From: an uncultured Lachnospiraceae bacterium
GTDB taxonomy: Bacteria; Bacillota; Clostridia; Lachnospirales; Lachnospiraceae
Direction of reading: 5' to 3'
DNA length: 64,000 nt
NCBI GenBank assembly: GCA_946405625.1
Contig: CAMJHQ010000012.1
Span: 1 to 64,000, forward strand
Part shown: positions 1 through 64,000 of the stretch, piece after piece
Numbering within the stretch: the stretch's first letter is position 1
Layout of the letters: each line of letters opens with the position of its first letter
Notes under the pieces: generated by a model
Told to the model about the DNA's origin: nothing
Seen by the model: only the letters and a program-made list of their open reading frames with translations
Databases searched by the model: none
Made by a program: the position numbers and the translations under genes

Positions 1-52
1 AAGTACAGTAATGTATTCAGCTGAGGTGTACTAATAGGTCGAGGGCTTATTC
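1..52 (+). rRNA. 23S ribosomal RNA, 3' end (partial)
   Basis: The first bases match the conserved 3' terminus of bacterial 23S rRNA: an AGCTGA stretch, then GTACTAATAGGTCGAGGGCTT, which is the last strand of the terminal helix in this molecule. The 5' part lies outside the window. The exact 3' end is inferred by comparison with the usual end a few bases after the GAGGGCTT segment. It is followed by tRNA genes, and I see no 5S rRNA sequence between this end and the first tRNA. Confidence 0.9.
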
Positions 53-155
53 AAATGTATTGTAATTGATCTGATTAAATATTTGTCTTGTCCTGTGTAA
101 GCAGGGCTGTCTGTATGAGATAAGGATTATTAAATTATAAAAATATTATTATTAT

Positions 156-220
156 TCCTCGATAGCTCAATGGTATGGCATTGCGGCGAGTTCCTAAGGC
201 CGCTGTTGATTTGTCGATTT
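156..220 (+). pseudogene. Decayed or truncated tRNA-Asn-like copy
   Basis: The first 20 bases (acceptor 5' strand, D-stem and D-loop) are identical to the intact tRNA-Asn that starts at 227, and the upstream TTAT is also shared. After the D-loop the sequence diverges. A GCGGC/GCCGC stem with an 11-base loop stands where the anticodon arm should be, no T-arm is recognisable, and the 3' acceptor strand can pair at only about four positions. It is best read as a partial duplication that has decayed. A functional tRNA-like RNA cannot be excluded. Confidence 0.6.
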
Positions 221-226
221 AATTAT

Positions 227-298
227 TCCTCGATAGCTCAATGGTAGAGCATTCGGCTGTTAACCGAAGGGTTGTTGGTTCGAGCCCAACTCGGGGAG
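227..298 (+). tRNA. tRNA-Asn (GTT)
   Basis: A full cloverleaf is visible. The acceptor stem 227-233 pairs with 291-297, with discriminator G298. The D-arm contains AGCTCAATGGTAGAGC. The anticodon loop CTGTTAA gives anticodon GTT. The T-arm contains GGTTCGAGCC. CCA is not encoded. Confidence 0.95.
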
Positions 299-312
299 TT
301 TATCTCTATTAA

Positions 313-384
313 GGCCCCGTGGTCAAGAGGTTAAGACATCGCCCTTTCACGGCGGTAACACGGGTTCAATTCCCGTCGGGGTCA
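313..384 (+). tRNA. tRNA-Glu (TTC)
   Basis: The acceptor GGCCCCG (313-319) pairs with CGGGGTC (377-383), with discriminator A384. The anticodon loop CTTTCAC gives TTC. The T-loop GGTTCAATTCC is standard. CCA is not encoded. It sits 14 bases after tRNA-Asn in the same array. Confidence 0.95.
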
Positions 385-402
385 CTATTTAAATATCTTT
401 TT

Positions 403-476
403 GGAGGATTAGCTCAGTTGGTTAGAGCATCCGGCTCATAACCGGACGGTCCCGGGTTCGAGTCCCCGATCCTCCA
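403..476 (+). tRNA. tRNA with CAT anticodon (elongator Met or Ile2)
   Basis: The acceptor GGAGGAT (403-409) pairs with ATCCTCC (469-475), with discriminator A476. The anticodon loop CTCATAA gives CAT. The first acceptor pair is G-C, so this is not the usual initiator tRNA with an unpaired C1. Elongator Met and lysidine-modified Ile2 both carry CAT and cannot be told apart confidently by eye. Confidence 0.9.
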
Positions 477-481
477 CGTTA

Positions 482-513
482 AACCGAGAATTTCAGTAAT
501 CTCGGTTTTTTTT
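482..513 (+). terminator. Intrinsic terminator of the rRNA-tRNA operon
   Basis: AACCGAGA pairs with TCTCGGTT across a 10-base loop and is followed directly by a run of T (506-513). It lies 5 bases after the last tRNA, as expected for the end of the stable-RNA transcript. Confidence 0.9.
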
Positions 514-579
514 GATATAAATCTCGGTTTATTCGTAAATATCACTATTTTCAACAAATTTATTCATAGGTTTCGACGA

Positions 580-608
580 TTGACAATATAATTGAAAATC
601 TATAATAT
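580..608 (+). promoter_or_regulatory. Promoter of the Crp-type regulator gene
   Basis: TTGACA at 580-585 is followed by an AT-rich -10 region, TATAATATAT, starting at 601. Taking TAATAT (603-608) gives a 17-bp spacer; TATAAT (601-606) gives 15 bp. It lies upstream of the start at 662. Confidence 0.65.
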
Positions 609-610
609 AT

Positions 611-622
611 GCGATATATCGC
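611..622. promoter_or_regulatory. Perfect 12-bp palindrome, possible operator
   Basis: GCGATATATCGC is a perfect dyad immediately downstream of the -10 region, near the expected transcription start of the regulator gene at 662. Position and symmetry fit an autoregulatory repressor site. This is inference from placement only. Confidence 0.4.
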
Positions 623-661
623 CGAAAGAACAGTTTTTGTCGGAGCAAAGGAGTTGAATTT

Positions 662-1315
662 ATGTCAAAGGATTATGTATTAAGTACATTACCTGAAAAA
701 GAGAAAATGCTATTTCTGAAGAAATCTGAAAGGCATGCATTTAATAAATCAGATTATATTTTTCATCAGGGCGATACAGTTGATACAATTTATCTGATCA
801 ATAAAGGTCACGTTCTCCTTATAATGGATAACGGGGCTGATGATAAGCAGATAGTAGGTTTTCTTTCAGATGGTGAGTGTATATGGGAAGGAGCACTTCT
901 TGGTGAAGAGAAATACAGATATAGTGCGGTTTGTTTGACTGATGTAGAAGCATATACTATGTCGGTGGTCGATTTTGATAAATTTCTCAGTTCAAAAAAG
1001 CTGTACAGATATCTTATCGCCATAATGAGCGAGAAGCTGCATGATGTTAACAGAATAAATGAGATAATCATACGCAGAGAACCTGAGTCGAGGATTGCGG
1101 GACTTCTTTGCTATTATGATTTCAGGAAATCCGGAGAATATATTGAGCTTACGCTGGATGAGATTGCCGAAAAGATCAATCTCCGAATGGAAACAGTAAG
1201 CCGTAAGCTTAAACAAATGGAGAAAGACGGAACCATTAAAAGAATGGGAAAAGGAAAACTTAAGATACTCAGCTATAAGAAGCTGAATTCAATCTTTGAG
1301 TTTGATGTTATTTAG
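662..1315 (+). CDS. Crp/Fnr family transcriptional regulator
   Basis: This 217-residue protein has the two-part layout of the Crp/Fnr superfamily. An N-terminal cyclic-nucleotide-binding-type beta-roll covers about residues 20-120 (a YIFHQGD segment, then YLINKGHVLL), followed by a long dimer helix and a C-terminal winged helix around 160-190 with LTLDEIAEKINLRMETVSRK. The METVSR recognition-helix core is characteristic of the family. There is no N-terminal cysteine cluster, so it is not a classical oxygen-sensing Fnr, and the usual cAMP-contact residues are not evident. The effector is unknown. AAAGGAG lies 8 bases before the ATG, and an intrinsic terminator follows, so it is probably monocistronic. 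The adjacent MATE exporter is a possible target. Confidence 0.88.
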   Translation: MSKDYVLSTLPEKEKMLFLKKSERHAFNKSDYIFHQGDTVDTIYLINKGHVLLIMDNGADDKQIVGFLSDGECIWEGALLGEEKYRYSAVCLTDVEAYTMSVVDFDKFLSSKKLYRYLIAIMSEKLHDVNRINEIIIRREPESRIAGLLCYYDFRKSGEYIELTLDEIAEKINLRMETVSRKLKQMEKDGTIKRMGKGKLKILSYKKLNSIFEFDVI

Positions 1316-1323
1316 TCTGTTGA

Positions 1324-1366
1324 AAACGGGTTTTTCGAGTGATCGAAATACCCGTTTGTTTTTTGT
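1324..1366 (+). terminator. Intrinsic terminator after the Crp-type regulator gene
   Basis: AACGGGT-type arms pair across a GTGA loop (1326-1354, including TTTCGA/TCGAAA) and are followed by TTGTTTTTTG. It starts 9 bases after the stop codon. Confidence 0.85.
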
Positions 1367-1479
1367 TTTCTAAAGGAAAATATGTAATACATTTATACTT
1401 TCAATATATATCTTTTTTGAAAATAATATGTCATAATACCATTCTGGACAATTTTTAGACAACAATGAAGGAACTTAAT

Positions 1480-2883
1480 ATGAGTAACGGAAAATTGATA
1501 AAAAAGTTTATAGGTGACAAAGCATTTTACAGAAGTGTGCTTTCTGTTGCTGTGCCGATCATGGTACAGAACGGCATCACGAATTTTGTTGGTCTTCTCG
1601 ATAATATCATGGTAGGTCAGACCGGTACGGAGCAGATGTCGGGAGTTGCGATAGTAAATCAGCTTATGTTTATTTACTATCTGTGTATTTTCGGAGGGCT
1701 GGCAGGTGCAGGTATCTTCACAGCCCAGTTTTACGGAACAAAGGATTATGAAGGCGTTAGAAGTACCTTCAGATTTAAGCTCTGGATGGGACTTGTACTT
1801 ACTGTGGCATCCATTGAGATATTTTATAACTTCGGAAATCAGCTTATTCTTAAATATCTGGAAGGCTCAAATGATGGCGGAGATATGGCTCTGGCACTGT
1901 CTTCGGGACGCAGCTATATGCTTATAATGCTTATAGGTCTGATTCCTTTTATGGTCCTCCAGGTTTATGCGGGAATTCTGCGTGAATGCGGTGAAACGGT
2001 AATTCCGATGAAGGCCGGCATTATAGCGGTCTTCGTTAATCTTGTATTCAATTACCTGCTTATTTACGGTCATTTCGGACTTCCGAAGCTGGGAGTTCTC
2101 GGAGCTGCCATAGCAACGGTAATCTCGAGATTTGTCGAGGTGACGATTGTTATAGTTTGGACGAAGATACATAGGGAGAGGTGTGAATATCTGACCGGCG
2201 TGTATAAAACGCTCTTTGTACCGCGCAGTCAGTCATTGAAGTATTTCATTACGGGAGTACCGCTTCTTTTGAATGAGACTCTGTGGTCAATGGGTATGGC
2301 AATGCTGTCACAAAGCTATTCGCTCAGAGGATTAAATGTAGTCGCAGGTCAGAACATAGCAAATACGATCAACAATGTATTCAATGTAGTATTTATAGCG
2401 CTTGGAGATGCGATAGCAATCATAGTCGGGCAGCTTCTGGGAGCCGGAAAGATGAAAGAGGCAAGAGATACCGATAACAAGATTATTGCATTTGCGGTAT
2501 TCTGCGGTACACTTACGGGAATGCTCGCTACAATTGCCGCACCGTTTTTCCCACTTATCTATAATACGACAGCAGAGGCGAGAAAAATTGCGACAGGCAT
2601 TATTCTGATCGATGCGCTTTTTACTCCGATGTTTGCTTTTTTGCATACTACGTATTTCACGCTCCGATCGGGCGGAAAAACGATAATAACATTTATCTTT
2701 GACAGTGTATTTATGTGGGTCATAACCGTACCTGTAGCATATTATCTCAGCAGATATACGCGTGTCTCGGCGTTCTGGATAATAACTATAGTTCATATGG
2801 TTGATTGGATAAAATGCATTATCGGATTTGTTCTTGTAAAGAAGGGGGCGTGGATGAACAATATCGTCAGCGATTCCCAATAG
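1480..2883 (+). CDS. MATE family efflux transporter
   Basis: A polytopic membrane protein of 467 residues with about 12 hydrophobic segments in two similar halves, the layout of the multidrug and toxic compound extrusion family. These proteins export cationic organic compounds in exchange for Na+ or H+. Family-like segments include VPIMVQNGITNFVGLLDNIM near the N-terminus and the GIIAVFVNLVFNYLLI region. An upstream in-frame ATG at 1465 has no ribosome site, whereas GAAGGA at 1466-1471 sits well spaced before the ATG at 1480, so I use 1480. The last 17 bases overlap the convergent GIY-YIG gene. The substrate is unknown. Confidence 0.88.
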   Translation: MSNGKLIKKFIGDKAFYRSVLSVAVPIMVQNGITNFVGLLDNIMVGQTGTEQMSGVAIVNQLMFIYYLCIFGGLAGAGIFTAQFYGTKDYEGVRSTFRFKLWMGLVLTVASIEIFYNFGNQLILKYLEGSNDGGDMALALSSGRSYMLIMLIGLIPFMVLQVYAGILRECGETVIPMKAGIIAVFVNLVFNYLLIYGHFGLPKLGVLGAAIATVISRFVEVTIVIVWTKIHRERCEYLTGVYKTLFVPRSQSLKYFITGVPLLLNETLWSMGMAMLSQSYSLRGLNVVAGQNIANTINNVFNVVFIALGDAIAIIVGQLLGAGKMKEARDTDNKIIAFAVFCGTLTGMLATIAAPFFPLIYNTTAEARKIATGIILIDALFTPMFAFLHTTYFTLRSGGKTIITFIFDSVFMWVITVPVAYYLSRYTRVSAFWIITIVHMVDWIKCIIGFVLVKKGAWMNNIVSDSQ

Positions 2884-3331
2884 TTTTGTTATATCCGTCC
2901 TCCTGGGCGTGATATTTGTTAATATAATAGCGTTCCATTTCATTCAGGGTTTTAAATGACCTTCCTCTGAAACGATGGAACTTAATGTAGAAACGGTCAC
3001 CGTAGGCGTAGTCGGCATATACAATTCCATTGCCCTTGCCTGTCAGGTGGCCGTTTACTCTTGAGAGGAGTTTATGAGCCTGACCGACATAGTACTTATG
3101 TTTGGTACGGTTATGGAGAATATATACGCCTTTGACATTGTATCGTTCGCTGGCAAGACGGTTCTTCTTGTTTCTAACATTTCGCATAGTAAGAAACCTT
3201 TCCGCGGAGATCCATATAGATCTTTTCATAATGCTTCCGAGGGAAGGGTGAAGAGAGCTGTGCAGAACCAGTAACAGTATAAGCACAAGGATTATTGATA
3301 TTGTTTGAAGAAAGATAGTTTCATAATTCAT
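2867..3331 (-). CDS. Membrane-anchored GIY-YIG nuclease family protein
   Basis: This 154-residue protein has one N-terminal hydrophobic helix (about residues 8-24), a basic linker, and a C-terminal GIY-YIG domain. The signature appears as GVY (68-70) and YYVG (80-83). Arg91 and His95 follow at the expected spacing, then Glu133 (ERYYI) as the likely metal ligand, and YN at 147-148. The family cleaves DNA with one divalent metal; a membrane-tethered form is unusual. The ATG at 3331 is only 6 bases after a TATAAT that pairs with TTGTCA at an 18-bp spacer, so the message may be leaderless. An in-frame TTG at 3367 is the -35 itself and is unlikely to be the start. Its 3' end overlaps the MATE gene by 17 bp. 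Cellular role unknown. Confidence 0.75.
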   Translation of the reverse strand: MNYETIFLQTISIILVLILLLVLHSSLHPSLGSIMKRSIWISAERFLTMRNVRNKKNRLASERYNVKGVYILHNRTKHKYYVGQAHKLLSRVNGHLTGKGNGIVYADYAYGDRFYIKFHRFRGRSFKTLNEMERYYINKYHAQEDGYNKTIGNR

Positions 3332-3337
3332 AACGAG

Positions 3338-3367
3338 ATTATACAGTATAAGAATTGGAGTTGACAA
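3338..3367 (-). promoter_or_regulatory. Minus-strand promoter of the GIY-YIG gene
   Basis: On the minus strand TTGTCA (3367-3362) and TATAAT (3343-3338) are separated by 18 bp. The -35 overlaps the plus-strand TTGACA at 3361-3366, so the two divergent promoters share one -35 block. Confidence 0.6.
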
Positions 3368-3412
3368 ATCCCAAGAGAAAATGTATTATATAGGACGTTA
3401 GATGCATCTAAC
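3361..3412 (+). promoter_or_regulatory. Iron-locus promoter with DtxR-like operator
   Basis: TTGACA (3361-3366), a 17-bp spacer and TATTAT (3384-3389) form a near-consensus promoter. Beginning 8 bases after the -10, exactly over the expected start point, is the perfect 16-bp palindrome GTTAGATGCATCTAAC (3397-3412). The TTAG/CTAA arms resemble operators of the DtxR/IdeR/MntR metal-dependent repressors. The same arrangement recurs upstream of the Cys-rich FeoB partner (6428-6494). Control by iron is inferred from the feo context. Confidence 0.7.
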
Positions 3413-3503
3413 ATACATTATAGGTAACTAAATCCTTGCGGATTGGTTATAGATAAACTCCTTTGATGACTCCCGGATTGTGTATGCATTTCGGGAGTTT
3501 TTT
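3396..3503 (+). ncRNA. Candidate short iron-controlled RNA or feoA leader
   Basis: The promoter at 3361 predicts a transcript starting near 3396, and an intrinsic terminator ends near 3503, giving about 108 nt with no open frame of note. Visible structure: the operator palindrome at the 5' end can form a hairpin, AATCC/GGATT closes a small stem-loop at 3431-3444, and a single-stranded TAAACTCCTTT (3454-3464) precedes the terminator. That segment is an 11-base perfect complement of the feoA ribosome-site region (3648-3658). It could be a trans-acting small RNA or an attenuated feoA leader. Neither family nor function is recognised. Confidence 0.5.
3469..3503 (+). terminator. Intrinsic terminator upstream of feoA
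   Basis: ACTCCCG (3469-3475) pairs with CGGGAGT (3492-3498), followed by five or more T. It lies between the iron promoter at 3361 and feoA at 3662. Confidence 0.8.
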
Positions 3504-3538
3504 CAAGATATAATAGTTGTATGGTTTTCAGGGAGTAA

Positions 3539-3579
3539 ACATTACAGAGATTTTAAAAAATACATTACAGAGATTTTTA
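3539..3579 (+). repeat. Tandem direct repeat upstream of feoA
   Basis: ACATTACAGAGATTTT occurs twice, starting at 3539 and 3562, a 23-bp period (about two helical turns). It lies just upstream of a TTGACA at 3589-3594 that may be part of a second feoA promoter. Confidence 0.6.
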
Positions 3580-3588
3580 AATAAAATG

Positions 3589-3617
3589 TTGACATTTTCT
3601 TATTATTATATTAAATT
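3589..3617 (+). promoter_or_regulatory. Possible second feoA promoter
   Basis: TTGACA (3589-3594) with a 17-bp spacer to TAAATT (3612-3617), a weak -10. It would let feoA be expressed independently of the terminator at 3469-3503. Confidence 0.4.
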
Positions 3618-3661
3618 AAGTTGAGTTATATAGGACTAATTGCGTTAAAAGGAGTTTAATC

Positions 3662-3883
3662 ATGAACCTTAATATGGCAGAATTAGGAAAGGAATATAAT
3701 ATTTCTGATGTAAATACAAGCGGTGATGAAGATATGGAGAGCTTTCTTTTCTCTCTGGGATGCTACAGTGGAGAGAAGATCACAGTAGTGGACAGAAAGA
3801 GGAACAATCTCGTAGTATCCATCAAAGATGCAAGATATAACATAGATAAGGAGCTCGCTGATGCGATCGAGGTCGAGGGATAA
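3662..3883 (+). CDS. feoA: FeoA ferrous iron transport protein A
   Basis: A 73-residue cytosolic protein with the SH3-like beta-barrel pattern of FeoA: an N-terminal ELGKEYNISDV strand region, a central FLFSLGCYSGEKITVVDRKRN turn-rich segment, and a C-terminal DARYNIDKELADAIEV that matches the family's ending around the i-D-..A..I.V strand. FeoA is a small partner of FeoB in Fe(II) uptake. AAAAGGAG lies 8 bases before the ATG. feoB starts 156 bp downstream beyond a hairpin with a T-run, so the two may be partly uncoupled. Upstream sequence holds the iron promoter, a terminator and a 23-bp direct repeat. Confidence 0.9.
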   Translation: MNLNMAELGKEYNISDVNTSGDEDMESFLFSLGCYSGEKITVVDRKRNNLVVSIKDARYNIDKELADAIEVEG

Positions 3884-3950
3884 CTCGGAATAATTTATAT
3901 AGAATAAGCTATCTATGTATATTTAAAAAACATATTGAGTATGAAGATTA

Positions 3951-3980
3951 ATAGAAGGGTGTAAGCCCTTTCTATTTTTT
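3951..3980 (+). terminator. Hairpin with T-run between feoA and feoB
   Basis: ATAGAAGGG (3951-3959) pairs with CCCTTTCTAT (3966-3975) with one bulged base across a 6-base loop, followed by TTTTT. It has the shape of an intrinsic terminator and could reduce read-through from feoA into feoB. Confidence 0.6.
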
Positions 3981-3987
3981 GAGCTTG

Positions 3988-4003
3988 GTTAGATTAGACT
4001 AAT
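3988..4003 (+). promoter_or_regulatory. Imperfect DtxR-like operator upstream of feoB
   Basis: GTTAGATTAGACTAAT matches 11 of the 14 defined positions of the GTTAGAT-NN-ATCTAAC operator seen at 3397 and 6443-6458. It lies 36 bp before the feoB start. Regulation is inferred from similarity and position. Confidence 0.45.
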
Positions 4004-4039
4004 TGAGCTTATAAATGTATAACCAAAGGAGGATTTGTA

Positions 4040-6052
4040 ATGAGAATCGCGTTAACGGGAAATCCGAACAGCGGAAAGACCACTATGTATAACGCTCTCA
4101 CCGGTCGAAAGGAGAAAATCGGTAACTGGGCCGGCGTTACAGTAGACAAGAAAGAGAGCCAGATCAAGAAACAATATAATGACGGAGGAAAGGATATAAT
4201 CGCTGTCGATCTGCCGGGTGCATATTCGATGTCACCTTTTACATCTGAGGAAAGCATTACAAGCAGTTACGTTAAGCATGAGAATCCGGATGCCATCATA
4301 AATATAGTTGATGCGACTAACCTTAGCAGAAGCCTTTTCTTTACAACACAGCTTCTGGAGCTTGGAATTCCTGTCGTTGTGGCCCTCAACAAGAGTGATG
4401 TAAATGATAAGAAGGGCAACAAGATTGATATAGAGAAATTGTCCGAAAAGCTCGGATGCCCTGTTATAAGAACAGTTTCTACATCAGATGAGGGACTTAA
4501 GGATGTTGTAAAGGCAGCGGCCGCCCTCATCGGAAAAGGTCAGAAGGCACCTTATATTCAGGGTGATATTGATCTTACCAGTAAGGAAGAGGTTGATAAA
4601 GCCGACAGAAAGAGATTCGATTTCGTTAAAAATATAGTAAAGGATGTTGAGAATCGAAAGACATTTACAAAGGACAAGACTATAGGCGATAAGATTGATA
4701 AGATCATCGCACATCCGATTCTCGGTATATTTATCTTTGCGGGAATAATGTTTCTCGTATTTTATGTATCGCAGACAACTGTGGGTACATGGCTTGCCGA
4801 CATACTTGTAGGCTGGATAGAAGCTTTCCAGGGATGGGTAGGAGACAAGATGGCAGATGCTAATCCTCTTCTTTATGCCCTTCTGGTTGACGGTATTATA
4901 GGCGGTGTCGGAGCCGTTGTAGGATTCCTTCCGCTCGTAATGGTAATGTACTTCCTTATCGCACTTCTTGAAGACTGCGGATATATGGCAAGAGCTACAG
5001 TAGTTCTTGATCCTATTTTCAAGAGAGTAGGTCTTTCGGGCAAGTCTGTAATTCCTATGGTAATCGGTACAGGCTGCGGAATTCCGGCAATCATGGCATG
5101 TCGTACAATCCGTAACGAAAGGGAAAGACGTACAACGGCAATGCTTGCGACATTCATGCCTTGCGGAGCAAAGCTTCCCGTAATTGCACTTTTTGCAGGT
5201 GCTTTCTTCCCTGAATCAAAATGGGTAAGCTGGGTTGCTTATATGGTAGGTATCGCACTTGTTCTTCTTGGTGCACTCCTTATTAAGGCGATAACAGCAG
5301 CAAAATTCAGAAAGTCATTCTTCATCATTGAGCTTCCTGAATATAAGGCACCAAGCCTTAAGTTTGCATTCTTCTCCATGCTTGAGCGTGGAAAGGCATA
5401 TATTATCAAGGCCGGAACAGTTATTCTTGTATGTAATACAGTAGTTCAGATCATGCAGTCCTTCAACTGGAGCTTCGAGGCGGTTGAAGAGGGAATGGAG
5501 GATACATCAATCCTTGCATCTATCGCAGGACCGTTCTCATATCTTCTGGTACCGGTTGTCGGAATTGCAGCATGGCAGCTTGCAGCAGCGGCTATTACAG
5601 GATTTATAGCAAAGGAAAATGTAGTAGGAACGATTGCAACCGTATATGCGATAACAAACCTCGTTGATCCGGAAGAACTGGAGCTTGTAGGTGAAGGAAA
5701 TGCAGTAGCTGTTGCTATGGGAATCACAAAAGTAGCAGCACTTGCATACCTTATGTTTAACCTTTATACACCACCTTGCTTTGCAGCTCTCGGAGCTATG
5801 AATTCGGAGATGCGAAGCGCAAAATGGCTCTGGGGCGCTATAGGCCTTCAGCTCGCAACAGGCTTTACTGTAGGATTCCTTGTATATCAGGTTGGTACAC
5901 TTATTACAACAGGAGCTCTCGGTGCAGGTTTTGTCGGAGGATTGGTATTTGAGATTCTCTTCGTTATAACACTGATTGCGATAATCAAGCATAACAACAG
6001 AGCGGTGGCTATAGAGTATAAGCTTGATGAAGCAGCCGCAGTAGCAAAGTAA
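4040..6052 (+). CDS. feoB: FeoB ferrous iron transporter
   Basis: This 670-residue inner-membrane Fe(II) importer has the standard FeoB layout. The N-terminal G-domain shows G1 GNPNSGKT (7-14), the switch-I region around GVTVDKK, G3 DLPG (57-60) and G4 NKSD (117-120). A helical linker follows, then a polytopic transport core from about residue 230. Two Gate-type segments are visible: the first contains the VIGTGCGIPAIMACR cysteine motif, the second the AAAITGFIAKENVVGT stretch. The length is close to that of Gram-positive FeoB. AAAGGAGG precedes the ATG. A bidirectional terminator follows, and the convergent gene beyond it encodes the Cys-rich FeoB partner. Confidence 0.96.
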   Translation: MRIALTGNPNSGKTTMYNALTGRKEKIGNWAGVTVDKKESQIKKQYNDGGKDIIAVDLPGAYSMSPFTSEESITSSYVKHENPDAIINIVDATNLSRSLFFTTQLLELGIPVVVALNKSDVNDKKGNKIDIEKLSEKLGCPVIRTVSTSDEGLKDVVKAAAALIGKGQKAPYIQGDIDLTSKEEVDKADRKRFDFVKNIVKDVENRKTFTKDKTIGDKIDKIIAHPILGIFIFAGIMFLVFYVSQTTVGTWLADILVGWIEAFQGWVGDKMADANPLLYALLVDGIIGGVGAVVGFLPLVMVMYFLIALLEDCGYMARATVVLDPIFKRVGLSGKSVIPMVIGTGCGIPAIMACRTIRNERERRTTAMLATFMPCGAKLPVIALFAGAFFPESKWVSWVAYMVGIALVLLGALLIKAITAAKFRKSFFIIELPEYKAPSLKFAFFSMLERGKAYIIKAGTVILVCNTVVQIMQSFNWSFEAVEEGMEDTSILASIAGPFSYLLVPVVGIAAWQLAAAAITGFIAKENVVGTIATVYAITNLVDPEELELVGEGNAVAVAMGITKVAALAYLMFNLYTPPCFAALGAMNSEMRSAKWLWGAIGLQLATGFTVGFLVYQVGTLITTGALGAGFVGGLVFEILFVITLIAIIKHNNRAVAIEYKLDEAAAVAK

Positions 6053-6070
6053 AACATGAATAGAGCATAA

Positions 6071-6109
6071 TAAAACAGCCGGGCATTCCGAATAAGGAAT
6101 GTTCGGCTG
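6071..6109 (-). terminator. Minus-strand terminator downstream of the Cys-rich FeoB partner
   Basis: CAGCCGGGCATTCC (6076-6089) pairs with GGAATGTTCGGCTG (6096-6109). On the minus strand it is followed by TTTTATTA, on the plus strand by A, so it serves the minus-strand gene. Confidence 0.65.
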
Positions 6110-6125
6110 AAAAAAGTTAAATAAA

Positions 6126-6186
6126 AACACGGTTTAATGATACATAGTGTCTTTTTAATCAGATGATCATAAGCCGTGTTTTTTTA
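6126..6186. terminator. Bidirectional terminator between convergent feoB and its Cys-rich partner
   Basis: AACACGG (6126-6132) and CCGTGTT (6174-6180), extended by TTTAATGAT/ATCATAAG, form a long stem. T-runs follow on both strands. The last codons and stop of the minus-strand gene (6167-6178) lie inside the 3' arm. Confidence 0.7.
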
Positions 6187-6376
6187 TTATTTCATCAATT
6201 TTCTCGGACTTCTCTTTATAGAGAGGATCCTTCTTTATTTTACCGGTGGTACAATGTCCGTGGCATGCTCCGTGTTCCGGGCAGCTTCCGCAGGTTCCGT
6301 TTTTATATAGATATCTGGCGGCCAGAGTGACAAGCACGATGATCACAGCCGCTGCTATGATAGTTGACAGATTCAT
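6167..6376 (-). CDS. FeoB-associated Cys-rich membrane protein
   Basis: A 69-residue protein with an N-terminal transmembrane helix (STIIAAAVIIVLVTLAARYL, about 4-23) followed by GTCGSCPEHGACHGHC, a Cys/His cluster, and a charged tail. This matches the small FeoB-associated Cys-rich membrane proteins found beside feoB in Firmicutes, thought to assist Fe(II) transport, possibly as a metal or redox partner. The frame opens further upstream, but AAAGGA sits 7 bases before the ATG at 6376 and the homologous start is MNLST, so I use 6376. It runs convergent to feoB and has its own promoter with a DtxR-like operator, so all feo components are probably co-regulated by iron. Confidence 0.85.
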   Translation of the reverse strand: MNLSTIIAAAVIIVLVTLAARYLYKNGTCGSCPEHGACHGHCTTGKIKKDPLYKEKSEKIDEIIKKHGL

Positions 6377-6427
6377 ATAATATTCCTTTCGTAAATCATC
6401 CGTATGATTCAAAGAGTTGAAGTATTC

Positions 6428-6494
6428 AGATAAATCTATCAAGTTAGATTTATCTAACTGAATAGATAATATATATTTTATCTGCGTGTGTCAA
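6428..6494 (-). promoter_or_regulatory. Promoter with tandem DtxR-like operators for the Cys-rich FeoB partner
   Basis: On the minus strand TTGACA (6494-6489), a 17-bp spacer and TATTAT (6471-6466) are followed 8 bases later by a GTTAGAT-AA-ATCTAAC dyad (6458-6443; the full 18-bp arms span 6442-6459). A second dyad, AGATAAATCT (6428-6437), is centred 18 bp away. Spacing from -10 to operator is identical to the promoter at 3361-3412. Confidence 0.7.
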
Positions 6495-6612
6495 GAGATT
6501 TGTGGTAGAATAAATAAGAGTCTTTTGTAAAGATGAGAGATGAGGATGCGGAAGCATAATGAATTATTGTTGTCAGTCTGGCCGCATCACATAAAGAGTA
6601 TCGGAGATTTAA

Positions 6613-7737
6613 ATGAAGAGAGTATTCAGAGAGGGAATGAAAATGCTCCTGCAGCAGAGCATCTTTCCTCTCATTTACAACATAAATAAAAGAAAACAGA
6701 TCAGAAAAGGTCTGGTGGTTTTTGCAGATGCACATCACGCTGAGCTTCCGGAACAAATGAGGCTGCTGTATGAAGAGCTGAAGAAAAGGGGAATGCATGT
6801 TGTAAAGTATTGCTTTGATCTGTCAAAACTTTCGAAGTCGGAAGGGCTCCGTAGAATGACGGCATTTATGAAGCTTTATGCGGTAAGCGAATATGTAGTG
6901 CTTTGCAATAATTTTATACCTGTGGCATCGTGCAAAAAAAGACCGGAGACTAAAGTAATCCAGCTTTGGCATGCCTGCGGAGCACTGAAGAAATTCGGTT
7001 ATGATGCGGCAGATGATGTGCCGGGCTGGTATAAGGGAAATGTTTACAGGAATTATGATCTTGTCACAGTGAGCGGTCCGGAAGCTGTTGAGCCGTTTAA
7101 AAGAGCGATGAGGATTTCGGATGATGAAGTGGTAAAGCCGGTCGGTGTTTCGGAATCGGACAGACTGTTTGATACAGCCGGAATATCTGCAATAAAGGAT
7201 AAATTCAAGTCATTATATCCGGAAGCTGAAGGACGAAAGGTGATTCTTTGGGCACCGACTTTCAGAGGTGCGGCCGGAGATGCTTTAGTGCAGAGTTCAG
7301 AGAGTATAGGTGAGAAGCAGGTTGATAAACTTGGCGATAATGAGGATTATTTTGTTATAAAGAGTCTTCATCCTCATCAGACCGGAGCTGTATCTGAAAT
7401 GTCTACAGAAGAGCTCATGATGTGCAGTGATCTTTTTATAACCGATTATTCATCACTATGTTTTCAGGCGGCATTATACAGAGTGCCGATAGTTTATTTC
7501 ACTCCGGATTTTGATGATTACAAGAAAGAAAGGGGCTTCTACTGTGATTATGAGAGCCTCCCGGGAGTACATCCGGGAGAGAATGATACTCTTGAAACTG
7601 CAGTGAAAAGAGCATTGAGAGAAGGCTCCCAAATGTATGAGAATGATGAAACCGTACATTTTCTTGAACGGTATATGTCAGGCTGTGACGGAAAAGCGAC
7701 GGAAAGAATAGCGGATTATATTACGAAAGAGGTATGA
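6613..7737 (+). CDS. CDP-glycerol:glycerophosphate glycerophosphotransferase family protein (1)
   Basis: This 374-residue protein belongs to the TagF/TagB-type glycerophosphotransferase family, which transfers glycerol-phosphate or ribitol-phosphate from a CDP donor onto teichoic-acid or capsule acceptors at the inner face of the membrane. The marker is VIQLWHACGALKKFGYD around residues 117-133. Further family blocks are VTVSGPEAVEPF, the KPVGVSESD turn, ILWAPTFRG, KSLHPH, and DLFITDYSSLCF near the C-terminal nucleotide site. GGAG precedes the ATG at 9 bases. The gene is followed after 7 bases by a paralogue. Acceptor and polymer are unknown. Confidence 0.85.
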   Translation: MKRVFREGMKMLLQQSIFPLIYNINKRKQIRKGLVVFADAHHAELPEQMRLLYEELKKRGMHVVKYCFDLSKLSKSEGLRRMTAFMKLYAVSEYVVLCNNFIPVASCKKRPETKVIQLWHACGALKKFGYDAADDVPGWYKGNVYRNYDLVTVSGPEAVEPFKRAMRISDDEVVKPVGVSESDRLFDTAGISAIKDKFKSLYPEAEGRKVILWAPTFRGAAGDALVQSSESIGEKQVDKLGDNEDYFVIKSLHPHQTGAVSEMSTEELMMCSDLFITDYSSLCFQAALYRVPIVYFTPDFDDYKKERGFYCDYESLPGVHPGENDTLETAVKRALREGSQMYENDETVHFLERYMSGCDGKATERIADYITKEV

Positions 7738-7744
7738 TTAAATA

Positions 7745-8950
7745 ATGGCGATCGGTATTGCCTCAAAAGTAAATAAAGTATATAAGGCGGCAAGGAAAAA
7801 TGCAGCCAGCGTATATAGGTTTCATATGTTGAGACACGTATATCCGAAGCTGTATCACGATAATGCCATGAAGCCGATAGATAAGAAGAAAGCAGTTTTT
7901 ATCGAAGTAAGAGAAGAAACTCTCAGTAGTAATTTCAAGGGCATTTATGATATTCTGGTTGAGCGGGGCTATAAGGTTTCGGTACATTTCCTTCATATGA
8001 GCTTTGTGAAAAGGTCTGAGTATGTGAAGAATTGTAAGGAAATGATAAAAGATATAGCAGATGCGGCATATGTTTTTCTCGATGAGGCATCGGACGTTTT
8101 TGCTGCGCTTCCGATCAGGAGAAAAACGGTTGTAACGCAGCTCTGGCATGCCTGCGGTGCATTTAAAAAATTCGGAATGAGTATAGCGGACAAGAAGTTC
8201 GGAGGGGATAGGAAAACCCTTGAAAAATATCCGTTTCACGGCAATTATACCTACATGACAGTCAGTTCACCCGAGGTTGTTTGGGCATATGAAGAGGCTA
8301 TGGGAATTAAGGACAGAAATGTAATTAAGCCCGTCGGAGTACCGAGAACCGATTATTTTTATGACAAGAAGGCCGCCGAAGAGGCATATAGACATCTGTA
8401 TGAAAGCTTTCCTGAAGCAAGGGGGAAGAAGGTGCTGTTATATGCGCCGACCTTCAGAGGTCATGTAAATACGGCATCTACACCGGAAGAGCTGAATGTC
8501 GAGAGGTTCAGGAATGAGCTTAAGGATAAGTATGTGATGATTTTCAAGCTGCATCCTTTTGTGAAGACCAGAACGGAGATTCCGGAGGAATGCAGGGATT
8601 TCGCAAGGGATTTAACGGATGGTTTCAGTATAGAGGAACTGCTTCTTGTATCGGATGTATGCATTTCCGATTACTCGTCGCTTATTTTCGAGTATTCGAT
8701 TCTGGAGCGGCCGATGCTGTTTTATGCATATGATCTGGGCAGTTATATAGACTGGAGGGGATTCTACTATCCGTATGAGGAATTTGTCCCGGGACGTATC
8801 TGCAGGACTGAAGAGGAACTGATCCTCGGAGTAAAGGAACTGGAGACGTCGTTTGATGGTGAAAAGGTTAAAAAATTCAAGGAAAAATACATGAGTTCAT
8901 GTGACGGAAAAGCCACTGAAAGAGTAATTAAGATGATATTGGGGGAGTAA
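7745..8950 (+). CDS. CDP-glycerol:glycerophosphate glycerophosphotransferase family protein (2)
   Basis: This 401-residue paralogue of the preceding gene keeps the same blocks: VVTQLWHACGAFKKFGM, TVSSPEVVWAYEEAMG, KPVGVPRTDYFYD, LYAPTFRGH, FKLHPF, DVCISDYSSLIFEY, and a shared ending SSCDGKATERVI. The pair probably acts in sequence, one priming and one extending, or adds units to the same glycerol-phosphate polymer, but this is inferred from adjacency only. AGAGG lies shortly before the ATG. An intrinsic terminator overlaps the stop codon. No CDP-glycerol synthase or exporter gene is in the window. Confidence 0.85.
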   Translation: MAIGIASKVNKVYKAARKNAASVYRFHMLRHVYPKLYHDNAMKPIDKKKAVFIEVREETLSSNFKGIYDILVERGYKVSVHFLHMSFVKRSEYVKNCKEMIKDIADAAYVFLDEASDVFAALPIRRKTVVTQLWHACGAFKKFGMSIADKKFGGDRKTLEKYPFHGNYTYMTVSSPEVVWAYEEAMGIKDRNVIKPVGVPRTDYFYDKKAAEEAYRHLYESFPEARGKKVLLYAPTFRGHVNTASTPEELNVERFRNELKDKYVMIFKLHPFVKTRTEIPEECRDFARDLTDGFSIEELLLVSDVCISDYSSLIFEYSILERPMLFYAYDLGSYIDWRGFYYPYEEFVPGRICRTEEELILGVKELETSFDGEKVKKFKEKYMSSCDGKATERVIKMILGE

Positions 8951-8979
8951 ATATGAATTATTTATGACTCCCCCTTTTT
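8941..8979 (+). terminator. Intrinsic terminator overlapping a stop codon
   Basis: GGGGGAGT (8941-8948) pairs with ACTCCCCC (8967-8974), followed by TTTTT. The 5' arm includes the last codons and the first base of the stop of the upstream gene. Confidence 0.9.
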
Positions 8980-9089
8980 ATTTGTTTATTCCTTGAAAAT
9001 CAAGCATGGAAATGGTAGTATATAATAGTTAAATTATCATTAGGCGTATTATGCCCTGATGAAGAAAAAAGGTAATAGAGGTAGACATC

Positions 9090-10223
9090 TTGGATAAGCT
9101 AATTAAGTTTGTAAAAGCCCTGATCGTAGTGGTCGCGGCGCTGATTTTGGCAATGATAGTAAAGGATTACTATAACAAGTACAAGGAGGCTTTCAACGAA
9201 GAGTATGCAGGTACATATACTCGTGAAGGCACTGAGGTTATAGTAAACATTCCGGAGGGAGCCGGAGTTAAGGAAGTTGCGAATATCCTGTATAAGAAAG
9301 GACTTATAAAGTATAAGAAAGCCTTCATCAACAGATATCAGGAATCCGATTATTCCGGAAAACTCAAAGCCGGAACCTACACACTGAATACGGGAATGAA
9401 TACTCTCAAAATGATTGAGATCATGTGTCCCGTTATTGATGAATCGAACATAGTGGTGAAACTGGTCGTTCCCGAGGGCTTTACGGTTGATATGATCGCA
9501 GCCCGATGCGAGGAAGAAGGAATATGCACAAAGCAGGAATTCCTGAGCGCGGTTAATTCGGTAACAAAGGCTGATTTCGAATACCTTAACGATATTCCGG
9601 AAGGTGCACCGGTAAGATATAAACTTGAAGGTTATCTCTTCCCGGCTACTTATGATATCTACAAGGATACAACAGCTGAGCAGATAGTCGGAATGATGCT
9701 TCAGGCATTCAGAAATTACTATTCTGAGGATATGAGAGCTAGAGCCGAAGAACTCGGACTTAACTCATTTGAAGTTCTGACAAGAGCATCGATGGTTGAA
9801 CGTGAGGCTAAGATTGAAAGCGAGCGTCCGATAATCGCAGGAGTTATCAATAATCGTCTCGATGAGGATATGCTTCTGCAGGTTGACCCGACAGCTCTTT
9901 ATCCTGTAACGGAAGGTATGTATGACAAGGAAGTTGTCACATATGATGATATAGAGGTTGATTCTCCTTATAATACGTATAAGTATAAGGGTCTTCCTTG
10001 TGGACCGATCTGTAATCCGGGTCTTTCATGTATCAATGCCGTTTTGGAGCCGGAAGAGCATGATTATCTTTACTATCATGTAGAGGATGAGAGCACCGGA
10101 AAGCATGTATTCTCTGAAACATACGAAGAGCATGAGGATACAATGAAACCTGAGGGGTCAGATGATGACGGCGATGATGACGGCGACGATGACGACTCAG
10201 ATGATGATTATGAAGATTATTAA
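9090..10223 (+). CDS. mltG: Endolytic transglycosylase MltG
   Basis: A 377-residue membrane-anchored murein lyase. One N-terminal helix (about 7-24) is followed by a LysM-like part (about 45-115, with IPEGAGVKEVANILYKKGLI) and the YceG/MltG catalytic domain. Key blocks are LEGYLFPATYDI, ASMVEREAK with the catalytic Glu, INNRL, LQVDPTALYP, and the substrate loop around SPYNTYKYKGLPCGPICNPG. MltG cuts nascent glycan strands and helps set their length. The start is TTG, with AGAGGT 6 bases upstream. The tail is odd: about 20 residues, nearly all Asp, which is not part of the family domain. Confidence 0.92.
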   Translation: MDKLIKFVKALIVVVAALILAMIVKDYYNKYKEAFNEEYAGTYTREGTEVIVNIPEGAGVKEVANILYKKGLIKYKKAFINRYQESDYSGKLKAGTYTLNTGMNTLKMIEIMCPVIDESNIVVKLVVPEGFTVDMIAARCEEEGICTKQEFLSAVNSVTKADFEYLNDIPEGAPVRYKLEGYLFPATYDIYKDTTAEQIVGMMLQAFRNYYSEDMRARAEELGLNSFEVLTRASMVEREAKIESERPIIAGVINNRLDEDMLLQVDPTALYPVTEGMYDKEVVTYDDIEVDSPYNTYKYKGLPCGPICNPGLSCINAVLEPEEHDYLYYHVEDESTGKHVFSETYEEHEDTMKPEGSDDDGDDDGDDDDSDDDYEDY

Positions 10224-10282
10224 AAATAATGGCATAAGCTGTTTAAATAAATTCCGCTAAAAATTGCGAGGAGGGTGTACTG

Positions 10283-11704
10283 ATGAGAGGTTTTAGATTT
10301 ACAGCAAAAAATATAGGAGATGAAAGATATCTCACTTATATCATGGGTGAAGGCTGTGAACTGGACGAAGATGCACTTGATATTTGTGAGGATGGCGTCA
10401 GTGGTCTGGTAGGTATTATTTACGAAGAGGATGATGATTACGATTATCTGACGTATGACATCACCGGAAAGACGGCACTTGATAACTATACAAAGGGTAC
10501 GGTAGACAAGAAAACAGTATTTACACTTGTCAGAAATGTAGCAAAAGGAATTATTGAATTTAAAGAGGTTGGTATCCCTCTTTCATATATTCTTCTCAAC
10601 AGAAACTTTATGTATGTCAATCCCGATACTTTAGAGATTGAGTATATCTGTCTTCCTGTTGAAAGCGAAGGAAGCGTTGCTGCTGAGTTTAAGGGTTTCA
10701 TGAGACAGTTTATTGCTAATCTCATGTACAATGTCGATGAAGATCTGAACTATGTAGGACAGCTTATTACCTACATAAACGGAGATTCGTTTAATCTCAG
10801 AGGCCTGGTAGGCCTTGTCGAGGCACTCATGAAGGATGCCGGAATCGATTATGAGGCTGAGGGAGATATAGCAACAGCTGATGGAGATGTTGTTGTCAGC
10901 ACAGATGTTCTTACTTCAGATCAGGGAGTAAGCTCTTACATGGACGAGCTTGAGGATGCTGATGGTGATCTTCCGGAAATCGGTGATGATGAAGAGGAAG
11001 AAGAAGATATAGAAGTTTCGGAAGCAGAGGAAGAAGACGCTGAAGAAGAGACTGAAGAAGCTCAGGAGGAAACAGAGGAGACTGAAGCAGAAGCTGAGGA
11101 AGAGACTGTTGAAGAGGAAGAGGAAGAAGACGATGATGATGGCCCTGAAACAGTAACAATAGCTGATATCAGAGCAGCACAGAAGAGTGTTAAGGTCAAC
11201 AGAGTAGCACTTATCCAGAACAACGCACACGGCGAGGAAGAGAAGCAGGCAGAAGAAGAGAACAAAGCAAAGAAGAAGGATAACTCAAAGGGCAAGAAGA
11301 AGGAGAAGGCAGAAGCTAAGCCTGAAGCACCTACAGCACCTGAACCACAGGAAGTTGACGCAGCAGCAGTTGCGGCAGCAGAAGTATCGGAGACAGCCGA
11401 TATAAAGATCAATCCTTATATCGTAAGAGAAACAACAAATGAAAGAGCTATGATCAACAAGCCGATATTTAAGCTTGGTAAGGCTACAAGAGGTATTGAT
11501 TACAGAATTGACGGAAATAATGCGATCAGCAGAATACATGCGATCATCACATTAAAGGAAAACAACCAGTATTACATCAAGGACAATAAGTCAACAAATC
11601 ACACATATGTCAATAATGTAAAGGTTGAGCCTGATCAGGAAGTGCTGCTTACTAACAACTGCACGATCACACTCGGAGACGAAGATTTTCTTTTCAAGTT
11701 TTAA
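10283..11704 (+). CDS. FHA domain protein with N-terminal DUF6382-type domain
   Basis: This 473-residue cytosolic protein has three parts. An N-terminal globular domain (about 1-195) resembles DUF6382, with IPLSYILLNRNFMYVNPDTL. A very acidic low-complexity linker (about 230-295) runs into an Ala/Lys/Pro-rich stretch. The C-terminal FHA domain (about 385-473) has AISRIHAIIT and STNHTYVNN, the phosphothreonine-binding loops; the usual NGT is NHT here. FHA domains bind phospho-Thr peptides. It is the first gene of a cluster with a second FHA protein, a PP2C phosphatase and a Ser/Thr kinase, and carries one STDVL motif (Thr207) like those in the 18101 protein. GAGGAGG precedes the ATG. Confidence 0.85.
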   Translation: MRGFRFTAKNIGDERYLTYIMGEGCELDEDALDICEDGVSGLVGIIYEEDDDYDYLTYDITGKTALDNYTKGTVDKKTVFTLVRNVAKGIIEFKEVGIPLSYILLNRNFMYVNPDTLEIEYICLPVESEGSVAAEFKGFMRQFIANLMYNVDEDLNYVGQLITYINGDSFNLRGLVGLVEALMKDAGIDYEAEGDIATADGDVVVSTDVLTSDQGVSSYMDELEDADGDLPEIGDDEEEEEDIEVSEAEEEDAEEETEEAQEETEETEAEAEEETVEEEEEEDDDDGPETVTIADIRAAQKSVKVNRVALIQNNAHGEEEKQAEEENKAKKKDNSKGKKKEKAEAKPEAPTAPEPQEVDAAAVAAAEVSETADIKINPYIVRETTNERAMINKPIFKLGKATRGIDYRIDGNNAISRIHAIITLKENNQYYIKDNKSTNHTYVNNVKVEPDQEVLLTNNCTITLGDEDFLFKF

Positions 11705-11739
11705 GACACTCAAATTGTTACTAAAATTGTAGGGGGTAG

Positions 11740-15180
<3,441 letters not shown>

Positions 15181-15193
15181 TAAGGAGACAGAG

Positions 15194-15967
15194 ATGGAAT
15201 TTTCCGCGACCTACAATACGGATATAGGTATTAAGAAATTTACCAATCAGGATTCACTTGCCATCAGAATTATCGATTCTCCGAAAGGTCAGGTGGCTTT
15301 CGGAATAGTCTGCGATGGCATGGGTGGTCTTGCCAAGGGCGAACTTGCAAGCAAAGAAGTAATAAATGCATTTACAAAATGGTTTGACGAAACATTTGTT
15401 TCGGAAATATTGGACGATACATTTTCTCCGGACAGCCTGCGAAAAGAATGGAATTCAATAATCCAGAACGAAAACAGACTGCTCGGAATGTATGGTTCGG
15501 ATAACAACATTATGCTGGGAACTACGGTATCAGCAATACTTATGTATGAGGACAGCTTCTTCATTGCACATGTAGGAGACAGTCGCGTGTATGAGTTAAA
15601 GGAAGACTCGCTCAGAATACTTACAAAGGATCAGACCTTTGTTGCCAGAGAAATTGCGGCAGGACGTATGACGCCGGAAGAGGCAAAGACAGATCCGAGA
15701 AGAAGTGTACTTCTTCAATGTGTAGGTGCATCGGCAGAAGTTAGGCCGGATTTCCTTAAGGGCAGACTTCAACAGAATGCAATTTATCTCATATGCTCCG
15801 ATGGATTCAGACATCAGATTTCCGAGCAGGAGATTATGGATAAGCTGGGTCCTCAGGCTATAAAATCAGATGAGGATATGAAATACGGGTGTGTATATCT
15901 GACAGAAATGGTCAAGAATCGAAAAGAGGCAGATAATATTACTGTAGCGGTTATAAGAACTATATAA
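15194..15967 (+). CDS. PP2C family Ser/Thr protein phosphatase
   Basis: A 257-residue cytosolic PPM/PP2C phosphatase. Metal-binding and catalytic motifs appear in order: an N-terminal ATYNTDIGIKKFTNQDSLAI region (R/K-x-x-N-Q-D type), VCDGMGGLAKGE with Asp41, IAHVGDSRVYEL around 125-136, LTKDQTFVA, ICSDGFRHQI, and a C-terminal KEADNITVAVIR with the last Asp-Asn pair. It removes phosphate from Thr/Ser and is expected to oppose the kinase encoded next. The frame is open further upstream into the FHA gene, but AAGGAG lies 8 bases before the ATG at 15194. The kinase gene starts 36 bp after its stop. Confidence 0.92.
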   Translation: MEFSATYNTDIGIKKFTNQDSLAIRIIDSPKGQVAFGIVCDGMGGLAKGELASKEVINAFTKWFDETFVSEILDDTFSPDSLRKEWNSIIQNENRLLGMYGSDNNIMLGTTVSAILMYEDSFFIAHVGDSRVYELKEDSLRILTKDQTFVAREIAAGRMTPEEAKTDPRRSVLLQCVGASAEVRPDFLKGRLQQNAIYLICSDGFRHQISEQEIMDKLGPQAIKSDEDMKYGCVYLTEMVKNRKEADNITVAVIRTI

Positions 15968-16003
15968 TTGTATTTTGTATTGGGATGTATAGAGGGATAG
16001 AAA

Positions 16004-18094
16004 ATGCTTAGAGAAGGAACCGTTCTTGACGGAAAGTATGAAGTCCTTAAGAAGATCGGCGAAGGCGGTATGTCCACCGTTTATCTCGGCCGTAATAACC
16101 GACTTAATATGCAGCTCGCAGTTAAGGAGATTAAAAACGACGGCTCTAAATCTACCGAGATTCTGCTAAAAGGATTGGAGAGAGAAGCAAATATACTTAA
16201 GGATGTAGATCATCCTGTTATACCGCGTATTATTGATATTGTTAAGTATGGCGGAACTGTATGCGTTATCATGGACTTCATCGAAGGTGTTAACCTTGCG
16301 GATAAGCTGAAGGCTGAGGGCGCATTGCCACAGGAAGACGTAATCGAATGGTCTCTTGAGCTGGCATCGGCTCTTGATTACCTGCATTCGATGAATCCGC
16401 CTATCATTTATCGTGATATGAAACCGTCAAATGTCATGCTTCGTCCGGAGGGTGGAGTTAAGCTTATCGACTTTGGTACGGCTAAAACATATGATATAGA
16501 GAATAACGCGGATACAACAGCTCTCGGAACCAGGGGTTATGCGGCTCCGGAGCAGTTTGGTGATGCTCAGGGTAAAGGAATCTATAAGACAGATGCACGT
16601 ACGGATATCTATAATCTCGGTGCGACCATGTATCATATGGTAACGGGTAAGAATCCGCAGGAGCCGCCATATAAGATTCTCCCTATAAGAGAAGTCAATG
16701 CAGGACTTTCAACAGGACTTGAGCAGATAATCATGAAATGTACTCAGCCAAATCCGGCTGACAGATATCAGTCTTGTGCAGAGCTCATATATGCTCTTGA
16801 GCATTATACAGAGCTTGATGAATCATATGTAAAGAGCAATAAGAAAAAGGTTTCAAAGTTCTTTACCACAGCGGCGCTTACTCTGATTTTTGCGGGCGTT
16901 GCCATTGGCGGAAGAATGGGAATGAGAAAGGTTCAGATGCAGAACTACTCAACCTATATTGAAGCCGGAAATGATTACAAGGCTGACGGTAATTTCCAGA
17001 AAGCGGCGGCAAGCTATCGAGAGGCATTCGAGCTTGACGGACGTGAAGCGGATGCATATGTAAAATATATCGATCTCTATATTGATGCCGCAAATGATGT
17101 CAATGATGAGGGAGAAGGAAAGCTCCAGCTTAAAGACGGACTTGACGTTGTTGCAAACAGAGTAAAGAACGGTTATGCCGGAGTTAACAAGAACAGTGAG
17201 GTTCTTTATCGACTCGGACTTGCTTACTTTACCGAAGAGAAAGAGTACGATCTGGCAGCTAAGTACTTCAATATGATCGATGATAAGGATGAGGATTACG
17301 GAGAGCTTGCAAATTATTACGGAAGCATTTCCAGAATCCTTTCAAACACAAACGTTACGCCGAAGGAGCTTCTGGAAAGCGTTAACGGATTTGCACAGTA
17401 TAATATGAACAGACTCAGCAACACGAGTCGACAGAAGTTCGAAAACTATGATACGGTCGGACAGGTTTATGTAACATATCTGCTTCGTGAGCCGGGTGTT
17501 GCTGAAGAGGCAGAGAAGTTTATGAGTCAGGCTGTAGTGGATCTCGGCGAGTATACGGGCGAAGATTCAGCTATGTTTGACTATAAATACAGTGACTATC
17601 TGTCTGAGATATATTATCAGCTTGCAAAGGAAACCGGATCGACGGAGGATTATAACCTTTCAATAAATTATTGTAAAGAGGTTATAAATCTTATCATCGG
17701 AGAGATCGACGTTTCTAAACCGACAAGCAACGAAAAAGGAATGGCTTATATTAAGTCATATGTAAATAAGAGCTGTAGGATTGCAGAGATATACTCGACG
17801 CTCGGAGATACCGAAAATGCAGTAAAAACATATGAAGAAACCGAGAAGAAGCTCGGAGCCAAGAACGAAAATGCCACAAAGGTTTATGTGGAGCATCTGA
17901 ATATGCTTTATACAACCTACGAGAAGGCCGAACAGGATCCGCTCAAGTGGTCACAGGCGCAGAAGGACAGCATTATCAAGGTATATAAAGAGGGAAGCGA
18001 TATTCCGGGTATAACCAACAATCCGACATGGATTAAGAGAACACCGACGGTGGAGGTTATCAGCAGCCCCGTAGCAAAGAAGGAAGGAGAGTGA
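16004..18094 (+). CDS. Membrane Ser/Thr protein kinase with extracytoplasmic TPR-like region
   Basis: This 696-residue protein has a Hanks-type kinase domain (about 10-265): Gly loop KIGEGGMSTVYLG (17-29), ATP Lys41, catalytic YRDMKPSN with Asp138, and DFG at 156-158. One transmembrane helix lies at about 286-306, followed by about 385 residues of helical repeats with TPR-like spacing (for example AGNDYKADGNFQKAAASYREA). PrkC/PknB kinases of Firmicutes usually carry PASTA domains there, and none is visible here. The outer part may sense peptides or proteins rather than muropeptides. It lies between the PP2C gene and a T-x-x-L motif protein, its likely antagonist and substrate. Confidence 0.92.
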   Translation: MLREGTVLDGKYEVLKKIGEGGMSTVYLGRNNRLNMQLAVKEIKNDGSKSTEILLKGLEREANILKDVDHPVIPRIIDIVKYGGTVCVIMDFIEGVNLADKLKAEGALPQEDVIEWSLELASALDYLHSMNPPIIYRDMKPSNVMLRPEGGVKLIDFGTAKTYDIENNADTTALGTRGYAAPEQFGDAQGKGIYKTDARTDIYNLGATMYHMVTGKNPQEPPYKILPIREVNAGLSTGLEQIIMKCTQPNPADRYQSCAELIYALEHYTELDESYVKSNKKKVSKFFTTAALTLIFAGVAIGGRMGMRKVQMQNYSTYIEAGNDYKADGNFQKAAASYREAFELDGREADAYVKYIDLYIDAANDVNDEGEGKLQLKDGLDVVANRVKNGYAGVNKNSEVLYRLGLAYFTEEKEYDLAAKYFNMIDDKDEDYGELANYYGSISRILSNTNVTPKELLESVNGFAQYNMNRLSNTSRQKFENYDTVGQVYVTYLLREPGVAEEAEKFMSQAVVDLGEYTGEDSAMFDYKYSDYLSEIYYQLAKETGSTEDYNLSINYCKEVINLIIGEIDVSKPTSNEKGMAYIKSYVNKSCRIAEIYSTLGDTENAVKTYEETEKKLGAKNENATKVYVEHLNMLYTTYEKAEQDPLKWSQAQKDSIIKVYKEGSDIPGITNNPTWIKRTPTVEVISSPVAKKEGE

Positions 18095-18100
18095 TAGCAG

Positions 18101-19444
18101 ATGAGCATTTACAATATAATGTTTACAGGCGGTCTCATTTTCGCCATACTTTTCTTCATACTTACAGTAGTTCTGTTCTTTTTATATAATATTCCGCAAG
18201 CTCTCGGTTCTGTTACCGGACAAACGGAAAAGAAGGCTCTTGAGGCAATCAGATCCGGCAAGAACGGAGGAGTTTCCAGTAGAAGAAGGAGAAAATCTCA
18301 GGGCAGGATCGTCGCCAGAGATATTAAGACATCTACTTCAACGGGTTCTCTTATTTCAGGAGATACAGATGTTCAGAAATCCGGTTCCGGAAAGGTTACA
18401 AAGGATACCGGAAGAATGAAGAAGGGTACAGGAAATATCAAGATGACATCCGGAGGTCTGAGGCAGGGATCAGGAAATATCAAACAGGAATCCGGCGGTC
18501 TCATGCAAGGATCAGGAAATATCAAACAGGAATCCGGAGACCTTATGCAGAATTCCGGAAATATCAAGAATACAGATAATGAAGCCAGAGAGGCTAAGGA
18601 AGCAGCAGCTGCTGCTGCAGCCGAAATGGCTGCAAAGGAAGAGGCTGCAAGAGAGCAGGCAATAGCCGAAGAAAAGGGCGACAAGAAGGATAAGACAGTA
18701 ATCCGTATCAATCCTAAAACAGGAAAGAGATATGAGCTCGATGAAGAGGATACGGAAGTTCTCACATACGGAGATATGCAGAAGGATTCAGAGGCACCTA
18801 CAACCTTCCTTGGTGCGAAGATGCCGGGAGATGATGAAGCTACCGATCTTCTGAGAGATGATATAAGCGAAAGCGATCTATATGATGATGATCTCTTATC
18901 AGATGAGGAAACATCGTCAGCTATCCTCGAAGCAGGTATGGCAATGGATTTTGATAAGGAAGATACCGATCTTCTTACAGCTACTGCTGCTGTATTGGAA
19001 GGGGAAGAAGTTTATGATGACGCTGCTGATAATATCAGTGAAGCAGATACAGATCTTCTTCTGCCGGACGGAACAACAGCACCAAAGCCGGTTGAAGAAG
19101 GCGAAAGGAAGAGACCTCCGAAGAGCATTACGGATATGCTCAGGAAGGCTATGGAGGAAGGAAAGAATATTCCTGACGTTGAGCTTGATGAAGATGACTA
19201 TGATGATGAGGACGAGGAATATACATATTCCGTATCCGAAGAGATAACAAGTGTGCTTAAGGCAGAAGCTGCCGCTCAGGAAGCACTTACACAGGAAGAT
19301 GTAAACGGAATTCTTGATGAAAATCTTACTTCTGTACTTCGTGCAGGAATGATGCCGGGTGCTGAAGAAGAAATGCCTATGGATGACAACAGGATTGAAG
19401 TAATTTACGCAAAGACCATAGTTCACACAGAAGAGACACTCTAA
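18101..19444 (+). CDS. Single-pass membrane protein with repeated T-x-x-L motifs (putative phospho-scaffold)
   Basis: This 447-residue protein is not a family I recognise. An N-terminal transmembrane helix (about 8-30) is followed by an Arg/Lys patch (60-70), GSGNIKQESGGLMQ-type repeats (about 95-157), an Ala/Glu helix (162-190), and a long acidic tail. The tail repeats Thr-[Asp/Glu/Ser]-[Val/Leu/Met]-Leu: Thr218, 248, 289, 317, 344, 383 and 410, plus looser copies at 235 and 271. FHA domains select phospho-Thr largely by the +3 residue, and Leu at +3 is an accepted class. Encoded 6 bases after the kinase gene, it is a plausible multi-site kinase substrate and FHA docking platform. That role is inference. 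AAGGAGAG precedes the ATG. Confidence 0.75.
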   Translation: MSIYNIMFTGGLIFAILFFILTVVLFFLYNIPQALGSVTGQTEKKALEAIRSGKNGGVSSRRRRKSQGRIVARDIKTSTSTGSLISGDTDVQKSGSGKVTKDTGRMKKGTGNIKMTSGGLRQGSGNIKQESGGLMQGSGNIKQESGDLMQNSGNIKNTDNEAREAKEAAAAAAAEMAAKEEAAREQAIAEEKGDKKDKTVIRINPKTGKRYELDEEDTEVLTYGDMQKDSEAPTTFLGAKMPGDDEATDLLRDDISESDLYDDDLLSDEETSSAILEAGMAMDFDKEDTDLLTATAAVLEGEEVYDDAADNISEADTDLLLPDGTTAPKPVEEGERKRPPKSITDMLRKAMEEGKNIPDVELDEDDYDDEDEEYTYSVSEEITSVLKAEAAAQEALTQEDVNGILDENLTSVLRAGMMPGAEEEMPMDDNRIEVIYAKTIVHTEETL

Positions 19445-19470
19445 AGTGGTAAACGAGGGAGGACTTGTTA

Positions 19471-22400
19471 ATGAGAACAAGTAAAAATACGAAGAATTAC
19501 AAAAAAAGGATAGCCACTTCCACGCATGCCGGTATGGCAAGCGGAGTGTCAAAATTCAGACACTCTTACAGAAGTATGAAGCGGATGATATCCTTTTCCC
19601 TGGCGCTAATATTAGTTCTGGGTCTCGTTTATGTGGGCGGAATGATGAGTAAGGTAAAAGCAGCAGACGGAACGCTGTCTTTTGCAGATGGAACATGGGC
19701 TGAAGATACAGAGACATCAGCTGTAACGGATAATGATTTTATGAATACACTTTCAGACAGGACAGCCGATACAACGATAGTTGTTCCTGTAACGAATCTG
19801 GTACTTGGAACTGCAGATAAACATGTACTGAATTCGGATAGTTATGAGTGTGCATTCTGGTCGAAAGATGCTCTTCTGGAAGGATGGGCTCCGACTATCG
19901 ATGCTTCAACAGGTGATGTAAGTGATTATGTAGTAGCTGCGATAAGTTCAATTGACTGCGCAACAGATGATGCAGTATATCTTCACAAGTTCAATATTTC
20001 AAAGAATGGTGAATCACAGTGGGTACTTGATGCTTCTTCGGTAAGCAGTGTTAAGTTTACCATACAGTGCACAGCTCCATCGGCACCTACAGTAAGCAAG
20101 GCTGACTTCGTTTATTCGATATCGGATGTTGCAGATAGTGAAAATACAGTATATTACGGTTCTTTCGGTTACTCGGTAAAGAGTACATCAGCAACATCAT
20201 TAACAGCATTTGACAGATCCGAATCAGCAACTGATACAGCAGCAACAGCTGCAGCAACACTCAGCGCTGACGGAAATGACAAAGATGGAACATATTTAAT
20301 AACAAAGAAGATTACAACCACAGATTCTTCGAAAACATTTATCTATGGTTGGTCAGGTCTTTATACAAGAGATGATAATATAGGTGATTGCAGTTTCAAG
20401 CTGCTTGACTCCGAAGAAGTCGAGTCTGTCGGACCGTTTGATCCTACAAAAGAGGTTAAGCTGGTTGCGACCGGAAATTCGACAGAGACTATAAATGTTA
20501 AGATTACGATCAGTGATGATCAGGGCTCCAAGGAAGGAACACTTGATTCATCTACTACGGAAATCAGTACGGCAATGCCGTCGGGAGTTGATACTGTAAA
20601 TTCCCGTTCAGGAAAGTCTTTTGAAGCTACTGCGGTTTTTTCAGCAGAAGGTAAGAAGGACATAACAATAACAAAAACAATCAGTTATGAAGATGTAATA
20701 CCGACTGTTACGATCACCGGAGTTGACGGTGCTGTTGACGTAGACGGAACCCAGTATGTAAATGGTACCAGCGTTGCTCTCAGAGTTGATTTCGCAGCAG
20801 GCGGATCGGGAACTTCAGCCAGGATTTCGTCTGATAAGATTTCGGTAACATCTGCGGCTACATATTCAGAAAGTGATTCTGATTCTTTTACAAATGTGGC
20901 TTCAAATTCTAACACGAAGGTGGTAATCAAGGATTTCCCTGCAGATGATACGTTTACAGTTCTTGTAAATATTACAAATGACAAGGGAATAAAGGCACCT
21001 ACTGATGCAACAGCAGTGTTGAAGGTTGATAATACCGCACCTGAGCTTACAGTAAAGAGCGTTTCACAGGCAGGAAATACATATACACCTGCTGCAGGAA
21101 ATTCCGATATTACTGTACCGGATACTTATAAATTTACTTCCGCAAAGGATGTTGAAATAGTATTTCATTTAAGTGACGGAGAGAACGGAAGCGGATTAAA
21201 GTCCAAGACCGCAAAGTGGGGTTCTACGGAATATACACTTGAGGATATCGGAAGTGGAGATTATAAGATCACTATCCCTGCAGATCCATCAAACAAAGGT
21301 GCTGCACCGAGTATAGATCTTGCAGCGGAAGATAATGTCGGTTTAACAACCGCAGTTAAGGTAAATTATCAATATGTTCATGATGATATAACCATATCCG
21401 GCGGAGATATTTCATCAAATGGCGGAACGTCTTATGATAAGGACGGAAATGCAACAACTCTGGATGATAATTTCTATGACGGAAAAGTTAAGATAGTTTA
21501 TACGGTTGATTCGGATATTGAACTTAATGCAGCTTCGGCTAAATTAACAGCTACCAAGGGAGGAGAGACAGGTCCGCTTACTACAAAGACAGGTCCTGAG
21601 ATTGCTTCTGCGGGAGAGAATAAGTATACGGTTACATATACTTTAGAAGAGGCTGCGACGGTCAAGTACGATAATATCGATTTTGTTATCTCCAATACCA
21701 ACGGATATGCATCACCTAAGTATACTATTACAATACTGAAGGTCGATCTTACGAATCCGTATGCGGGAATAAGTATCGATACAGATACTACAAAGACGGT
21801 TCAGAATAAAGATGCAGATGCCGGATGGTATAAGACTCTTTGGCTTTTAATAAAATACAGTGATACAGATTCTTCCGGAGTTGAGTCGGGTATTGCAAGT
21901 GTAACGGTTACAAATGTTGAAGGCGTTACTTCAAAGAATATTACATTAAATTCGTCAGGAGTAACAGGCGTTCAGGTTAATAAGTCTACTGATACAAGTG
22001 GAACACCGGTTAAGGTGACTGCAGTAGATAATATAGGAAACAAGTTTGAATCCGAAAAAACTTTTATGGTGGATCCGGAGTTTTCCGGTGATGTTAAGCT
22101 TAAAGTTACAACTGACGGAACAGAGGTATCGGGAAGCGGAAACAAATATAAGGGTGAGCCAAAGATAAATATAACCGCAGTTGATGATATTGAGGTTAAG
22201 GATATAACAGTTAAAGTTGAACAGAATGGAACTGCTGTAGCGGATTATCATTTATCAGATACAAGCTTTGGAACGAAGTCAGTTGATAAAACAGTTGATC
22301 TTTCGGCTGTTCTCACTGCTGCGGGAAAGACGCTTGATGACGGTTCATATACCATTAATTCCACAGCTATGGATATAGCCGGAAATAGGAAGGCAGCTAC

Positions 22401-25400
22401 ACCGGAGGTTAAATTTGTTCTTGATAATCTGCCTCCGAGCTTTGGAAATGCAGTAATTACACAGATAGATAAGAAAAGTGATACTCATTCCGAGACAAAG
22501 GATATTTCCGATAATAATACAGAGCAGGTAAGCTTTGATAATTCGGTTTCAAGAAAGTCAGAAGTATCATTTGCCATTAGCGGAGTTGCAGATGCAGCTT
22601 TCAATCCGTCTGCCGGAGAAGGAAGCATATCGATAACGGCTCCTGACGGAAGTGCAGTTACAGGATATACTTATGATAAGGCTGCAGGCAACCTTAGCTT
22701 TACAGTTGACCCTGCTTCTTATACGGCAGGAGAGGGAACTTTTACGATCACTCTTACAGATGCTGCAGGAAATGCGAATACACGTAAGCTTAAAGTTAAA
22801 TTCCTTGAGGATAAACTGACAGTAACTTATGCGGTTACAGGCTTTGATGAGATTGCAGAGGGAGAATATCAGGGTAAGAACAGCAGCACGGATATAAAGT
22901 TTACTATTGAATCCGATTCTCCTGTTAAACCTGAAGATATTGCAGTAAAAGTCGGAGGCGCGGCTGTTACTTTTGATGTTTCAAAGTTTACGGCAGTAAC
23001 TGAGGCTGACGGAAATTATAAATATACTTATGTACAGAGTGTCAGTGGAACTGATACAAAGATAAATGATACCAGTTTCGAAGCGACAAATATTTTCGGA
23101 ATATCTGATTCAAAGGAAATAACAATAATCGGTTTCGATCTTTCGAATCCTGATATCAAAGAAGATGTTTCACCTGAATCAGAGGGAAAAGGTACAGTAG
23201 AAGGTACAGCAAAAGATATTACCGATTGGTATCAGAACCTTGTCCTTTATGTTACGTATGATGATACAAAGGATGGTGCGCTTAGCTGGGATTCGGGAAT
23301 AAAGAAGATATCCGTAACAGGTGCAACCCCGATGTTTGATTCGGGAACATATTCAGATCTTGCAGCTTATATTTCAGCAAATCCGCATAAAGGCAGTTTC
23401 TATGTTGATGTAAAAGAGTCAAGTGTTGCTGCAGCAGAGTTTGGTGATGGTGCCATATATCCTACGGAAGTCAGATTCGAGATTGAAGATAATGTCGGTC
23501 ATAAGAAGAGTATCATGAATACCTATAAGGTTGATAAGGAAGATCCGACATCTCAATTGAAGGTAAATGAAATTAAGTGGGCCGATGCTACCGAGGAGAA
23601 TACAACATTTGGAAACGGAACTAAGGATATTCAGATTACTTATGATGTAACGGATAATATTCGAGCACATATGTCATTAACGGTTACAAGATCTGATGAT
23701 CCGGAAAAGATTATAGGAAAGTATTATCCGGATAATAAGACTTTCCACAGAGCTTCTAAAGATCTTTCATATCTGCTTGGATCAGACGTGCAGGATGGTG
23801 AGTATACCATCAGTCTTGGTGCATACGATATGTCAGGAAGAACGACTGATCCGTATATCAAAAAAATGATGGTAAGATTTGATAATACACTGCCTGATAT
23901 AAAAGATATTACGGTTGCACAGTACGGTAATACCGCGATTAAAAAAGTAGGAAATGATTATTATCAGCTTACCGCAAGTGAAACGAGCCCAAGTCATGGA
24001 GCATTTACAATCAGTTTTGATGCTGATGATCCAAAGGTGAACTCCTATGCATCGGGTCTTGCAGGTGCCAACAGTATTATAGTTAACGAAACTATTGATG
24101 GTGAGACTAAGACTGTTGCCAATATGGTAAACAGCGGAAATAAGCATGTTGATATTTTTACAGACAGCACATATGCCGGAAAGCAGGTAACTTATAATAT
24201 TGTTGTTAAAGATGCAGCCGGTAATTCAACAAGCGAGACATTTACCGTTTCCTTTATTAAGGATGAGATTTCAATAAAGCATCGTACTGTTTCACAGGAT
24301 CAGAAGACAGGTACTTTTGATATTGTATATGATATCGTATCAGATGCACCTATCACACCGAATGAGGATGCTTCAAATCTCAATGATGGCAATATTACTT
24401 TAACGATGGATACTGTTGATGGTGCCAAGGATAAGAGTAATGCCGGAACCGGAGTGCTCAAGAAGGCAGACACATATGATGCCTCAAAAGCGGTATATAA
24501 TTATACATATACCTATTCGATAAATAAGTCGCAGTCTGATAAGCTTGAGAATATCAGTGTCAGCGTTAAGAATAACAATAATGTTGTATCTGATGTGGAT
24601 TCAATAGATTTTATCAACATCGATCTTTTTGATCCACAGATCGCAGCAAGCGGCCTTCCGGGTGATGCAGAGACAAAATGGCATAAGAATCTGAAAATAT
24701 CTCTCGACTATACAGAGGGTGACAGAGAATATATGTCAGGTGTTGCGAGCATCATGGTAAGCGGAGTTAAGCAGGCGGTTGCAGGAAACACCTACAGATT
24801 GACATTTGGTGATGATGAAAGAGAACTGAACGGAACATTATTTGCCGATGTTAATGAGTCTACGGGACTCGGAGGAACGCCGGTAGACGTAGTTATCGAA
24901 GATAAATTCGGAAGATCGACTACGATGCATTATACATTCCATGTTGATGAGACTGATCCGGAAGCTGCATTTACGGTTAACGGAATCGATTGGGATGATG
25001 TAGATGGTGCATATCTCGGAGGAGAACCTGCAAATCCTACAGTTTCATATTCGGCTAAGGATAATATCCAGCTTCAGAATTATGCACTGACTATTACGCT
25101 TCCTTCGGGAGCGAAGGTAACTCCTGTATCGGGAACAAATACCAACAATATCGGAAATGATACGACACTTGCAGATCTTATAGGAGCAGCAAACTGTGTA
25201 AACGGTGTTCCTAGAGACGGTGAGTATACGATCGTACTTTCGGTTACAGACCTTGCAGGAAGAACCACTGCCGATGATGTAGAGGCTACATTTACGGTTG
25301 ATAATACATCACCGAGAAATGATCTCATTATTACATCGGAGAGACCTGCCAAGTTTGATAAGTATAATAGTTCATATTCGAATTCTTATACAGGCACATC

Positions 25401-27135
25401 TTATGATTACGGTCAGTACTATGCTAATGATGTATATTTCGATGCGGTTGTTATAGATAGTAATGTAGATGAGTTTACTGTTTCTGATAATGGATACGTA
25501 ATCTATTCGGGAAGCAGTGAAGGAACTTATAACCTCGGTGTTTCATCAGAGGGAGAACATAATATAGTTATTTCGACAGTTGATAAGACCGGACTCAGAG
25601 CAGAATCTCAGTCAATAAGCTTCACTATTGATAAGAGTGCACCGGATGTTTCGACCGCACTTAACGGATCTGGATTCCTGGATGAATCGGGACTTAGGTA
25701 TCTCAATACAAGCGGTGATGTTTCGGTATCGGTAAGTGATGCGAATGTTGATGAAGACGATCTTACGATGACAGTCATCACAACTCCTCCTAATTCGGGT
25801 TCAAGCACAAGTGAGACGAAGGTTCAGCCCGGTACACAGAGCTTTGCACAGGATGCGGAATATACTGTGAGATTTATAGCTGTCGACAGAGCCGGTAATA
25901 GGAGTGCTGAAAGATCAGTATCCTTCCGAGTTGATAAAACTCCGCCTGAACTCAGATTTACAGGTGCGGCAGATAAGGGAACAGCAACAAGCAGCGTAAC
26001 AGTTAATTATATTGTTAACGAGGCATTCTACAGCGACATGAACGGATGTACGCTGAGAGTTTACAGAAAGATTGACGGACAGGGCGAAAGCCTTCTCAAG
26101 ACTGTTGAGATCAGACCGACAGGACCACAGTATTCACTCAGTGAACTGTTCCAGGAGGATGGAGAATACAGATTTGAGATGTCTGCTGAGGATAAGTGCG
26201 GTAATAAGTCACAGGCTTCATACACATTTATTCTTGATGGCAAGGCTCCGATAATCACGCTTACAGGTGTAGGCAATTATGATAAGACAGTTGAGGATGT
26301 AATTCTCGGAATTACTGTTGACGAGACATTCTTCACATCAAACAAGGTTGTTCTTTCAGGAACAAGAATCGATATAGATGGAAAGAAGAATAAGGTAGAA
26401 TTCGACGGATTCAATCCGAATACCAGCAAGGTTACAACTTTCGAGCAGGTATTTAAGGAAGACGGAATCTATGATATCTCAATCGAATCAACAGATAAGG
26501 CCGGAAACAAGACAACAAGAAAGCTGCATTTCACGATCGACAGAACGGATCCTGAGATTATCGGAATCGATGACTATGACGGAAAGGCAGTAAAGAGCTT
26601 CAACTGGAATGTCGATATGGACAGTTTGGTTAAAGACCTTACTGTATGTAACACATATGTTTACATGGACGGTGTTGAATACGACGGAACAACAACGCTT
26701 AAGGACGGAACACATCTTCTGAGAGTTGTATCAACGGATGAGCTTGGACACACGACTGAAAAGGAAGTTTCCTTCAGACTTGATACAACAGCACCGAATA
26801 TCCTCGTCATGGGTGTTGAGGAAGGCCAGTATATCAATGTTCCGACGGATGTACAGGTCGGAGTTGAGCTTGATGACGATAAGCTTACCAAGGTAACTCT
26901 TAACGGAGTGGAGGTTCCGATAAAAGATGGTGTTGCTACTGTAAGAGTTGATAAGAGAATGTCATATACACTTCTTGCTGAAGCAGTAGATGATGCAGGA
27001 AATGTATCCAAGATCGAGCTTCACTTTAACTTCGGAGAGAAGTTCCCATGGTGGATCTTTATAGCCGGAGCAGGCGGACTGGGATTGATATTCCTGGTTG
27101 TAGCTATATCAAGAAAAAAGCAGAATGAAAAATAA
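19471..27135 (+). CDS. Giant Ig-like repeat surface protein
   Basis: This 2554-residue protein has an N-terminal basic stretch and a signal-type hydrophobic helix (about 43-65), ending in VKAADG, a likely cleavage area. A very long extracellular region of bacterial Ig-like domains follows. At least 15 domain boundaries carry a V/I/L/F-D-x-x-x-P signature such as VDNTAPE, IDRTDPEI or LDTTAPNI. The later ones fall about 300 bp apart. The C-terminus has a transmembrane helix after FPWW and a short basic tail, so it is membrane-anchored without an LPxTG motif. GGAGGA lies 8 bases before the ATG at 19471. It is the last gene of the kinase/FHA cluster. Adhesion or envelope-spanning roles are guesses. 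Confidence 0.85.
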   Translation: MRTSKNTKNYKKRIATSTHAGMASGVSKFRHSYRSMKRMISFSLALILVLGLVYVGGMMSKVKAADGTLSFADGTWAEDTETSAVTDNDFMNTLSDRTADTTIVVPVTNLVLGTADKHVLNSDSYECAFWSKDALLEGWAPTIDASTGDVSDYVVAAISSIDCATDDAVYLHKFNISKNGESQWVLDASSVSSVKFTIQCTAPSAPTVSKADFVYSISDVADSENTVYYGSFGYSVKSTSATSLTAFDRSESATDTAATAAATLSADGNDKDGTYLITKKITTTDSSKTFIYGWSGLYTRDDNIGDCSFKLLDSEEVESVGPFDPTKEVKLVATGNSTETINVKITISDDQGSKEGTLDSSTTEISTAMPSGVDTVNSRSGKSFEATAVFSAEGKKDITITKTISYEDVIPTVTITGVDGAVDVDGTQYVNGTSVALRVDFAAGGSGTSARISSDKISVTSAATYSESDSDSFTNVASNSNTKVVIKDFPADDTFTVLVNITNDKGIKAPTDATAVLKVDNTAPELTVKSVSQAGNTYTPAAGNSDITVPDTYKFTSAKDVEIVFHLSDGENGSGLKSKTAKWGSTEYTLEDIGSGDYKITIPADPSNKGAAPSIDLAAEDNVGLTTAVKVNYQYVHDDITISGGDISSNGGTSYDKDGNATTLDDNFYDGKVKIVYTVDSDIELNAASAKLTATKGGETGPLTTKTGPEIASAGENKYTVTYTLEEAATVKYDNIDFVISNTNGYASPKYTITILKVDLTNPYAGISIDTDTTKTVQNKDADAGWYKTLWLLIKYSDTDSSGVESGIASVTVTNVEGVTSKNITLNSSGVTGVQVNKSTDTSGTPVKVTAVDNIGNKFESEKTFMVDPEFSGDVKLKVTTDGTEVSGSGNKYKGEPKINITAVDDIEVKDITVKVEQNGTAVADYHLSDTSFGTKSVDKTVDLSAVLTAAGKTLDDGSYTINSTAMDIAGNRKAATPEVKFVLDNLPPSFGNAVITQIDKKSDTHSETKDISDNNTEQVSFDNSVSRKSEVSFAISGVADAAFNPSAGEGSISITAPDGSAVTGYTYDKAAGNLSFTVDPASYTAGEGTFTITLTDAAGNANTRKLKVKFLEDKLTVTYAVTGFDEIAEGEYQGKNSSTDIKFTIESDSPVKPEDIAVKVGGAAVTFDVSKFTAVTEADGNYKYTYVQSVSGTDTKINDTSFEATNIFGISDSKEITIIGFDLSNPDIKEDVSPESEGKGTVEGTAKDITDWYQNLVLYVTYDDTKDGALSWDSGIKKISVTGATPMFDSGTYSDLAAYISANPHKGSFYVDVKESSVAAAEFGDGAIYPTEVRFEIEDNVGHKKSIMNTYKVDKEDPTSQLKVNEIKWADATEENTTFGNGTKDIQITYDVTDNIRAHMSLTVTRSDDPEKIIGKYYPDNKTFHRASKDLSYLLGSDVQDGEYTISLGAYDMSGRTTDPYIKKMMVRFDNTLPDIKDITVAQYGNTAIKKVGNDYYQLTASETSPSHGAFTISFDADDPKVNSYASGLAGANSIIVNETIDGETKTVANMVNSGNKHVDIFTDSTYAGKQVTYNIVVKDAAGNSTSETFTVSFIKDEISIKHRTVSQDQKTGTFDIVYDIVSDAPITPNEDASNLNDGNITLTMDTVDGAKDKSNAGTGVLKKADTYDASKAVYNYTYTYSINKSQSDKLENISVSVKNNNNVVSDVDSIDFINIDLFDPQIAASGLPGDAETKWHKNLKISLDYTEGDREYMSGVASIMVSGVKQAVAGNTYRLTFGDDERELNGTLFADVNESTGLGGTPVDVVIEDKFGRSTTMHYTFHVDETDPEAAFTVNGIDWDDVDGAYLGGEPANPTVSYSAKDNIQLQNYALTITLPSGAKVTPVSGTNTNNIGNDTTLADLIGAANCVNGVPRDGEYTIVLSVTDLAGRTTADDVEATFTVDNTSPRNDLIITSERPAKFDKYNSSYSNSYTGTSYDYGQYYANDVYFDAVVIDSNVDEFTVSDNGYVIYSGSSEGTYNLGVSSEGEHNIVISTVDKTGLRAESQSISFTIDKSAPDVSTALNGSGFLDESGLRYLNTSGDVSVSVSDANVDEDDLTMTVITTPPNSGSSTSETKVQPGTQSFAQDAEYTVRFIAVDRAGNRSAERSVSFRVDKTPPELRFTGAADKGTATSSVTVNYIVNEAFYSDMNGCTLRVYRKIDGQGESLLKTVEIRPTGPQYSLSELFQEDGEYRFEMSAEDKCGNKSQASYTFILDGKAPIITLTGVGNYDKTVEDVILGITVDETFFTSNKVVLSGTRIDIDGKKNKVEFDGFNPNTSKVTTFEQVFKEDGIYDISIESTDKAGNKTTRKLHFTIDRTDPEIIGIDDYDGKAVKSFNWNVDMDSLVKDLTVCNTYVYMDGVEYDGTTTLKDGTHLLRVVSTDELGHTTEKEVSFRLDTTAPNILVMGVEEGQYINVPTDVQVGVELDDDKLTKVTLNGVEVPIKDGVATVRVDKRMSYTLLAEAVDDAGNVSKIELHFNFGEKFPWWIFIAGAGGLGLIFLVVAISRKKQNEK

Positions 27136-27153
27136 TTTGTATTTTTAAAACAG

Positions 27154-27186
27154 AGTGCCGCCGGATTATATTTCGGCGGCACTTTA
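27154..27186 (+). terminator. Stem-loop after the giant surface-protein gene
   Basis: AGTGCCGCCG (27154-27163) pairs perfectly with CGGCGGCACT (27174-27183), followed by a short T-run. It lies 18 bp after the stop and probably ends the 10283-27135 transcript. Confidence 0.7.
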
Positions 27187-27244
27187 CTGTTCACAGCAAA
27201 TATTTAATGTATTCAACCCGCTGTTCTTTTGGAGCTGCGGTCAT

Positions 27245-27312
27245 GAATGCATATTAATCATTAAGATTGTATAATAATCATTACGAATGTGTATTAATCC
27301 ATATGAATGATG
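27245..27312 (+). repeat. 20-bp direct-repeat array upstream of the zinc-ribbon gene
   Basis: Three full units and a partial one follow head to tail with a 20-bp period: 27245-27263, 27264-27283, 27284-27303 and 27304-27312. They share a GAATG-x(2)-TATTAATCATTA-like pattern. A further copy lies at 27953-27973, downstream of the gene and upstream of secDF. They could be binding sites for a regulator. No known motif is recognised. Confidence 0.6.
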
Positions 27313-27373
27313 TAAGTTACAGAGAAAGATGATATCATTCGGATAGATTTTGTCATAAAGGGAGAAATTCAAT

Positions 27374-27916
27374 ATGTATGTAAATAAGACAAAGGCAATG
27401 GTAGCTCTTGGTTCGATCAAGGTGAAAACCATTATATGGGGAATTGTGGGCGGAATGTTCCTGATGTCATTTGTAGGAAGTTTTTTGCCTGAGATGAAAG
27501 AAAAGTATGGTATAGGTCCGGTAACATATTCAGCACTTGCATTTGTTGCGATATGCGGATTATTCATTTATCTGAATCTTCAGAAGCGAAAGAAGATCAA
27601 TCTTGCTTACAGGCTCAGCAACGTATTCGAGAATGATTCGGACGCTACAATGATGACTAATGAGATTGCAAACGCGGTTCATCTTTCGACACCGGCACTT
27701 GAGCAGAATCTTCTGTGGCTGATAAACAATAACTATATTATCAATTGCAGATTTGATGACAAGAATCAGTCAAGAATTATTCTTACAGATGTTAATGAAG
27801 CCGCAACAAATGAATTCGCTATTATAACATGTCAGGCCTGTGGTTCGAAGATTCAGGTCAGACCGGGTCAGTCCGCAAAATGTCCGTCATGCGGTACATT
27901 TATTGCTGCATCATAA
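27374..27916 (+). CDS. Two-TM membrane protein with C-terminal zinc ribbon
   Basis: This 180-residue protein of unrecognised family has two transmembrane helices (about 18-37 and 48-67). A cytosolic part of about 80 residues follows, in which NEIANAVHLSTPALEQNLLWL has the look of a winged-helix segment. It ends in a four-Cys zinc ribbon (CQACG, then CPSCG, about 156-176). A membrane-bound DNA- or RNA-contacting regulator would fit, but nothing proves it. GGGAGA precedes the ATG. It stands alone between the surface-protein gene and secDF, and 20-bp repeats lie on both sides. Confidence 0.7.
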   Translation: MYVNKTKAMVALGSIKVKTIIWGIVGGMFLMSFVGSFLPEMKEKYGIGPVTYSALAFVAICGLFIYLNLQKRKKINLAYRLSNVFENDSDATMMTNEIANAVHLSTPALEQNLLWLINNNYIINCRFDDKNQSRIILTDVNEAATNEFAIITCQACGSKIQVRPGQSAKCPSCGTFIAAS

Positions 27917-27952
27917 GAGAGATGATTGAATAGAATTAAAAACATATATTAA

Positions 27953-27973
27953 CGAATGTTATAATAATCATCC
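27953..27973 (+). repeat. Isolated copy of the 20-bp repeat upstream of secDF
   Basis: CGAATGTTATAATAATCATCC matches the units at 27245-27312 and lies about 20 bp upstream of the secDF promoter elements. Confidence 0.5.
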
Positions 27974-27990
27974 GTAAATATAAAAAATGC

Positions 27991-28019
27991 TTTAAAAAGG
28001 GGCGCTGCTATGCTATAAT
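27991..28019 (+). promoter_or_regulatory. secDF promoter
   Basis: TATAAT at 28014-28019 has a TATGC extension just upstream and a weak -35, TTTAAA (27991-27996), at a 17-bp spacer. The secDF start is about 75 bp downstream. Confidence 0.55.
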
Positions 28020-28096
28020 GTTCAAGTTATTGCTGGGAGTGTCCCTATTATTATGCACTAACAAAATAAGAAGTTTGATGGAAGAGGATTATTATC

Positions 28097-30319
28097 ATGA
28101 AAAAGGCCAAGAGAAATGCTGTTTTCTACTTACTTATCTTTCTTGCCGTAGCAGCAGGCGCAGTTTATGCGATCATGAACGGAATAGGTAAAGAAAGGAC
28201 TGGACGTGCGGTAGATATTCCACTGGGACTTGACCTCCAGGGTGGTGTCAGCGTTACGTATCAGATTGAGGAGAAGGATGCTACTGATGCAGAGATCGAG
28301 ACAACTATCGATAAACTGCAGAAGAGAGTAGATACCTACAGTCCTGACGGAGAAGTTTATAAGTCCGGTTCAAACAGAATCACTGTAGAAATTCCTCTTG
28401 ATACAAGTAAGTATGATCCAAATGAGATTCTTGATTCTCTCGGTCGTCCGGGAAAGCTTGAGTTTGTAGATTCTTATAATATGCAGCTTAAAACTGCAGG
28501 ACAGGAATATACAGCAGCACTTACCGGTTCGGATGTAGAAAATGCGGGAGCTGCAAGATATACAAACAACACAACAGGTATTGATCAGTTTATCGTACAG
28601 CTTCAGTTCAACGACGAAGGTGCAAAGAAGTTTTCGGATGTTACCGGAGCAAATGTAGGAAGCATTATTTACATTGTATATGATGATAATATTGTAAGCA
28701 GCCCTGTTGTAAATACACAGATTTCGGGCGGATCAGCTCAGATCGAGGGTACATTTACTTATGAAGAGGCATCAGAACTTGCAAGTACGATCAAGATCGG
28801 TGCACTTCCACTTACACTTACTGAGTTATCATCTCAGGTAGTAGGTGCTAAGCTTGGTAGTGATGCACTTCGTACATCACTTATTGCAGGAGCTATCGGT
28901 CTCGGATTCATCTTCCTTATAATGATATTTGTATTCAGATTCCCTGGATTTATAGCATCACTTGCTCTTGCATGCTATACAATCATGGAGCTTTTCTTCC
29001 TGAATACACTTCATATAACACTTACTCTTCCGGGTATTGCAGGTATCATACTGTCAATTGGTATGGCGGTCGATGCGAACGTTATCATCTTTACCCGTAT
29101 TCGTGAAGAAATAGCAGGCGGAAAGACAGTTAAGTCTGCTGTTAAGGATGGTTTCGATAAGGCTCTTTCAGCTATCATCGACGGAAACGTAACAACAATT
29201 ATTGCCGGTATCGTACTTCTTCTTATGGGTACAGGTACAGTTAAGGGATTCGCAAGAACACTTATTCTCGGTATTATTCTTTCGATGATCTCAGCACTCT
29301 TTATTACAAAGCTTCTTCTTAACATCTTTGTAAATCTCGGAGTTACAAACAAGAAGCTTTACGGTGCAGCAAAGCCTGTTAAGGTTAAGAATGTTTCAAA
29401 GGGATTCAAGGTTACAGCAGCTATTTCATGCATTCTTATAATTGCAGGTATCGCATTCCTTTTTGTAAACAAGGGTATTGCAGGAAGAGGAAATACACTT
29501 AACTTCTCACTTGAGTTCAGCGGTGGTACATCAACAACCGTTACATTTAATGAGAAGTATGATCTTGCAAGGGTTGAGAGTGAAGTTATTCCTGTAATTG
29601 AGCAGGCTACAGGCATTGCGCCGGGTTCTGCACAGATTCAGGTTATTGATAATTCTAATCAGGTAGTTTTCAAGACTGTTACACTGAATGGTGACCAGAG
29701 AGAGGCTATGGCCGACTCACTTAAGTCACAGTTTGGAATTGCTGACGGCGGTATCGAGACAGATACGATAAGCAGCACTATCAGTAAGGAAACACAGAGA
29801 GATGCTGTACTTGCCGTAATAATTGCATCTATTCTGATGCTCATTTATATAGCATTCAGATTCTCGGATGTCAGATTCGGTGTCAGCGCCGTTATCGCTC
29901 TCATCCACGATGTTATGATCGTATTCTTTGCTTACTCGGTAGCATATCTTTCAGTTGGTGGAACTTTCATCGCTTGTATGCTTACTATAGTAGGTTACTC
30001 GATCAACTCAACAATTATCATCTTCGACCGTATCAGAGAGAATCTGCATACAATGAATATTCGTCGTGACGGATATGATAAGATTGTTGATACATCTATT
30101 TCTCAGACAATCTGGAGAAATGTTTACACAAACCTTACAACATTTGTAATGGTACTTATGCTTTATATCCTTGGTGTATCATCACTCAAGGAATTCACGC
30201 TTGCTCTTATGGTTGGTATCGTTGCAGGTACATATTCATCAATCGGAATCACCGGACCATTGTGGCTTATGCTTCGTAAATACATAGGTAAGGCTGACGA
30301 AGAACAGGAAAGTGAGTAA
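28097..30319 (+). CDS. secDF: SecDF protein translocase subunit (fused)
   Basis: This 740-residue fused SecD-SecF is the RND-type membrane partner of SecYEG that uses proton motive force to complete export. SecD features: a first helix (about 8-26), then IPLGLDLQGGVSVTYQI, the extracytoplasmic P1 region, and SLIAGAIGLGFIFLIMIFVF with the following helices. The SecF half starts near residue 430 and shows NTLNFSLEFSGGTSTTVTF and SINSTIIIFDRIRENL; the equivalent DANVIIFTRIREE occurs in SecD. Twelve helices are expected. Its own promoter and terminator frame it. The order secDF-recJ-apt-rel is typical of Clostridia. Confidence 0.95.
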   Translation: MKKAKRNAVFYLLIFLAVAAGAVYAIMNGIGKERTGRAVDIPLGLDLQGGVSVTYQIEEKDATDAEIETTIDKLQKRVDTYSPDGEVYKSGSNRITVEIPLDTSKYDPNEILDSLGRPGKLEFVDSYNMQLKTAGQEYTAALTGSDVENAGAARYTNNTTGIDQFIVQLQFNDEGAKKFSDVTGANVGSIIYIVYDDNIVSSPVVNTQISGGSAQIEGTFTYEEASELASTIKIGALPLTLTELSSQVVGAKLGSDALRTSLIAGAIGLGFIFLIMIFVFRFPGFIASLALACYTIMELFFLNTLHITLTLPGIAGIILSIGMAVDANVIIFTRIREEIAGGKTVKSAVKDGFDKALSAIIDGNVTTIIAGIVLLLMGTGTVKGFARTLILGIILSMISALFITKLLLNIFVNLGVTNKKLYGAAKPVKVKNVSKGFKVTAAISCILIIAGIAFLFVNKGIAGRGNTLNFSLEFSGGTSTTVTFNEKYDLARVESEVIPVIEQATGIAPGSAQIQVIDNSNQVVFKTVTLNGDQREAMADSLKSQFGIADGGIETDTISSTISKETQRDAVLAVIIASILMLIYIAFRFSDVRFGVSAVIALIHDVMIVFFAYSVAYLSVGGTFIACMLTIVGYSINSTIIIFDRIRENLHTMNIRRDGYDKIVDTSISQTIWRNVYTNLTTFVMVLMLYILGVSSLKEFTLALMVGIVAGTYSSIGITGPLWLMLRKYIGKADEEQESE

Positions 30320-30339
30320 GCTCTTGAAAATGTAATAAA

Positions 30340-30367
30340 AAGTGCAGGTAAAAGCCTGCACTTTTTT
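30340..30367 (+). terminator. Intrinsic terminator after secDF
   Basis: AAGTGCAGG pairs with CCTGCACTT around TAAAAG, followed by TTTT. It lies about 20 bp after the secDF stop and only 16 bp before recJ. Confidence 0.85.
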
Positions 30368-30382
30368 CTTATAGGGGGTATT

Positions 30383-32131
30383 ATGGACGCTGATTGGAGA
30401 ATATATTCAAAAAGGGCGGATTTTAATGCTATAGCAAATCGTTTTAATATAGATCCGGTTGTTGCCAGAGTTATCAGAAATCGTGATGTAGAAAGTGAAG
30501 AAGAGATTGAGAGATTCCTGTACGGAACTCTGGACGACTGTCATGACGGAAATCTGATGAAGGATATGGATAAAGGTGTTTCAATCATATCCGAGAAGAT
30601 TGATGCAGGAGAAAGTATAAGGATAGTAGGAGATTATGATGTTGACGGAGTGACATCGACATACATTTTATATGATGCAATAAGATGTCTCGGAGGAAAG
30701 GTCAGCTATGATATTCCTCACAGGATTACTGACGGATACGGAATAAATGTAAGGATCATCGAGCAGGCGGCTAGTGACGAGGTTGATACTATCATAACCT
30801 GTGATAACGGAATTGCAGCCTTCGATGCAGTAACACGTGCGAAGGAACTCGGGCTTACAATAGTTGTAACGGATCATCATGAGATTCAGGAAATGATTCC
30901 TGATGCAGATGCTGTGATAGATCCGCATCAGGAAGGTGATGCATATCCTTACAAGGCTATATGTGGTGCCGAGGTTGCATATAAATTCATAAGATGTCTC
31001 TATAAATATAGAGGTCAGGAACTTGAGGACAGAAAATACATAGATTTCGTTGCGCTTGCAACATACTGCGATGTTATGCCGCTTCTCGACGAGAATAGGA
31101 TATATGTCAGGGAAGGCATGAAAAAAATTGCAGAAACAGATAACCTTGGACTGGCTGCACTTGTGAGACAGTGTTCTCTTGAGGGGGCTTCGATAACAGG
31201 ATATCATCTCGGATTTGTACTCGGGCCTTGCATAAATACGGCCGGAAGAATAGGCTCCGCAAAGGAGGCCCTGCTTCTTTTTCTTGAAGAGGATGAGGCA
31301 GCATGTGCCTCAAAAGCTCTGGCACTTAAGATAGGCAATGATGATCGAAAGAAAATCACGGAAGATGGAACGGCCCTTGCGATAGAGACTGTTTTAAGAG
31401 AAGGCTATGATAAGGATCAGGTCATAGTTTTATATTTGAACGGTGTACATGAAAGCCTTGCAGGAATTATCGCAGGAAAGATAAAGGAACATTTTTACAG
31501 ACCGACGATAGTTTTCACAGATTCCGAAAATGAAGAGCTGCTTAAGGGTTCGGGAAGATCCATCGAAGATTATAATCTCTTCGAAAAGCTTTCTGAGGTA
31601 AAAGATATACTGTATAAATTCGGAGGTCATAAGCTTGCGGCAGGATTAACGATACAAAGGGATGAACTGGACAAGATTCGGAAAGAGCTGAATAATAGAG
31701 CCGATCTGAACGAGCAGCAGCTGACTCCAAAGCTTATGATAGATGTTCCGATGCCGCTCAGATATGTAAATATGGGATTGATCGCTCAGCTTGACAGTCT
31801 GGAACCTTTCGGAACAGCAAATCCTCGTCCGCTTTTTGCCGAGGCAGGGCTCAAGGTGAATGGGCTATACATTTACGGAAAGAGGGGAAATGTAATGAAT
31901 ATCAGCGTTACCGACTCAAGAGGAGGGCGGTTTATGGTGATGACATTTGATCCGGAGGGCGTTATAGAAGATATAAAGAAGTGGTTTACAGAAGAAGTTT
32001 GTGATAAAATGTTGAAAGGTGCATACACCGGTGTTATGCTGGATATTGCTTATCAGCCGCAGATCAATGAGTATCGTGGCGAAAGAAATATACAGTTCTT
32101 ACTTAAAAATATGAGACCGCATACTGCGTAA
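30383..32131 (+). CDS. recJ: Single-stranded-DNA-specific exonuclease RecJ
   Basis: A 582-residue DHH-family 5'-3' ssDNA exonuclease used in recombination and repair. The DHH domain shows IVGDYDVDGVTST with the metal-binding Asp pair (about 77-83), TCDNGI, and VVTDHHE (about 167-173). The DHHA1 part includes FVLGPCINTAGRIGSA and GSGRSIEDYNLFEKL followed by FGGHKLAAGLT. The C-terminal OB-type domain contains DSLEPFGTANPRP. The length matches the short RecJ form of Firmicutes. AGGGGG lies before the ATG and the secDF terminator just upstream. Confidence 0.95.
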   Translation: MDADWRIYSKRADFNAIANRFNIDPVVARVIRNRDVESEEEIERFLYGTLDDCHDGNLMKDMDKGVSIISEKIDAGESIRIVGDYDVDGVTSTYILYDAIRCLGGKVSYDIPHRITDGYGINVRIIEQAASDEVDTIITCDNGIAAFDAVTRAKELGLTIVVTDHHEIQEMIPDADAVIDPHQEGDAYPYKAICGAEVAYKFIRCLYKYRGQELEDRKYIDFVALATYCDVMPLLDENRIYVREGMKKIAETDNLGLAALVRQCSLEGASITGYHLGFVLGPCINTAGRIGSAKEALLLFLEEDEAACASKALALKIGNDDRKKITEDGTALAIETVLREGYDKDQVIVLYLNGVHESLAGIIAGKIKEHFYRPTIVFTDSENEELLKGSGRSIEDYNLFEKLSEVKDILYKFGGHKLAAGLTIQRDELDKIRKELNNRADLNEQQLTPKLMIDVPMPLRYVNMGLIAQLDSLEPFGTANPRPLFAEAGLKVNGLYIYGKRGNVMNISVTDSRGGRFMVMTFDPEGVIEDIKKWFTEEVCDKMLKGAYTGVMLDIAYQPQINEYRGERNIQFLLKNMRPHTA

Positions 32132-32205
32132 GATTTCATGGGGTTATGGGAATCTGAAGGCGGAATGGTTAAATTGTTTGATCTTTAGATCAGGAGGAGG
32201 ATTTC

Positions 32206-32730
32206 ATGGCAAAGATTGAGGATTACATTATCACAATACCGGATTTTCCGGAACCGGGTATTATGTTCAGAGATATCACGGGAGTTCTCGACAGCGGAGA
32301 GGGCCTTCAGCTCTCTATAGACGAACTCTATAAGCTTATAGCTGATGTTGATTTTGATGTTATTGCCGGAGCAGAAGCAAGAGGCTTCATCTTCGGAATG
32401 CCGCTTGCATATAAGTTATGCAAGCCATTTATCCCTGTAAGAAAGAAGGGAAAGCTTCCAAGAGAGACTTATGAAGAAACCTATGATCTCGAGTATGGCA
32501 CTGCCACCATAGAGATACATAAGGATTCGATCAAGCCGGGCCAGAAGGTTGTTCTTGTTGATGACCTTATTGCAACAGGCGGAACTATAGAAGCAGCAGC
32601 TAAGCTTATTGAGAAATGCGGCGGCGAAGTTGTAAAGATCATTTTTCTTATGGAACTCGAAGGCCTTGAAGGAAGAAAGAAGCTTGCAAAATACGACGTA
32701 GAATCAGTTGTTAAGTATCCGGGAAAGTAA
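32206..32730 (+). CDS. apt: Adenine phosphoribosyltransferase
   Basis: A 174-residue purine-salvage enzyme making AMP from adenine and PRPP. The family's opening is clear (IPDFPEPGIMFRDITG), as are GAEARGFIFG, KPFIPVRKKGKLP and the PRPP-binding loop VVLVDDLIATGGT (about 120-132). The length is usual for Apt. GGAGGAGG lies before the ATG. A 20-bp repeat begins directly after the stop codon and recurs upstream and downstream of rel. Confidence 0.96.
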   Translation: MAKIEDYIITIPDFPEPGIMFRDITGVLDSGEGLQLSIDELYKLIADVDFDVIAGAEARGFIFGMPLAYKLCKPFIPVRKKGKLPRETYEETYDLEYGTATIEIHKDSIKPGQKVVLVDDLIATGGTIEAAAKLIEKCGGEVVKIIFLMELEGLEGRKKLAKYDVESVVKYPGK

Positions 32731-32750
32731 GACCAGGGGATTGCCCGAAT
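32731..32750 (+). repeat. Short dispersed repeat, copy 1
   Basis: GACCAGGGGATTGCCCGAAT, starting on the base after the apt stop. It is identical to copy 2 at 32811-32830 and close to copy 3 at 35136-35155. Confidence 0.75.
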
Positions 32751-32810
32751 GAAATGAGGGAGGGACCCGTGGCCGTGAGCTTCGAAGAAGCACAGAATGA
32801 CATCATAGTA

Positions 32811-32830
32811 GACCAGGGGATTGCCCGAAT
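32811..32830 (+). repeat. Short dispersed repeat, copy 2
   Basis: Identical 20-bp sequence to copy 1, ending 27 bp before the rel start. The 60 bp between copies 1 and 2 holds GC-rich sequence (GGGAGGGACCCGTGGCC) that can fold but has no T-run. Confidence 0.75.
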
Positions 32831-32857
32831 TATAGAAATATGAAAGGAGGAGTGGAG

Positions 32858-35137
32858 ATGGCAGATCCAATCAAAGAAATAATCATTAATACGACCAGAA
32901 GTGATGAGCTTGCTACGCCTGATGATTTTACTTCACCGGACGAGATCTATGATATTCTGATTGAGAAGATCAAGGTTTACCACCCTTCTGACGATTTTTC
33001 ACTTATTGAGAAGGCTTATCATCTTGCGGATGATGCTCATCAGGGACAGAAAAGAAAATCAGGTGAGCCTTATATCATCCATCCGCTCTGCGTAGCGATC
33101 ATACTTGCAGAGCTTGAAATGGATAAGGAGACTATAATAGCCGGCCTTCTTCATGATGTAATTGAGGATACTGAATATACAAGAGAGGATATAGAGAAAG
33201 AATTCTCTCCGGAGGTTGCTCTTCTTGTTGACGGAGTTACAAAGCTGACGCAGCTGTCTTTATCTCAGGATAAGATAGAGGTTCAGGCAGAGAATCTTCG
33301 TAAAATGTTCCTTGCGATGGCAAAGGATATCAGGGTTATCATTATCAAGCTTGCGGACAGACTTCATAATCTCAGAACGCTCCAGTACCAGACTGCAGAG
33401 AAGCAGGTTGAGAAGGCGCGTGAGACTATGGATATCTATGCACCGCTTGCAAACAGGCTCGGAATTTCCAAGATTCAGGTAGAGATGGATGATCTTTGTA
33501 TGCAGTATCTCTATCCGGATATTTACAGTGACATCCGTTCAAAGCTCGATGAAATGATTTCCGAAAGAGGAGACTTTATCAACGAGATAATCGCTGAGGT
33601 TAAGCAGTACATTTCCGAGGCTGATATAGAAGCCGAGATAGACGGAAGAGTAAAGCACATCTTCAGTATTTATAAGAAAATGAAGACACAGGGCAAGAAT
33701 CTGGATCAGATCTATGATATCTATGCCCTCAGAATAAAGGTTGAAACAGTCCGTGATTGTTATGCGGCACTCGGTATTATTCATGAGAAATATAAACCGA
33801 TACCGGGACGATTCAAGGATTATATAGCCATGCCGAAGGCAAACCTCTATCAGTCACTTCATACAACGCTGATAGGACATGGCGGAAGGCCTTTCGAAAT
33901 ACAGATAAGAACATATGAAATGCACCGCACCGCTGAGTTCGGTATTGCGGCCCATTGGAAATATAAGGAGTCGGGAAGTAAGGAAGTTTCTACCGAAGAG
34001 GAGAAGCTGAACTGGCTCAGAGAAATTCTTGAGTGGCAGAACGACAGTGATGACAATCAGGAATTCATGAATGCGGTTAAGTCGAGTCTTGATCTGTTCC
34101 AGGATCATGTATATTGCTTTACACCGGCAGGAGATGTAAAGACTCTTCCGAGAGGATCGAATACGATCGATTTTGCATATGCTGTACATACTGCAGTAGG
34201 TAATAAGATGATCGGTGCAAGGATCAACGGACGTGTTGTTCCTATCGAAACAGAGATCAGGAACGGCGACAGAGTAGACATCATCACGTCTCAGAACTCC
34301 AAGGGACCGAGCCATGACTGGCTTTCGATGGTCAAGAGTACTCAGGCCAGAAATAAGATTAATCAGTGGTTCAAGAATGAGTATAAGGCAGACAATATCC
34401 TAAAGGGTAAAGCTGCCATGGAAGATTACTGTAAGACCAAGGGAATAAATCTTTCGGAGCTTCTGGTTCCTGAATATATGAAGAAGACTCTGAAGAGATA
34501 TAACTATCATGAATGGGATTCTCTTATGGCTGCTGTCGGACACGGTGGACTTCGTGAAGGACAGGTAGTTAATCGTCTCCTTGAAGAGAAGAGAATGATT
34601 GAGGAGAAGAAGAGAACAGATATAGATGTTCTTGAGGAGATCCGTGAGAAGAAGGGTAACGACAGCTTTGAAAGTCCGAAGGGATCTATAAAGGTTCAGG
34701 GAATTCATGATGTTGCCGTTAGATTCTCCAAGTGCTGTTCACCTGTTCCGGGTGATGATATTGTGGGCTTTGTAACCAGAGGCCGTGGGATATCAATTCA
34801 CAGAACAGATTGTATAAACGTTATCAGCATGAATGAAACAGATCGTGTAAGGCTTATCGATGCCGAGTGGGTTGAGGCTGAAGGCAAGCCTGATATGGAA
34901 TTCACTACTGAGATACTTGTTTATGCTATCGAGCGTAACGGACTTATCTTCGAGATATCCAAGGTATTCAGCGAAGAAAATATCGGCATCAAGGCTATGA
35001 ATGCGAGAACAAGTAAGCAGGGCAAGTCAACTATCGACATATCCTTCGGCGTAAAATCCAAGGAAGACCTGAACCGCCTGACCTCAAAGATTCAGAGCAT
35101 ACAGGGTATTATAGATATTGAGAGGACTCAGGGGTGA
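32858..35137 (+). CDS. rel: Bifunctional (p)ppGpp synthetase/hydrolase
   Basis: A 759-residue RelA/SpoT homologue controlling the stringent response. Domains in order: an HD hydrolase (about 45-195) with GEPYIIHPLCVA and LLHDVIEDT, a (p)ppGpp synthetase domain (about 230-360) with GRFKDYIAMPKANLYQSLH, a TGS domain (about 400-465) with VYCFTPAGDVKTLPRGST-like sequence, a helical/zinc-finger region with FSKCCSPVPGD, and a C-terminal ACT domain. The intact HDxxED suggests active hydrolase. An in-frame ATG at 32840 precedes the ribosome site AAAGGAGG, so the start is 32858. The third repeat copy overlaps the stop. Confidence 0.95.
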   Translation: MADPIKEIIINTTRSDELATPDDFTSPDEIYDILIEKIKVYHPSDDFSLIEKAYHLADDAHQGQKRKSGEPYIIHPLCVAIILAELEMDKETIIAGLLHDVIEDTEYTREDIEKEFSPEVALLVDGVTKLTQLSLSQDKIEVQAENLRKMFLAMAKDIRVIIIKLADRLHNLRTLQYQTAEKQVEKARETMDIYAPLANRLGISKIQVEMDDLCMQYLYPDIYSDIRSKLDEMISERGDFINEIIAEVKQYISEADIEAEIDGRVKHIFSIYKKMKTQGKNLDQIYDIYALRIKVETVRDCYAALGIIHEKYKPIPGRFKDYIAMPKANLYQSLHTTLIGHGGRPFEIQIRTYEMHRTAEFGIAAHWKYKESGSKEVSTEEEKLNWLREILEWQNDSDDNQEFMNAVKSSLDLFQDHVYCFTPAGDVKTLPRGSNTIDFAYAVHTAVGNKMIGARINGRVVPIETEIRNGDRVDIITSQNSKGPSHDWLSMVKSTQARNKINQWFKNEYKADNILKGKAAMEDYCKTKGINLSELLVPEYMKKTLKRYNYHEWDSLMAAVGHGGLREGQVVNRLLEEKRMIEEKKRTDIDVLEEIREKKGNDSFESPKGSIKVQGIHDVAVRFSKCCSPVPGDDIVGFVTRGRGISIHRTDCINVISMNETDRVRLIDAEWVEAEGKPDMEFTTEILVYAIERNGLIFEISKVFSEENIGIKAMNARTSKQGKSTIDISFGVKSKEDLNRLTSKIQSIQGIIDIERTQG

Positions 35138-35155
35138 CCAGGGGATTGCCTGAGC
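35136..35155 (+). repeat. Short dispersed repeat, copy 3
   Basis: GACCAGGGGATTGCCTGAGC shares its first 15 bases with copies 1 and 2 and begins inside the rel stop codon. Confidence 0.65.
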
Positions 35156-35170
35156 GAAGGGAATTTATAA

Positions 35171-35809
35171 ATGTTCAACATATATGTTGCGGTTCTCGGA
35201 CCGGTAGGTACGAACTGCTATATAATTATAAATGAAGAAACCAAGGAATCCGCCATTATTGATGCTGCTGCTTCGGCAGACAGACTTATCAGGGCGGCAA
35301 CGAAAGACGGAACGGATCTGAAATGCCTGCTGCTTACGCATGCACATTGGGATCATATAGGGGCTGTAAATGATATAGTCGCTCAGCTTCCGTCTCTTCC
35401 TATTTACATAGGGGAAAATGAAGTAGATCTGATAGAATCGCCGATGATGAATCTTTCTTCGTGGTTAACCGATGTTGCGGATTCAGTGAGCAGAGATAAG
35501 GTCAATACTCTTAAAGATGGAGATGAGATGACTGTTCTCGGAGAGACTATGAAGATTATTGAGGTTGCAGGACATACTGCAGGAGGTTTATGCTATTATT
35601 TCCCGGAGAGCGGGATATTATTCTGCGGTGATACTTTGTTTCAGGGCGGTCTGGGAAGATCTGATTTTCCGACAGGAGATGAGGAACTTCTTGTTGAGCA
35701 GATAAAAACCAAACTGTTTACACTTCCGTCGGAGACAAAAGTATATCCGGGACATGGTTTCGCTACGACCATTGGTGAAGAGGAAGAGAGTAATCCGTAT
35801 CTGCAATAA
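35171..35809 (+). CDS. MBL-fold metallo-hydrolase (glyoxalase II-like)
   Basis: This 212-residue beta-lactamase-fold hydrolase has the metal-binding THAHWDH motif (about 56-62), AGHTAGGLCYYF with the next His, GDTLFQGGLGRSDF with the bridging Asp, and the final VYPGHG. Members near rel and hemZ in Clostridia are usually annotated YcbL-like thioesterase/hydrolase. The natural substrate is not known. GAAGGGAA precedes the ATG. Confidence 0.88.
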   Translation: MFNIYVAVLGPVGTNCYIIINEETKESAIIDAAASADRLIRAATKDGTDLKCLLLTHAHWDHIGAVNDIVAQLPSLPIYIGENEVDLIESPMMNLSSWLTDVADSVSRDKVNTLKDGDEMTVLGETMKIIEVAGHTAGGLCYYFPESGILFCGDTLFQGGLGRSDFPTGDEELLVEQIKTKLFTLPSETKVYPGHGFATTIGEEEESNPYLQ

Positions 35810-35866
35810 TCCGGAAACGGCAGCGTATGCGATGCTTACTATAACAATAATATAAGAGGTTTTTGT

Positions 35867-37357
35867 ATGGTTTTGCTTGTTCAGAATATAACTGAATATG
35901 AAGCAGATCTTCGTGCCATGATTACTGCATTTTTCATGGGTGAGAAGCTTACCGTCATTCATCCCGGTGTTATAGGGGATTACAACAGGGATGCTTTTGC
36001 CGATTGGGATTTTGTATTCACGGCACTTTTTGATAAGGCGGAAACCAGACTCAAGATAGAAGAGAGGGGACATGTTATCTTCTCTGCATATACCTTCGGG
36101 GATTACAGTGATAAGAAGAGGTTCCGCAATAAGCTGAAGCTTGCTGCATATAAGCTTCTGAAAGAATATACGGGCAGAAGCCTTCCATGGGGAAGCCTTA
36201 CCGGAATGCGTCCGACAAAGATAGCGACAAAAGGACTTGAAGCAGGGCTTGAAGAGGATGATCTTGTGGATTATTATATCCGTACCTACGATGCTTCTGA
36301 AGAAAAGGCAGAACTTGCTGTTGAAGTGGCAAGACGTGAGAGAAGGATACTCTCAAGTGTAGATCCGAGAAGAGACTACTGCTTATATGTCGGAATTCCT
36401 TTCTGTCCGACAAGATGCGTTTATTGTTCTTTTGCTGCTTATCCGATAATGGAATATGCAGGAAAGATAGATTCATATATTGATGCCGTGAAGACCGAGC
36501 TTGCAAACATTTCGCTTATGAATCACGGAAGAAGACTTGCAGCAGTATATATCGGAGGAGGTACTCCGACATCTATCAGCAAGGAACAGCTCGACAGACT
36601 TCTTACGGAGATCGAATACTCCTTTGATCTGTCGGATGTTGAAGAGTTTACCGTTGAGGCCGGACGTCCGGACAGCATCACACCTGAGAAGCTCAGAGTG
36701 ATGAAGGCTCACGGAGTTACAAGGATAAGTATCAATCCACAGTCGATGAATCCTGAAACACTTAGGAAGATCGGAAGGGCGCATTCGCCGGAAATGATCA
36801 TCCGTGCATTCAAGGAAGCAAGAGCTGCGGGCTTTGATAATATAAATATGGATATAATTGCAGGACTTCCGGATGAACGTCTGGGTGATATGGCACATAC
36901 GCTTGATGAAGTCCTTAAGCTTGAACCGGAATCACTTACAGTACACAGCCTTGCAATAAAGAAGAAGGCCGGACTGAATGAGAAGTATGAGGACTATAAG
37001 AACAGCATTAACAACGATGTTGACAGGATGATCGAGCTTGCCGCAAAGCGTGCCAAAGCAGCCGGACTTATGCCGTATTATCTTTATAGGCAGAAGAATA
37101 TTGCCGGCAATCTGGAGAATACGGGCTTTTCAATACCAAGCCTGGAATGCAGGTATAATGTGCTCATAATGGAAGAGCGTCTCGATACATTTGCGGCGGG
37201 AGCGGGAGCGATAACAAGACTGCTTTCGTTGGATGAAGAGGGAGAAACAGTACGTGTTGACAGAATTGAGAATGTTCGAAATGTCGATGAGTATATTGCC
37301 CGTATTGAGGAAATGATCTCCCGTAAGACAGAAGGAATCGCAGCTCGTTCGATATGA
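35867..37357 (+). CDS. hemZ: Coproporphyrinogen dehydrogenase-like radical SAM protein HemZ
   Basis: This 496-residue protein carries the radical-SAM cluster motif as CPTRCVYCSF (about 182-191). The long N-terminal extension has the HemZ signature GSLTGMRPTKIA (about 110-121). The HemN-like core shows YIGGGTPTSIS, FTVEAGRPDSI, RISINPQSMN and NMDIIAGLPDE. It is related to oxygen-independent coproporphyrinogen III oxidase, but HemZ-type proteins in Clostridia lacking a full heme pathway may have another role. It lies between the MBL hydrolase and hisS in the usual order. Confidence 0.9.
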   Translation: MVLLVQNITEYEADLRAMITAFFMGEKLTVIHPGVIGDYNRDAFADWDFVFTALFDKAETRLKIEERGHVIFSAYTFGDYSDKKRFRNKLKLAAYKLLKEYTGRSLPWGSLTGMRPTKIATKGLEAGLEEDDLVDYYIRTYDASEEKAELAVEVARRERRILSSVDPRRDYCLYVGIPFCPTRCVYCSFAAYPIMEYAGKIDSYIDAVKTELANISLMNHGRRLAAVYIGGGTPTSISKEQLDRLLTEIEYSFDLSDVEEFTVEAGRPDSITPEKLRVMKAHGVTRISINPQSMNPETLRKIGRAHSPEMIIRAFKEARAAGFDNINMDIIAGLPDERLGDMAHTLDEVLKLEPESLTVHSLAIKKKAGLNEKYEDYKNSINNDVDRMIELAAKRAKAAGLMPYYLYRQKNIAGNLENTGFSIPSLECRYNVLIMEERLDTFAAGAGAITRLLSLDEEGETVRVDRIENVRNVDEYIARIEEMISRKTEGIAARSI

Positions 37358-37400
37358 AACGGATGATCGGCCGATGTTTGAATTATATAAAGGATATATC

Positions 37401-37423
37401 ACAAATATACTTTTTATATTTGT
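37401..37423 (+). promoter_or_regulatory. AT-rich hairpin upstream of hisS
   Basis: ACAAATATA (37401-37409) pairs perfectly with TATATTTGT (37415-37423) across a 5-base loop. With no strong T-run after it, it may be an operator or leader hairpin rather than a terminator. No T-box sequence is visible here. Confidence 0.35.
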
Positions 37424-37472
37424 ATTTAATTGATAATATTACATATTATTTAATGCTATGGAGGAAAATAAA

Positions 37473-38756
37473 TTGGCAATGAAGAAGAAGCCGGTCACCG
37501 GTATGAAGGACATACTTCCGAGAGAAATGGAAATCAGGGATTATGCGATAGGTCTCATAAAGGAAACTTATAAGACCTTCGGTTTCACATCAGTTGAGAC
37601 TCCGGCGGTTGAACATATAGAGAATCTCTGCAGTAATCAGGGTGGAGAAAACGAGAAGCTGATCTTCAAGATACTTAAGCGTGGTGAGAAACTCGACAGT
37701 GCCGTAACGGAAGTAAGTGCTGATAACCTGAATGTCCTTACTGACAGCGGACTGAGATACGACCTTACACTTCCGCTTTCGAGATATTATTCAAATAACG
37801 CAAATGATCTTCCGAGTCCTTTTAAGGCTCTTCAGATGGGACCTGTATGGCGTGCTGACAGACCTCAGAGAGGACGTTATCGTCAGTTCATGCAGTGTGA
37901 TATCGATATTCTCGGAGAGCAGGATATTGTAGCAGAGATCGAGCTTATACTTGCAACAACCACACTTCTCGGAAAGCTGAATTTCAAGAATTTTACGATC
38001 AGGATAAATGACAGAAGAATACTTAAGGCTATGGCTGCTTACAGTGGATTTGCCGAGGACAGCTACGACAGTGTATTTATCACACTTGATAAGATGGATA
38101 AGATAGGGCTGGACGGAGTTAGGGAAGAGCTTCTCGGTGCAGGCTATCCGGCAGAGAACGTTGAAAAATATATAGAGCTGTTTTCACTTATTTCCGATGA
38201 TTCAACCGATGCGGTTGCTGCACTTAAGGTTATCAGTGATAAGCTTGGAGATTTCCTCGGAAAAGATGTTTCGGAAAATCTTGATACAATTATTTCAAGT
38301 GTTGAAGGAGCCAAAGCAGCTGATTTCCGTATGAAGTTTGATCCGACTCTTGTACGCGGAATGTCATATTATACAGGCCCGATCTTTGAGATATCAATGG
38401 ATGAATACGGTGGATCAGTAGGCGGCGGCGGACGTTATGATGAAATGATCGGTAAGTTTACAGGTCAGGCGACTCCGGCAGTAGGATTCTCTATCGGATT
38501 TGAGAGAATTGTAATGCTGCTTCTCGAAAACGGTTTTGAAGTTCCGGGTTCGGGGGAGAAGAAGGCTTATCTTATTGAGAAGGGAATGCCGTCCGATAAG
38601 ATGCAGAAGATTCTCAGTATGGCAGCTGAGGAAAGAAAGGACGGAAAGATCGTTAACCTTTCTATTATGAAAAAGAATAAAAAATTCCAGAAAGAAAAAA
38701 TGCAGCAGGAAGGCTACACGGAATTTGTTGAATTCTTTACCGACAGAGATTTCTGA
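37473..38756 (+). CDS. hisS: Histidyl-tRNA synthetase
   Basis: A class II aminoacyl-tRNA synthetase that charges tRNA-His. Visible blocks are KPVTGMKDILPREM at the N-terminus, LRYDLTLPLSRY, motif 2 GPVWRADRPQRGRYRQFMQCD, LVRGMSYYTGPIFEI (the histidine-specific loop), and motif 3 GFSIGFERIVMLL. The anticodon-binding part is short. The frame opens with an ATG at 37458, but GGAGGA (37461-37466) lies inside it. It is well spaced to the TTG at 37473, which I take as the start; ATG at 37479 is an alternative. Confidence 0.93.
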   Translation: MAMKKKPVTGMKDILPREMEIRDYAIGLIKETYKTFGFTSVETPAVEHIENLCSNQGGENEKLIFKILKRGEKLDSAVTEVSADNLNVLTDSGLRYDLTLPLSRYYSNNANDLPSPFKALQMGPVWRADRPQRGRYRQFMQCDIDILGEQDIVAEIELILATTTLLGKLNFKNFTIRINDRRILKAMAAYSGFAEDSYDSVFITLDKMDKIGLDGVREELLGAGYPAENVEKYIELFSLISDDSTDAVAALKVISDKLGDFLGKDVSENLDTIISSVEGAKAADFRMKFDPTLVRGMSYYTGPIFEISMDEYGGSVGGGGRYDEMIGKFTGQATPAVGFSIGFERIVMLLLENGFEVPGSGEKKAYLIEKGMPSDKMQKILSMAAEERKDGKIVNLSIMKKNKKFQKEKMQQEGYTEFVEFFTDRDF

Positions 38757-38774
38757 TCTTAAAAGGGGATTTCT

Positions 38775-39644
38775 ATGCAGATACTTTTTATCATAATTGC
38801 ATGTATATGTGCGGCAGTACTATATACATTCATAAATGTATTTAATCGAAGAACGGATGCCTTTATCCGTGCCAGGGAAGATTATGACGAGGATGTAGAC
38901 GGCAAACAGACCAAGGCGGAAAAGGAAGCGTTCCTTGCCCGTAAGGAAGAGGAATCGAAGCTTACCCATATGCCGCTTAAGGATGTTTATAAGGAACGTC
39001 CGAAGAGATTCATTGCAGTTATTATATGGGGAATCGTTCTTACCGGATTTGCAACGTGGTTTTTCATTAATTATCCGAATGACATATCGGGTATGGGAGC
39101 TTTGAAAGACAAGCTGACCAGAACACTTGCACTGGTTGAGGATCCGAGTAAAGTTCAAACAATCGGAACAATTCTTCTCTTGATCCTGTATGCTATATAT
39201 ACGCTTCAGGCACTGATAGATTTTGATACTTTTGAATTGCCGTTTGAGTATAACATTATTATAGGAATACTCGGAATTATATCTATCTTTATCTGGCCGC
39301 ATGTTACGATCCTTGAAAGAGTGATCGGCGTACTCTGTATCGCAGGTCCGCTGGCACTTCTCGATATGGTGATACCGAATGCGTTCGGATGGGGTGATAT
39401 CAGACTTCTTTATATGTCCGGAATTCTGCTGGGCTGGAAGATTTTGGTCGCAGGCTTCTTCATAGGAGCTATAATTCAGGCGATCATAGCAGTCTTCTTC
39501 CTGATCACAAAGAAGAAGGACTGGAAGTCACACATTCCTTTCGGACCTATGCTCTGTCTCGGAATAATGATATCCACGATGGCAGGAACCGCCATACTTG
39601 ACTGGTATATAGGTGTTCTTAGGACATCAATGGGAAATTATTAA
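38775..39644 (+). CDS. Prepilin-peptidase-like membrane protein (A24 family, no CxxC domain)
   Basis: This 289-residue polytopic protein (about 7 helices) shows the two catalytic Asp contexts of type IV prepilin/preflagellin peptidases: ALIDFDTFELP (Asp149) and AFGWGDIRLLYMSG (Asp208, G-x-GD type). IPFGPMLCLGIM comes near the end. The N-terminal FINVFNRRTDAF recalls the FLNV.IYR segment of the family, but the Cys-zinc methyltransferase loop is absent and replaced by a charged cytosolic stretch (about 28-75). It probably cleaves leader peptides but may not methylate. No pilin or Tad gene is in the window. GGGG precedes the ATG. Confidence 0.72.
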   Translation: MQILFIIIACICAAVLYTFINVFNRRTDAFIRAREDYDEDVDGKQTKAEKEAFLARKEEESKLTHMPLKDVYKERPKRFIAVIIWGIVLTGFATWFFINYPNDISGMGALKDKLTRTLALVEDPSKVQTIGTILLLILYAIYTLQALIDFDTFELPFEYNIIIGILGIISIFIWPHVTILERVIGVLCIAGPLALLDMVIPNAFGWGDIRLLYMSGILLGWKILVAGFFIGAIIQAIIAVFFLITKKKDWKSHIPFGPMLCLGIMISTMAGTAILDWYIGVLRTSMGNY

Positions 39645-39648
39645 AAAT

Positions 39649-39696
39649 AAAACCATACAGCCGTACATTTTAAAATGTGACTGTATGGTTTTTTGT
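39649..39696. terminator. Bidirectional terminator between convergent genes
   Basis: AAACCATACAG and CTGTATGGTTT form a long stem with a short internal AATTT-type hairpin. It is followed by TTTT on the plus strand and by TTTTATTTTT on the minus strand. Confidence 0.85.
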
Positions 39697-39736
39697 TTGT
39701 GAAATCAATCATCTGCATCGAAATGATCCGCAGCAT

Positions 39737-40789
39737 TTACAGTATTTCAAGGATAGTATTTACCATCAGATCGTTCTGCTTAGGATTCATGAAGCAGAAA
39801 CGTATGAACTTGTTTGAAAGACCGCGGATGTTATCGCATCTTCTGATTATAATGCCTCGCTGATTACAATGCTCGGCAATCGTTCCGGAGTACACATCAT
39901 CCTTCAGGATCTTAACAAGCATATAGTTTGCTTCCGGTTTGAAAAGCTTAAGATTCTTCGAGGTGGACATTGCAAGATATACGAGGCTTCGCTCGGTGTG
40001 GATCATCGAACGGCCTTCCTCAATATACTTTTCATCCTTAAACATAGCTGAGCAGGCAAGTGCCGTAAGTGAGGCTATGTTATTCTTTGTTGTTGTGATA
40101 TCCACGAGAGTCATAAGCTCAGGGTTGTTCACTATCGCATAAGCAAAGCGAAGTCCCGGAACCGAAAAGAACTTGGATACACTTCTGATAATTGCGAGAT
40201 TGTTATATTCTTCGGTCAGTGATATAGCAGTATAGTCTGCATAATCATCTACGAACTCTATATACATTTCATCCAGAATAAGGAAAATGTTCTTCTCCTT
40301 GCAGGCTTCAAGAAGCTTCTTGATATCCTCAAGAGGGATCATCTTGGAAGTCGGATTATTCGGGTTGCTGATCATTATAAGATCTGTACTTGCCTTAATC
40401 TTGGATATGAAAGCATCCATATCTATAACGAACTCAGATTCCTCAGAAAGTCCGTAGTATTCAACCTTACACTTATAGGATGCAAGAATACCTTCGTATT
40501 CCATAGGTCCCGGCGAAAGAAGAAGAGCCTTCTTCGGTTTTAAAAGAGAGGTGAACAGCTTATAAAGGTCTGCCGAACCGTTTCCCATGACAATTCTATC
40601 AAGAGTCATTCCGGTATAATCCGCTACAGCATTCTTCAGATTGTTGTAGTAAATATCCGGATATTTTGTTATGGAACCTATATTTTCAGTGATGGCAGTC
40701 TTTACCGATTCCGGAATTCCAAGCGGATTGAGATTAGCATTATATAAAACGGTCGGATATTTTTCTATTCTTAAATTTTGAGAAGCCAC
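39737..40789 (-). CDS. PLP-dependent aminotransferase, HisC/CobD-like
   Basis: A 350-residue fold-type I aminotransferase. Visible are NANLNPLGIPESV near the N-terminus, the cofactor-binding GNGSADLY turn, MISNPNNPTSKMI, ILDEMYIEF with the Asp that contacts the pyridine ring, and the lysine block RSVSKFFSVPGLRFAYA. The C-terminal KFIRFCF has the substrate Arg. Sequence style fits histidinol-phosphate aminotransferase or threonine-phosphate decarboxylase; the substrate cannot be fixed by eye. A TTG at 40804 is in frame, but GGAGGT is spaced 7 bases before a GTG at 40789, which I choose. It runs opposite to all neighbours and is controlled from 40884-40912. Confidence 0.82.
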   Translation of the reverse strand: MASQNLRIEKYPTVLYNANLNPLGIPESVKTAITENIGSITKYPDIYYNNLKNAVADYTGMTLDRIVMGNGSADLYKLFTSLLKPKKALLLSPGPMEYEGILASYKCKVEYYGLSEESEFVIDMDAFISKIKASTDLIMISNPNNPTSKMIPLEDIKKLLEACKEKNIFLILDEMYIEFVDDYADYTAISLTEEYNNLAIIRSVSKFFSVPGLRFAYAIVNNPELMTLVDITTTKNNIASLTALACSAMFKDEKYIEEGRSMIHTERSLVYLAMSTSKNLKLFKPEANYMLVKILKDDVYSGTIAEHCNQRGIIIRRCDNIRGLSNKFIRFCFMNPKQNDLMVNTILEIL

Positions 40790-40883
40790 TTGCAACACCT
40801 CCAAAATCGACTTTAAAATAAAAGTTATATCTGATATAATAAGTTGATTAATTATCTTTTAAGATGGGCTAACCATCGGGTAT

Positions 40884-40912
40884 ATTCTACACGATAAAGT
40901 TATAAGTGTCAA
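40884..40912 (-). promoter_or_regulatory. Minus-strand promoter of the aminotransferase gene
   Basis: On the minus strand TTGACA (40912-40907), a 17-bp spacer and TAGAAT (40889-40884) form a near-consensus promoter. The roughly 90-nt leader contains a GATGG/CCATC hairpin with loop GCTAA (plus-strand 40863-40877). Confidence 0.75.
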
Positions 40913-40958
40913 AATAAACACGTTATTGTTACAGAGTTTTTATTGTTAGAGGGGTAAC

Positions 40959-43900
40959 ATGAAGGCAATTGTCGAACAGTATGCAAAGGGTCAGTTTATA
41001 ATAGACAGACCCGAGGTTGTGATATCCGAGAGATATTTCAAAATTAATATCGAAGCCGGTACTGTATACTCGGGTGAATTCACGGTCGAGTCAAAGAATC
41101 AGTATCCTATTAAAGGTCTCGTATACGACAGCAGATATCTGCTCCGTTTCGAAGACCATTCCTTTGTGTCCAGAAAGTTCAACGTCAGATATTCCTATGA
41201 CGCTACCTGCCTTGAAGCCGGCCAGAATCTCAGAGGACATATAAATGTTATCACCGACGGAGGTGAGTTCAAGCTTCCGTATGATATCAGCATAGTTCAG
41301 CCTTGTGTTAAGCATCATGATGAGAGAGTAGATGACCTCTTTAAGTTCGCAGCTCTTGCCGAAAGAAGCTGGAGAGATGCTACCCATCTTTTTGTAAGTG
41401 ATGAGTTCAGAAGAACATTCATAGATAAAGATCCGCAGATGCGCAGAGTATATGCAAGCCTCCTGGACAGCCGTTCCGTGGATCAGGCTATGGAAGAGTT
41501 CCTTGTTATGGTTTCCAAGAAGAGAACAGTTACCCTCTCTGCATCAAAGGCTAAGATCGATATCGAGATGCCGACGGAAACCGAGAGCATCACTGTAGAT
41601 ATTTCAAAGAATACTTGGGGATATACATATTCGGATATCAGAAGTGATTCCGAATTTATCATACCCGCAAAGAAAACTATATCGTCACAGGATTTTACAG
41701 CCAACAAATGTGCTCTCAGAGTATACATTTCTCCGGAGCATGTTCCGGAAGGCGAGAACAGCGGAAAGCTTATCATCGAGAATATATATCAGAAGATAGA
41801 GATAGATATTCATCTTTCAAAACCGCAGAAGCCTCGTGACAACCAGGAAAGTCATATCAAGGAGCAGAAGTATAAGAAAGCAAAGGTTGCTGTTACAAGA
41901 GCTTACCTTGATTTCAGAATGGATATACTGAATCTTCAGGAGTATACTCAGAAGACTATGGATGCTCTCAGCATCCTGAATGAGCTCGAGTCCGAGGAGA
42001 ATCTTTACAGACTCGGAATAATGCATATGAATATCCTGAATGGTGATTACAACAAGGTTGAGCAGGAATTCCTCAGGATTGAGGCGGATGTTGATAAGAG
42101 TCAGATGAGCAGCCAGCAGATGTGTTATTACGAATATCTGAGGGCGCTGATCCAGAGAGATAACGGATTTACAGAGGATGTTGCACAATTAATCAAGCAG
42201 AATTATAAGACTCAGAAGACTCAGAAGATGTTTTATTTCTGGCTGCTTCTCTTTGTTGATCCGGCATACAATGAGGATAAGACACTTCTCTATAAAGAGC
42301 TTTCGGATATGTATTATGAGGGTGAGAACAGCCCTATCATATATTTTGAGCTCTGCAATATCTTCAACGAAAATCCGATGCTTCTCAAGAAGCTCGGAGA
42401 GCTTGAGATGACAGTTATTAAATGGGGTCTCAGGCATAAATACATTTCTGATGATGTACTTCTTGAGTTTGTTAAGCTTGCCGGAAAGAACAGAGATTTT
42501 AATAAGCAGATATTTGATGCACTTCGTCAGATATATGATAAAAACGAGGAAGAGCTTCGTGCCGAGAGGATCAAGGCACAGGTGTGGTCCGCATCATCGC
42601 CTGTAACGAAAAATCGTGAAGAGCTTCTCGATATCCCGCTTGTTGAGACCGGAGTATCAGACAGTAAAGCTGAGGAAGAGCATGATAAGCTGAGTATAAG
42701 CTATAGTGCAGGATTCCCTAAGATAGAAGAGGAGAAGGAGCCTCAGGAGGAAGAGGAAGAAGACGAGGATGAGGATGAATATGAGGGCAGCGAGGAAGAA
42801 GACGAACTGATCGGTTCGGAGTACCTCTATGAATCGGAAACCTCCGGAATAGATAAGATACTTGCGTCATCTTCATACTGGAGAAGAGATGATGATGAAG
42901 TTGATGACACCGCTCTTGTAGATGCGGTTGAAGACAATCTGGTATTTGAGAGAAATGAGACACTTTCTTCCGAGGAAAGATTCGGAGAAGCTGTTCGTCA
43001 GGATGAGGCTGAGAAGCTTTCAAGAAAGGAAAATGAGAATCTGTCGGTACTCAGTTCCATCTGTTCGATGCTCATTTCGGCAAATATGCTGGATAACAAG
43101 TATCATAGGTTTTATAAGGCTGCGATAGAGAGATCGCTTAAGTTTATCGGCCTTAATGAGTGCTACATAAGAAGTATGAATAAAACAAGGTATGACATCA
43201 TACCTTCATCGGTTCTTATGTATCTGAATTATAAGAATACGCTTTCCGAAGATGAGCTTGCATATCTCTATGCAAACGTTATCTTCAATAAGTCGGAGCA
43301 TATGAAGATATATCATGAATATGCACCGACGATGGAAGATTTCATGGAGAAAATGATCGTGAAGGGAAGAGTCAATGATGACCTGACTGTTATCTATGAT
43401 GAATTCCTTGAGCCGGACAGTGTAAGCTCCATGTATGCCGGAAAGCTTATCAATATCATTTTCAGGAGAAAGATCGTATGCTCTAACAAGAAGGTCAGAG
43501 CTGTCGTGATATCTCACGAAGAACTGCACGATGTACAGAGAGTTCCGCTTGTAAACGGAGAGGCATATGTTGAGATCCTGTCAGATAATGCATCGATCGT
43601 TTTCGAGGATAACAACGGAAACCGTTATGCAGGATCTATTCCATATCATTTTGAGAGGATAGTGGACGAGAAGGCATATATGCCTATCTGCAGAGAGTAC
43701 AGTCCAAGGGATTACAGAGTTCTTCTCTTTAATTACGAGAGTATAGGACCGTTTACCTATAAGAACGCAAAGGAAGTCAATGCTGCCAGAGATATCATCC
43801 AGTGCGAAGAGATATCTCATGATTATAAGCAGCAGGCATGCCTTAACATTATCGAGTATTATCATGAGAATCTTGATACGGATGTACTTGCCAAGTATCT

Positions 43901-45014
43901 TAACAGACTTGATATTGAATATCTGACTCATGCAAATGCGAGAACAATAATCACTTATCTTATCGACATGAATATGTTTGATAAGGCATTCCAGGCAGTT
44001 AAGCTTTACGGCTTTAACGAGCTGGATGTAAATGAGCTTTACAGACTTGCTGATTACGGTGTTACGGATTCGGACGGATTCCTCAACGAGGACCTGATGT
44101 CAATCTGCCTCAATCTTTATAAGACAGGTACCGTAAACGGTAATATCCTCGGATATATAACCTCGAACTTCAAGGGAAGTCTGGATGAGTTGTCATCACT
44201 CTTCAAGCTTGCGAAGGATAAGGTTTCGGACATCACTCCGCTTGCGGAGAATACGCTTGCACAGATGATGTTCTCAGGTTCATATCTTGAGTACATTTAT
44301 GATATCTTCTCAACTTATTATATGGGAAGAAGCAGAGGTCTTGTTGTAAAGGCATTCCTCAGACTTTCAGCACATGATTATCTGGTAAACGATACTCAGG
44401 TTCCGAATCATATCATGGATGCTCTGTATCAGGAAATGTGGAAGAACAACATAGATGATGAGGTTTCGGCGATGGCACTTCTTCTCTACTTTAGTCGTCT
44501 TGAGAGATTTAATGATAATCAGAGAAGATGGATCGCGGAAAATGTCGAGCGGTTCGTAGATGCCGGAAAGATAATGCCGTTCTTCAAGAAGTTCAGCGGA
44601 TTTATCAAACTTCCGCAGGATGTTTATCTTAAGACGTATCTTATATATAAGACTGAAAATGTCCGTCATGTATATGTTAAGTACAGTTTTGATACGGGTA
44701 CACGATCAAAGCAGAAGACGGAGAGGAAGAGACTTGAAGAGGTGGTTGACGGAGTATATGTAATGGAATTCGTTATCTTCCACGGTGAGAGACTGGTTTA
44801 CTCCATCGAGGATGATCCTAACGGAAATGCCAAGATAGTTGAGAGCGAGGTTCTCAAGAAGAAGTCCTTCAACCAGAAGAATATCAACAGATTCGAAATG
44901 ATCAACAGCATGCTTGTTAAGCAGGAAATGCGTGATGACAAGGCATTACTGGAAGATCTTGATGTTTATATCAATACGGTACATTTGTTTGAAGAAAACC
45001 TGAACGTATTGTAA
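40959..45014 (+). CDS. Large DUF5717-type protein of unknown function
   Basis: This 1351-residue protein has no signal peptide or membrane segment. The N-terminal 300 residues are beta-rich with two similar modules (ending about 110 and 285, for example GEFTVESKNQYPIKGLVY). A helical TPR-like region follows (about 305-545). A strongly acidic low-complexity linker lies at about 590-635, then a long second half of alpha-helical repeats with a beta section around 835-900. I recall this architecture as DUF5717 in Lachnospiraceae. It heads a three-gene operon with an actin/Hsp70-like protein and a TPR-like protein. AGAGGGG precedes the ATG. Function unknown; a scaffold role is a guess. Confidence 0.7.
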   Translation: MKAIVEQYAKGQFIIDRPEVVISERYFKINIEAGTVYSGEFTVESKNQYPIKGLVYDSRYLLRFEDHSFVSRKFNVRYSYDATCLEAGQNLRGHINVITDGGEFKLPYDISIVQPCVKHHDERVDDLFKFAALAERSWRDATHLFVSDEFRRTFIDKDPQMRRVYASLLDSRSVDQAMEEFLVMVSKKRTVTLSASKAKIDIEMPTETESITVDISKNTWGYTYSDIRSDSEFIIPAKKTISSQDFTANKCALRVYISPEHVPEGENSGKLIIENIYQKIEIDIHLSKPQKPRDNQESHIKEQKYKKAKVAVTRAYLDFRMDILNLQEYTQKTMDALSILNELESEENLYRLGIMHMNILNGDYNKVEQEFLRIEADVDKSQMSSQQMCYYEYLRALIQRDNGFTEDVAQLIKQNYKTQKTQKMFYFWLLLFVDPAYNEDKTLLYKELSDMYYEGENSPIIYFELCNIFNENPMLLKKLGELEMTVIKWGLRHKYISDDVLLEFVKLAGKNRDFNKQIFDALRQIYDKNEEELRAERIKAQVWSASSPVTKNREELLDIPLVETGVSDSKAEEEHDKLSISYSAGFPKIEEEKEPQEEEEEDEDEDEYEGSEEEDELIGSEYLYESETSGIDKILASSSYWRRDDDEVDDTALVDAVEDNLVFERNETLSSEERFGEAVRQDEAEKLSRKENENLSVLSSICSMLISANMLDNKYHRFYKAAIERSLKFIGLNECYIRSMNKTRYDIIPSSVLMYLNYKNTLSEDELAYLYANVIFNKSEHMKIYHEYAPTMEDFMEKMIVKGRVNDDLTVIYDEFLEPDSVSSMYAGKLINIIFRRKIVCSNKKVRAVVISHEELHDVQRVPLVNGEAYVEILSDNASIVFEDNNGNRYAGSIPYHFERIVDEKAYMPICREYSPRDYRVLLFNYESIGPFTYKNAKEVNAARDIIQCEEISHDYKQQACLNIIEYYHENLDTDVLAKYLNRLDIEYLTHANARTIITYLIDMNMFDKAFQAVKLYGFNELDVNELYRLADYGVTDSDGFLNEDLMSICLNLYKTGTVNGNILGYITSNFKGSLDELSSLFKLAKDKVSDITPLAENTLAQMMFSGSYLEYIYDIFSTYYMGRSRGLVVKAFLRLSAHDYLVNDTQVPNHIMDALYQEMWKNNIDDEVSAMALLLYFSRLERFNDNQRRWIAENVERFVDAGKIMPFFKKFSGFIKLPQDVYLKTYLIYKTENVRHVYVKYSFDTGTRSKQKTERKRLEEVVDGVYVMEFVIFHGERLVYSIEDDPNGNAKIVESEVLKKKSFNQKNINRFEMINSMLVKQEMRDDKALLEDLDVYINTVHLFEENLNVL

Positions 45015-45095
45015 TTGAAATTCAGTTTGTGTATATCCTGTAAAGCAGGTGATATATGAAACTGCCCAACAGATATTTACAGAAAGGAATATATA

Positions 45096-46349
45096 ATGGC
45101 GGAGTTATACTACATCGGAATGGATTTATGCTCGGATTTTACGCAGCTTTCGTATTATAACGATATCAAGCGTGAGCCGGAATCCGTAAGCCAGTTGAAT
45201 AACAAGGATACATATCTTATGCCTAACATCCTTTTCTACAGCACTGAGTCACAGCGCTGGTATGTCGGAGGAGAGGCTTCCGAGGCCAGATTCTCAGAAG
45301 AAGGCATAATGGTGGATAATATCTTTGAGAATCTGAAGAGCGAAGATAAGGTAAAGGTCGGTGAAATCGAGTATTCTTATACAGAGCTTTTCGTTCTGAT
45401 GGTCAGACTTCACATAGATTCCTTCCTGTACAGATATGAATCTGCAGAGATAAAGAAGCTTGTTATCTCCATCCCCGAATATGATCCGATGATCTTCAGA
45501 CTTCTGTCGGGATTATACAGGGAAATGGGCGTGAAGAAAGAATGTATTGAGATCACCAGTCATCTGGACAGCGGACTTTTCTACATTTTCAATCAGCCGA
45601 GAGATCTGTGGAACAATTCCGTTGCGCTTTATGATTACAGCTCCGACGGACTGCATTATTACAGAATAGATATGTCCAGGAACAGAAAGCCGGAGACGGT
45701 AACTGTTTATCATGAGGATTATTCATCACAGATAACGCTTTCGAGATACGGAAATGATACTTATCAGATGGATATAGATTTCAGTAAGGTTGCGGAGTAT
45801 GAGCTTAAGAAAGCATACATTTCATCTGTATTCCTTACCGGAGTGGGATTTTCAAACAAATGGATGAAGAAGTCAACCAACGTTCTCTGCCAGGGACGCA
45901 GAGTTTTCGTCGGTCAGAATATTTATACAAAGGGTGCCTGCTACAGAGCAGTCGGCGGAGAATATGCCGAGTTTTATAATGATTTCTTTGTTGAGACCAA
46001 GGAAAATGTGCTCTTTGATGTTGGAATCGCGCTGGATGAAAACGATACGGGATTTGTGCCGATCGTCAGCGGAGGAAAGCAGTGGTACAACACATATGGA
46101 AAGATATGTGTGATACTTGATGATACGGATAAGATTACGATCGTATATCGCGATCATCATACGGAAGAAGAAAAGAGAGAAACTGTAAGGATCCATGGAC
46201 TGCCGAAGCGCCCGAACAAGACCACAAAGCTCAGTCTTGAGGTTGAATTCGACGATCCGCATTCGGGAGCGGTTATTATAAAGGATCTCGGTTTCGGTAA
46301 GCTTTTCCCGACTACAAATAAAATATACAGAAAGGAGTTCAGTATCTGA
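45096..46349 (+). CDS. DUF5716-type protein with actin/Hsp70-like N-terminus
   Basis: This 417-residue cytosolic protein begins YYIGMDLCSDFTQLSYYN, which resembles the phosphate-1 strand-turn-strand of the actin/Hsp70/FtsA ATPase fold. The following PNILFYSTESQRWYVGGEA resembles the Hsp70 pattern of P.v..f....r.vG..A. A middle IKKLVISIPEYDPMIFRLLSGLYREMG and VALYDYSSDGLHYY continue that pattern (phosphate-2), and FLTGVGFSNKWMKKS fits the adenosine motif. The C-terminal 100 residues are beta-rich. I recall the family as DUF5716. Its stop overlaps the next start by one base, and it follows the DUF5717 gene by 81 bp, so the three are probably one complex. Confidence 0.7.
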   Translation: MAELYYIGMDLCSDFTQLSYYNDIKREPESVSQLNNKDTYLMPNILFYSTESQRWYVGGEASEARFSEEGIMVDNIFENLKSEDKVKVGEIEYSYTELFVLMVRLHIDSFLYRYESAEIKKLVISIPEYDPMIFRLLSGLYREMGVKKECIEITSHLDSGLFYIFNQPRDLWNNSVALYDYSSDGLHYYRIDMSRNRKPETVTVYHEDYSSQITLSRYGNDTYQMDIDFSKVAEYELKKAYISSVFLTGVGFSNKWMKKSTNVLCQGRRVFVGQNIYTKGACYRAVGGEYAEFYNDFFVETKENVLFDVGIALDENDTGFVPIVSGGKQWYNTYGKICVILDDTDKITIVYRDHHTEEEKRETVRIHGLPKRPNKTTKLSLEVEFDDPHSGAVIIKDLGFGKLFPTTNKIYRKEFSI

Positions 46350-47182
46350 TGTCAAAGGTAATTTTATGTACTTCCAAAACAGCAGAAACTCCGTTCACCT
46401 TTCTGAATACAAAGGTTGAGATTTATACATATGAGGAGCTCTGCTTCTACATTTTCAACAATACTGTACTGATCAGTAAGTCGGTACTTTCCGATAAGCT
46501 CTTTAACTTTATACGTGATGAGCTTGGAATGGAGGAACTTGCTGATAAGCTGATGGGTCTGATGAACAAGACAGCCTATGCACAGGATCTGCTTATAGAG
46601 ATCCTGAATGCCGGAGATTATTATACTCCGGAGGAAATCAAGACCTATGCGGCTGCATGGCAGAAATATCGCAAGCTCAGCCCGCTTCAGAGAGCAAAGC
46701 TTAAGGCGGACGGATATCTTGCGTACAGAAGATATATCAAGGCAGCAACTCTGTATGATGAGATTCTTGATGATATCGGTGATGATGAGGATGCTTCATT
46801 CCTCGGAAATGTATATCATAACAGAGCGGTTGCGGCAGCGAACAATCTGGATCTTGATGATGCCAAGAAGTTTTTCCTGAAGGCATATGAACACAATAAC
46901 AATCCGGAATCGCTGAAGGGATATTTCTATATAATCGCTACTCATGAGGATACATCAACCCTCAGAGAGGAAATCCGAGTCCGTGGCCTGGACGACAAGT
47001 ACTTTGAAGAAATCATGGCAGAAATCGGTGATTCAAAGGCTGACGTTCAGGAGATGACTATCTTTGCTATGCTCCAGAGAGCAGTCTATAACAGACTTAA
47101 CAAAGATATGACGGATTATGATAAGAGAATGGATATTATTCTTGCTCAGCTGAAAGATGAGTTTAGAGAGCAATCCATCTAG
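46349..47182 (+). CDS. TPR-like protein of the DUF5717/DUF5716 operon
   Basis: A 277-residue soluble protein, mostly helical. The N-terminus has a short beta part (SKVILCTSKTAETPFTFLNT), then YEELCFYIFNN and a helical bundle. Residues about 115-200 show TPR-like pairs such as ADGYLAYRRYIKAATLYDEIL and AVAAANNLDLDDAKKFFLKAYE. The start overlaps the stop of the preceding gene (TGATG), a sign of translational coupling. No family I can name. Likely a structural partner of the two preceding proteins. Confidence 0.72.
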   Translation: MSKVILCTSKTAETPFTFLNTKVEIYTYEELCFYIFNNTVLISKSVLSDKLFNFIRDELGMEELADKLMGLMNKTAYAQDLLIEILNAGDYYTPEEIKTYAAAWQKYRKLSPLQRAKLKADGYLAYRRYIKAATLYDEILDDIGDDEDASFLGNVYHNRAVAAANNLDLDDAKKFFLKAYEHNNNPESLKGYFYIIATHEDTSTLREEIRVRGLDDKYFEEIMAEIGDSKADVQEMTIFAMLQRAVYNRLNKDMTDYDKRMDIILAQLKDEFREQSI

Positions 47183-47201
47183 CGAAATATTAAGATACAT
47201 A

Positions 47202-47346
47202 AGGCTTGATGATATATGTGTCAGGGACACCGCTCGCGCTCCGGTTGCGGACGTAGCGGATACTAAGCCCGCAGTACACCTGCGGCGCACTGCGGACTAA
47301 GTACCGACGTCCGCAACCGGTCCCTGCCCCATATACATGCAAGCCT
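47202..47346. repeat. 145-bp GC-rich palindromic element (MITE-like)
   Basis: Ends are inverted: AGGCTTG (47202-47208) and CAAGCCT (47340-47346). The imperfect inverted ends run about 27 bp to GGGAC/GTCCC. A second perfect 14-bp pair, CCGGTTGCGGACGT (47241-47254) and ACGTCCGCAACCGG (47307-47320), lies inside. The core has a hairpin CCGCAG/CTGCGG and a direct repeat GCGGA(T)ACTAAG. Its GC content is far above the surroundings. It has no coding potential and no T-run. It could be a miniature mobile element or a structured RNA. Confidence 0.6.
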
Positions 47347-47548
47347 ATACGATAAATAATGTTATATAAGAATGTAAGAGATATGGGTTATATATAATCC
47401 ATCGCTTAAGCGTAAGAATAATATAGGGATATAAACCCCAAAAAAGAAAATAGATGATTGTTCAGTGAGATACATCTTTCAACAGGTGCAAAAATAATTG
47501 GGTGTAATGCCCGATAGAATATAACAAATAGATGAGGAGAAATTAGAG
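47347..47548 (+). promoter_or_regulatory. valS upstream region with palindrome over a -10
   Basis: ATGGGTTATATATAATCCAT (47383-47402) is an 18-of-20 palindrome containing TATAAT (47393-47398). GCTTAAGC and a GGGTGTAATGCCC hairpin lie further on. I see no T-box specifier or antiterminator, and no gene in this stretch. Confidence 0.35.
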
Positions 47549-50215
47549 ATGGGTAAGGAACTCGGAAAGACATATAGTCCTGCGGATATTGAGGAGAGAC
47601 TATATAAAAAGTGGATTGATGCAAAGTATTTTCATGCTGAGGTAGACAGAAGCAGAAAGCCATTTACTATAGTCATGCCGCCTCCAAATATTACAGGACA
47701 GCTTCATATGGGTCATGCCCTGGATAATACAATGCAGGACATTCTGATCAGAATGAAGAGAATGCAGGGATACAATGCACTCTGGCAGCCGGGTACGGAT
47801 CACGCGGCTATTGCGACAGAGGTTAAGATCATCGAAGCTCTTAAGGAGCAGGGAATAAGTAAAGAGGATCTTGGAAGAGAAGGATTCCTCGAAAGAGCAT
47901 GGGAGTGGCGTAAGGAGTACGGCGGACGTATCGTAAATCAGCTGAAGCGTCTCGGATCTTCTGCCGATTGGGACAGAGAGCGCTTTACCATGGATGAAGG
48001 TAACAATAAGGCTGTAAATACTGTATTTAAGAAGCTTTATGATAAGGGATGGATTTATAAGGGTTCAAGAATCGTTAACTGGTGTCCGGTATGTGAGACA
48101 AGTATTTCCGATGCTGAGGTTGAATATGTTGAGCAGGAAGGACATTTCTGGCACATCAACTATCCTGTAGTAGGTGAGGAAGGACGTTTTGTTGAAATAG
48201 CTACAACACGTCCGGAGACACTTCTCGGTGATACAGCAGTTGCAGTAAATCCTGAGGATGAGAGATATCAGGATATCGTAGGAAAGACTCTGCTTCTTCC
48301 GCTTGTTGACCGTGAGATTCCGGTTATTGCAGACAGCTATGTTGATAAGGAATTCGGAACAGGATGCGTTAAGATTACACCTGCTCACGACCCTAACGAC
48401 TTTGAGGTTGGAAAGAGACATGACCTTGAAGAAATAAATATAATGAATGATGATGCAACCATTAACTGTCCGGGAACAAGGTATCACGGCATGGAGCGTT
48501 ACGAAGCTCGTAAGGCAGTTCTTGAGGATCTTGAGAAGCTCGGACTTCTTGTAAAGGTTGTACCTCATGTTCATAACGTAGGAACACACGACCGCTGCAA
48601 GACTACAGTTGAGCCGATGGTTAAGCCGCAGTGGTTCGTAAAGATGAGCGATATGGCTATCCCTGCTAAGAAGGCAGTTGAAGATGGCAAGATCCGTCTG
48701 GTTCCTGAAAGAATGAATAAGATTTACTATAACTGGCTGGACAACATCCGTGACTGGTGCATTTCCAGACAGCTCTGGTGGGGACACAGAATCCCTGCAT
48801 GGTACTGTCAGGACTGCGGTGAAGTTATGGTAGAGATGGAAGCACCTTGCAAGTGTTCTAAGTGCGGAAGCACCAATCTGAAGCAGGATGAGGATACACT
48901 TGATACATGGTTCTCATCAGCACTCTGGCCGTTCTCTACAGTAGGCTGGCCTGATACAGAATGTGAGGATTTCAAATATTTCTTCCCTACGGATGTACTT
49001 GTAACAGGCTATGATATCATTTTCTTCTGGGTTATTAGAATGGTATTCTCTGCTCTTGAGCAGACAGGAGAGATTCCTTTCCATACAGTTCTTTTCCATG
49101 GTCTTGTAAGAGATGATAAGGGAAGAAAGATGAGTAAATCTCTCGGAAACGGTATCGATCCGCTGGAGATTATAGATAAGTATGGTGCAGATGCCCTGAG
49201 ATTTATGCTTATTACCGGAAATGCACCGGGTAATGATATGCGTTTTATCTGGGACAGACTTGATGCCAGCCGCAATTTTGCAAATAAGATATGGAACGCA
49301 TCACGTTTCATAATGATGAATGTAGATAAGGCGCATGAAGAGGGACTTACCGATGAGATGATAGAGGGTGTAAGTCTTTCAGATCTTACAATGGCTGATA
49401 AGTGGATACTTTGCAAGGCTAATCAGGTTGCTAAGGATGTAACTGATAATATGGAGAAGTATGAGCTTGGAATCGCAGCTGACAAGATCCATGATTTCCT
49501 GTGGGATGAGTTCTGTGACTGGTACATAGAGATGGTTAAGCCAAGACTCTGGAATGCCGAAGACTCCACAAGAGCAGCAGCACTTTGGACACTTAAGAAG
49601 GTTCTCGGAATCGGACTTAAGCTTCTTCATCCTTACATGCCGTTTGTAACAGAAGAGATCTACTGCACACTTACAGATGAGGAGTCGATCATGATCTCCG
49701 AATGGCCTAAGTTTACAGAGGAATATCAGTTTACAGAGGATGCCGAAAAGGTTGATATCATTAAAGATGGTGTTCGTGCCATCAGAAATATCCGTACGGA
49801 GATGAACGTTCCGCCATCAAAGAAGGCAAGTGTAATCGTTGTTTCCGATAAGGAGAATATAAGAAATATATTCGAAGAAAGCAGCAGCTTCTTCGGAGCA
49901 CTTGCATATGCGAGTGACATTAAATGTCAGGCTGATAAGTCAGGCATTGCAGATGATGCGGTATCAGTTGTAATCCACAATGCGGTTATATATATTCCTT
50001 TTGCCGAACTTGTTGATATAGCTAAGGAAAAGGAACGTCTCGAAAAGGAGAAGACCCGTCTTGAGGGAGAGATAAAGAGAGGCGAGGGAATGCTCAGCAA
50101 CCCTAACTTCGTTGATAAGGCACCTGCTGCGAAGGTTGAAGCCGAAAAGGCAAAGCTTCAGAAGTATAAGGAAACTTATGAGCAGGTACTTGAAAGGATC
50201 AATCAGCTCGGATAG
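47549..50215 (+). CDS. valS: Valyl-tRNA synthetase
   Basis: This 888-residue class I synthetase charges tRNA-Val. Signatures are PPNITGQLHMGHALD (HIGH-type, about 48-62), an editing domain with TTRPETLLGDTAVAV, the WWGHRIPAWYC block, a Cys4 zinc region with CKCSKCGST, GRKMSKSLGNGIDP (KMSKS loop), and a C-terminal coiled-coil arm starting near LVDIAKEKERLEKEK. The length is normal. GAGGAG precedes the ATG. It opens the run valS-gdpP-rplI-dnaB. Confidence 0.97.
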   Translation: MGKELGKTYSPADIEERLYKKWIDAKYFHAEVDRSRKPFTIVMPPPNITGQLHMGHALDNTMQDILIRMKRMQGYNALWQPGTDHAAIATEVKIIEALKEQGISKEDLGREGFLERAWEWRKEYGGRIVNQLKRLGSSADWDRERFTMDEGNNKAVNTVFKKLYDKGWIYKGSRIVNWCPVCETSISDAEVEYVEQEGHFWHINYPVVGEEGRFVEIATTRPETLLGDTAVAVNPEDERYQDIVGKTLLLPLVDREIPVIADSYVDKEFGTGCVKITPAHDPNDFEVGKRHDLEEINIMNDDATINCPGTRYHGMERYEARKAVLEDLEKLGLLVKVVPHVHNVGTHDRCKTTVEPMVKPQWFVKMSDMAIPAKKAVEDGKIRLVPERMNKIYYNWLDNIRDWCISRQLWWGHRIPAWYCQDCGEVMVEMEAPCKCSKCGSTNLKQDEDTLDTWFSSALWPFSTVGWPDTECEDFKYFFPTDVLVTGYDIIFFWVIRMVFSALEQTGEIPFHTVLFHGLVRDDKGRKMSKSLGNGIDPLEIIDKYGADALRFMLITGNAPGNDMRFIWDRLDASRNFANKIWNASRFIMMNVDKAHEEGLTDEMIEGVSLSDLTMADKWILCKANQVAKDVTDNMEKYELGIAADKIHDFLWDEFCDWYIEMVKPRLWNAEDSTRAAALWTLKKVLGIGLKLLHPYMPFVTEEIYCTLTDEESIMISEWPKFTEEYQFTEDAEKVDIIKDGVRAIRNIRTEMNVPPSKKASVIVVSDKENIRNIFEESSSFFGALAYASDIKCQADKSGIADDAVSVVIHNAVIYIPFAELVDIAKEKERLEKEKTRLEGEIKRGEGMLSNPNFVDKAPAAKVEAEKAKLQKYKETYEQVLERINQLG

Positions 50216-50237
50216 TATCCGTTTTGGAGATTAAAGT

Positions 50238-52283
50238 ATGAGTAACGAGAGAAAACTCAAGGGAAAAATTAAATACCTGATTATAGTTCCGATCATACTT
50301 GCATTTATTCTTATGGGTATCTGCATATATGTTTTCGGCGTATATGCTAAGCAGACCATAATAGCTCTGATAGCTTTGTCGATATATATAATCATCGTGG
50401 TCATAGCATACGTAAGGCTCATGCCGGTGATCAATTCGACAATGGTTGAGTATGCACTCGAACAGGGCAAGATCCAGAATGAGCTGCTCAGGGAAATGGC
50501 AGTTCCATACGTTATTCTTGATACTGACGGACATGTAATGTGGGCAAATTCCAAATTCTATGAAACCATAGGTGTTACTGACAAAAAGCATATCAAGAAG
50601 CCGATAGATGCATATTTTCCTCAGCTTACTCCAAGTGTTTATGAGAATAATGAACGCGTGGAGATGGATATCGAGTATGGCGAGAAGATATTCAATGCTT
50701 ATATAAGACGCATGGATCTTACAAATGTATTCCTCGAGGATAAAGAGGAACATAAGAACGATGAAGTTGTCATAGCTGTATATTTCTTCGATATCACAGA
50801 GCTCAGAAGACTCAAGAAGGAGAATGAAGAGCAGAAGCTGGTCGCAGGTCTTGTTTATATCGATAACTATGATGAAGTTATGGATTCGCTTGAGGATGTT
50901 AAGCACTCGATACTTACGGCACTTGTAGACAGAAAGATTAATATGTATCTGTCCAACGCCGATGCTATCGTAAGACATATTGAGAATGATAAGTATTTCT
51001 GTGTATTCAGACAGAAATATATGCAGATGCTCCGTGATGATAAATTTGCACTTCTCGATGAAGTAAAGAGTATCAATGTCGGAAACGAGATTGCAATGAC
51101 ACTCAGTATGGGACTCGGACTCGGTTCCGATAACTTTATAGAAGATTATGAATATGCGAAGGTCGCTATAGGACTTGCGCTCGGACGAGGCGGTGATCAG
51201 GTTGCGGTTAAGGCCGGTGATCAGGTTACTTATTACGGTGGTAAGAGTGCAGGAACCGAAAAAACTACGCGAGTTAAAGCCAGAGTTAAGGCACAGGCTT
51301 TTGAGGAACTGCTTGTCGGCAAGGAGAAGGTTATCATCATGGCTCATAAGAGACCGGATTCGGATGCCTTCGGATCGGCAGTCGGTGTTTACAGACTTGT
51401 TTCGGCACTTGGCAAAAAGGCTTATATTGTTCTGAATGAAGTGACTGATGCCATCAAGCCGCTGGTTGCCACATTTAATAACAGCAATTACAGTGACATG
51501 CTTATCAATTCGGATCAGGCTATGTCGATGGTGGATTCTCAGACTATGCTTGTTGTTACGGACGTTAACCGTCCGAGCATGACAGAATGCGAAGAACTGA
51601 TAAATCTTGTATCGACAGTCGTTGTATTCGATCACCACAGGCAGACAAGTGAAGCTATATCAAAGGCAACGCTTTCCTACATCGAGCCATTTGCTTCATC
51701 CGCATGCGAGATGATAGCTGAAATGTATGAATATATGTCGGTAACTCCGAAGCTTCGTCAGCAGGAGGCTGATGCAATGTATTCGGGAATACTCATAGAT
51801 ACGGATAACTTCCTGGTCAAGACCGGAGTACGTACATTTGAGGCGGCATCCTTCCTGCGTAAATCGGGAGCGGATGTTACAAGAGTAAGAAAAATGTTCC
51901 GCAGCTCTATGCTTGAAATGAAGGAAAGAGCTCAGGGAATCAGTAATGCAGAGATATATATGAACAGCTTTGCACTTTCGTATGTAGTTCCGGATCCTGA
52001 CAGTGTTGATACACCGACAGTTCCGGTAGCCAAGGTTGCAAATGAGCTTCTTAATGTGGATAATGTCAAGGCGTCTTTCGTAGTTACGGAAGCGGAAAAC
52101 GGAATCCTTTATGTATCAGCCCGTTCGATCGGCGATATCAATGTCCAGGTTATTATGGAGCGTTGGAGCGGAGGCGGACACGCAAATGTAGCAGGAGCAC
52201 AGCTTGAAGGAAAGACAAAAGAGGAATTCTTTGATGAGCTGAAGGTAGTTCTGAAAGAGATGTATGAATCCGGAGAGCTTTAA
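50238..52283 (+). CDS. gdpP: GdpP-type c-di-AMP phosphodiesterase (DHH family)
   Basis: This 681-residue membrane protein lowers c-di-AMP, the signal for osmotic and cell-wall balance. Two N-terminal helices (about 13-60) are followed by a PAS domain (about 85-195), a degenerate GGDEF-like part (about 200-310), and the DHH-DHHA1 phosphodiesterase. That contains MAHKRPDSDAFGSAVG, DVNRPS, VVFDHHRQ and the final GGGHANVAGAQLEG. The standard metal ligands appear intact. It lies between valS and rplI, and gdpP-rplI-dnaB is a conserved Firmicutes order. GGAG precedes the ATG. Confidence 0.94.
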   Translation: MSNERKLKGKIKYLIIVPIILAFILMGICIYVFGVYAKQTIIALIALSIYIIIVVIAYVRLMPVINSTMVEYALEQGKIQNELLREMAVPYVILDTDGHVMWANSKFYETIGVTDKKHIKKPIDAYFPQLTPSVYENNERVEMDIEYGEKIFNAYIRRMDLTNVFLEDKEEHKNDEVVIAVYFFDITELRRLKKENEEQKLVAGLVYIDNYDEVMDSLEDVKHSILTALVDRKINMYLSNADAIVRHIENDKYFCVFRQKYMQMLRDDKFALLDEVKSINVGNEIAMTLSMGLGLGSDNFIEDYEYAKVAIGLALGRGGDQVAVKAGDQVTYYGGKSAGTEKTTRVKARVKAQAFEELLVGKEKVIIMAHKRPDSDAFGSAVGVYRLVSALGKKAYIVLNEVTDAIKPLVATFNNSNYSDMLINSDQAMSMVDSQTMLVVTDVNRPSMTECEELINLVSTVVVFDHHRQTSEAISKATLSYIEPFASSACEMIAEMYEYMSVTPKLRQQEADAMYSGILIDTDNFLVKTGVRTFEAASFLRKSGADVTRVRKMFRSSMLEMKERAQGISNAEIYMNSFALSYVVPDPDSVDTPTVPVAKVANELLNVDNVKASFVVTEAENGILYVSARSIGDINVQVIMERWSGGGHANVAGAQLEGKTKEEFFDELKVVLKEMYESGEL

Positions 52284-52312
52284 GGATACTTCATCCGGCT
52301 GCTGCGAACTAT

Positions 52313-52332
52313 CCTCCCCTTCGGGGGGAAGG
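52313..52332 (+). repeat. UUCG-capped hairpin upstream of rplI
   Basis: CCTCCCC and GGGGGGAAGG flank a TTCG tetraloop (52320-52323). Such CCTCCCCTTCGGGG sequences are commonly dispersed in Firmicutes genomes, so this may be part of a small repeat family. It lies 31 bp before rplI. Confidence 0.45.
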
Positions 52333-52362
52333 CATGGAAATATTTAGAAAGAGAGAACATCA

Positions 52363-52812
52363 ATGAAGGTAATACTATTAGTAGATGACAGAAAGCTTGG
52401 CAAGAAAGGCCAGATAATAGAAGTAAATGACGGATATGCCAGAAATTACGTCCTTCCCAAGAAGGTTGGTATTGAAGCAACTCCAAAGAATATAAATGAC
52501 TGGAAGCTTAAGAAACAGCATGAGGATAAGATTGCAGCAGAGAAGCTTGCAGAGGCAAAGGCACTTGCAGAGGAGCTGAAGGATAAGCAGGTTACAACTT
52601 CGATGAAGGTCGGAGCAAACGGAAAAACTTTCGGCTCGGTTTCAACCAAGGAAGTTGCCGATCTTATCAAATCACAGCTCGGATATGAATTCGACAAGAA
52701 GAAGATCGTAATGAAGGACGCGGCAAGAGGTATCGGTGGTTATAAGGTAGAAGTCAAACTTCATCCGGAAGTAACAGCCGAACTTCTTCTTAATGTAACT
52801 GAGGAGAAATAA
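52363..52812 (+). CDS. rplI: 50S ribosomal protein L9
   Basis: This 149-residue protein has the L9 N-terminal motif (VDDRKLGKKGQIIEVNDGYARNYVLPK), the long connecting helix, and the C-terminal rRNA-binding domain with FGSVSTKEVADLIKSQ. The length is standard. It is encoded between gdpP and dnaB as in most Firmicutes. AGAGAG precedes the ATG. Confidence 0.97.
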   Translation: MKVILLVDDRKLGKKGQIIEVNDGYARNYVLPKKVGIEATPKNINDWKLKKQHEDKIAAEKLAEAKALAEELKDKQVTTSMKVGANGKTFGSVSTKEVADLIKSQLGYEFDKKKIVMKDAARGIGGYKVEVKLHPEVTAELLLNVTEEK

Positions 52813-52817
52813 TAATT

Positions 52818-54209
52818 ATGGCAGAGGAAAATGCTGTAAAAAGAATCCCGCCGCGCGATGAGGAGGCAGAACGTAGTGTTATTGCCTCGATGATCATTGA
52901 TAAGGAGGCAGCTTCGGAAATAAGCGCCATACTGACAAAAGATGATTTCAGCGTTGCGGCATACGGGATCATATATCAGGCATTGGTTGATCTTACATTT
53001 GCGGGAATGCAGATAGATGAGGTTATCCTTGCAAATAAGCTTAAAGAAATGGGGGCTCCGGATGAGCTTTGCAATACAGAGTATATAACAGATATCGTAA
53101 TGCAGCTCACCACGTCCGCATTTGCTGTCGAGCATGCCGAGATTGTAAAGAATAAGTCGAATTTAAGACGGCTTATCAAGATATCCGAAGAGATGGCCAA
53201 GAGTGGTTATGAGGATCAGAAATCGGCTGATGAACTTGCGGCACTTGCTGAAGATAAGATATTTAAGCTTGTTCAGAATATGAATAACCGATCGGATTAT
53301 GTTCCGATTAAAAATATTCTTATAAATGTAATAGGCGAGATCGAGGAAGCTACCCGTCATAAGGGAAGAGTTAACGGTCTTGCAACAGGATTCAATGATC
53401 TGGATACCAAGCTTACCGGACTTCATAAGGGCGAGCTTATACTTGTTGCGGCAAGACCGTCAATGGGTAAGACAGCATTCGTTCTGAATATCGCTCATCA
53501 TGTTGCGGTAAAGGAGAAGGTTCCGGTTGCGATATTCTCACTCGAGATGTCAAAGGAATCACTTGTCAGCAGAGTTCTCTCCGTGGATTCACGTGTTGAA
53601 GCACAGGCAATCCGTACGGGAGATGTAAAGGACAGTGACTGGATTAAAATTATAGAGAGTACCGATAATATATCACGGGCTCCGCTTATTATAGATGATA
53701 ACAGTTCGATCACACTTGCGGAAATGAGATCCAAGTGCAGAAAACTTAAACATACCGAGAAGATCGGACTCATTATCATCGATTATCTGCAGCTCATCAA
53801 TCCGGTAGGAAAAGTTGAATCCCATCAACAGTTTATATCGGATATATCAAGAGCACTTAAGGGAATTGCAAGAGAACTTGAGGTTCCGGTTATTGCACTG
53901 TCGCAGCTTAACAGAGCAGTTGACTCAAGACCTGATCACAGACCGGTTCTGTCAGATCTTCGTGATTCCGGAGCGATTGAGCAGGATGCCGATGTTGTTA
54001 TGTTCATATACAGGGACGATTATTATAATCCGGATACTGAGAAAAAGGGAATTGCGGAAATAATAGTGGCTAAACAGAGAAATGGTTCGACAGGACCGAT
54101 TGAACTGGCTTGGCTCGGTAAATATACTAAGTTTGCAAACCTTGCAAGAATTCAGGATGATGGAGGCAAAGCCTCCGGAAATAAAGCATCCGACGACGGA
54201 GGGAAATAA
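52818..54209 (+). CDS. dnaB: Replicative DNA helicase DnaB (DnaC of Bacillus)
   Basis: This 463-residue hexameric helicase has the N-terminal primase-interaction domain (PPRDEEAERSVIASMI, about 10-110) and the RecA-like ATPase core. The core shows Walker A ARPSMGKTAF (about 214-223), IFSLEMSKESLVSR, Walker B IGLIIIDYLQLI, and LSQLNRAVDSRPDHRPVLSD. It unwinds the chromosome at the fork. It starts 5 bases after the rplI stop. The tail KASGNKASDDGGK is short and repetitive. Its stop overlaps the next start (TAATG). Confidence 0.96.
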   Translation: MAEENAVKRIPPRDEEAERSVIASMIIDKEAASEISAILTKDDFSVAAYGIIYQALVDLTFAGMQIDEVILANKLKEMGAPDELCNTEYITDIVMQLTTSAFAVEHAEIVKNKSNLRRLIKISEEMAKSGYEDQKSADELAALAEDKIFKLVQNMNNRSDYVPIKNILINVIGEIEEATRHKGRVNGLATGFNDLDTKLTGLHKGELILVAARPSMGKTAFVLNIAHHVAVKEKVPVAIFSLEMSKESLVSRVLSVDSRVEAQAIRTGDVKDSDWIKIIESTDNISRAPLIIDDNSSITLAEMRSKCRKLKHTEKIGLIIIDYLQLINPVGKVESHQQFISDISRALKGIARELEVPVIALSQLNRAVDSRPDHRPVLSDLRDSGAIEQDADVVMFIYRDDYYNPDTEKKGIAEIIVAKQRNGSTGPIELAWLGKYTKFANLARIQDDGGKASGNKASDDGGK

Positions 54210-54949
54210 TGAAAAAAGCGGCGCTTATCACGGGAGCATCCAGAGGGATAGGCAGAGCTGCGGCTTTAAAGCTTGCCGAATACAGTGATGCTGAAATGCT
54301 TGTGCTTAATGCAAGACACAGTAACGGGAAGCTTGAAGAGCTTGAAAGCCTTATCAGGACAATAGCTCCGGAGAAGGAATGTATCATATCCTATGGGGAT
54401 GCGGGAAATCTCGGATATGTAGATGAACTTCGTCAGAAAGTCGAAGCAGATCACGCTTCTGTTCAGATAATCATAAATAATGCAGCGGTTTCTTATGTAG
54501 GTCTTCTTACAGATATGACAGAGGAAGATTGGAATGAAACAGTTGGTACCAATCTTTCATCGATATTTAACATATGCCGTACATTTGTACCGGGAATGGT
54601 TTCAATCAAATCGGGAACAATAATTAATGTTTCATCGGTATGGGGCCTGGTCGGAGCATCATGTGAGGTTGCATACAGCGCAACCAAGGGAGCGGTTAAT
54701 GCATTTACAAAAGCTTTGGCGAAGGAGCTTGCTCCCAGCGGAATAAGAGTAAATGCTGCAGCCTTCGGAGTGATAGATACTGATATGAACAGGCATCTGT
54801 CCGAGGAAGACAGGAGTCAGCTCGAAGAGGAGATTCCGATCGGACGTATGGCAAGTCCCGAAGAGGCAGCTGATTTTATAATGAAACTGATAGATATGCC
54901 TGATTACTTTACCGGTGAAGTGGTTAAGTTTGACGGTGGATGGATATAG
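54209..54949 (+). CDS. SDR family oxidoreductase
   Basis: A 246-residue short-chain dehydrogenase/reductase with the nucleotide motif ITGASRGIGRA (about 7-17), NNAAVSYVG, the catalytic SS...YSATK triad (Tyr-x-x-x-Lys near 158-162), and a FabG-style C-terminal ending VVKFDGGWI. It may be a 3-oxoacyl-ACP reductase, but no fatty-acid genes are near, so the substrate is open. Its start overlaps the dnaB stop, suggesting coupled translation, with GGAGGG upstream. Confidence 0.88.
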   Translation: MKKAALITGASRGIGRAAALKLAEYSDAEMLVLNARHSNGKLEELESLIRTIAPEKECIISYGDAGNLGYVDELRQKVEADHASVQIIINNAAVSYVGLLTDMTEEDWNETVGTNLSSIFNICRTFVPGMVSIKSGTIINVSSVWGLVGASCEVAYSATKGAVNAFTKALAKELAPSGIRVNAAAFGVIDTDMNRHLSEEDRSQLEEEIPIGRMASPEEAADFIMKLIDMPDYFTGEVVKFDGGWI

Positions 54950-55003
54950 AATAATGAAATGGGATCTTGATCGGTATTTCCGATAGATTAAGGTGACTGA
55001 TTA

Positions 55004-56242
55004 ATGGGTGGAGTATTTGTAGAGTTTTTCTCGGATGAAGCTCTTGAAAATGTAATGACTATGCTTCAGTATAAGCCGGACAGAGTCATTTATCTCGGAC
55101 ATAAGCATACAATGATTACCAAGAAGATAGAAAGTCTCAGAGATTTTACCGAGATGGTAAGTCCGAAAACTCTTCTTGAGTTCCGAGAGGTTGCACGTGA
55201 CAGCCTGAATGATTGTATAAGCGTACTTCAGGAGGTCGCAGATGAGTATCCTGATGCGAATTTTGAGCTTACCGGCGGCGGAGAAATGATACTTATAGCC
55301 TTTGGTTATGTCAGTGCCAAGGAGCAGGATAAAGGAATCAAGCTGAATACGCTCAGAATAGATCCTTATACGGCAACAGAGGTTAAACTTGAAAGCGGCG
55401 CAATGAACAGAAGGCATGACGATATTAAGATCACCGTTGAGCAGAATATAGTTCTCCACGGAGGACATCTGACGGATCAGACCGGCAGCTTTTCTACCTG
55501 GGATTTTAATGACGATTTTAAGCGTGATATCAGGACTATTTGGGCAGTTGCCTGCAGGATGAAGCATAAGTGGAACAATTATTGTTCCGTAATAGAGGAT
55601 GTATTTAAGGATAATCCTCCTGACGAGGATGGCAGGGTCACCCTTCCGAAGAGCCAGCTCGGTTCGGCTGAAGACATGTTTGAAAAGCTGAACGAAGCCG
55701 GAATGCTGAGAAATTACAGAGTTGAGAAAAACCGGATAGAGTTCTATTTTAAGAATAATCAGATTAAAAATATAGTTACAAAGACCGGAAATCTTCTTGA
55801 ACTTCATGTTTATGAGGTTGCATCGAGAAGACCGGATATTTTTACGGATAAGATCATCGGAGCGGTCATTGACTGGAATCCGAAGAAGAAAGATGAGACT
55901 GAGGAAGACAGAGAATACAGGCATTATCTCAGAGCAAACTATGACACGATAAACGAAATCGATGTTGTTCTCATGAGGTCTACTATTCCGACATTCATTT
56001 CATGCAAGAGCGGAAAAGCCGGCAGCCTGGCGCTTCACGAGCTTGAAACGGTGACAAGCAGATTCGGAGGTAATTATGCCAAGAAGGTTCTTGTTATGGC
56101 TACTCCGTGCGACAAGTCACAGAGCGGTATGTCATTCTTTAAGCAAAGGGCTAAAGATATGCATATCTGGGTACTTGATAATGTTTATGAAATGAGTGAT
56201 GAAAAGCTCCTGAATAATCTGATCAGGATTCAGGGAGTATAG
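55004..56242 (+). CDS. Card1/Can2-like CARF nuclease (DUF1887), stand-alone
   Basis: This 412-residue protein fits DUF1887. An N-terminal CARF-like Rossmann domain (about 1-145) has YLGHKHT and ELTGGGEMILIAFG, corresponding to the family's TGGT-type loop. A winged-helix-like linker follows. The C-terminal PD-(D/E)xK nuclease shows GNLLELHVYE (Glu266), NEIDVVLMR (Asp320) and FISCKSGK (Lys335). The position two before the Lys is Ser rather than Glu. Characterised relatives are activated by cyclic tetra-adenylate from type III CRISPR and cut nucleic acid. No cas gene or CRISPR array lies in this window. It is flanked by dnaB-SDR and a LytR_C protein. Confidence 0.8.
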   Translation: MGGVFVEFFSDEALENVMTMLQYKPDRVIYLGHKHTMITKKIESLRDFTEMVSPKTLLEFREVARDSLNDCISVLQEVADEYPDANFELTGGGEMILIAFGYVSAKEQDKGIKLNTLRIDPYTATEVKLESGAMNRRHDDIKITVEQNIVLHGGHLTDQTGSFSTWDFNDDFKRDIRTIWAVACRMKHKWNNYCSVIEDVFKDNPPDEDGRVTLPKSQLGSAEDMFEKLNEAGMLRNYRVEKNRIEFYFKNNQIKNIVTKTGNLLELHVYEVASRRPDIFTDKIIGAVIDWNPKKKDETEEDREYRHYLRANYDTINEIDVVLMRSTIPTFISCKSGKAGSLALHELETVTSRFGGNYAKKVLVMATPCDKSQSGMSFFKQRAKDMHIWVLDNVYEMSDEKLLNNLIRIQGV

Positions 56243-56250
56243 ATTTAATA

Positions 56251-56268
56251 ATTCGGGTTATCCCGAAT
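56251..56268. repeat. Small perfect inverted repeat upstream of the LytR_C gene
   Basis: ATTCGGG and CCCGAAT with a 4-base loop, directly after the CARF-nuclease stop. No T-run follows, so a terminator is unlikely. Confidence 0.45.
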
Positions 56269-56296
56269 AAGCTGATCGAGTAGGAGGAAAAATAAG

Positions 56297-56866
56297 TTGG
56301 GTAAAGAAGTAAAGAAGAAAAGCACAGCAAAGCTTTTCTTCAAATCATTCATGAAGGGTATGGTGGTCCTTCTGGGAATAGCCTTACTTGCGCTGGGAGC
56401 ATATTTAGGAGTAATGCTATATAACGGATATGGTACCAAGACCGCCCCTCCGGCACCTAATTCAGAAGTCTTTAAAGATGGAAAGGTTGATCCGCTTCTT
56501 ACGGCAGAACCAACAGAGGAAGTGACAGAGTCAATATATGTTTCGCAGTTTACCACAATAGATTTTGGAATCAGTATAAATGTGATCAATGCGACAGATA
56601 CTTCAGGACTTGCAGGATATTGGAAGGAAAAGCTTAACGATATCGGATATACCAAGATAGAAACATCTGACTGCAACTATCCACTGGAAAAATCCAAGAT
56701 AGTTATAACTGAGGAAGGAATTGCCGCAGAACTTAAGGAAATATTCCCAAAAGCGACATGGGAAGTGGGAAAAGTGACGGAAGAAGATATTTATGGGGAG
56801 ACAGAAGGCGTAAAAGTGTTTATTTTCATAGGAAGTGACTATGATGAGGTGCCTAGAGAAGAGTAA
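56297..56866 (+). CDS. Membrane-anchored LytR_C domain protein
   Basis: A 189-residue protein with a single N-terminal transmembrane helix (about 20-42), a Pro/Ala/Thr/Glu-rich linker, and a LytR_C-like domain (about 95-188). The typical opening is INVINATDTSGLAGYWKEKL, and the end is KVFIFIGSDYDEV. In LytR-CpsA-Psr ligases this domain is appended to the enzyme; here it stands alone, so a cell-wall binding role is likely but unproven. The start is TTG, with AGGAGGAAA 6 bases upstream. A terminator lies about 45 bp beyond its stop. Confidence 0.78.
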   Translation: MGKEVKKKSTAKLFFKSFMKGMVVLLGIALLALGAYLGVMLYNGYGTKTAPPAPNSEVFKDGKVDPLLTAEPTEEVTESIYVSQFTTIDFGISINVINATDTSGLAGYWKEKLNDIGYTKIETSDCNYPLEKSKIVITEEGIAAELKEIFPKATWEVGKVTEEDIYGETEGVKVFIFIGSDYDEVPREE

Positions 56867-56880
56867 AAATAAACCAAAAT

Positions 56881-56969
56881 TTGTTGGATATTGCACAAAA
56901 AAATAAAGGCGAAATCAAATAATGCTTGATTTCTTTTGGTGAAAACGTCCAACAACTTTTGGGCAATAT
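56881..56969. promoter_or_regulatory. Nested inverted repeats around a terminator upstream of msmK
   Basis: TTGTTGGA (56881-56888) is complementary to TCCAACAA (56948-56955), and ATATTGC (56888-56894) to GCAATAT (56963-56969). The terminator hairpin lies between them. The outer pairs overlap in order and cannot all form in one simple stem, suggesting alternative folds or a paired operator. No known riboswitch is recognised. Confidence 0.45.
56911..56937 (+). terminator. Intrinsic terminator between the LytR_C gene and msmK
   Basis: GAAATCAA (56911-56918) pairs with TTGATTTC (56926-56933) across a 7-base loop, followed by TTTT. Confidence 0.65.
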
Positions 56970-56988
56970 ACAATCTTACTAAAACTTT

Positions 56989-57018
56989 TTGTGTATTTTC
57001 GTGCAAGAAACATATAGT
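56989..57018 (+). promoter_or_regulatory. msmK promoter
   Basis: TTGTGT (56989-56994) and TATAGT (57013-57018) at an 18-bp spacer. A GCGGC/GCCGC hairpin (57066-57079) lies in the leader. Confidence 0.5.
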
Positions 57019-57065
57019 ATTCGAAAATGAAAAGTAATATTATATACGAAGTTGGTAGGAAAATC

Positions 57066-57079
57066 GCGGCTTGAGCCGC
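57066..57079 (+). promoter_or_regulatory. Leader hairpin of msmK
   Basis: GCGGC-TTGA-GCCGC, a small stable stem-loop 41 bp before the msmK start. It may protect the 5' end of the mRNA. Confidence 0.4.
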
Positions 57080-57119
57080 CTGATTAACTAGAGAATTAAC
57101 TTATACAGGAGGTTACAAA

Positions 57120-58232
57120 ATGTCTAGTTTACAGTTAAAGAACATTTACAAGATTTACCCTAACGGATTTAACGCTGTTAAGGACTTCAACCTTGATATT
57201 CAGGATAAGGAGTTCGTTATCTTCGTTGGTCCTTCAGGATGTGGTAAGTCAACTACTCTTAGAATGATTGCCGGACTTGAGGATATCAGTTCCGGTGAGC
57301 TTTGGATCGGTGACAAGATGGTTAACGACATCGAGCCTAAGGACAGAGATATTGCGATGGTATTCCAGAACTACGCTCTGTATCCTCATATGTCAGTTTA
57401 TGATAACATGGCATTCGGTCTTAAGCTTCGTAAGATTCCAAAGGAAAAGATCGACAAGCAGGTTCATGAAGCAGCTAAGATCCTTGAGATCGAGCACCTT
57501 CTTGATCGTAAGCCGAAGGCTCTTTCCGGTGGACAGAGACAGAGAGTTGCCATGGGACGTGCTATCGTTCGTGAGCCAAAGGTATTCCTTATGGACGAGC
57601 CTCTCTCAAACCTCGATGCTAAGCTTCGTGTACAGATGCGTGTTGAGATCTCTAAGCTTCATCAGAGACTTCAGACAACAATCATCTACGTTACACATGA
57701 CCAGACAGAAGCTATGACACTTGGTACAAGAATCGTAGTTATGAAGGATGGTATCATCCAGCAGGTTGATACACCTCAGAACCTTTACGATCATCCTACA
57801 AACCTCTTCGTTGCTGGTTTCATGGGAATGCCTCCTATGAACTTCATCGATTGTAAGGTTGTTAAGTCAGGTGCTGATGTACTTCTTATGTTTGGTTCAC
57901 ATTCAATCAAGGTTCCTGAAGCTAAGGCTAACAAGCTTATTGCCGGCGGATTCATTGATAAGGAAGTTGTTCTCGGTATCAGACCTGAGGATATTCATGA
58001 TGAGCAGCTGTTCATCGAGTCTTCACCTGAGTCAGTTATCGATGCAAGAATCAACATTTACGAAATGCTCGGTGCTGAAGTATATCTGTACTTCTCAATC
58101 GATCAGTTCGATATCACAGCAAGAGTTAATGCTCGTACAACTGCTCGTCCTGGTGACACAGTTCAGTTCGCATTTGATCTTAGCAAGATTCATATCTTTG
58201 ATAAGGAATCAGAAGAGATCATCGTAAGCTAG
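57120..58232 (+). CDS. msmK: Carbohydrate ABC transporter ATP-binding protein (MsmK/UgpC family)
   Basis: This 370-residue cytosolic ATPase drives CUT1-type sugar importers. It shows Walker A GPSGCGKST, Q-loop VFQNYALYPHM, signature LSGGQRQRVAMGRA, Walker B VFLMDEPLSNLD, the switch His in YVTHDQTEAM, and a C-terminal OB/MOP regulatory domain (from about 240, for example VVLGIRPEDIHDEQ). No permease or binding protein is nearby. MsmK-type ATPases are known to serve several importers, and a shared role fits. Codon use looks strongly biased compared with neighbours, and AGGAGG precedes the ATG, both consistent with high expression. Confidence 0.93.
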   Translation: MSSLQLKNIYKIYPNGFNAVKDFNLDIQDKEFVIFVGPSGCGKSTTLRMIAGLEDISSGELWIGDKMVNDIEPKDRDIAMVFQNYALYPHMSVYDNMAFGLKLRKIPKEKIDKQVHEAAKILEIEHLLDRKPKALSGGQRQRVAMGRAIVREPKVFLMDEPLSNLDAKLRVQMRVEISKLHQRLQTTIIYVTHDQTEAMTLGTRIVVMKDGIIQQVDTPQNLYDHPTNLFVAGFMGMPPMNFIDCKVVKSGADVLLMFGSHSIKVPEAKANKLIAGGFIDKEVVLGIRPEDIHDEQLFIESSPESVIDARINIYEMLGAEVYLYFSIDQFDITARVNARTTARPGDTVQFAFDLSKIHIFDKESEEIIVS

Positions 58233-58276
58233 TCATTGCGTGATTAATATAATATGAAGATATTATGAAAATATGG

Positions 58277-58312
58277 GGAAATGCACTGTAAATGTGCATT
58301 TCCTCTTTTTTT
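58277..58312 (+). terminator. Intrinsic terminator after msmK
   Basis: GGAAATGCAC (58277-58286) pairs with GTGCATTTCC (58294-58303), followed by TCTTTTTTT. Confidence 0.92.
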
Positions 58313-58394
58313 CGGGAAGGCTTTTTGATATAATTATTTAGATTAGGTGTAACTTATATTTCACGTGGGGATTAGAAGAAACGGAGAGTGAAAA

Positions 58395-59486
58395 ATGATA
58401 TCAAATTCAATTTTACAGGAAACATTGGAGGGTATTAAGTCTATCACTCAGGTCGATCTGATAGTGATGGATGCAGAAGGAAGGACTATTGCGAGAACGA
58501 TTGATGATGCAGTCCTTGAATATGATGATGCAGTAATTGCATTTGCTGAATCTGCTGCTGAAAGTCAATCTCTTCTCGGTTATCAGTTCTTTAAGGTTAT
58601 GGATGATAAACAGCTTGAATATGTGCTTATGGCTAAGGGTGATACCGATAGTACATATATGGTTGGAAAGATGGCTACATTCCAGATCCAGAATCTGCTT
58701 GTAGCTTATAAAGAGAGATCGGATAAGGATAACTTTATCAAGAACCTCCTTCTTGACAATCTGCTGCTGGTAGATATTTATAACAGAGCTAAGAAGCTTC
58801 ATATCGAGACAGATGTTAAGAGATGTGTATTCATTATCGAGACAAAGACTGAGAAGGATACAAATGCACTTGAGACTGTACGTAATATCTTTTCAGTTAA
58901 ATCCAGAGACTTTATTACAGCCGTTGATGAGAAGAATATCATTCTTGTTAAGGAAGTTAAGCCGACTGACAATTATGAAGAGCTCTCAAAGACAGCAAAT
59001 ATTATTGTAGATATGCTCAATACAGAGGCTATGATTTCCGTTCATGTAGCATTTGGTACAATAGTTAACGAGATTAAGGAAGTATCACGATCCTACAAGG
59101 AAGCTAAGATGGCTCTTGATGTAGGAAAGATCTTCTACAGTGATAAGAACATCATTGCATACAGCAACCTTGGAATAGGACGTCTTATTTATCAGCTTCC
59201 GATTCCTCTGTGCCGTATGTTCATTAAGGAAATCTTCGATGGAAAATCACCGGATGAATTCGATGATGAAACTCTTACAACTATTCAGAAGTTCTTTGAG
59301 AACAGCCTGAATGTTTCTGAGACATCAAGACAGCTTTACATCCACAGAAATACACTTGTATACAGACTTGATAAGATCGAGAAGGCTACAGGTCTTGACC
59401 TCAGAGTATTTGAAGATGCGATTACATTTAAGATTGCTCTTATGGTTGTTAAGTATATGAAGTATATGGAAACTCACGATTTCTAA
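58395..59486 (+). CDS. PucR/CdaR family transcriptional regulator
   Basis: This 363-residue protein has an N-terminal sensor-like domain (about 1-125, with ITQVDLIVMDAEGRTIA, resembling the sugar-diacid recognition part), a GGDEF-like CdaR middle (about 135-260), and a C-terminal helix-turn-helix (about 305-345). The HTH reads NSLNVSETSRQLYIHRNTLV and ends before DKIEKATGLDL, the PucR/HTH_30 signature. Members often respond to small carbon or nitrogen compounds. The ligand here is unknown. It lies between the sugar ATPase and ftsEX; a regulatory link to either is not shown. GGAGAG precedes the ATG. Confidence 0.85.
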   Translation: MISNSILQETLEGIKSITQVDLIVMDAEGRTIARTIDDAVLEYDDAVIAFAESAAESQSLLGYQFFKVMDDKQLEYVLMAKGDTDSTYMVGKMATFQIQNLLVAYKERSDKDNFIKNLLLDNLLLVDIYNRAKKLHIETDVKRCVFIIETKTEKDTNALETVRNIFSVKSRDFITAVDEKNIILVKEVKPTDNYEELSKTANIIVDMLNTEAMISVHVAFGTIVNEIKEVSRSYKEAKMALDVGKIFYSDKNIIAYSNLGIGRLIYQLPIPLCRMFIKEIFDGKSPDEFDDETLTTIQKFFENSLNVSETSRQLYIHRNTLVYRLDKIEKATGLDLRVFEDAITFKIALMVVKYMKYMETHDF

Positions 59487-59501
59487 AATGATAATTAATT
59501 A

Positions 59502-59533
59502 TTCATAAGGTTCGTCCTGAAGTACCTTTTGAA
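59502..59533. repeat. Inverted repeat upstream of ftsE
   Basis: TTCATAAGGT and ACCTTTTGAA pair at 9 of 10 positions across a 12-base loop. On the plus strand it is followed by an A-rich stretch rather than T, so it is a possible operator or leader hairpin rather than a plus-strand terminator. Confidence 0.35.
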
Positions 59534-59563
59534 TAAAAAAATAAATGAAGGGTTAAATTTGTA

Positions 59564-60250
59564 ATGATTAAACTTGAAAACGTAACCATGAAATATCCTA
59601 CAGGAACTGTTGCTCTGAAGGATATTAATCTGAAAATCGAAGATGGTGAATTCGTCTTTATCGTAGGTAGTTCAGGTTCAGGTAAAACGACACTTATTGA
59701 GCTTTTACTCAGGGAGCTTGTTCCTACAAAGGGAAGGATCGAAGTAGCTGGATTCGACTATACAAAGCTTAAGAGGAGACAGATTCCTAAGGCACGAAGA
59801 AAGCTTGGAGTAGTTTTCCAGAATTTCCGTCTTCTGAAGGACAGAACGGTTTACGAAAATGTAGCATTTGCACAGAGAGTTATAGAGACACCGTCTCGAT
59901 ATATCAGACGTCAGGTTCCGGCAATGCTTTCTCTTGTAGGACTCGCCGATAAGTATAAGTCTTTGCCAAGACAGCTGTCCGGTGGTGAGCAGCAGAGAGT
60001 TGCACTTGCCAGAGCACTCGTAAACAAACCTGAAATAATTCTTGCCGATGAGCCGACCGGTAACCTTGACCCTAAGAATTCATGGGAGATCATGAATCTT
60101 CTTGATGAGATCAATGCTAAAGGAACAACAGTTGTAGTTGTTACTCATAACAAGGAAATTGTTAATGTTATGAAGAAGCGAGTTATCACCATTAAGAAAG
60201 GTGTCATAGTAAGCGATGTCGAGAAGGGTGGTTATATAGATGAGGATTAG
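59564..60250 (+). CDS. ftsE: Cell division ATP-binding protein FtsE
   Basis: This 228-residue ABC ATPase forms FtsEX with the next gene product and transmits a signal to wall hydrolases at the septum. It shows Walker [12 protein letters not shown]-loop VFQNFRLL, signature [14 protein letters not shown], and Walker [14 protein letters not shown] with the switch His in [14 protein letters not shown] precedes the ATG. The ftsX start lies 11 bases inside its end. Confidence 0.96.
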
Positions 60251-61148
60251 TTCAGCGTGGTACAGCTTAAGACAGGGTGTTAAAAACATCCGAAGAAATA
60301 TTCTGTTTTCACTTGCATCAATCGGAACAATCATAGCTTGTCTTTTTATCTTTGGTCTTTTCTATATGGTGCTTGTAAACTTTCAGAAGTCTATCAAGAA
60401 GGTGGAAGAAAGTATATCCATTACTGTATTCTTTGATTACGGAATAACAGAGCAGGGTATAAATCTTATCGGAGAACAGATTAAGGCGAGACCTGAAGTA
60501 AATACAATAGATTTTATTTCAGCAGAGGATGCATGGATTGATTATTCAAATCGAACATTTGATGATCCGGAGGCTGCCAGAGCAGCGTTCGGAGATGATA
60601 ATCCACTTGCAGATTCGGCATCTTATACTATTACACTTAAAGATGTCAGTAAGCAGGCCGATTTCGTTCAGTTCCTCAAAGAACTGGATGGAGTAAGAGA
60701 TGTAAACAGCTCGTCATATACAGCCGATACTATTTCGGCAATCAATATATTTGTAGGTTATGCTTCACTTGGAATTATCGTTATACTTCTTTTGGTATCC
60801 GTATTCCTTATAAACAATACGATCACAATCGGTATTACAGTTCGTAGGGAAGAGATTAAAATAATGAAGTTGATTGGTGCTACAAACTCTTTCGTAAGAG
60901 CACCATTCATAGTAGAAGGTGTGATAATAGGAGTTTTGGGATCGGTAATTCCTGTAGTACTCTTATATTTCTTATATGATTCTATTCTTGGATATATAGC
61001 CGGAAAGTTCTCAATACTTAAGAGTCTTTTCGAGTTTATTCCACTGAATGATATGTTTAAGGTTTTGGGACCTGCAATATTGATCATAGGTATAGGAATA
61101 GGCTTCTTTGGAAGTCTGCTGACAACCAGAAAACATTTAAAAGTATAA
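60240..61148 (+). CDS. ftsX: Cell division protein FtsX
   Basis: This 302-residue membrane protein has the FtsX layout: a first helix (about 23-47) after [18 protein letters not shown], a large extracytoplasmic loop (about 50-165), and three C-terminal helices. VRREEIKIMKLIGATNSFVR lies between helices 2 and 3. It anchors FtsE and activates wall hydrolases from outside. The start overlaps ftsE by 11 bp. It is followed by a secreted M23 protein, its probable partner. Confidence 0.95.
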   Translation: MRISSAWYSLRQGVKNIRRNILFSLASIGTIIACLFIFGLFYMVLVNFQKSIKKVEESISITVFFDYGITEQGINLIGEQIKARPEVNTIDFISAEDAWIDYSNRTFDDPEAARAAFGDDNPLADSASYTITLKDVSKQADFVQFLKELDGVRDVNSSSYTADTISAINIFVGYASLGIIVILLLVSVFLINNTITIGITVRREEIKIMKLIGATNSFVRAPFIVEGVIIGVLGSVIPVVLLYFLYDSILGYIAGKFSILKSLFEFIPLNDMFKVLGPAILIIGIGIGFFGSLLTTRKHLKV

Positions 61149-61173
61149 TTAAGTATAATTGGAGGATAGGGTA

Positions 61174-62718
61174 TTGAGGCGAAGAATTTTTGCTATAACA
61201 ATATTCCTGATTACGTTTCTCTTTGCAGGAACTTTAGTATATGCGTCCGGTTCGGATAGAAGGGCGTATATTCCGGAGAGAAGTGAGACTGAAAATCCTG
61301 AATCGGAGCAGCCTACAGAGGCTGCTCCTACTGATTCAGGGGATTCGAGCGAGACTCCTACAGAGGCGCCTACAGAAGCGCCTACGGAGCAGCCGACATC
61401 TGAACAGCCAACGTCTGAAGAGCCGACATCTGAGCAACCGACGTCTGAGCAGCCGACATCTGAGCAGCCAACGTCCGAGCAGCCGACATCTGAGCAGCCA
61501 ACAACCGAACAGGGTGGTAATCAGGGAGGCAATTCCGGTAATCAGGGGGGAAAAGCATCTGATACAGATGCAAAAAAACCAAAATTTACAGTAACGACAA
61601 TTACAAGTCCTTCGGGAATGGTTGTTTATGATACGTCAGCCATAAATGCACTTAAACAGCAGATGGAGGCGACTAGAAAAGATAAGGTTGAAGTTCAGCA
61701 GCTTATAAATGAGCTGATGACTGCACAGAATGACTTCATCGAAAGACTCAGGGAACTGGATGAGCTTATCATTGAGTATCAGGATGATATAGATGCTTTA
61801 GAAGAGCAGCAGAAGATTGCTATTAATACTTCAATCGATCTGGAGGAGCAGCTTAAAGAGGCTCAACAACAGGAAGCAGAACAATATGAAAAGCTTAAGA
61901 ATCATATCAGAGTAGATTATGAAAATAACAGATATACATATTTGGATGCTATTTTCAATGCAGTTGATTTCAATGCGGTTATGAATGAATTTGAGTATAT
62001 AAATTCATTAGAGGATTATGATCAGCAGCTTTTCACGGAACTTGAAGAGAAAAGAAAATCCATTGCAAACAAGAAATTGATGATGGATGCACTGGATGAA
62101 GATATTGAGGCAATCAAGAAAACAAAGATTGCTCAGCAGGAGGCTATAGAGCTTCTGTCTGAAGAAAAGGTTAAGCAGATTGAGAGTTATAATACAAAGA
62201 TAAATGATGCAAAGAATGCTTTAGCAACTATAGATCAGCTGCTTCAGCAGAGTGACGCTAAGCTTCTTGCATTGGAGCAGGAATACAGAAGAAAGCTTCA
62301 ACTCTCATCATCACCGAATATTAAATTTGATGGTTCGCTTCTTTGGCCGATGCCATCCAGTACGCAGATGACTTCTCCGTTCGGTGGAAGAATTAATCCT
62401 ATCACGGGTGCATCGGAAGGCCACAGTGGTGTAGATATAGCTTGTGAAATGGGTTCGCCGGTTATAGCACCTGCTCCCGGAAGAGTATTCTATGTAGGAT
62501 GGATGGGAACCGGAGGCAACTGTGTTCAGATTGATATAGGATCGGGCATGACAGTTTTCTTCTATCATCTTTCAGAGTTTAATTGTAAAGAGGGTGATAT
62601 GGTTTCTGCCGGTCAGGTTGTCGCTTTTTCGGGAAGTACAGGTATGTCAACAGGTCCTCACCTTCATTACGGTATTAAGGTAAACGGAACGCCTGTTGAT
62701 CCGCTGCAGTTCTACTAA
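61174..62718 (+). CDS. Secreted M23 peptidase with coiled coil (EnvC/PcsB-like)
   Basis: This 514-residue exported protein has a signal helix (about 5-24, IFAITIFLITFLFAGTLVYA), a Thr/Glu/Pro/Gln-rich tract with SEQPT pentapeptide repeats (about 45-118), and a long coiled coil (about 150-380). The C-terminal LytM/M23 domain (about 390-514) contains GHSGVDIACEMG and GPHLHYGIKV, which carry the zinc ligands H-x3-D and H-x-H. It is expected to cut cross-links in the wall under FtsEX control. The frame opens at 61159, but GGAGG is spaced 8 bases before the TTG at 61174, so I start there. Confidence 0.9.
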   Translation: MRRRIFAITIFLITFLFAGTLVYASGSDRRAYIPERSETENPESEQPTEAAPTDSGDSSETPTEAPTEAPTEQPTSEQPTSEEPTSEQPTSEQPTSEQPTSEQPTSEQPTTEQGGNQGGNSGNQGGKASDTDAKKPKFTVTTITSPSGMVVYDTSAINALKQQMEATRKDKVEVQQLINELMTAQNDFIERLRELDELIIEYQDDIDALEEQQKIAINTSIDLEEQLKEAQQQEAEQYEKLKNHIRVDYENNRYTYLDAIFNAVDFNAVMNEFEYINSLEDYDQQLFTELEEKRKSIANKKLMMDALDEDIEAIKKTKIAQQEAIELLSEEKVKQIESYNTKINDAKNALATIDQLLQQSDAKLLALEQEYRRKLQLSSSPNIKFDGSLLWPMPSSTQMTSPFGGRINPITGASEGHSGVDIACEMGSPVIAPAPGRVFYVGWMGTGGNCVQIDIGSGMTVFFYHLSEFNCKEGDMVSAGQVVAFSGSTGMSTGPHLHYGIKVNGTPVDPLQFY

Positions 62719-62741
62719 AAACTATGTTGGAGATGATATAA

Positions 62742-64000
62742 ATGAGATTATATGTCAAGAAATGTGCAGCAATTATACTTTCAGCAGGAATGCTGATGGG
62801 ATTCGGTGCGTGCGGCACAGGAACCGGGGCAGGTTCGACAACGGAATCGGCAACGGCAAGTGAAGGAACACCTGAAGCCGGATCCACGGAATTTGATGCG
62901 AATTCTCAAAGAGTCCAGAAGAAGACAAAAGAGGTAGAAAAACTTATAGATCAGTATTTCTATTTTGAAGAGGATCCTGCTAAAAGAGAAGAGAATTATT
63001 TTGACGGAATCATGGAAGGACTTGATGATCCGTATTCCGTATATTATACACCTGAAGAATTTGCAAAGCTTAATGAAGATGACAGTGGCGAATATGTTGG
63101 TATAGGAGCTACTGTATCGAAGACTGTTGAAGATGGAAAAGTCTATGTAGTTAAGCCACTCCGGGGAAGTCCGGCTGAGGCAGTTGGTCTTCTTCCGGGA
63201 GACGTCTTTGTCAAGATAGATGATATAGATGTCACAACAGACATGGAGCTTGAAGAAGTAGTTAATTATATCAGAGGAAAAGAAGGAACGACCGCTCACC
63301 TTAAGATGTATCGTGAGGGCGAGCCGGATTTCCTGGAATTTGATATAACGAGAGCAAAAATCCAGAATATTACTGTTGATTATGAAATGCTCGATAACAA
63401 GATAGGATATATCTCTGTTGATCAGTTTATTGAGAATACACCTCAACAGTTTAAGGAAGGTGTTGATTCCCTGATAGGTCAGGGTGCGAGAGCGCTTATT
63501 ATTGATATGCGTAACAATCCGGGCGGCCTGCTCACAGCAGTTAATGAGATGACAGATTATATCATTAAGGATGATGCAGTTGCAGACGGAGCGAAAGAGG
63601 CCGGTCTACAGCTTGTTGTTAAGGATAAGGATGGAAAGATCATTAACGATTACAAGTGTTCGGATGAACATTCCGTAGATATTCCTATGGCTGTACTCAT
63701 TAACGGTAACAGTGCCAGTGCGGCAGAAATTTTTACTGCTGATATGAAGGATTATAAGCTTGCAACAATTATTGGTACTACTACATTCGGAAAGGGTATA
63801 GTTCAATCAGTTATTCCTCTTTCTGACGGTTCTGCAATCAAGATAACAATTGCAAAATATTTTACACCTGCTGAACATGATATTCATAAGGTGGGTATTG
63901 AGCCGGATATTGAGATAGATGTATCCGATGAGCAGAAGAGAATGGCGGAGATCCCACATGATGAGGATCCTCAGCTTCAGAAAGCTATTGAGGTTTTAAC
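62742..64000 (+). CDS. S41 family C-terminal processing peptidase, lipoprotein (partial)
   Basis: The frame is open from the ATG at 62742 to the end of the window (about 419 codons), so the 3' end is missing. The product starts with a lipoprotein signal (MGFGAC, Cys near residue 24). A helical part follows, with DGIMEGLDDPYSVYYTPEEF. A PDZ domain covers about 107-195 (GSPAEAVGLLPGDVFVKIDD). The S41 protease domain has DMRNNPGGLL, the nucleophile in NGNSASAAEIF and the general-base Lys in TFGKGIVQS. CtpA-like proteases of this type trim envelope proteins and often follow ftsEX and an M23 hydrolase. GGAG precedes the ATG. Confidence 0.92.
   Translation, partial: MRLYVKKCAAIILSAGMLMGFGACGTGTGAGSTTESATASEGTPEAGSTEFDANSQRVQKKTKEVEKLIDQYFYFEEDPAKREENYFDGIMEGLDDPYSVYYTPEEFAKLNEDDSGEYVGIGATVSKTVEDGKVYVVKPLRGSPAEAVGLLPGDVFVKIDDIDVTTDMELEEVVNYIRGKEGTTAHLKMYREGEPDFLEFDITRAKIQNITVDYEMLDNKIGYISVDQFIENTPQQFKEGVDSLIGQGARALIIDMRNNPGGLLTAVNEMTDYIIKDDAVADGAKEAGLQLVVKDKDGKIINDYKCSDEHSVDIPMAVLINGNSASAAEIFTADMKDYKLATIIGTTTFGKGIVQSVIPLSDGSAIKITIAKYFTPAEHDIHKVGIEPDIEIDVSDEQKRMAEIPHDEDPQLQKAIEVL

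Follow-up and report, generated by a model that had tools for sequence, protein, structure and literature searches.

A membrane-anchored T-[DES]-[VLM]-L motif-array protein as a putative phospho-threonine scaffold in a Lachnospiraceae operon resembling part of T7SSe

GarA and OdhI carry a phospho-threonine (pThr) motif with a hydrophobic residue at +3, which serves as a switch on one soluble protein. In a eukaryotic DNA-damage system, Rad53/Rad9-type TQ cluster domains present arrays of kinase sites, with a TQ consensus, that recruit FHA domains. In the threonine phosphorylation pathway of the T6SS (PpkA, TagF-PppA, Fha and TssL), a pTVVEI peptide is bound with a Kd of 0.5-1.6 mM, according to the available text of PMC3953482. 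FHA proteins with a phosphorylated disordered linker, exemplified by Rv1747 (PknF/PstP), can form condensates, as described in the accessible part of a review (PMC9312465). T7SSe, in the portion of PMC11217815 available to us, comprises the DUF6382-FHA protein TseJ, the phosphatase TseF, the kinase TseD, TseH, TseK and the large protein TseI. The same text describes TseK, and TsdH of the related T7SSd, as one transmembrane (TM) helix and a short unstructured cytoplasmic part each, and TsdI as a large protein with a signal peptide, Ig-like domains and a C-terminal TM.

We examined a gene at positions 18101..19444 (+ strand) of a 64,000-nucleotide stretch of DNA from an uncultured Lachnospiraceae bacterium, referred to here as the window. 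By ORF translation it encodes a membrane-anchored protein of 447 aa with an array of T-[DES]-[VLM]-L motifs, and no report of such a motif array was found in the literature searched. As judged from its sequence and that of its relatives, the array protein is probably a membrane-anchored multivalent pThr scaffold for two neighbouring DUF6382 (kinase-fold)-FHA proteins.

The described systems resemble this locus in part. Mycobacterial Rv1747, so far as the sources at hand describe it, is like the cassette in having a disordered linker, FHA domains, one kinase, one phosphatase and membrane clustering (putative here), but its FHA domains and linker lie within one ABC transporter, whereas here bait and readers are separate proteins. 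The T6SS pathway offers the likeness of an FHA protein that binds a Thr-phosphorylated membrane protein, TssL; TssL, however, has a single site and no array, and the proteins are unrelated. The likeness to GarA and OdhI lies in the FHA fold and in a putative pThr motif with a hydrophobic +3 residue. The OdhI model scored 16.4 bits, against a cut-off of 200. The array recalls Rad53/Rad9 TQ clusters in its recruiting-array design, putative here, but differs in consensus and in host domain.

The operon and its likeness to T7SSe

The array gene belongs to a co-directional run, on the + strand, of genes for a YceG/MltG-like protein, two FHA proteins (FHA1 and FHA2), a PP2C phosphatase, a Ser/Thr kinase, the array protein and a 2556-aa protein. 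The YceG/MltG-like gene (9090-10223), whose product has an acidic D-rich tail, lies ahead of the FHA genes in all 17 genus regions extending past FHA1. FHA1 (10283..11704) is made up of DUF6382, an acidic linker and an FHA domain, and FHA2 (11743..15180) of a DUF6382-like part, a long Pro/Gln-rich linker and an FHA domain. The phosphatase (15149..15967) is PP2C-type by family match; the kinase (16004..18094) is Hanks-type, with TPR matches in its C-terminal part and a TM near residue 290 by eye. Downstream of the array gene, the giant protein (19465..27135) looks exported and has a TsdI/TseI-like layout, with a signal peptide and a C-terminal TM read by eye; only an OmpL47-type domain was matched in it (NCBIfam). 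Scanning 9000-28200 for promoters and terminators yielded no usable signal, with 12 terminators found against 12.2 expected.

The 447-aa array protein matched no family when searched against Pfam and NCBIfam at E 0.01. Its AlphaFold model, which rests on a shallow alignment of 21 rows, has an N-terminal TM helix at residues 2-28 (18104..18184; block pLDDT 88-97), coinciding with a conserved hydrophobic block, and a juxtamembrane helix at residues 31-53 (18191..18259), where the alignment gives the pattern IPxxxGxxTGxTxxKAxxxIR. Together these two helices form the most widely conserved block of the protein. A further helix is modelled at 158-192, and pLDDT is about 38-48 across most of the motif array, which amounts to predicted disorder; the acidic disordered tail on a membrane anchor that had been proposed is therefore borne out by the model. 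The tail presumably lies on the cytoplasmic side. Ahead of it, a DNA-level tandem repeat encodes a basic heptad array, [ST]-G-x-[ILM]-[KRM] (18401..18567), which is not FHA-like because Ser is used as well as Thr. A Gly/Ser/Lys repeat resembling this basic array is also found in a locus of another genus (L065). The alignment further defines a conserved C-terminal element at residues 432-447 (19394..19441) that ends VHTEETL and is recognisable in other families as IHTDEVI and similar.

Likened by description rather than by sequence, the array protein is a candidate counterpart of TseH or TseK of T7SSe in position and character. Like TseH/TsdH and TseK, as the available text presents them, it combines a single TM with an unstructured part (in the AlphaFold model) and is accompanied by a large protein (layout read by eye), a DUF6382-FHA protein (TseJ), a PPM phosphatase (TseF) and a membrane Ser/Thr kinase (TseD; TM by eye), all of which are present at the window locus. 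It differs from these counterparts in its length of 447 aa and its seven motif copies, and the part of PMC11217815 at hand mentions no such motif. The operon resembles the kinase/phosphatase/FHA part of T7SSe. Neither this nor the kinase-like fold of the DUF6382 part of FHA1 featured in the original prediction.

No WXG100 protein (PF06013, E 0.001) was found in the window genome (G000, 97.8% complete) or in another genome, G005, that consists of one contig and is 99% complete; of 23 same-genus genomes that were searched, 9 had WXG100 matches, with 7 of the 9 over the cut-off. In G000 the open frames that contain its four FHA matches are 433, 485, 1146 and 316 aa long, and none is EssC-sized. 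Elsewhere, homologues stand beside FtsK-type ATPases and WXG100-type proteins (L099, and L093 with a WXG100 match just below the cut-off) or beside WXG100 proteins (L097 and L101), and the L086 neighbour in the giant-protein position has Big_13 and other Ig-like matches. In another family, a locus of genome G039 (L063) encodes a 127-aa homologue with three exact copies (TDIL, TEVL and TDIL) and an EssC-sized FHA protein of 1550 aa, along with two WXG100 matches, and by size, order and family matches it looks like a whole T7SSe-type locus. Genome G008 has two loci, a window-type operon (L041) and a second (L148) with a 186-residue homologue and a 1538-residue protein of EssC size that holds a weak FHA match. 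As loci occur with and without T7SS genes, both in G008, there seem to be two forms of the cassette, one T7SS-bound and one T7SS-free. If so, the kinase/phosphatase/FHA part of T7SSe could occur separately from the secretion machine.

The motif array and its conservation

All seven exact copies of T-[DES]-[VLM]-L were located at the predicted threonines: TEVL at Thr218 (18752..18763), TDLL at Thr248 (18842..18853), Thr289 (18965..18976) and Thr317 (19049..19060), TDML at Thr344 (19130..19141), and TSVL at Thr383 (19247..19258) and Thr410 (19328..19339). In the first alignment, Thr was kept in 19/19 rows at Thr218, 15/16 at Thr248, 12/14 at Thr383 and 18/19 at Thr410 (TAVLR in many relatives), and both Thr and the +3 Leu were kept in 20/20 rows at Thr289 and at Thr317. 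Thr344 was aligned in only 4 of 20 rows, and given its basic context and its modelled position at the start of a short helix (343-353), this copy is doubtful. Of two near copies also proposed, TTFL at Thr234 (18800..18811) fits T..L, whereas SAIL at position 273 (18917..18928) is degenerate, with Ser where the nearest relative has Thr. Any two motif copies share 13-25 of 42 bases, and four Thr codons are in use. Recent DNA duplication of the copies was rejected on this low base sharing and codon diversity; tandem repeats were detected in the basic array instead.

A first contig scan with the single array protein as query found no relative. In another search, relatives were counted in 34 of 61 genomes, including 33 of 37 of the same genus (own counted), the four same-genus genomes without a match being 73-87% complete. 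Each of 30 homologues read as proteins, one of which (L003) is broken off at a contig end, has 2 to 8 copies of T[DES][VLMI]L. Among 34 homologues (33 of the genus, with the window included, and one of another family), T[DES][VIL]L occurred 175 times, compared with a mean of 3.8 and a maximum of 11 in 100 shuffles. T..L occurred 252 times in the 33 same-genus homologues against 42.5 in shuffles, and S..L 47 times against 43.5. When the operon neighbours were treated likewise, only FHA1 (7 observed; shuffled mean 2.5, maximum 6) and the kinase (13; 4.5, 12) exceeded their own shuffles, slightly, and 11 of the 13 kinase matches represent a single site, at kinase-domain residue 51, the other two lying in an other-family kinase. 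The remaining controls were MltG (1; 1.9, 6), FHA2 (0; 0.6, 3), the phosphatase (0; 1.7, 6), the giant protein (9; 15.2, 23) and SecDF (0; 3.6, 10).

The original prediction was staked on conservation of the motif threonines in orthologues, and these proved strongly kept, with Ser excluded. In the first alignment, aligned motif cells held Thr in 108/112 (never Ser) and the +3 Leu in 109/112, versus 53/174 for other tail Thr (31 Ser) and 46/152 for other Leu; in the second, the corresponding values were 122/125, 122/124, 31/154 and 35/147, all of these being descriptive counts and not independent events, because the homologues share ancestry and MAFFT tends to align motifs. The contrast was weaker when the window protein was compared with its nearest relative alone (motif Thr 7/7, other Thr 13/16), as expected from the short evolutionary distance. 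Counted by motif, the Thr position held Thr in 172 of 182 instances and Ser in none, with a nearly equal Thr/Ser background; with +1 widened to DESAT and +2 to VILM, 210 of 225 were Thr and 1 was Ser. A Thr-Leu distance of 3 stands out in the genus set (252 versus 16-69 at other distances), and Ser shows no such peak; in the wider set of homologues distance 2 is also high (69 versus 99 at distance 3), which probably reflects the many copies of the form TTxL.

These tests bear on the explanation that the array is a functionless product of low-complexity coincidence or repeat slippage. Acidic repetitive stretches do occur in neighbouring proteins, but the shuffles, the Ser control, the register control, codon diversity and cross-family conservation all contradict it, and its chance of being correct is close to nil. 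Low-complexity chance was rejected on the excess of both T[DES][VIL]L and T..L over their shuffles.

Conserved spacing, which had also been expected, was not found: copies are separated by 9 to 64 residues, and therefore the motif, not the spacing, is the conserved element. Across the sequences compared, the array turns over while the motif stays, with protein lengths of about 250 to 447 residues. The working consensus drawn from the alignments is acidic-x-T-x-[VIL]-L, in which Thr and the +3 Leu are strict and +1 and +2 drift. Such selection on Thr and Leu looks like what a pThr reader with Leu at +3 would impose.

Relatives and their gene neighbourhoods

With a profile built from 21 members, relatives were detected in 19 of 295 genomes from the order (own included), and a class search at E 1e-4 found them in 7 of 291 genomes, three in new families. 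In 23 distinct wider sequences, four of which are paralogue candidates from same-genus genomes, T..L occurred 99 times against 21.8 in shuffles, with at least one copy in 21/23 and at least two in 20/23. The consensus drifts by lineage, reading TELL, TTVL, TMVL or TGVL/TTQL in other genera and families; T..L is absent from two of the wider homologues (G202/L100 and G310/L091) and single in G313. The three class-level relatives have one or two good copies each by eye. Named relatives are Lachnospiraceae isolates and MAGs, several of them assigned to rumen or other ruminant gut sites.

In the first set of regions the kinase gene adjoins the array gene in 33/33, and a phosphatase gene is present in 30, the contig ending at the kinase in the other three. 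The second, wider set consists of 17 regions from 16 of 17 further profile-hit genomes (G154 contributes two and G098 is left out); here kinase adjoins in 17/17, with phosphatase present in 15 and FHA in 10; in the other 7 the retrieved sequence showed no FHA gene. In the class-level regions kinase adjoins in 3/3, with phosphatase and FHA present in all three, and among the paralogue regions (L148, L150, L151 and L152) kinase adjoins in 4/4 and phosphatase is present in 3. The predicted multivalent phospho-scaffold at the membrane is thus favoured by Thr conservation, an always adjoining kinase and, mostly, phosphatase and FHA genes, but not by conserved spacing.

Exported-looking large proteins flank most of the wider loci (ends read by eye). 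The same cassette occurs in L158, L159 and L160, from three other families, and L158 and L159 have genes with a TadE-like start by eye. FHA proteins with a trypsin-like peptidase domain ahead of the FHA domain are encoded beside homologues in L092 (10462-12039) and L093 (5483-6970).

With the kinase as the tightest neighbour, the array could instead be a kinase substrate or docking array without FHA readers, acting as a charge switch, a phosphate buffer or a report of kinase activity. The 7 of 17 wider regions in which an FHA gene was unseen fit this idea, and the kinase activation loop holds T..[LI]G in 91/91 parsed loops (93 kinases), so that the array motif looks like the site at which the kinase is itself likely to be phosphorylated. 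As T..LG is common in activation loops of bacterial kinases, this likeness is weak evidence. The strict +3 Leu and the exclusion of Ser are better explained by a pThr reader than by charge alone, and one or more FHA matches are present in every one of 25 genomes searched; we therefore consider an array without readers unlikely. A test for co-loss of array and readers gave a weak result, with one FHA match in G202 and nine in G310, both of which have no T..L, and because of the latter array and FHA content are not strictly co-varying.

The FHA readers and a proposed mechanism

FHA1 scored 40.6 bits for DUF6382, over the cut-off of 26.7, and FHA2 scored 23.6, below it. The DUF6382 part of FHA1 (10283-10850) is predicted to adopt a compact protein-kinase-like fold, with the T7SS pseudokinase YukC/EssB among its Foldseek matches; the top row for the FHA1 model is TraF (8cba), neither a kinase nor an FHA domain. 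A PDB sequence search gave 0 matches for the FHA domain of FHA1 and 3 for that of FHA2, Rv1747 among them. Ser-Arg-x-His and Thr-Asn of the phosphopeptide cleft are present in 23/23 FHA1 rows and in the window FHA2. The Arg of the Gly-Arg loop, which the accessible portions of published work give as R61 in DgcB and R30 in Agrobacterium Fha and as usual in pThr-binding FHA domains, is replaced by Lys in both window FHA domains (Gly-Lys; position mapped by motif). Phosphate contact by both domains is therefore not assured, and this change is the main doubt on pThr reading. In G019, FHA2 (L057, 8166-10661) has a degraded pThr site, and the adjoining tail has 2 exact copies, the lowest number in the genus set.

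The same Lys would suit a motif that binds its partner without phosphorylation, for example through the kinase-like DUF6382 or the kinase domain. DUF6382 has a kinase-like fold, and there is a T7SSb precedent in which pseudokinase-FHA binding was proposed to be phosphorylation-independent (available text of PMC9600267). Such a motif should tolerate Ser more readily, however, than the 0 Ser in 112 aligned cells would indicate, and kinase, phosphatase and FHA genes usually accompany the array; we find this explanation decidedly improbable.

The STDVL sequence reported in FHA1 is present, at Thr207 (10901-10912). Among 20 sequences taken as FHA1 (one of the 20, from L041, looks like an FHA2 piece), only 7 contain T[DES][VIL]L, and at different places. 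A GarA-like self-binding switch is therefore not general.

If the array protein is a pThr scaffold, its acidic disordered tail would present [acidic]-x-Thr-x-[VIL]-Leu sites in several copies. The product of the kinase gene immediately upstream would phosphorylate the tail threonines and the PP2C phosphatase would strip the phosphates, so that the two enzymes would control how heavily the tail is phosphorylated. The FHA domains of FHA1 and FHA2 would read pThr with Leu at +3, and several copies of these proteins would be gathered at the membrane. Multivalency would be useful because single bacterial FHA-peptide contacts can be weak (0.5-1.6 mM for Agrobacterium Fha). The cassette (two TseJ-like proteins with TseF-, TseD-, TseH/TseK- and TseI-like ones) would represent the signalling part of T7SSe and stand beside a giant surface protein. 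The TPR matches of the kinase, together with the giant protein, may suggest an envelope or contact signal. Phosphorylation, FHA binding and a role at the envelope or surface are what we infer for this system.

The scaffold model could be extended, without conflict, to phase separation at the membrane, driven by the tail in its phosphorylated form and the long FHA2 linker. A condensate would be favoured by the seven sites, by the presence of two FHA proteins with a kinase and a phosphatase, and by the precedent of Rv1747 with PknF and PstP (PMC9312465, in the part available), but FHA2 length varies widely within the genus and each reader has one recognised FHA domain. Condensate formation is speculation and, on balance, rather unlikely.

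More broadly, we see about an even chance that these proteins form an undescribed family of dedicated membrane phospho-bait proteins in several families of one class, whose drifting pTxxL arrays link a kinase to FHA readers both in T7SSe and in a T7SS-free form with a giant surface protein. If true, this would give function and mechanism to a T7SS component that the available description knows only as a TM helix and a short unstructured tail, and it would provide a bacterial case in which neighbouring genes encode the bait (the array protein), the writer, the eraser and the readers.
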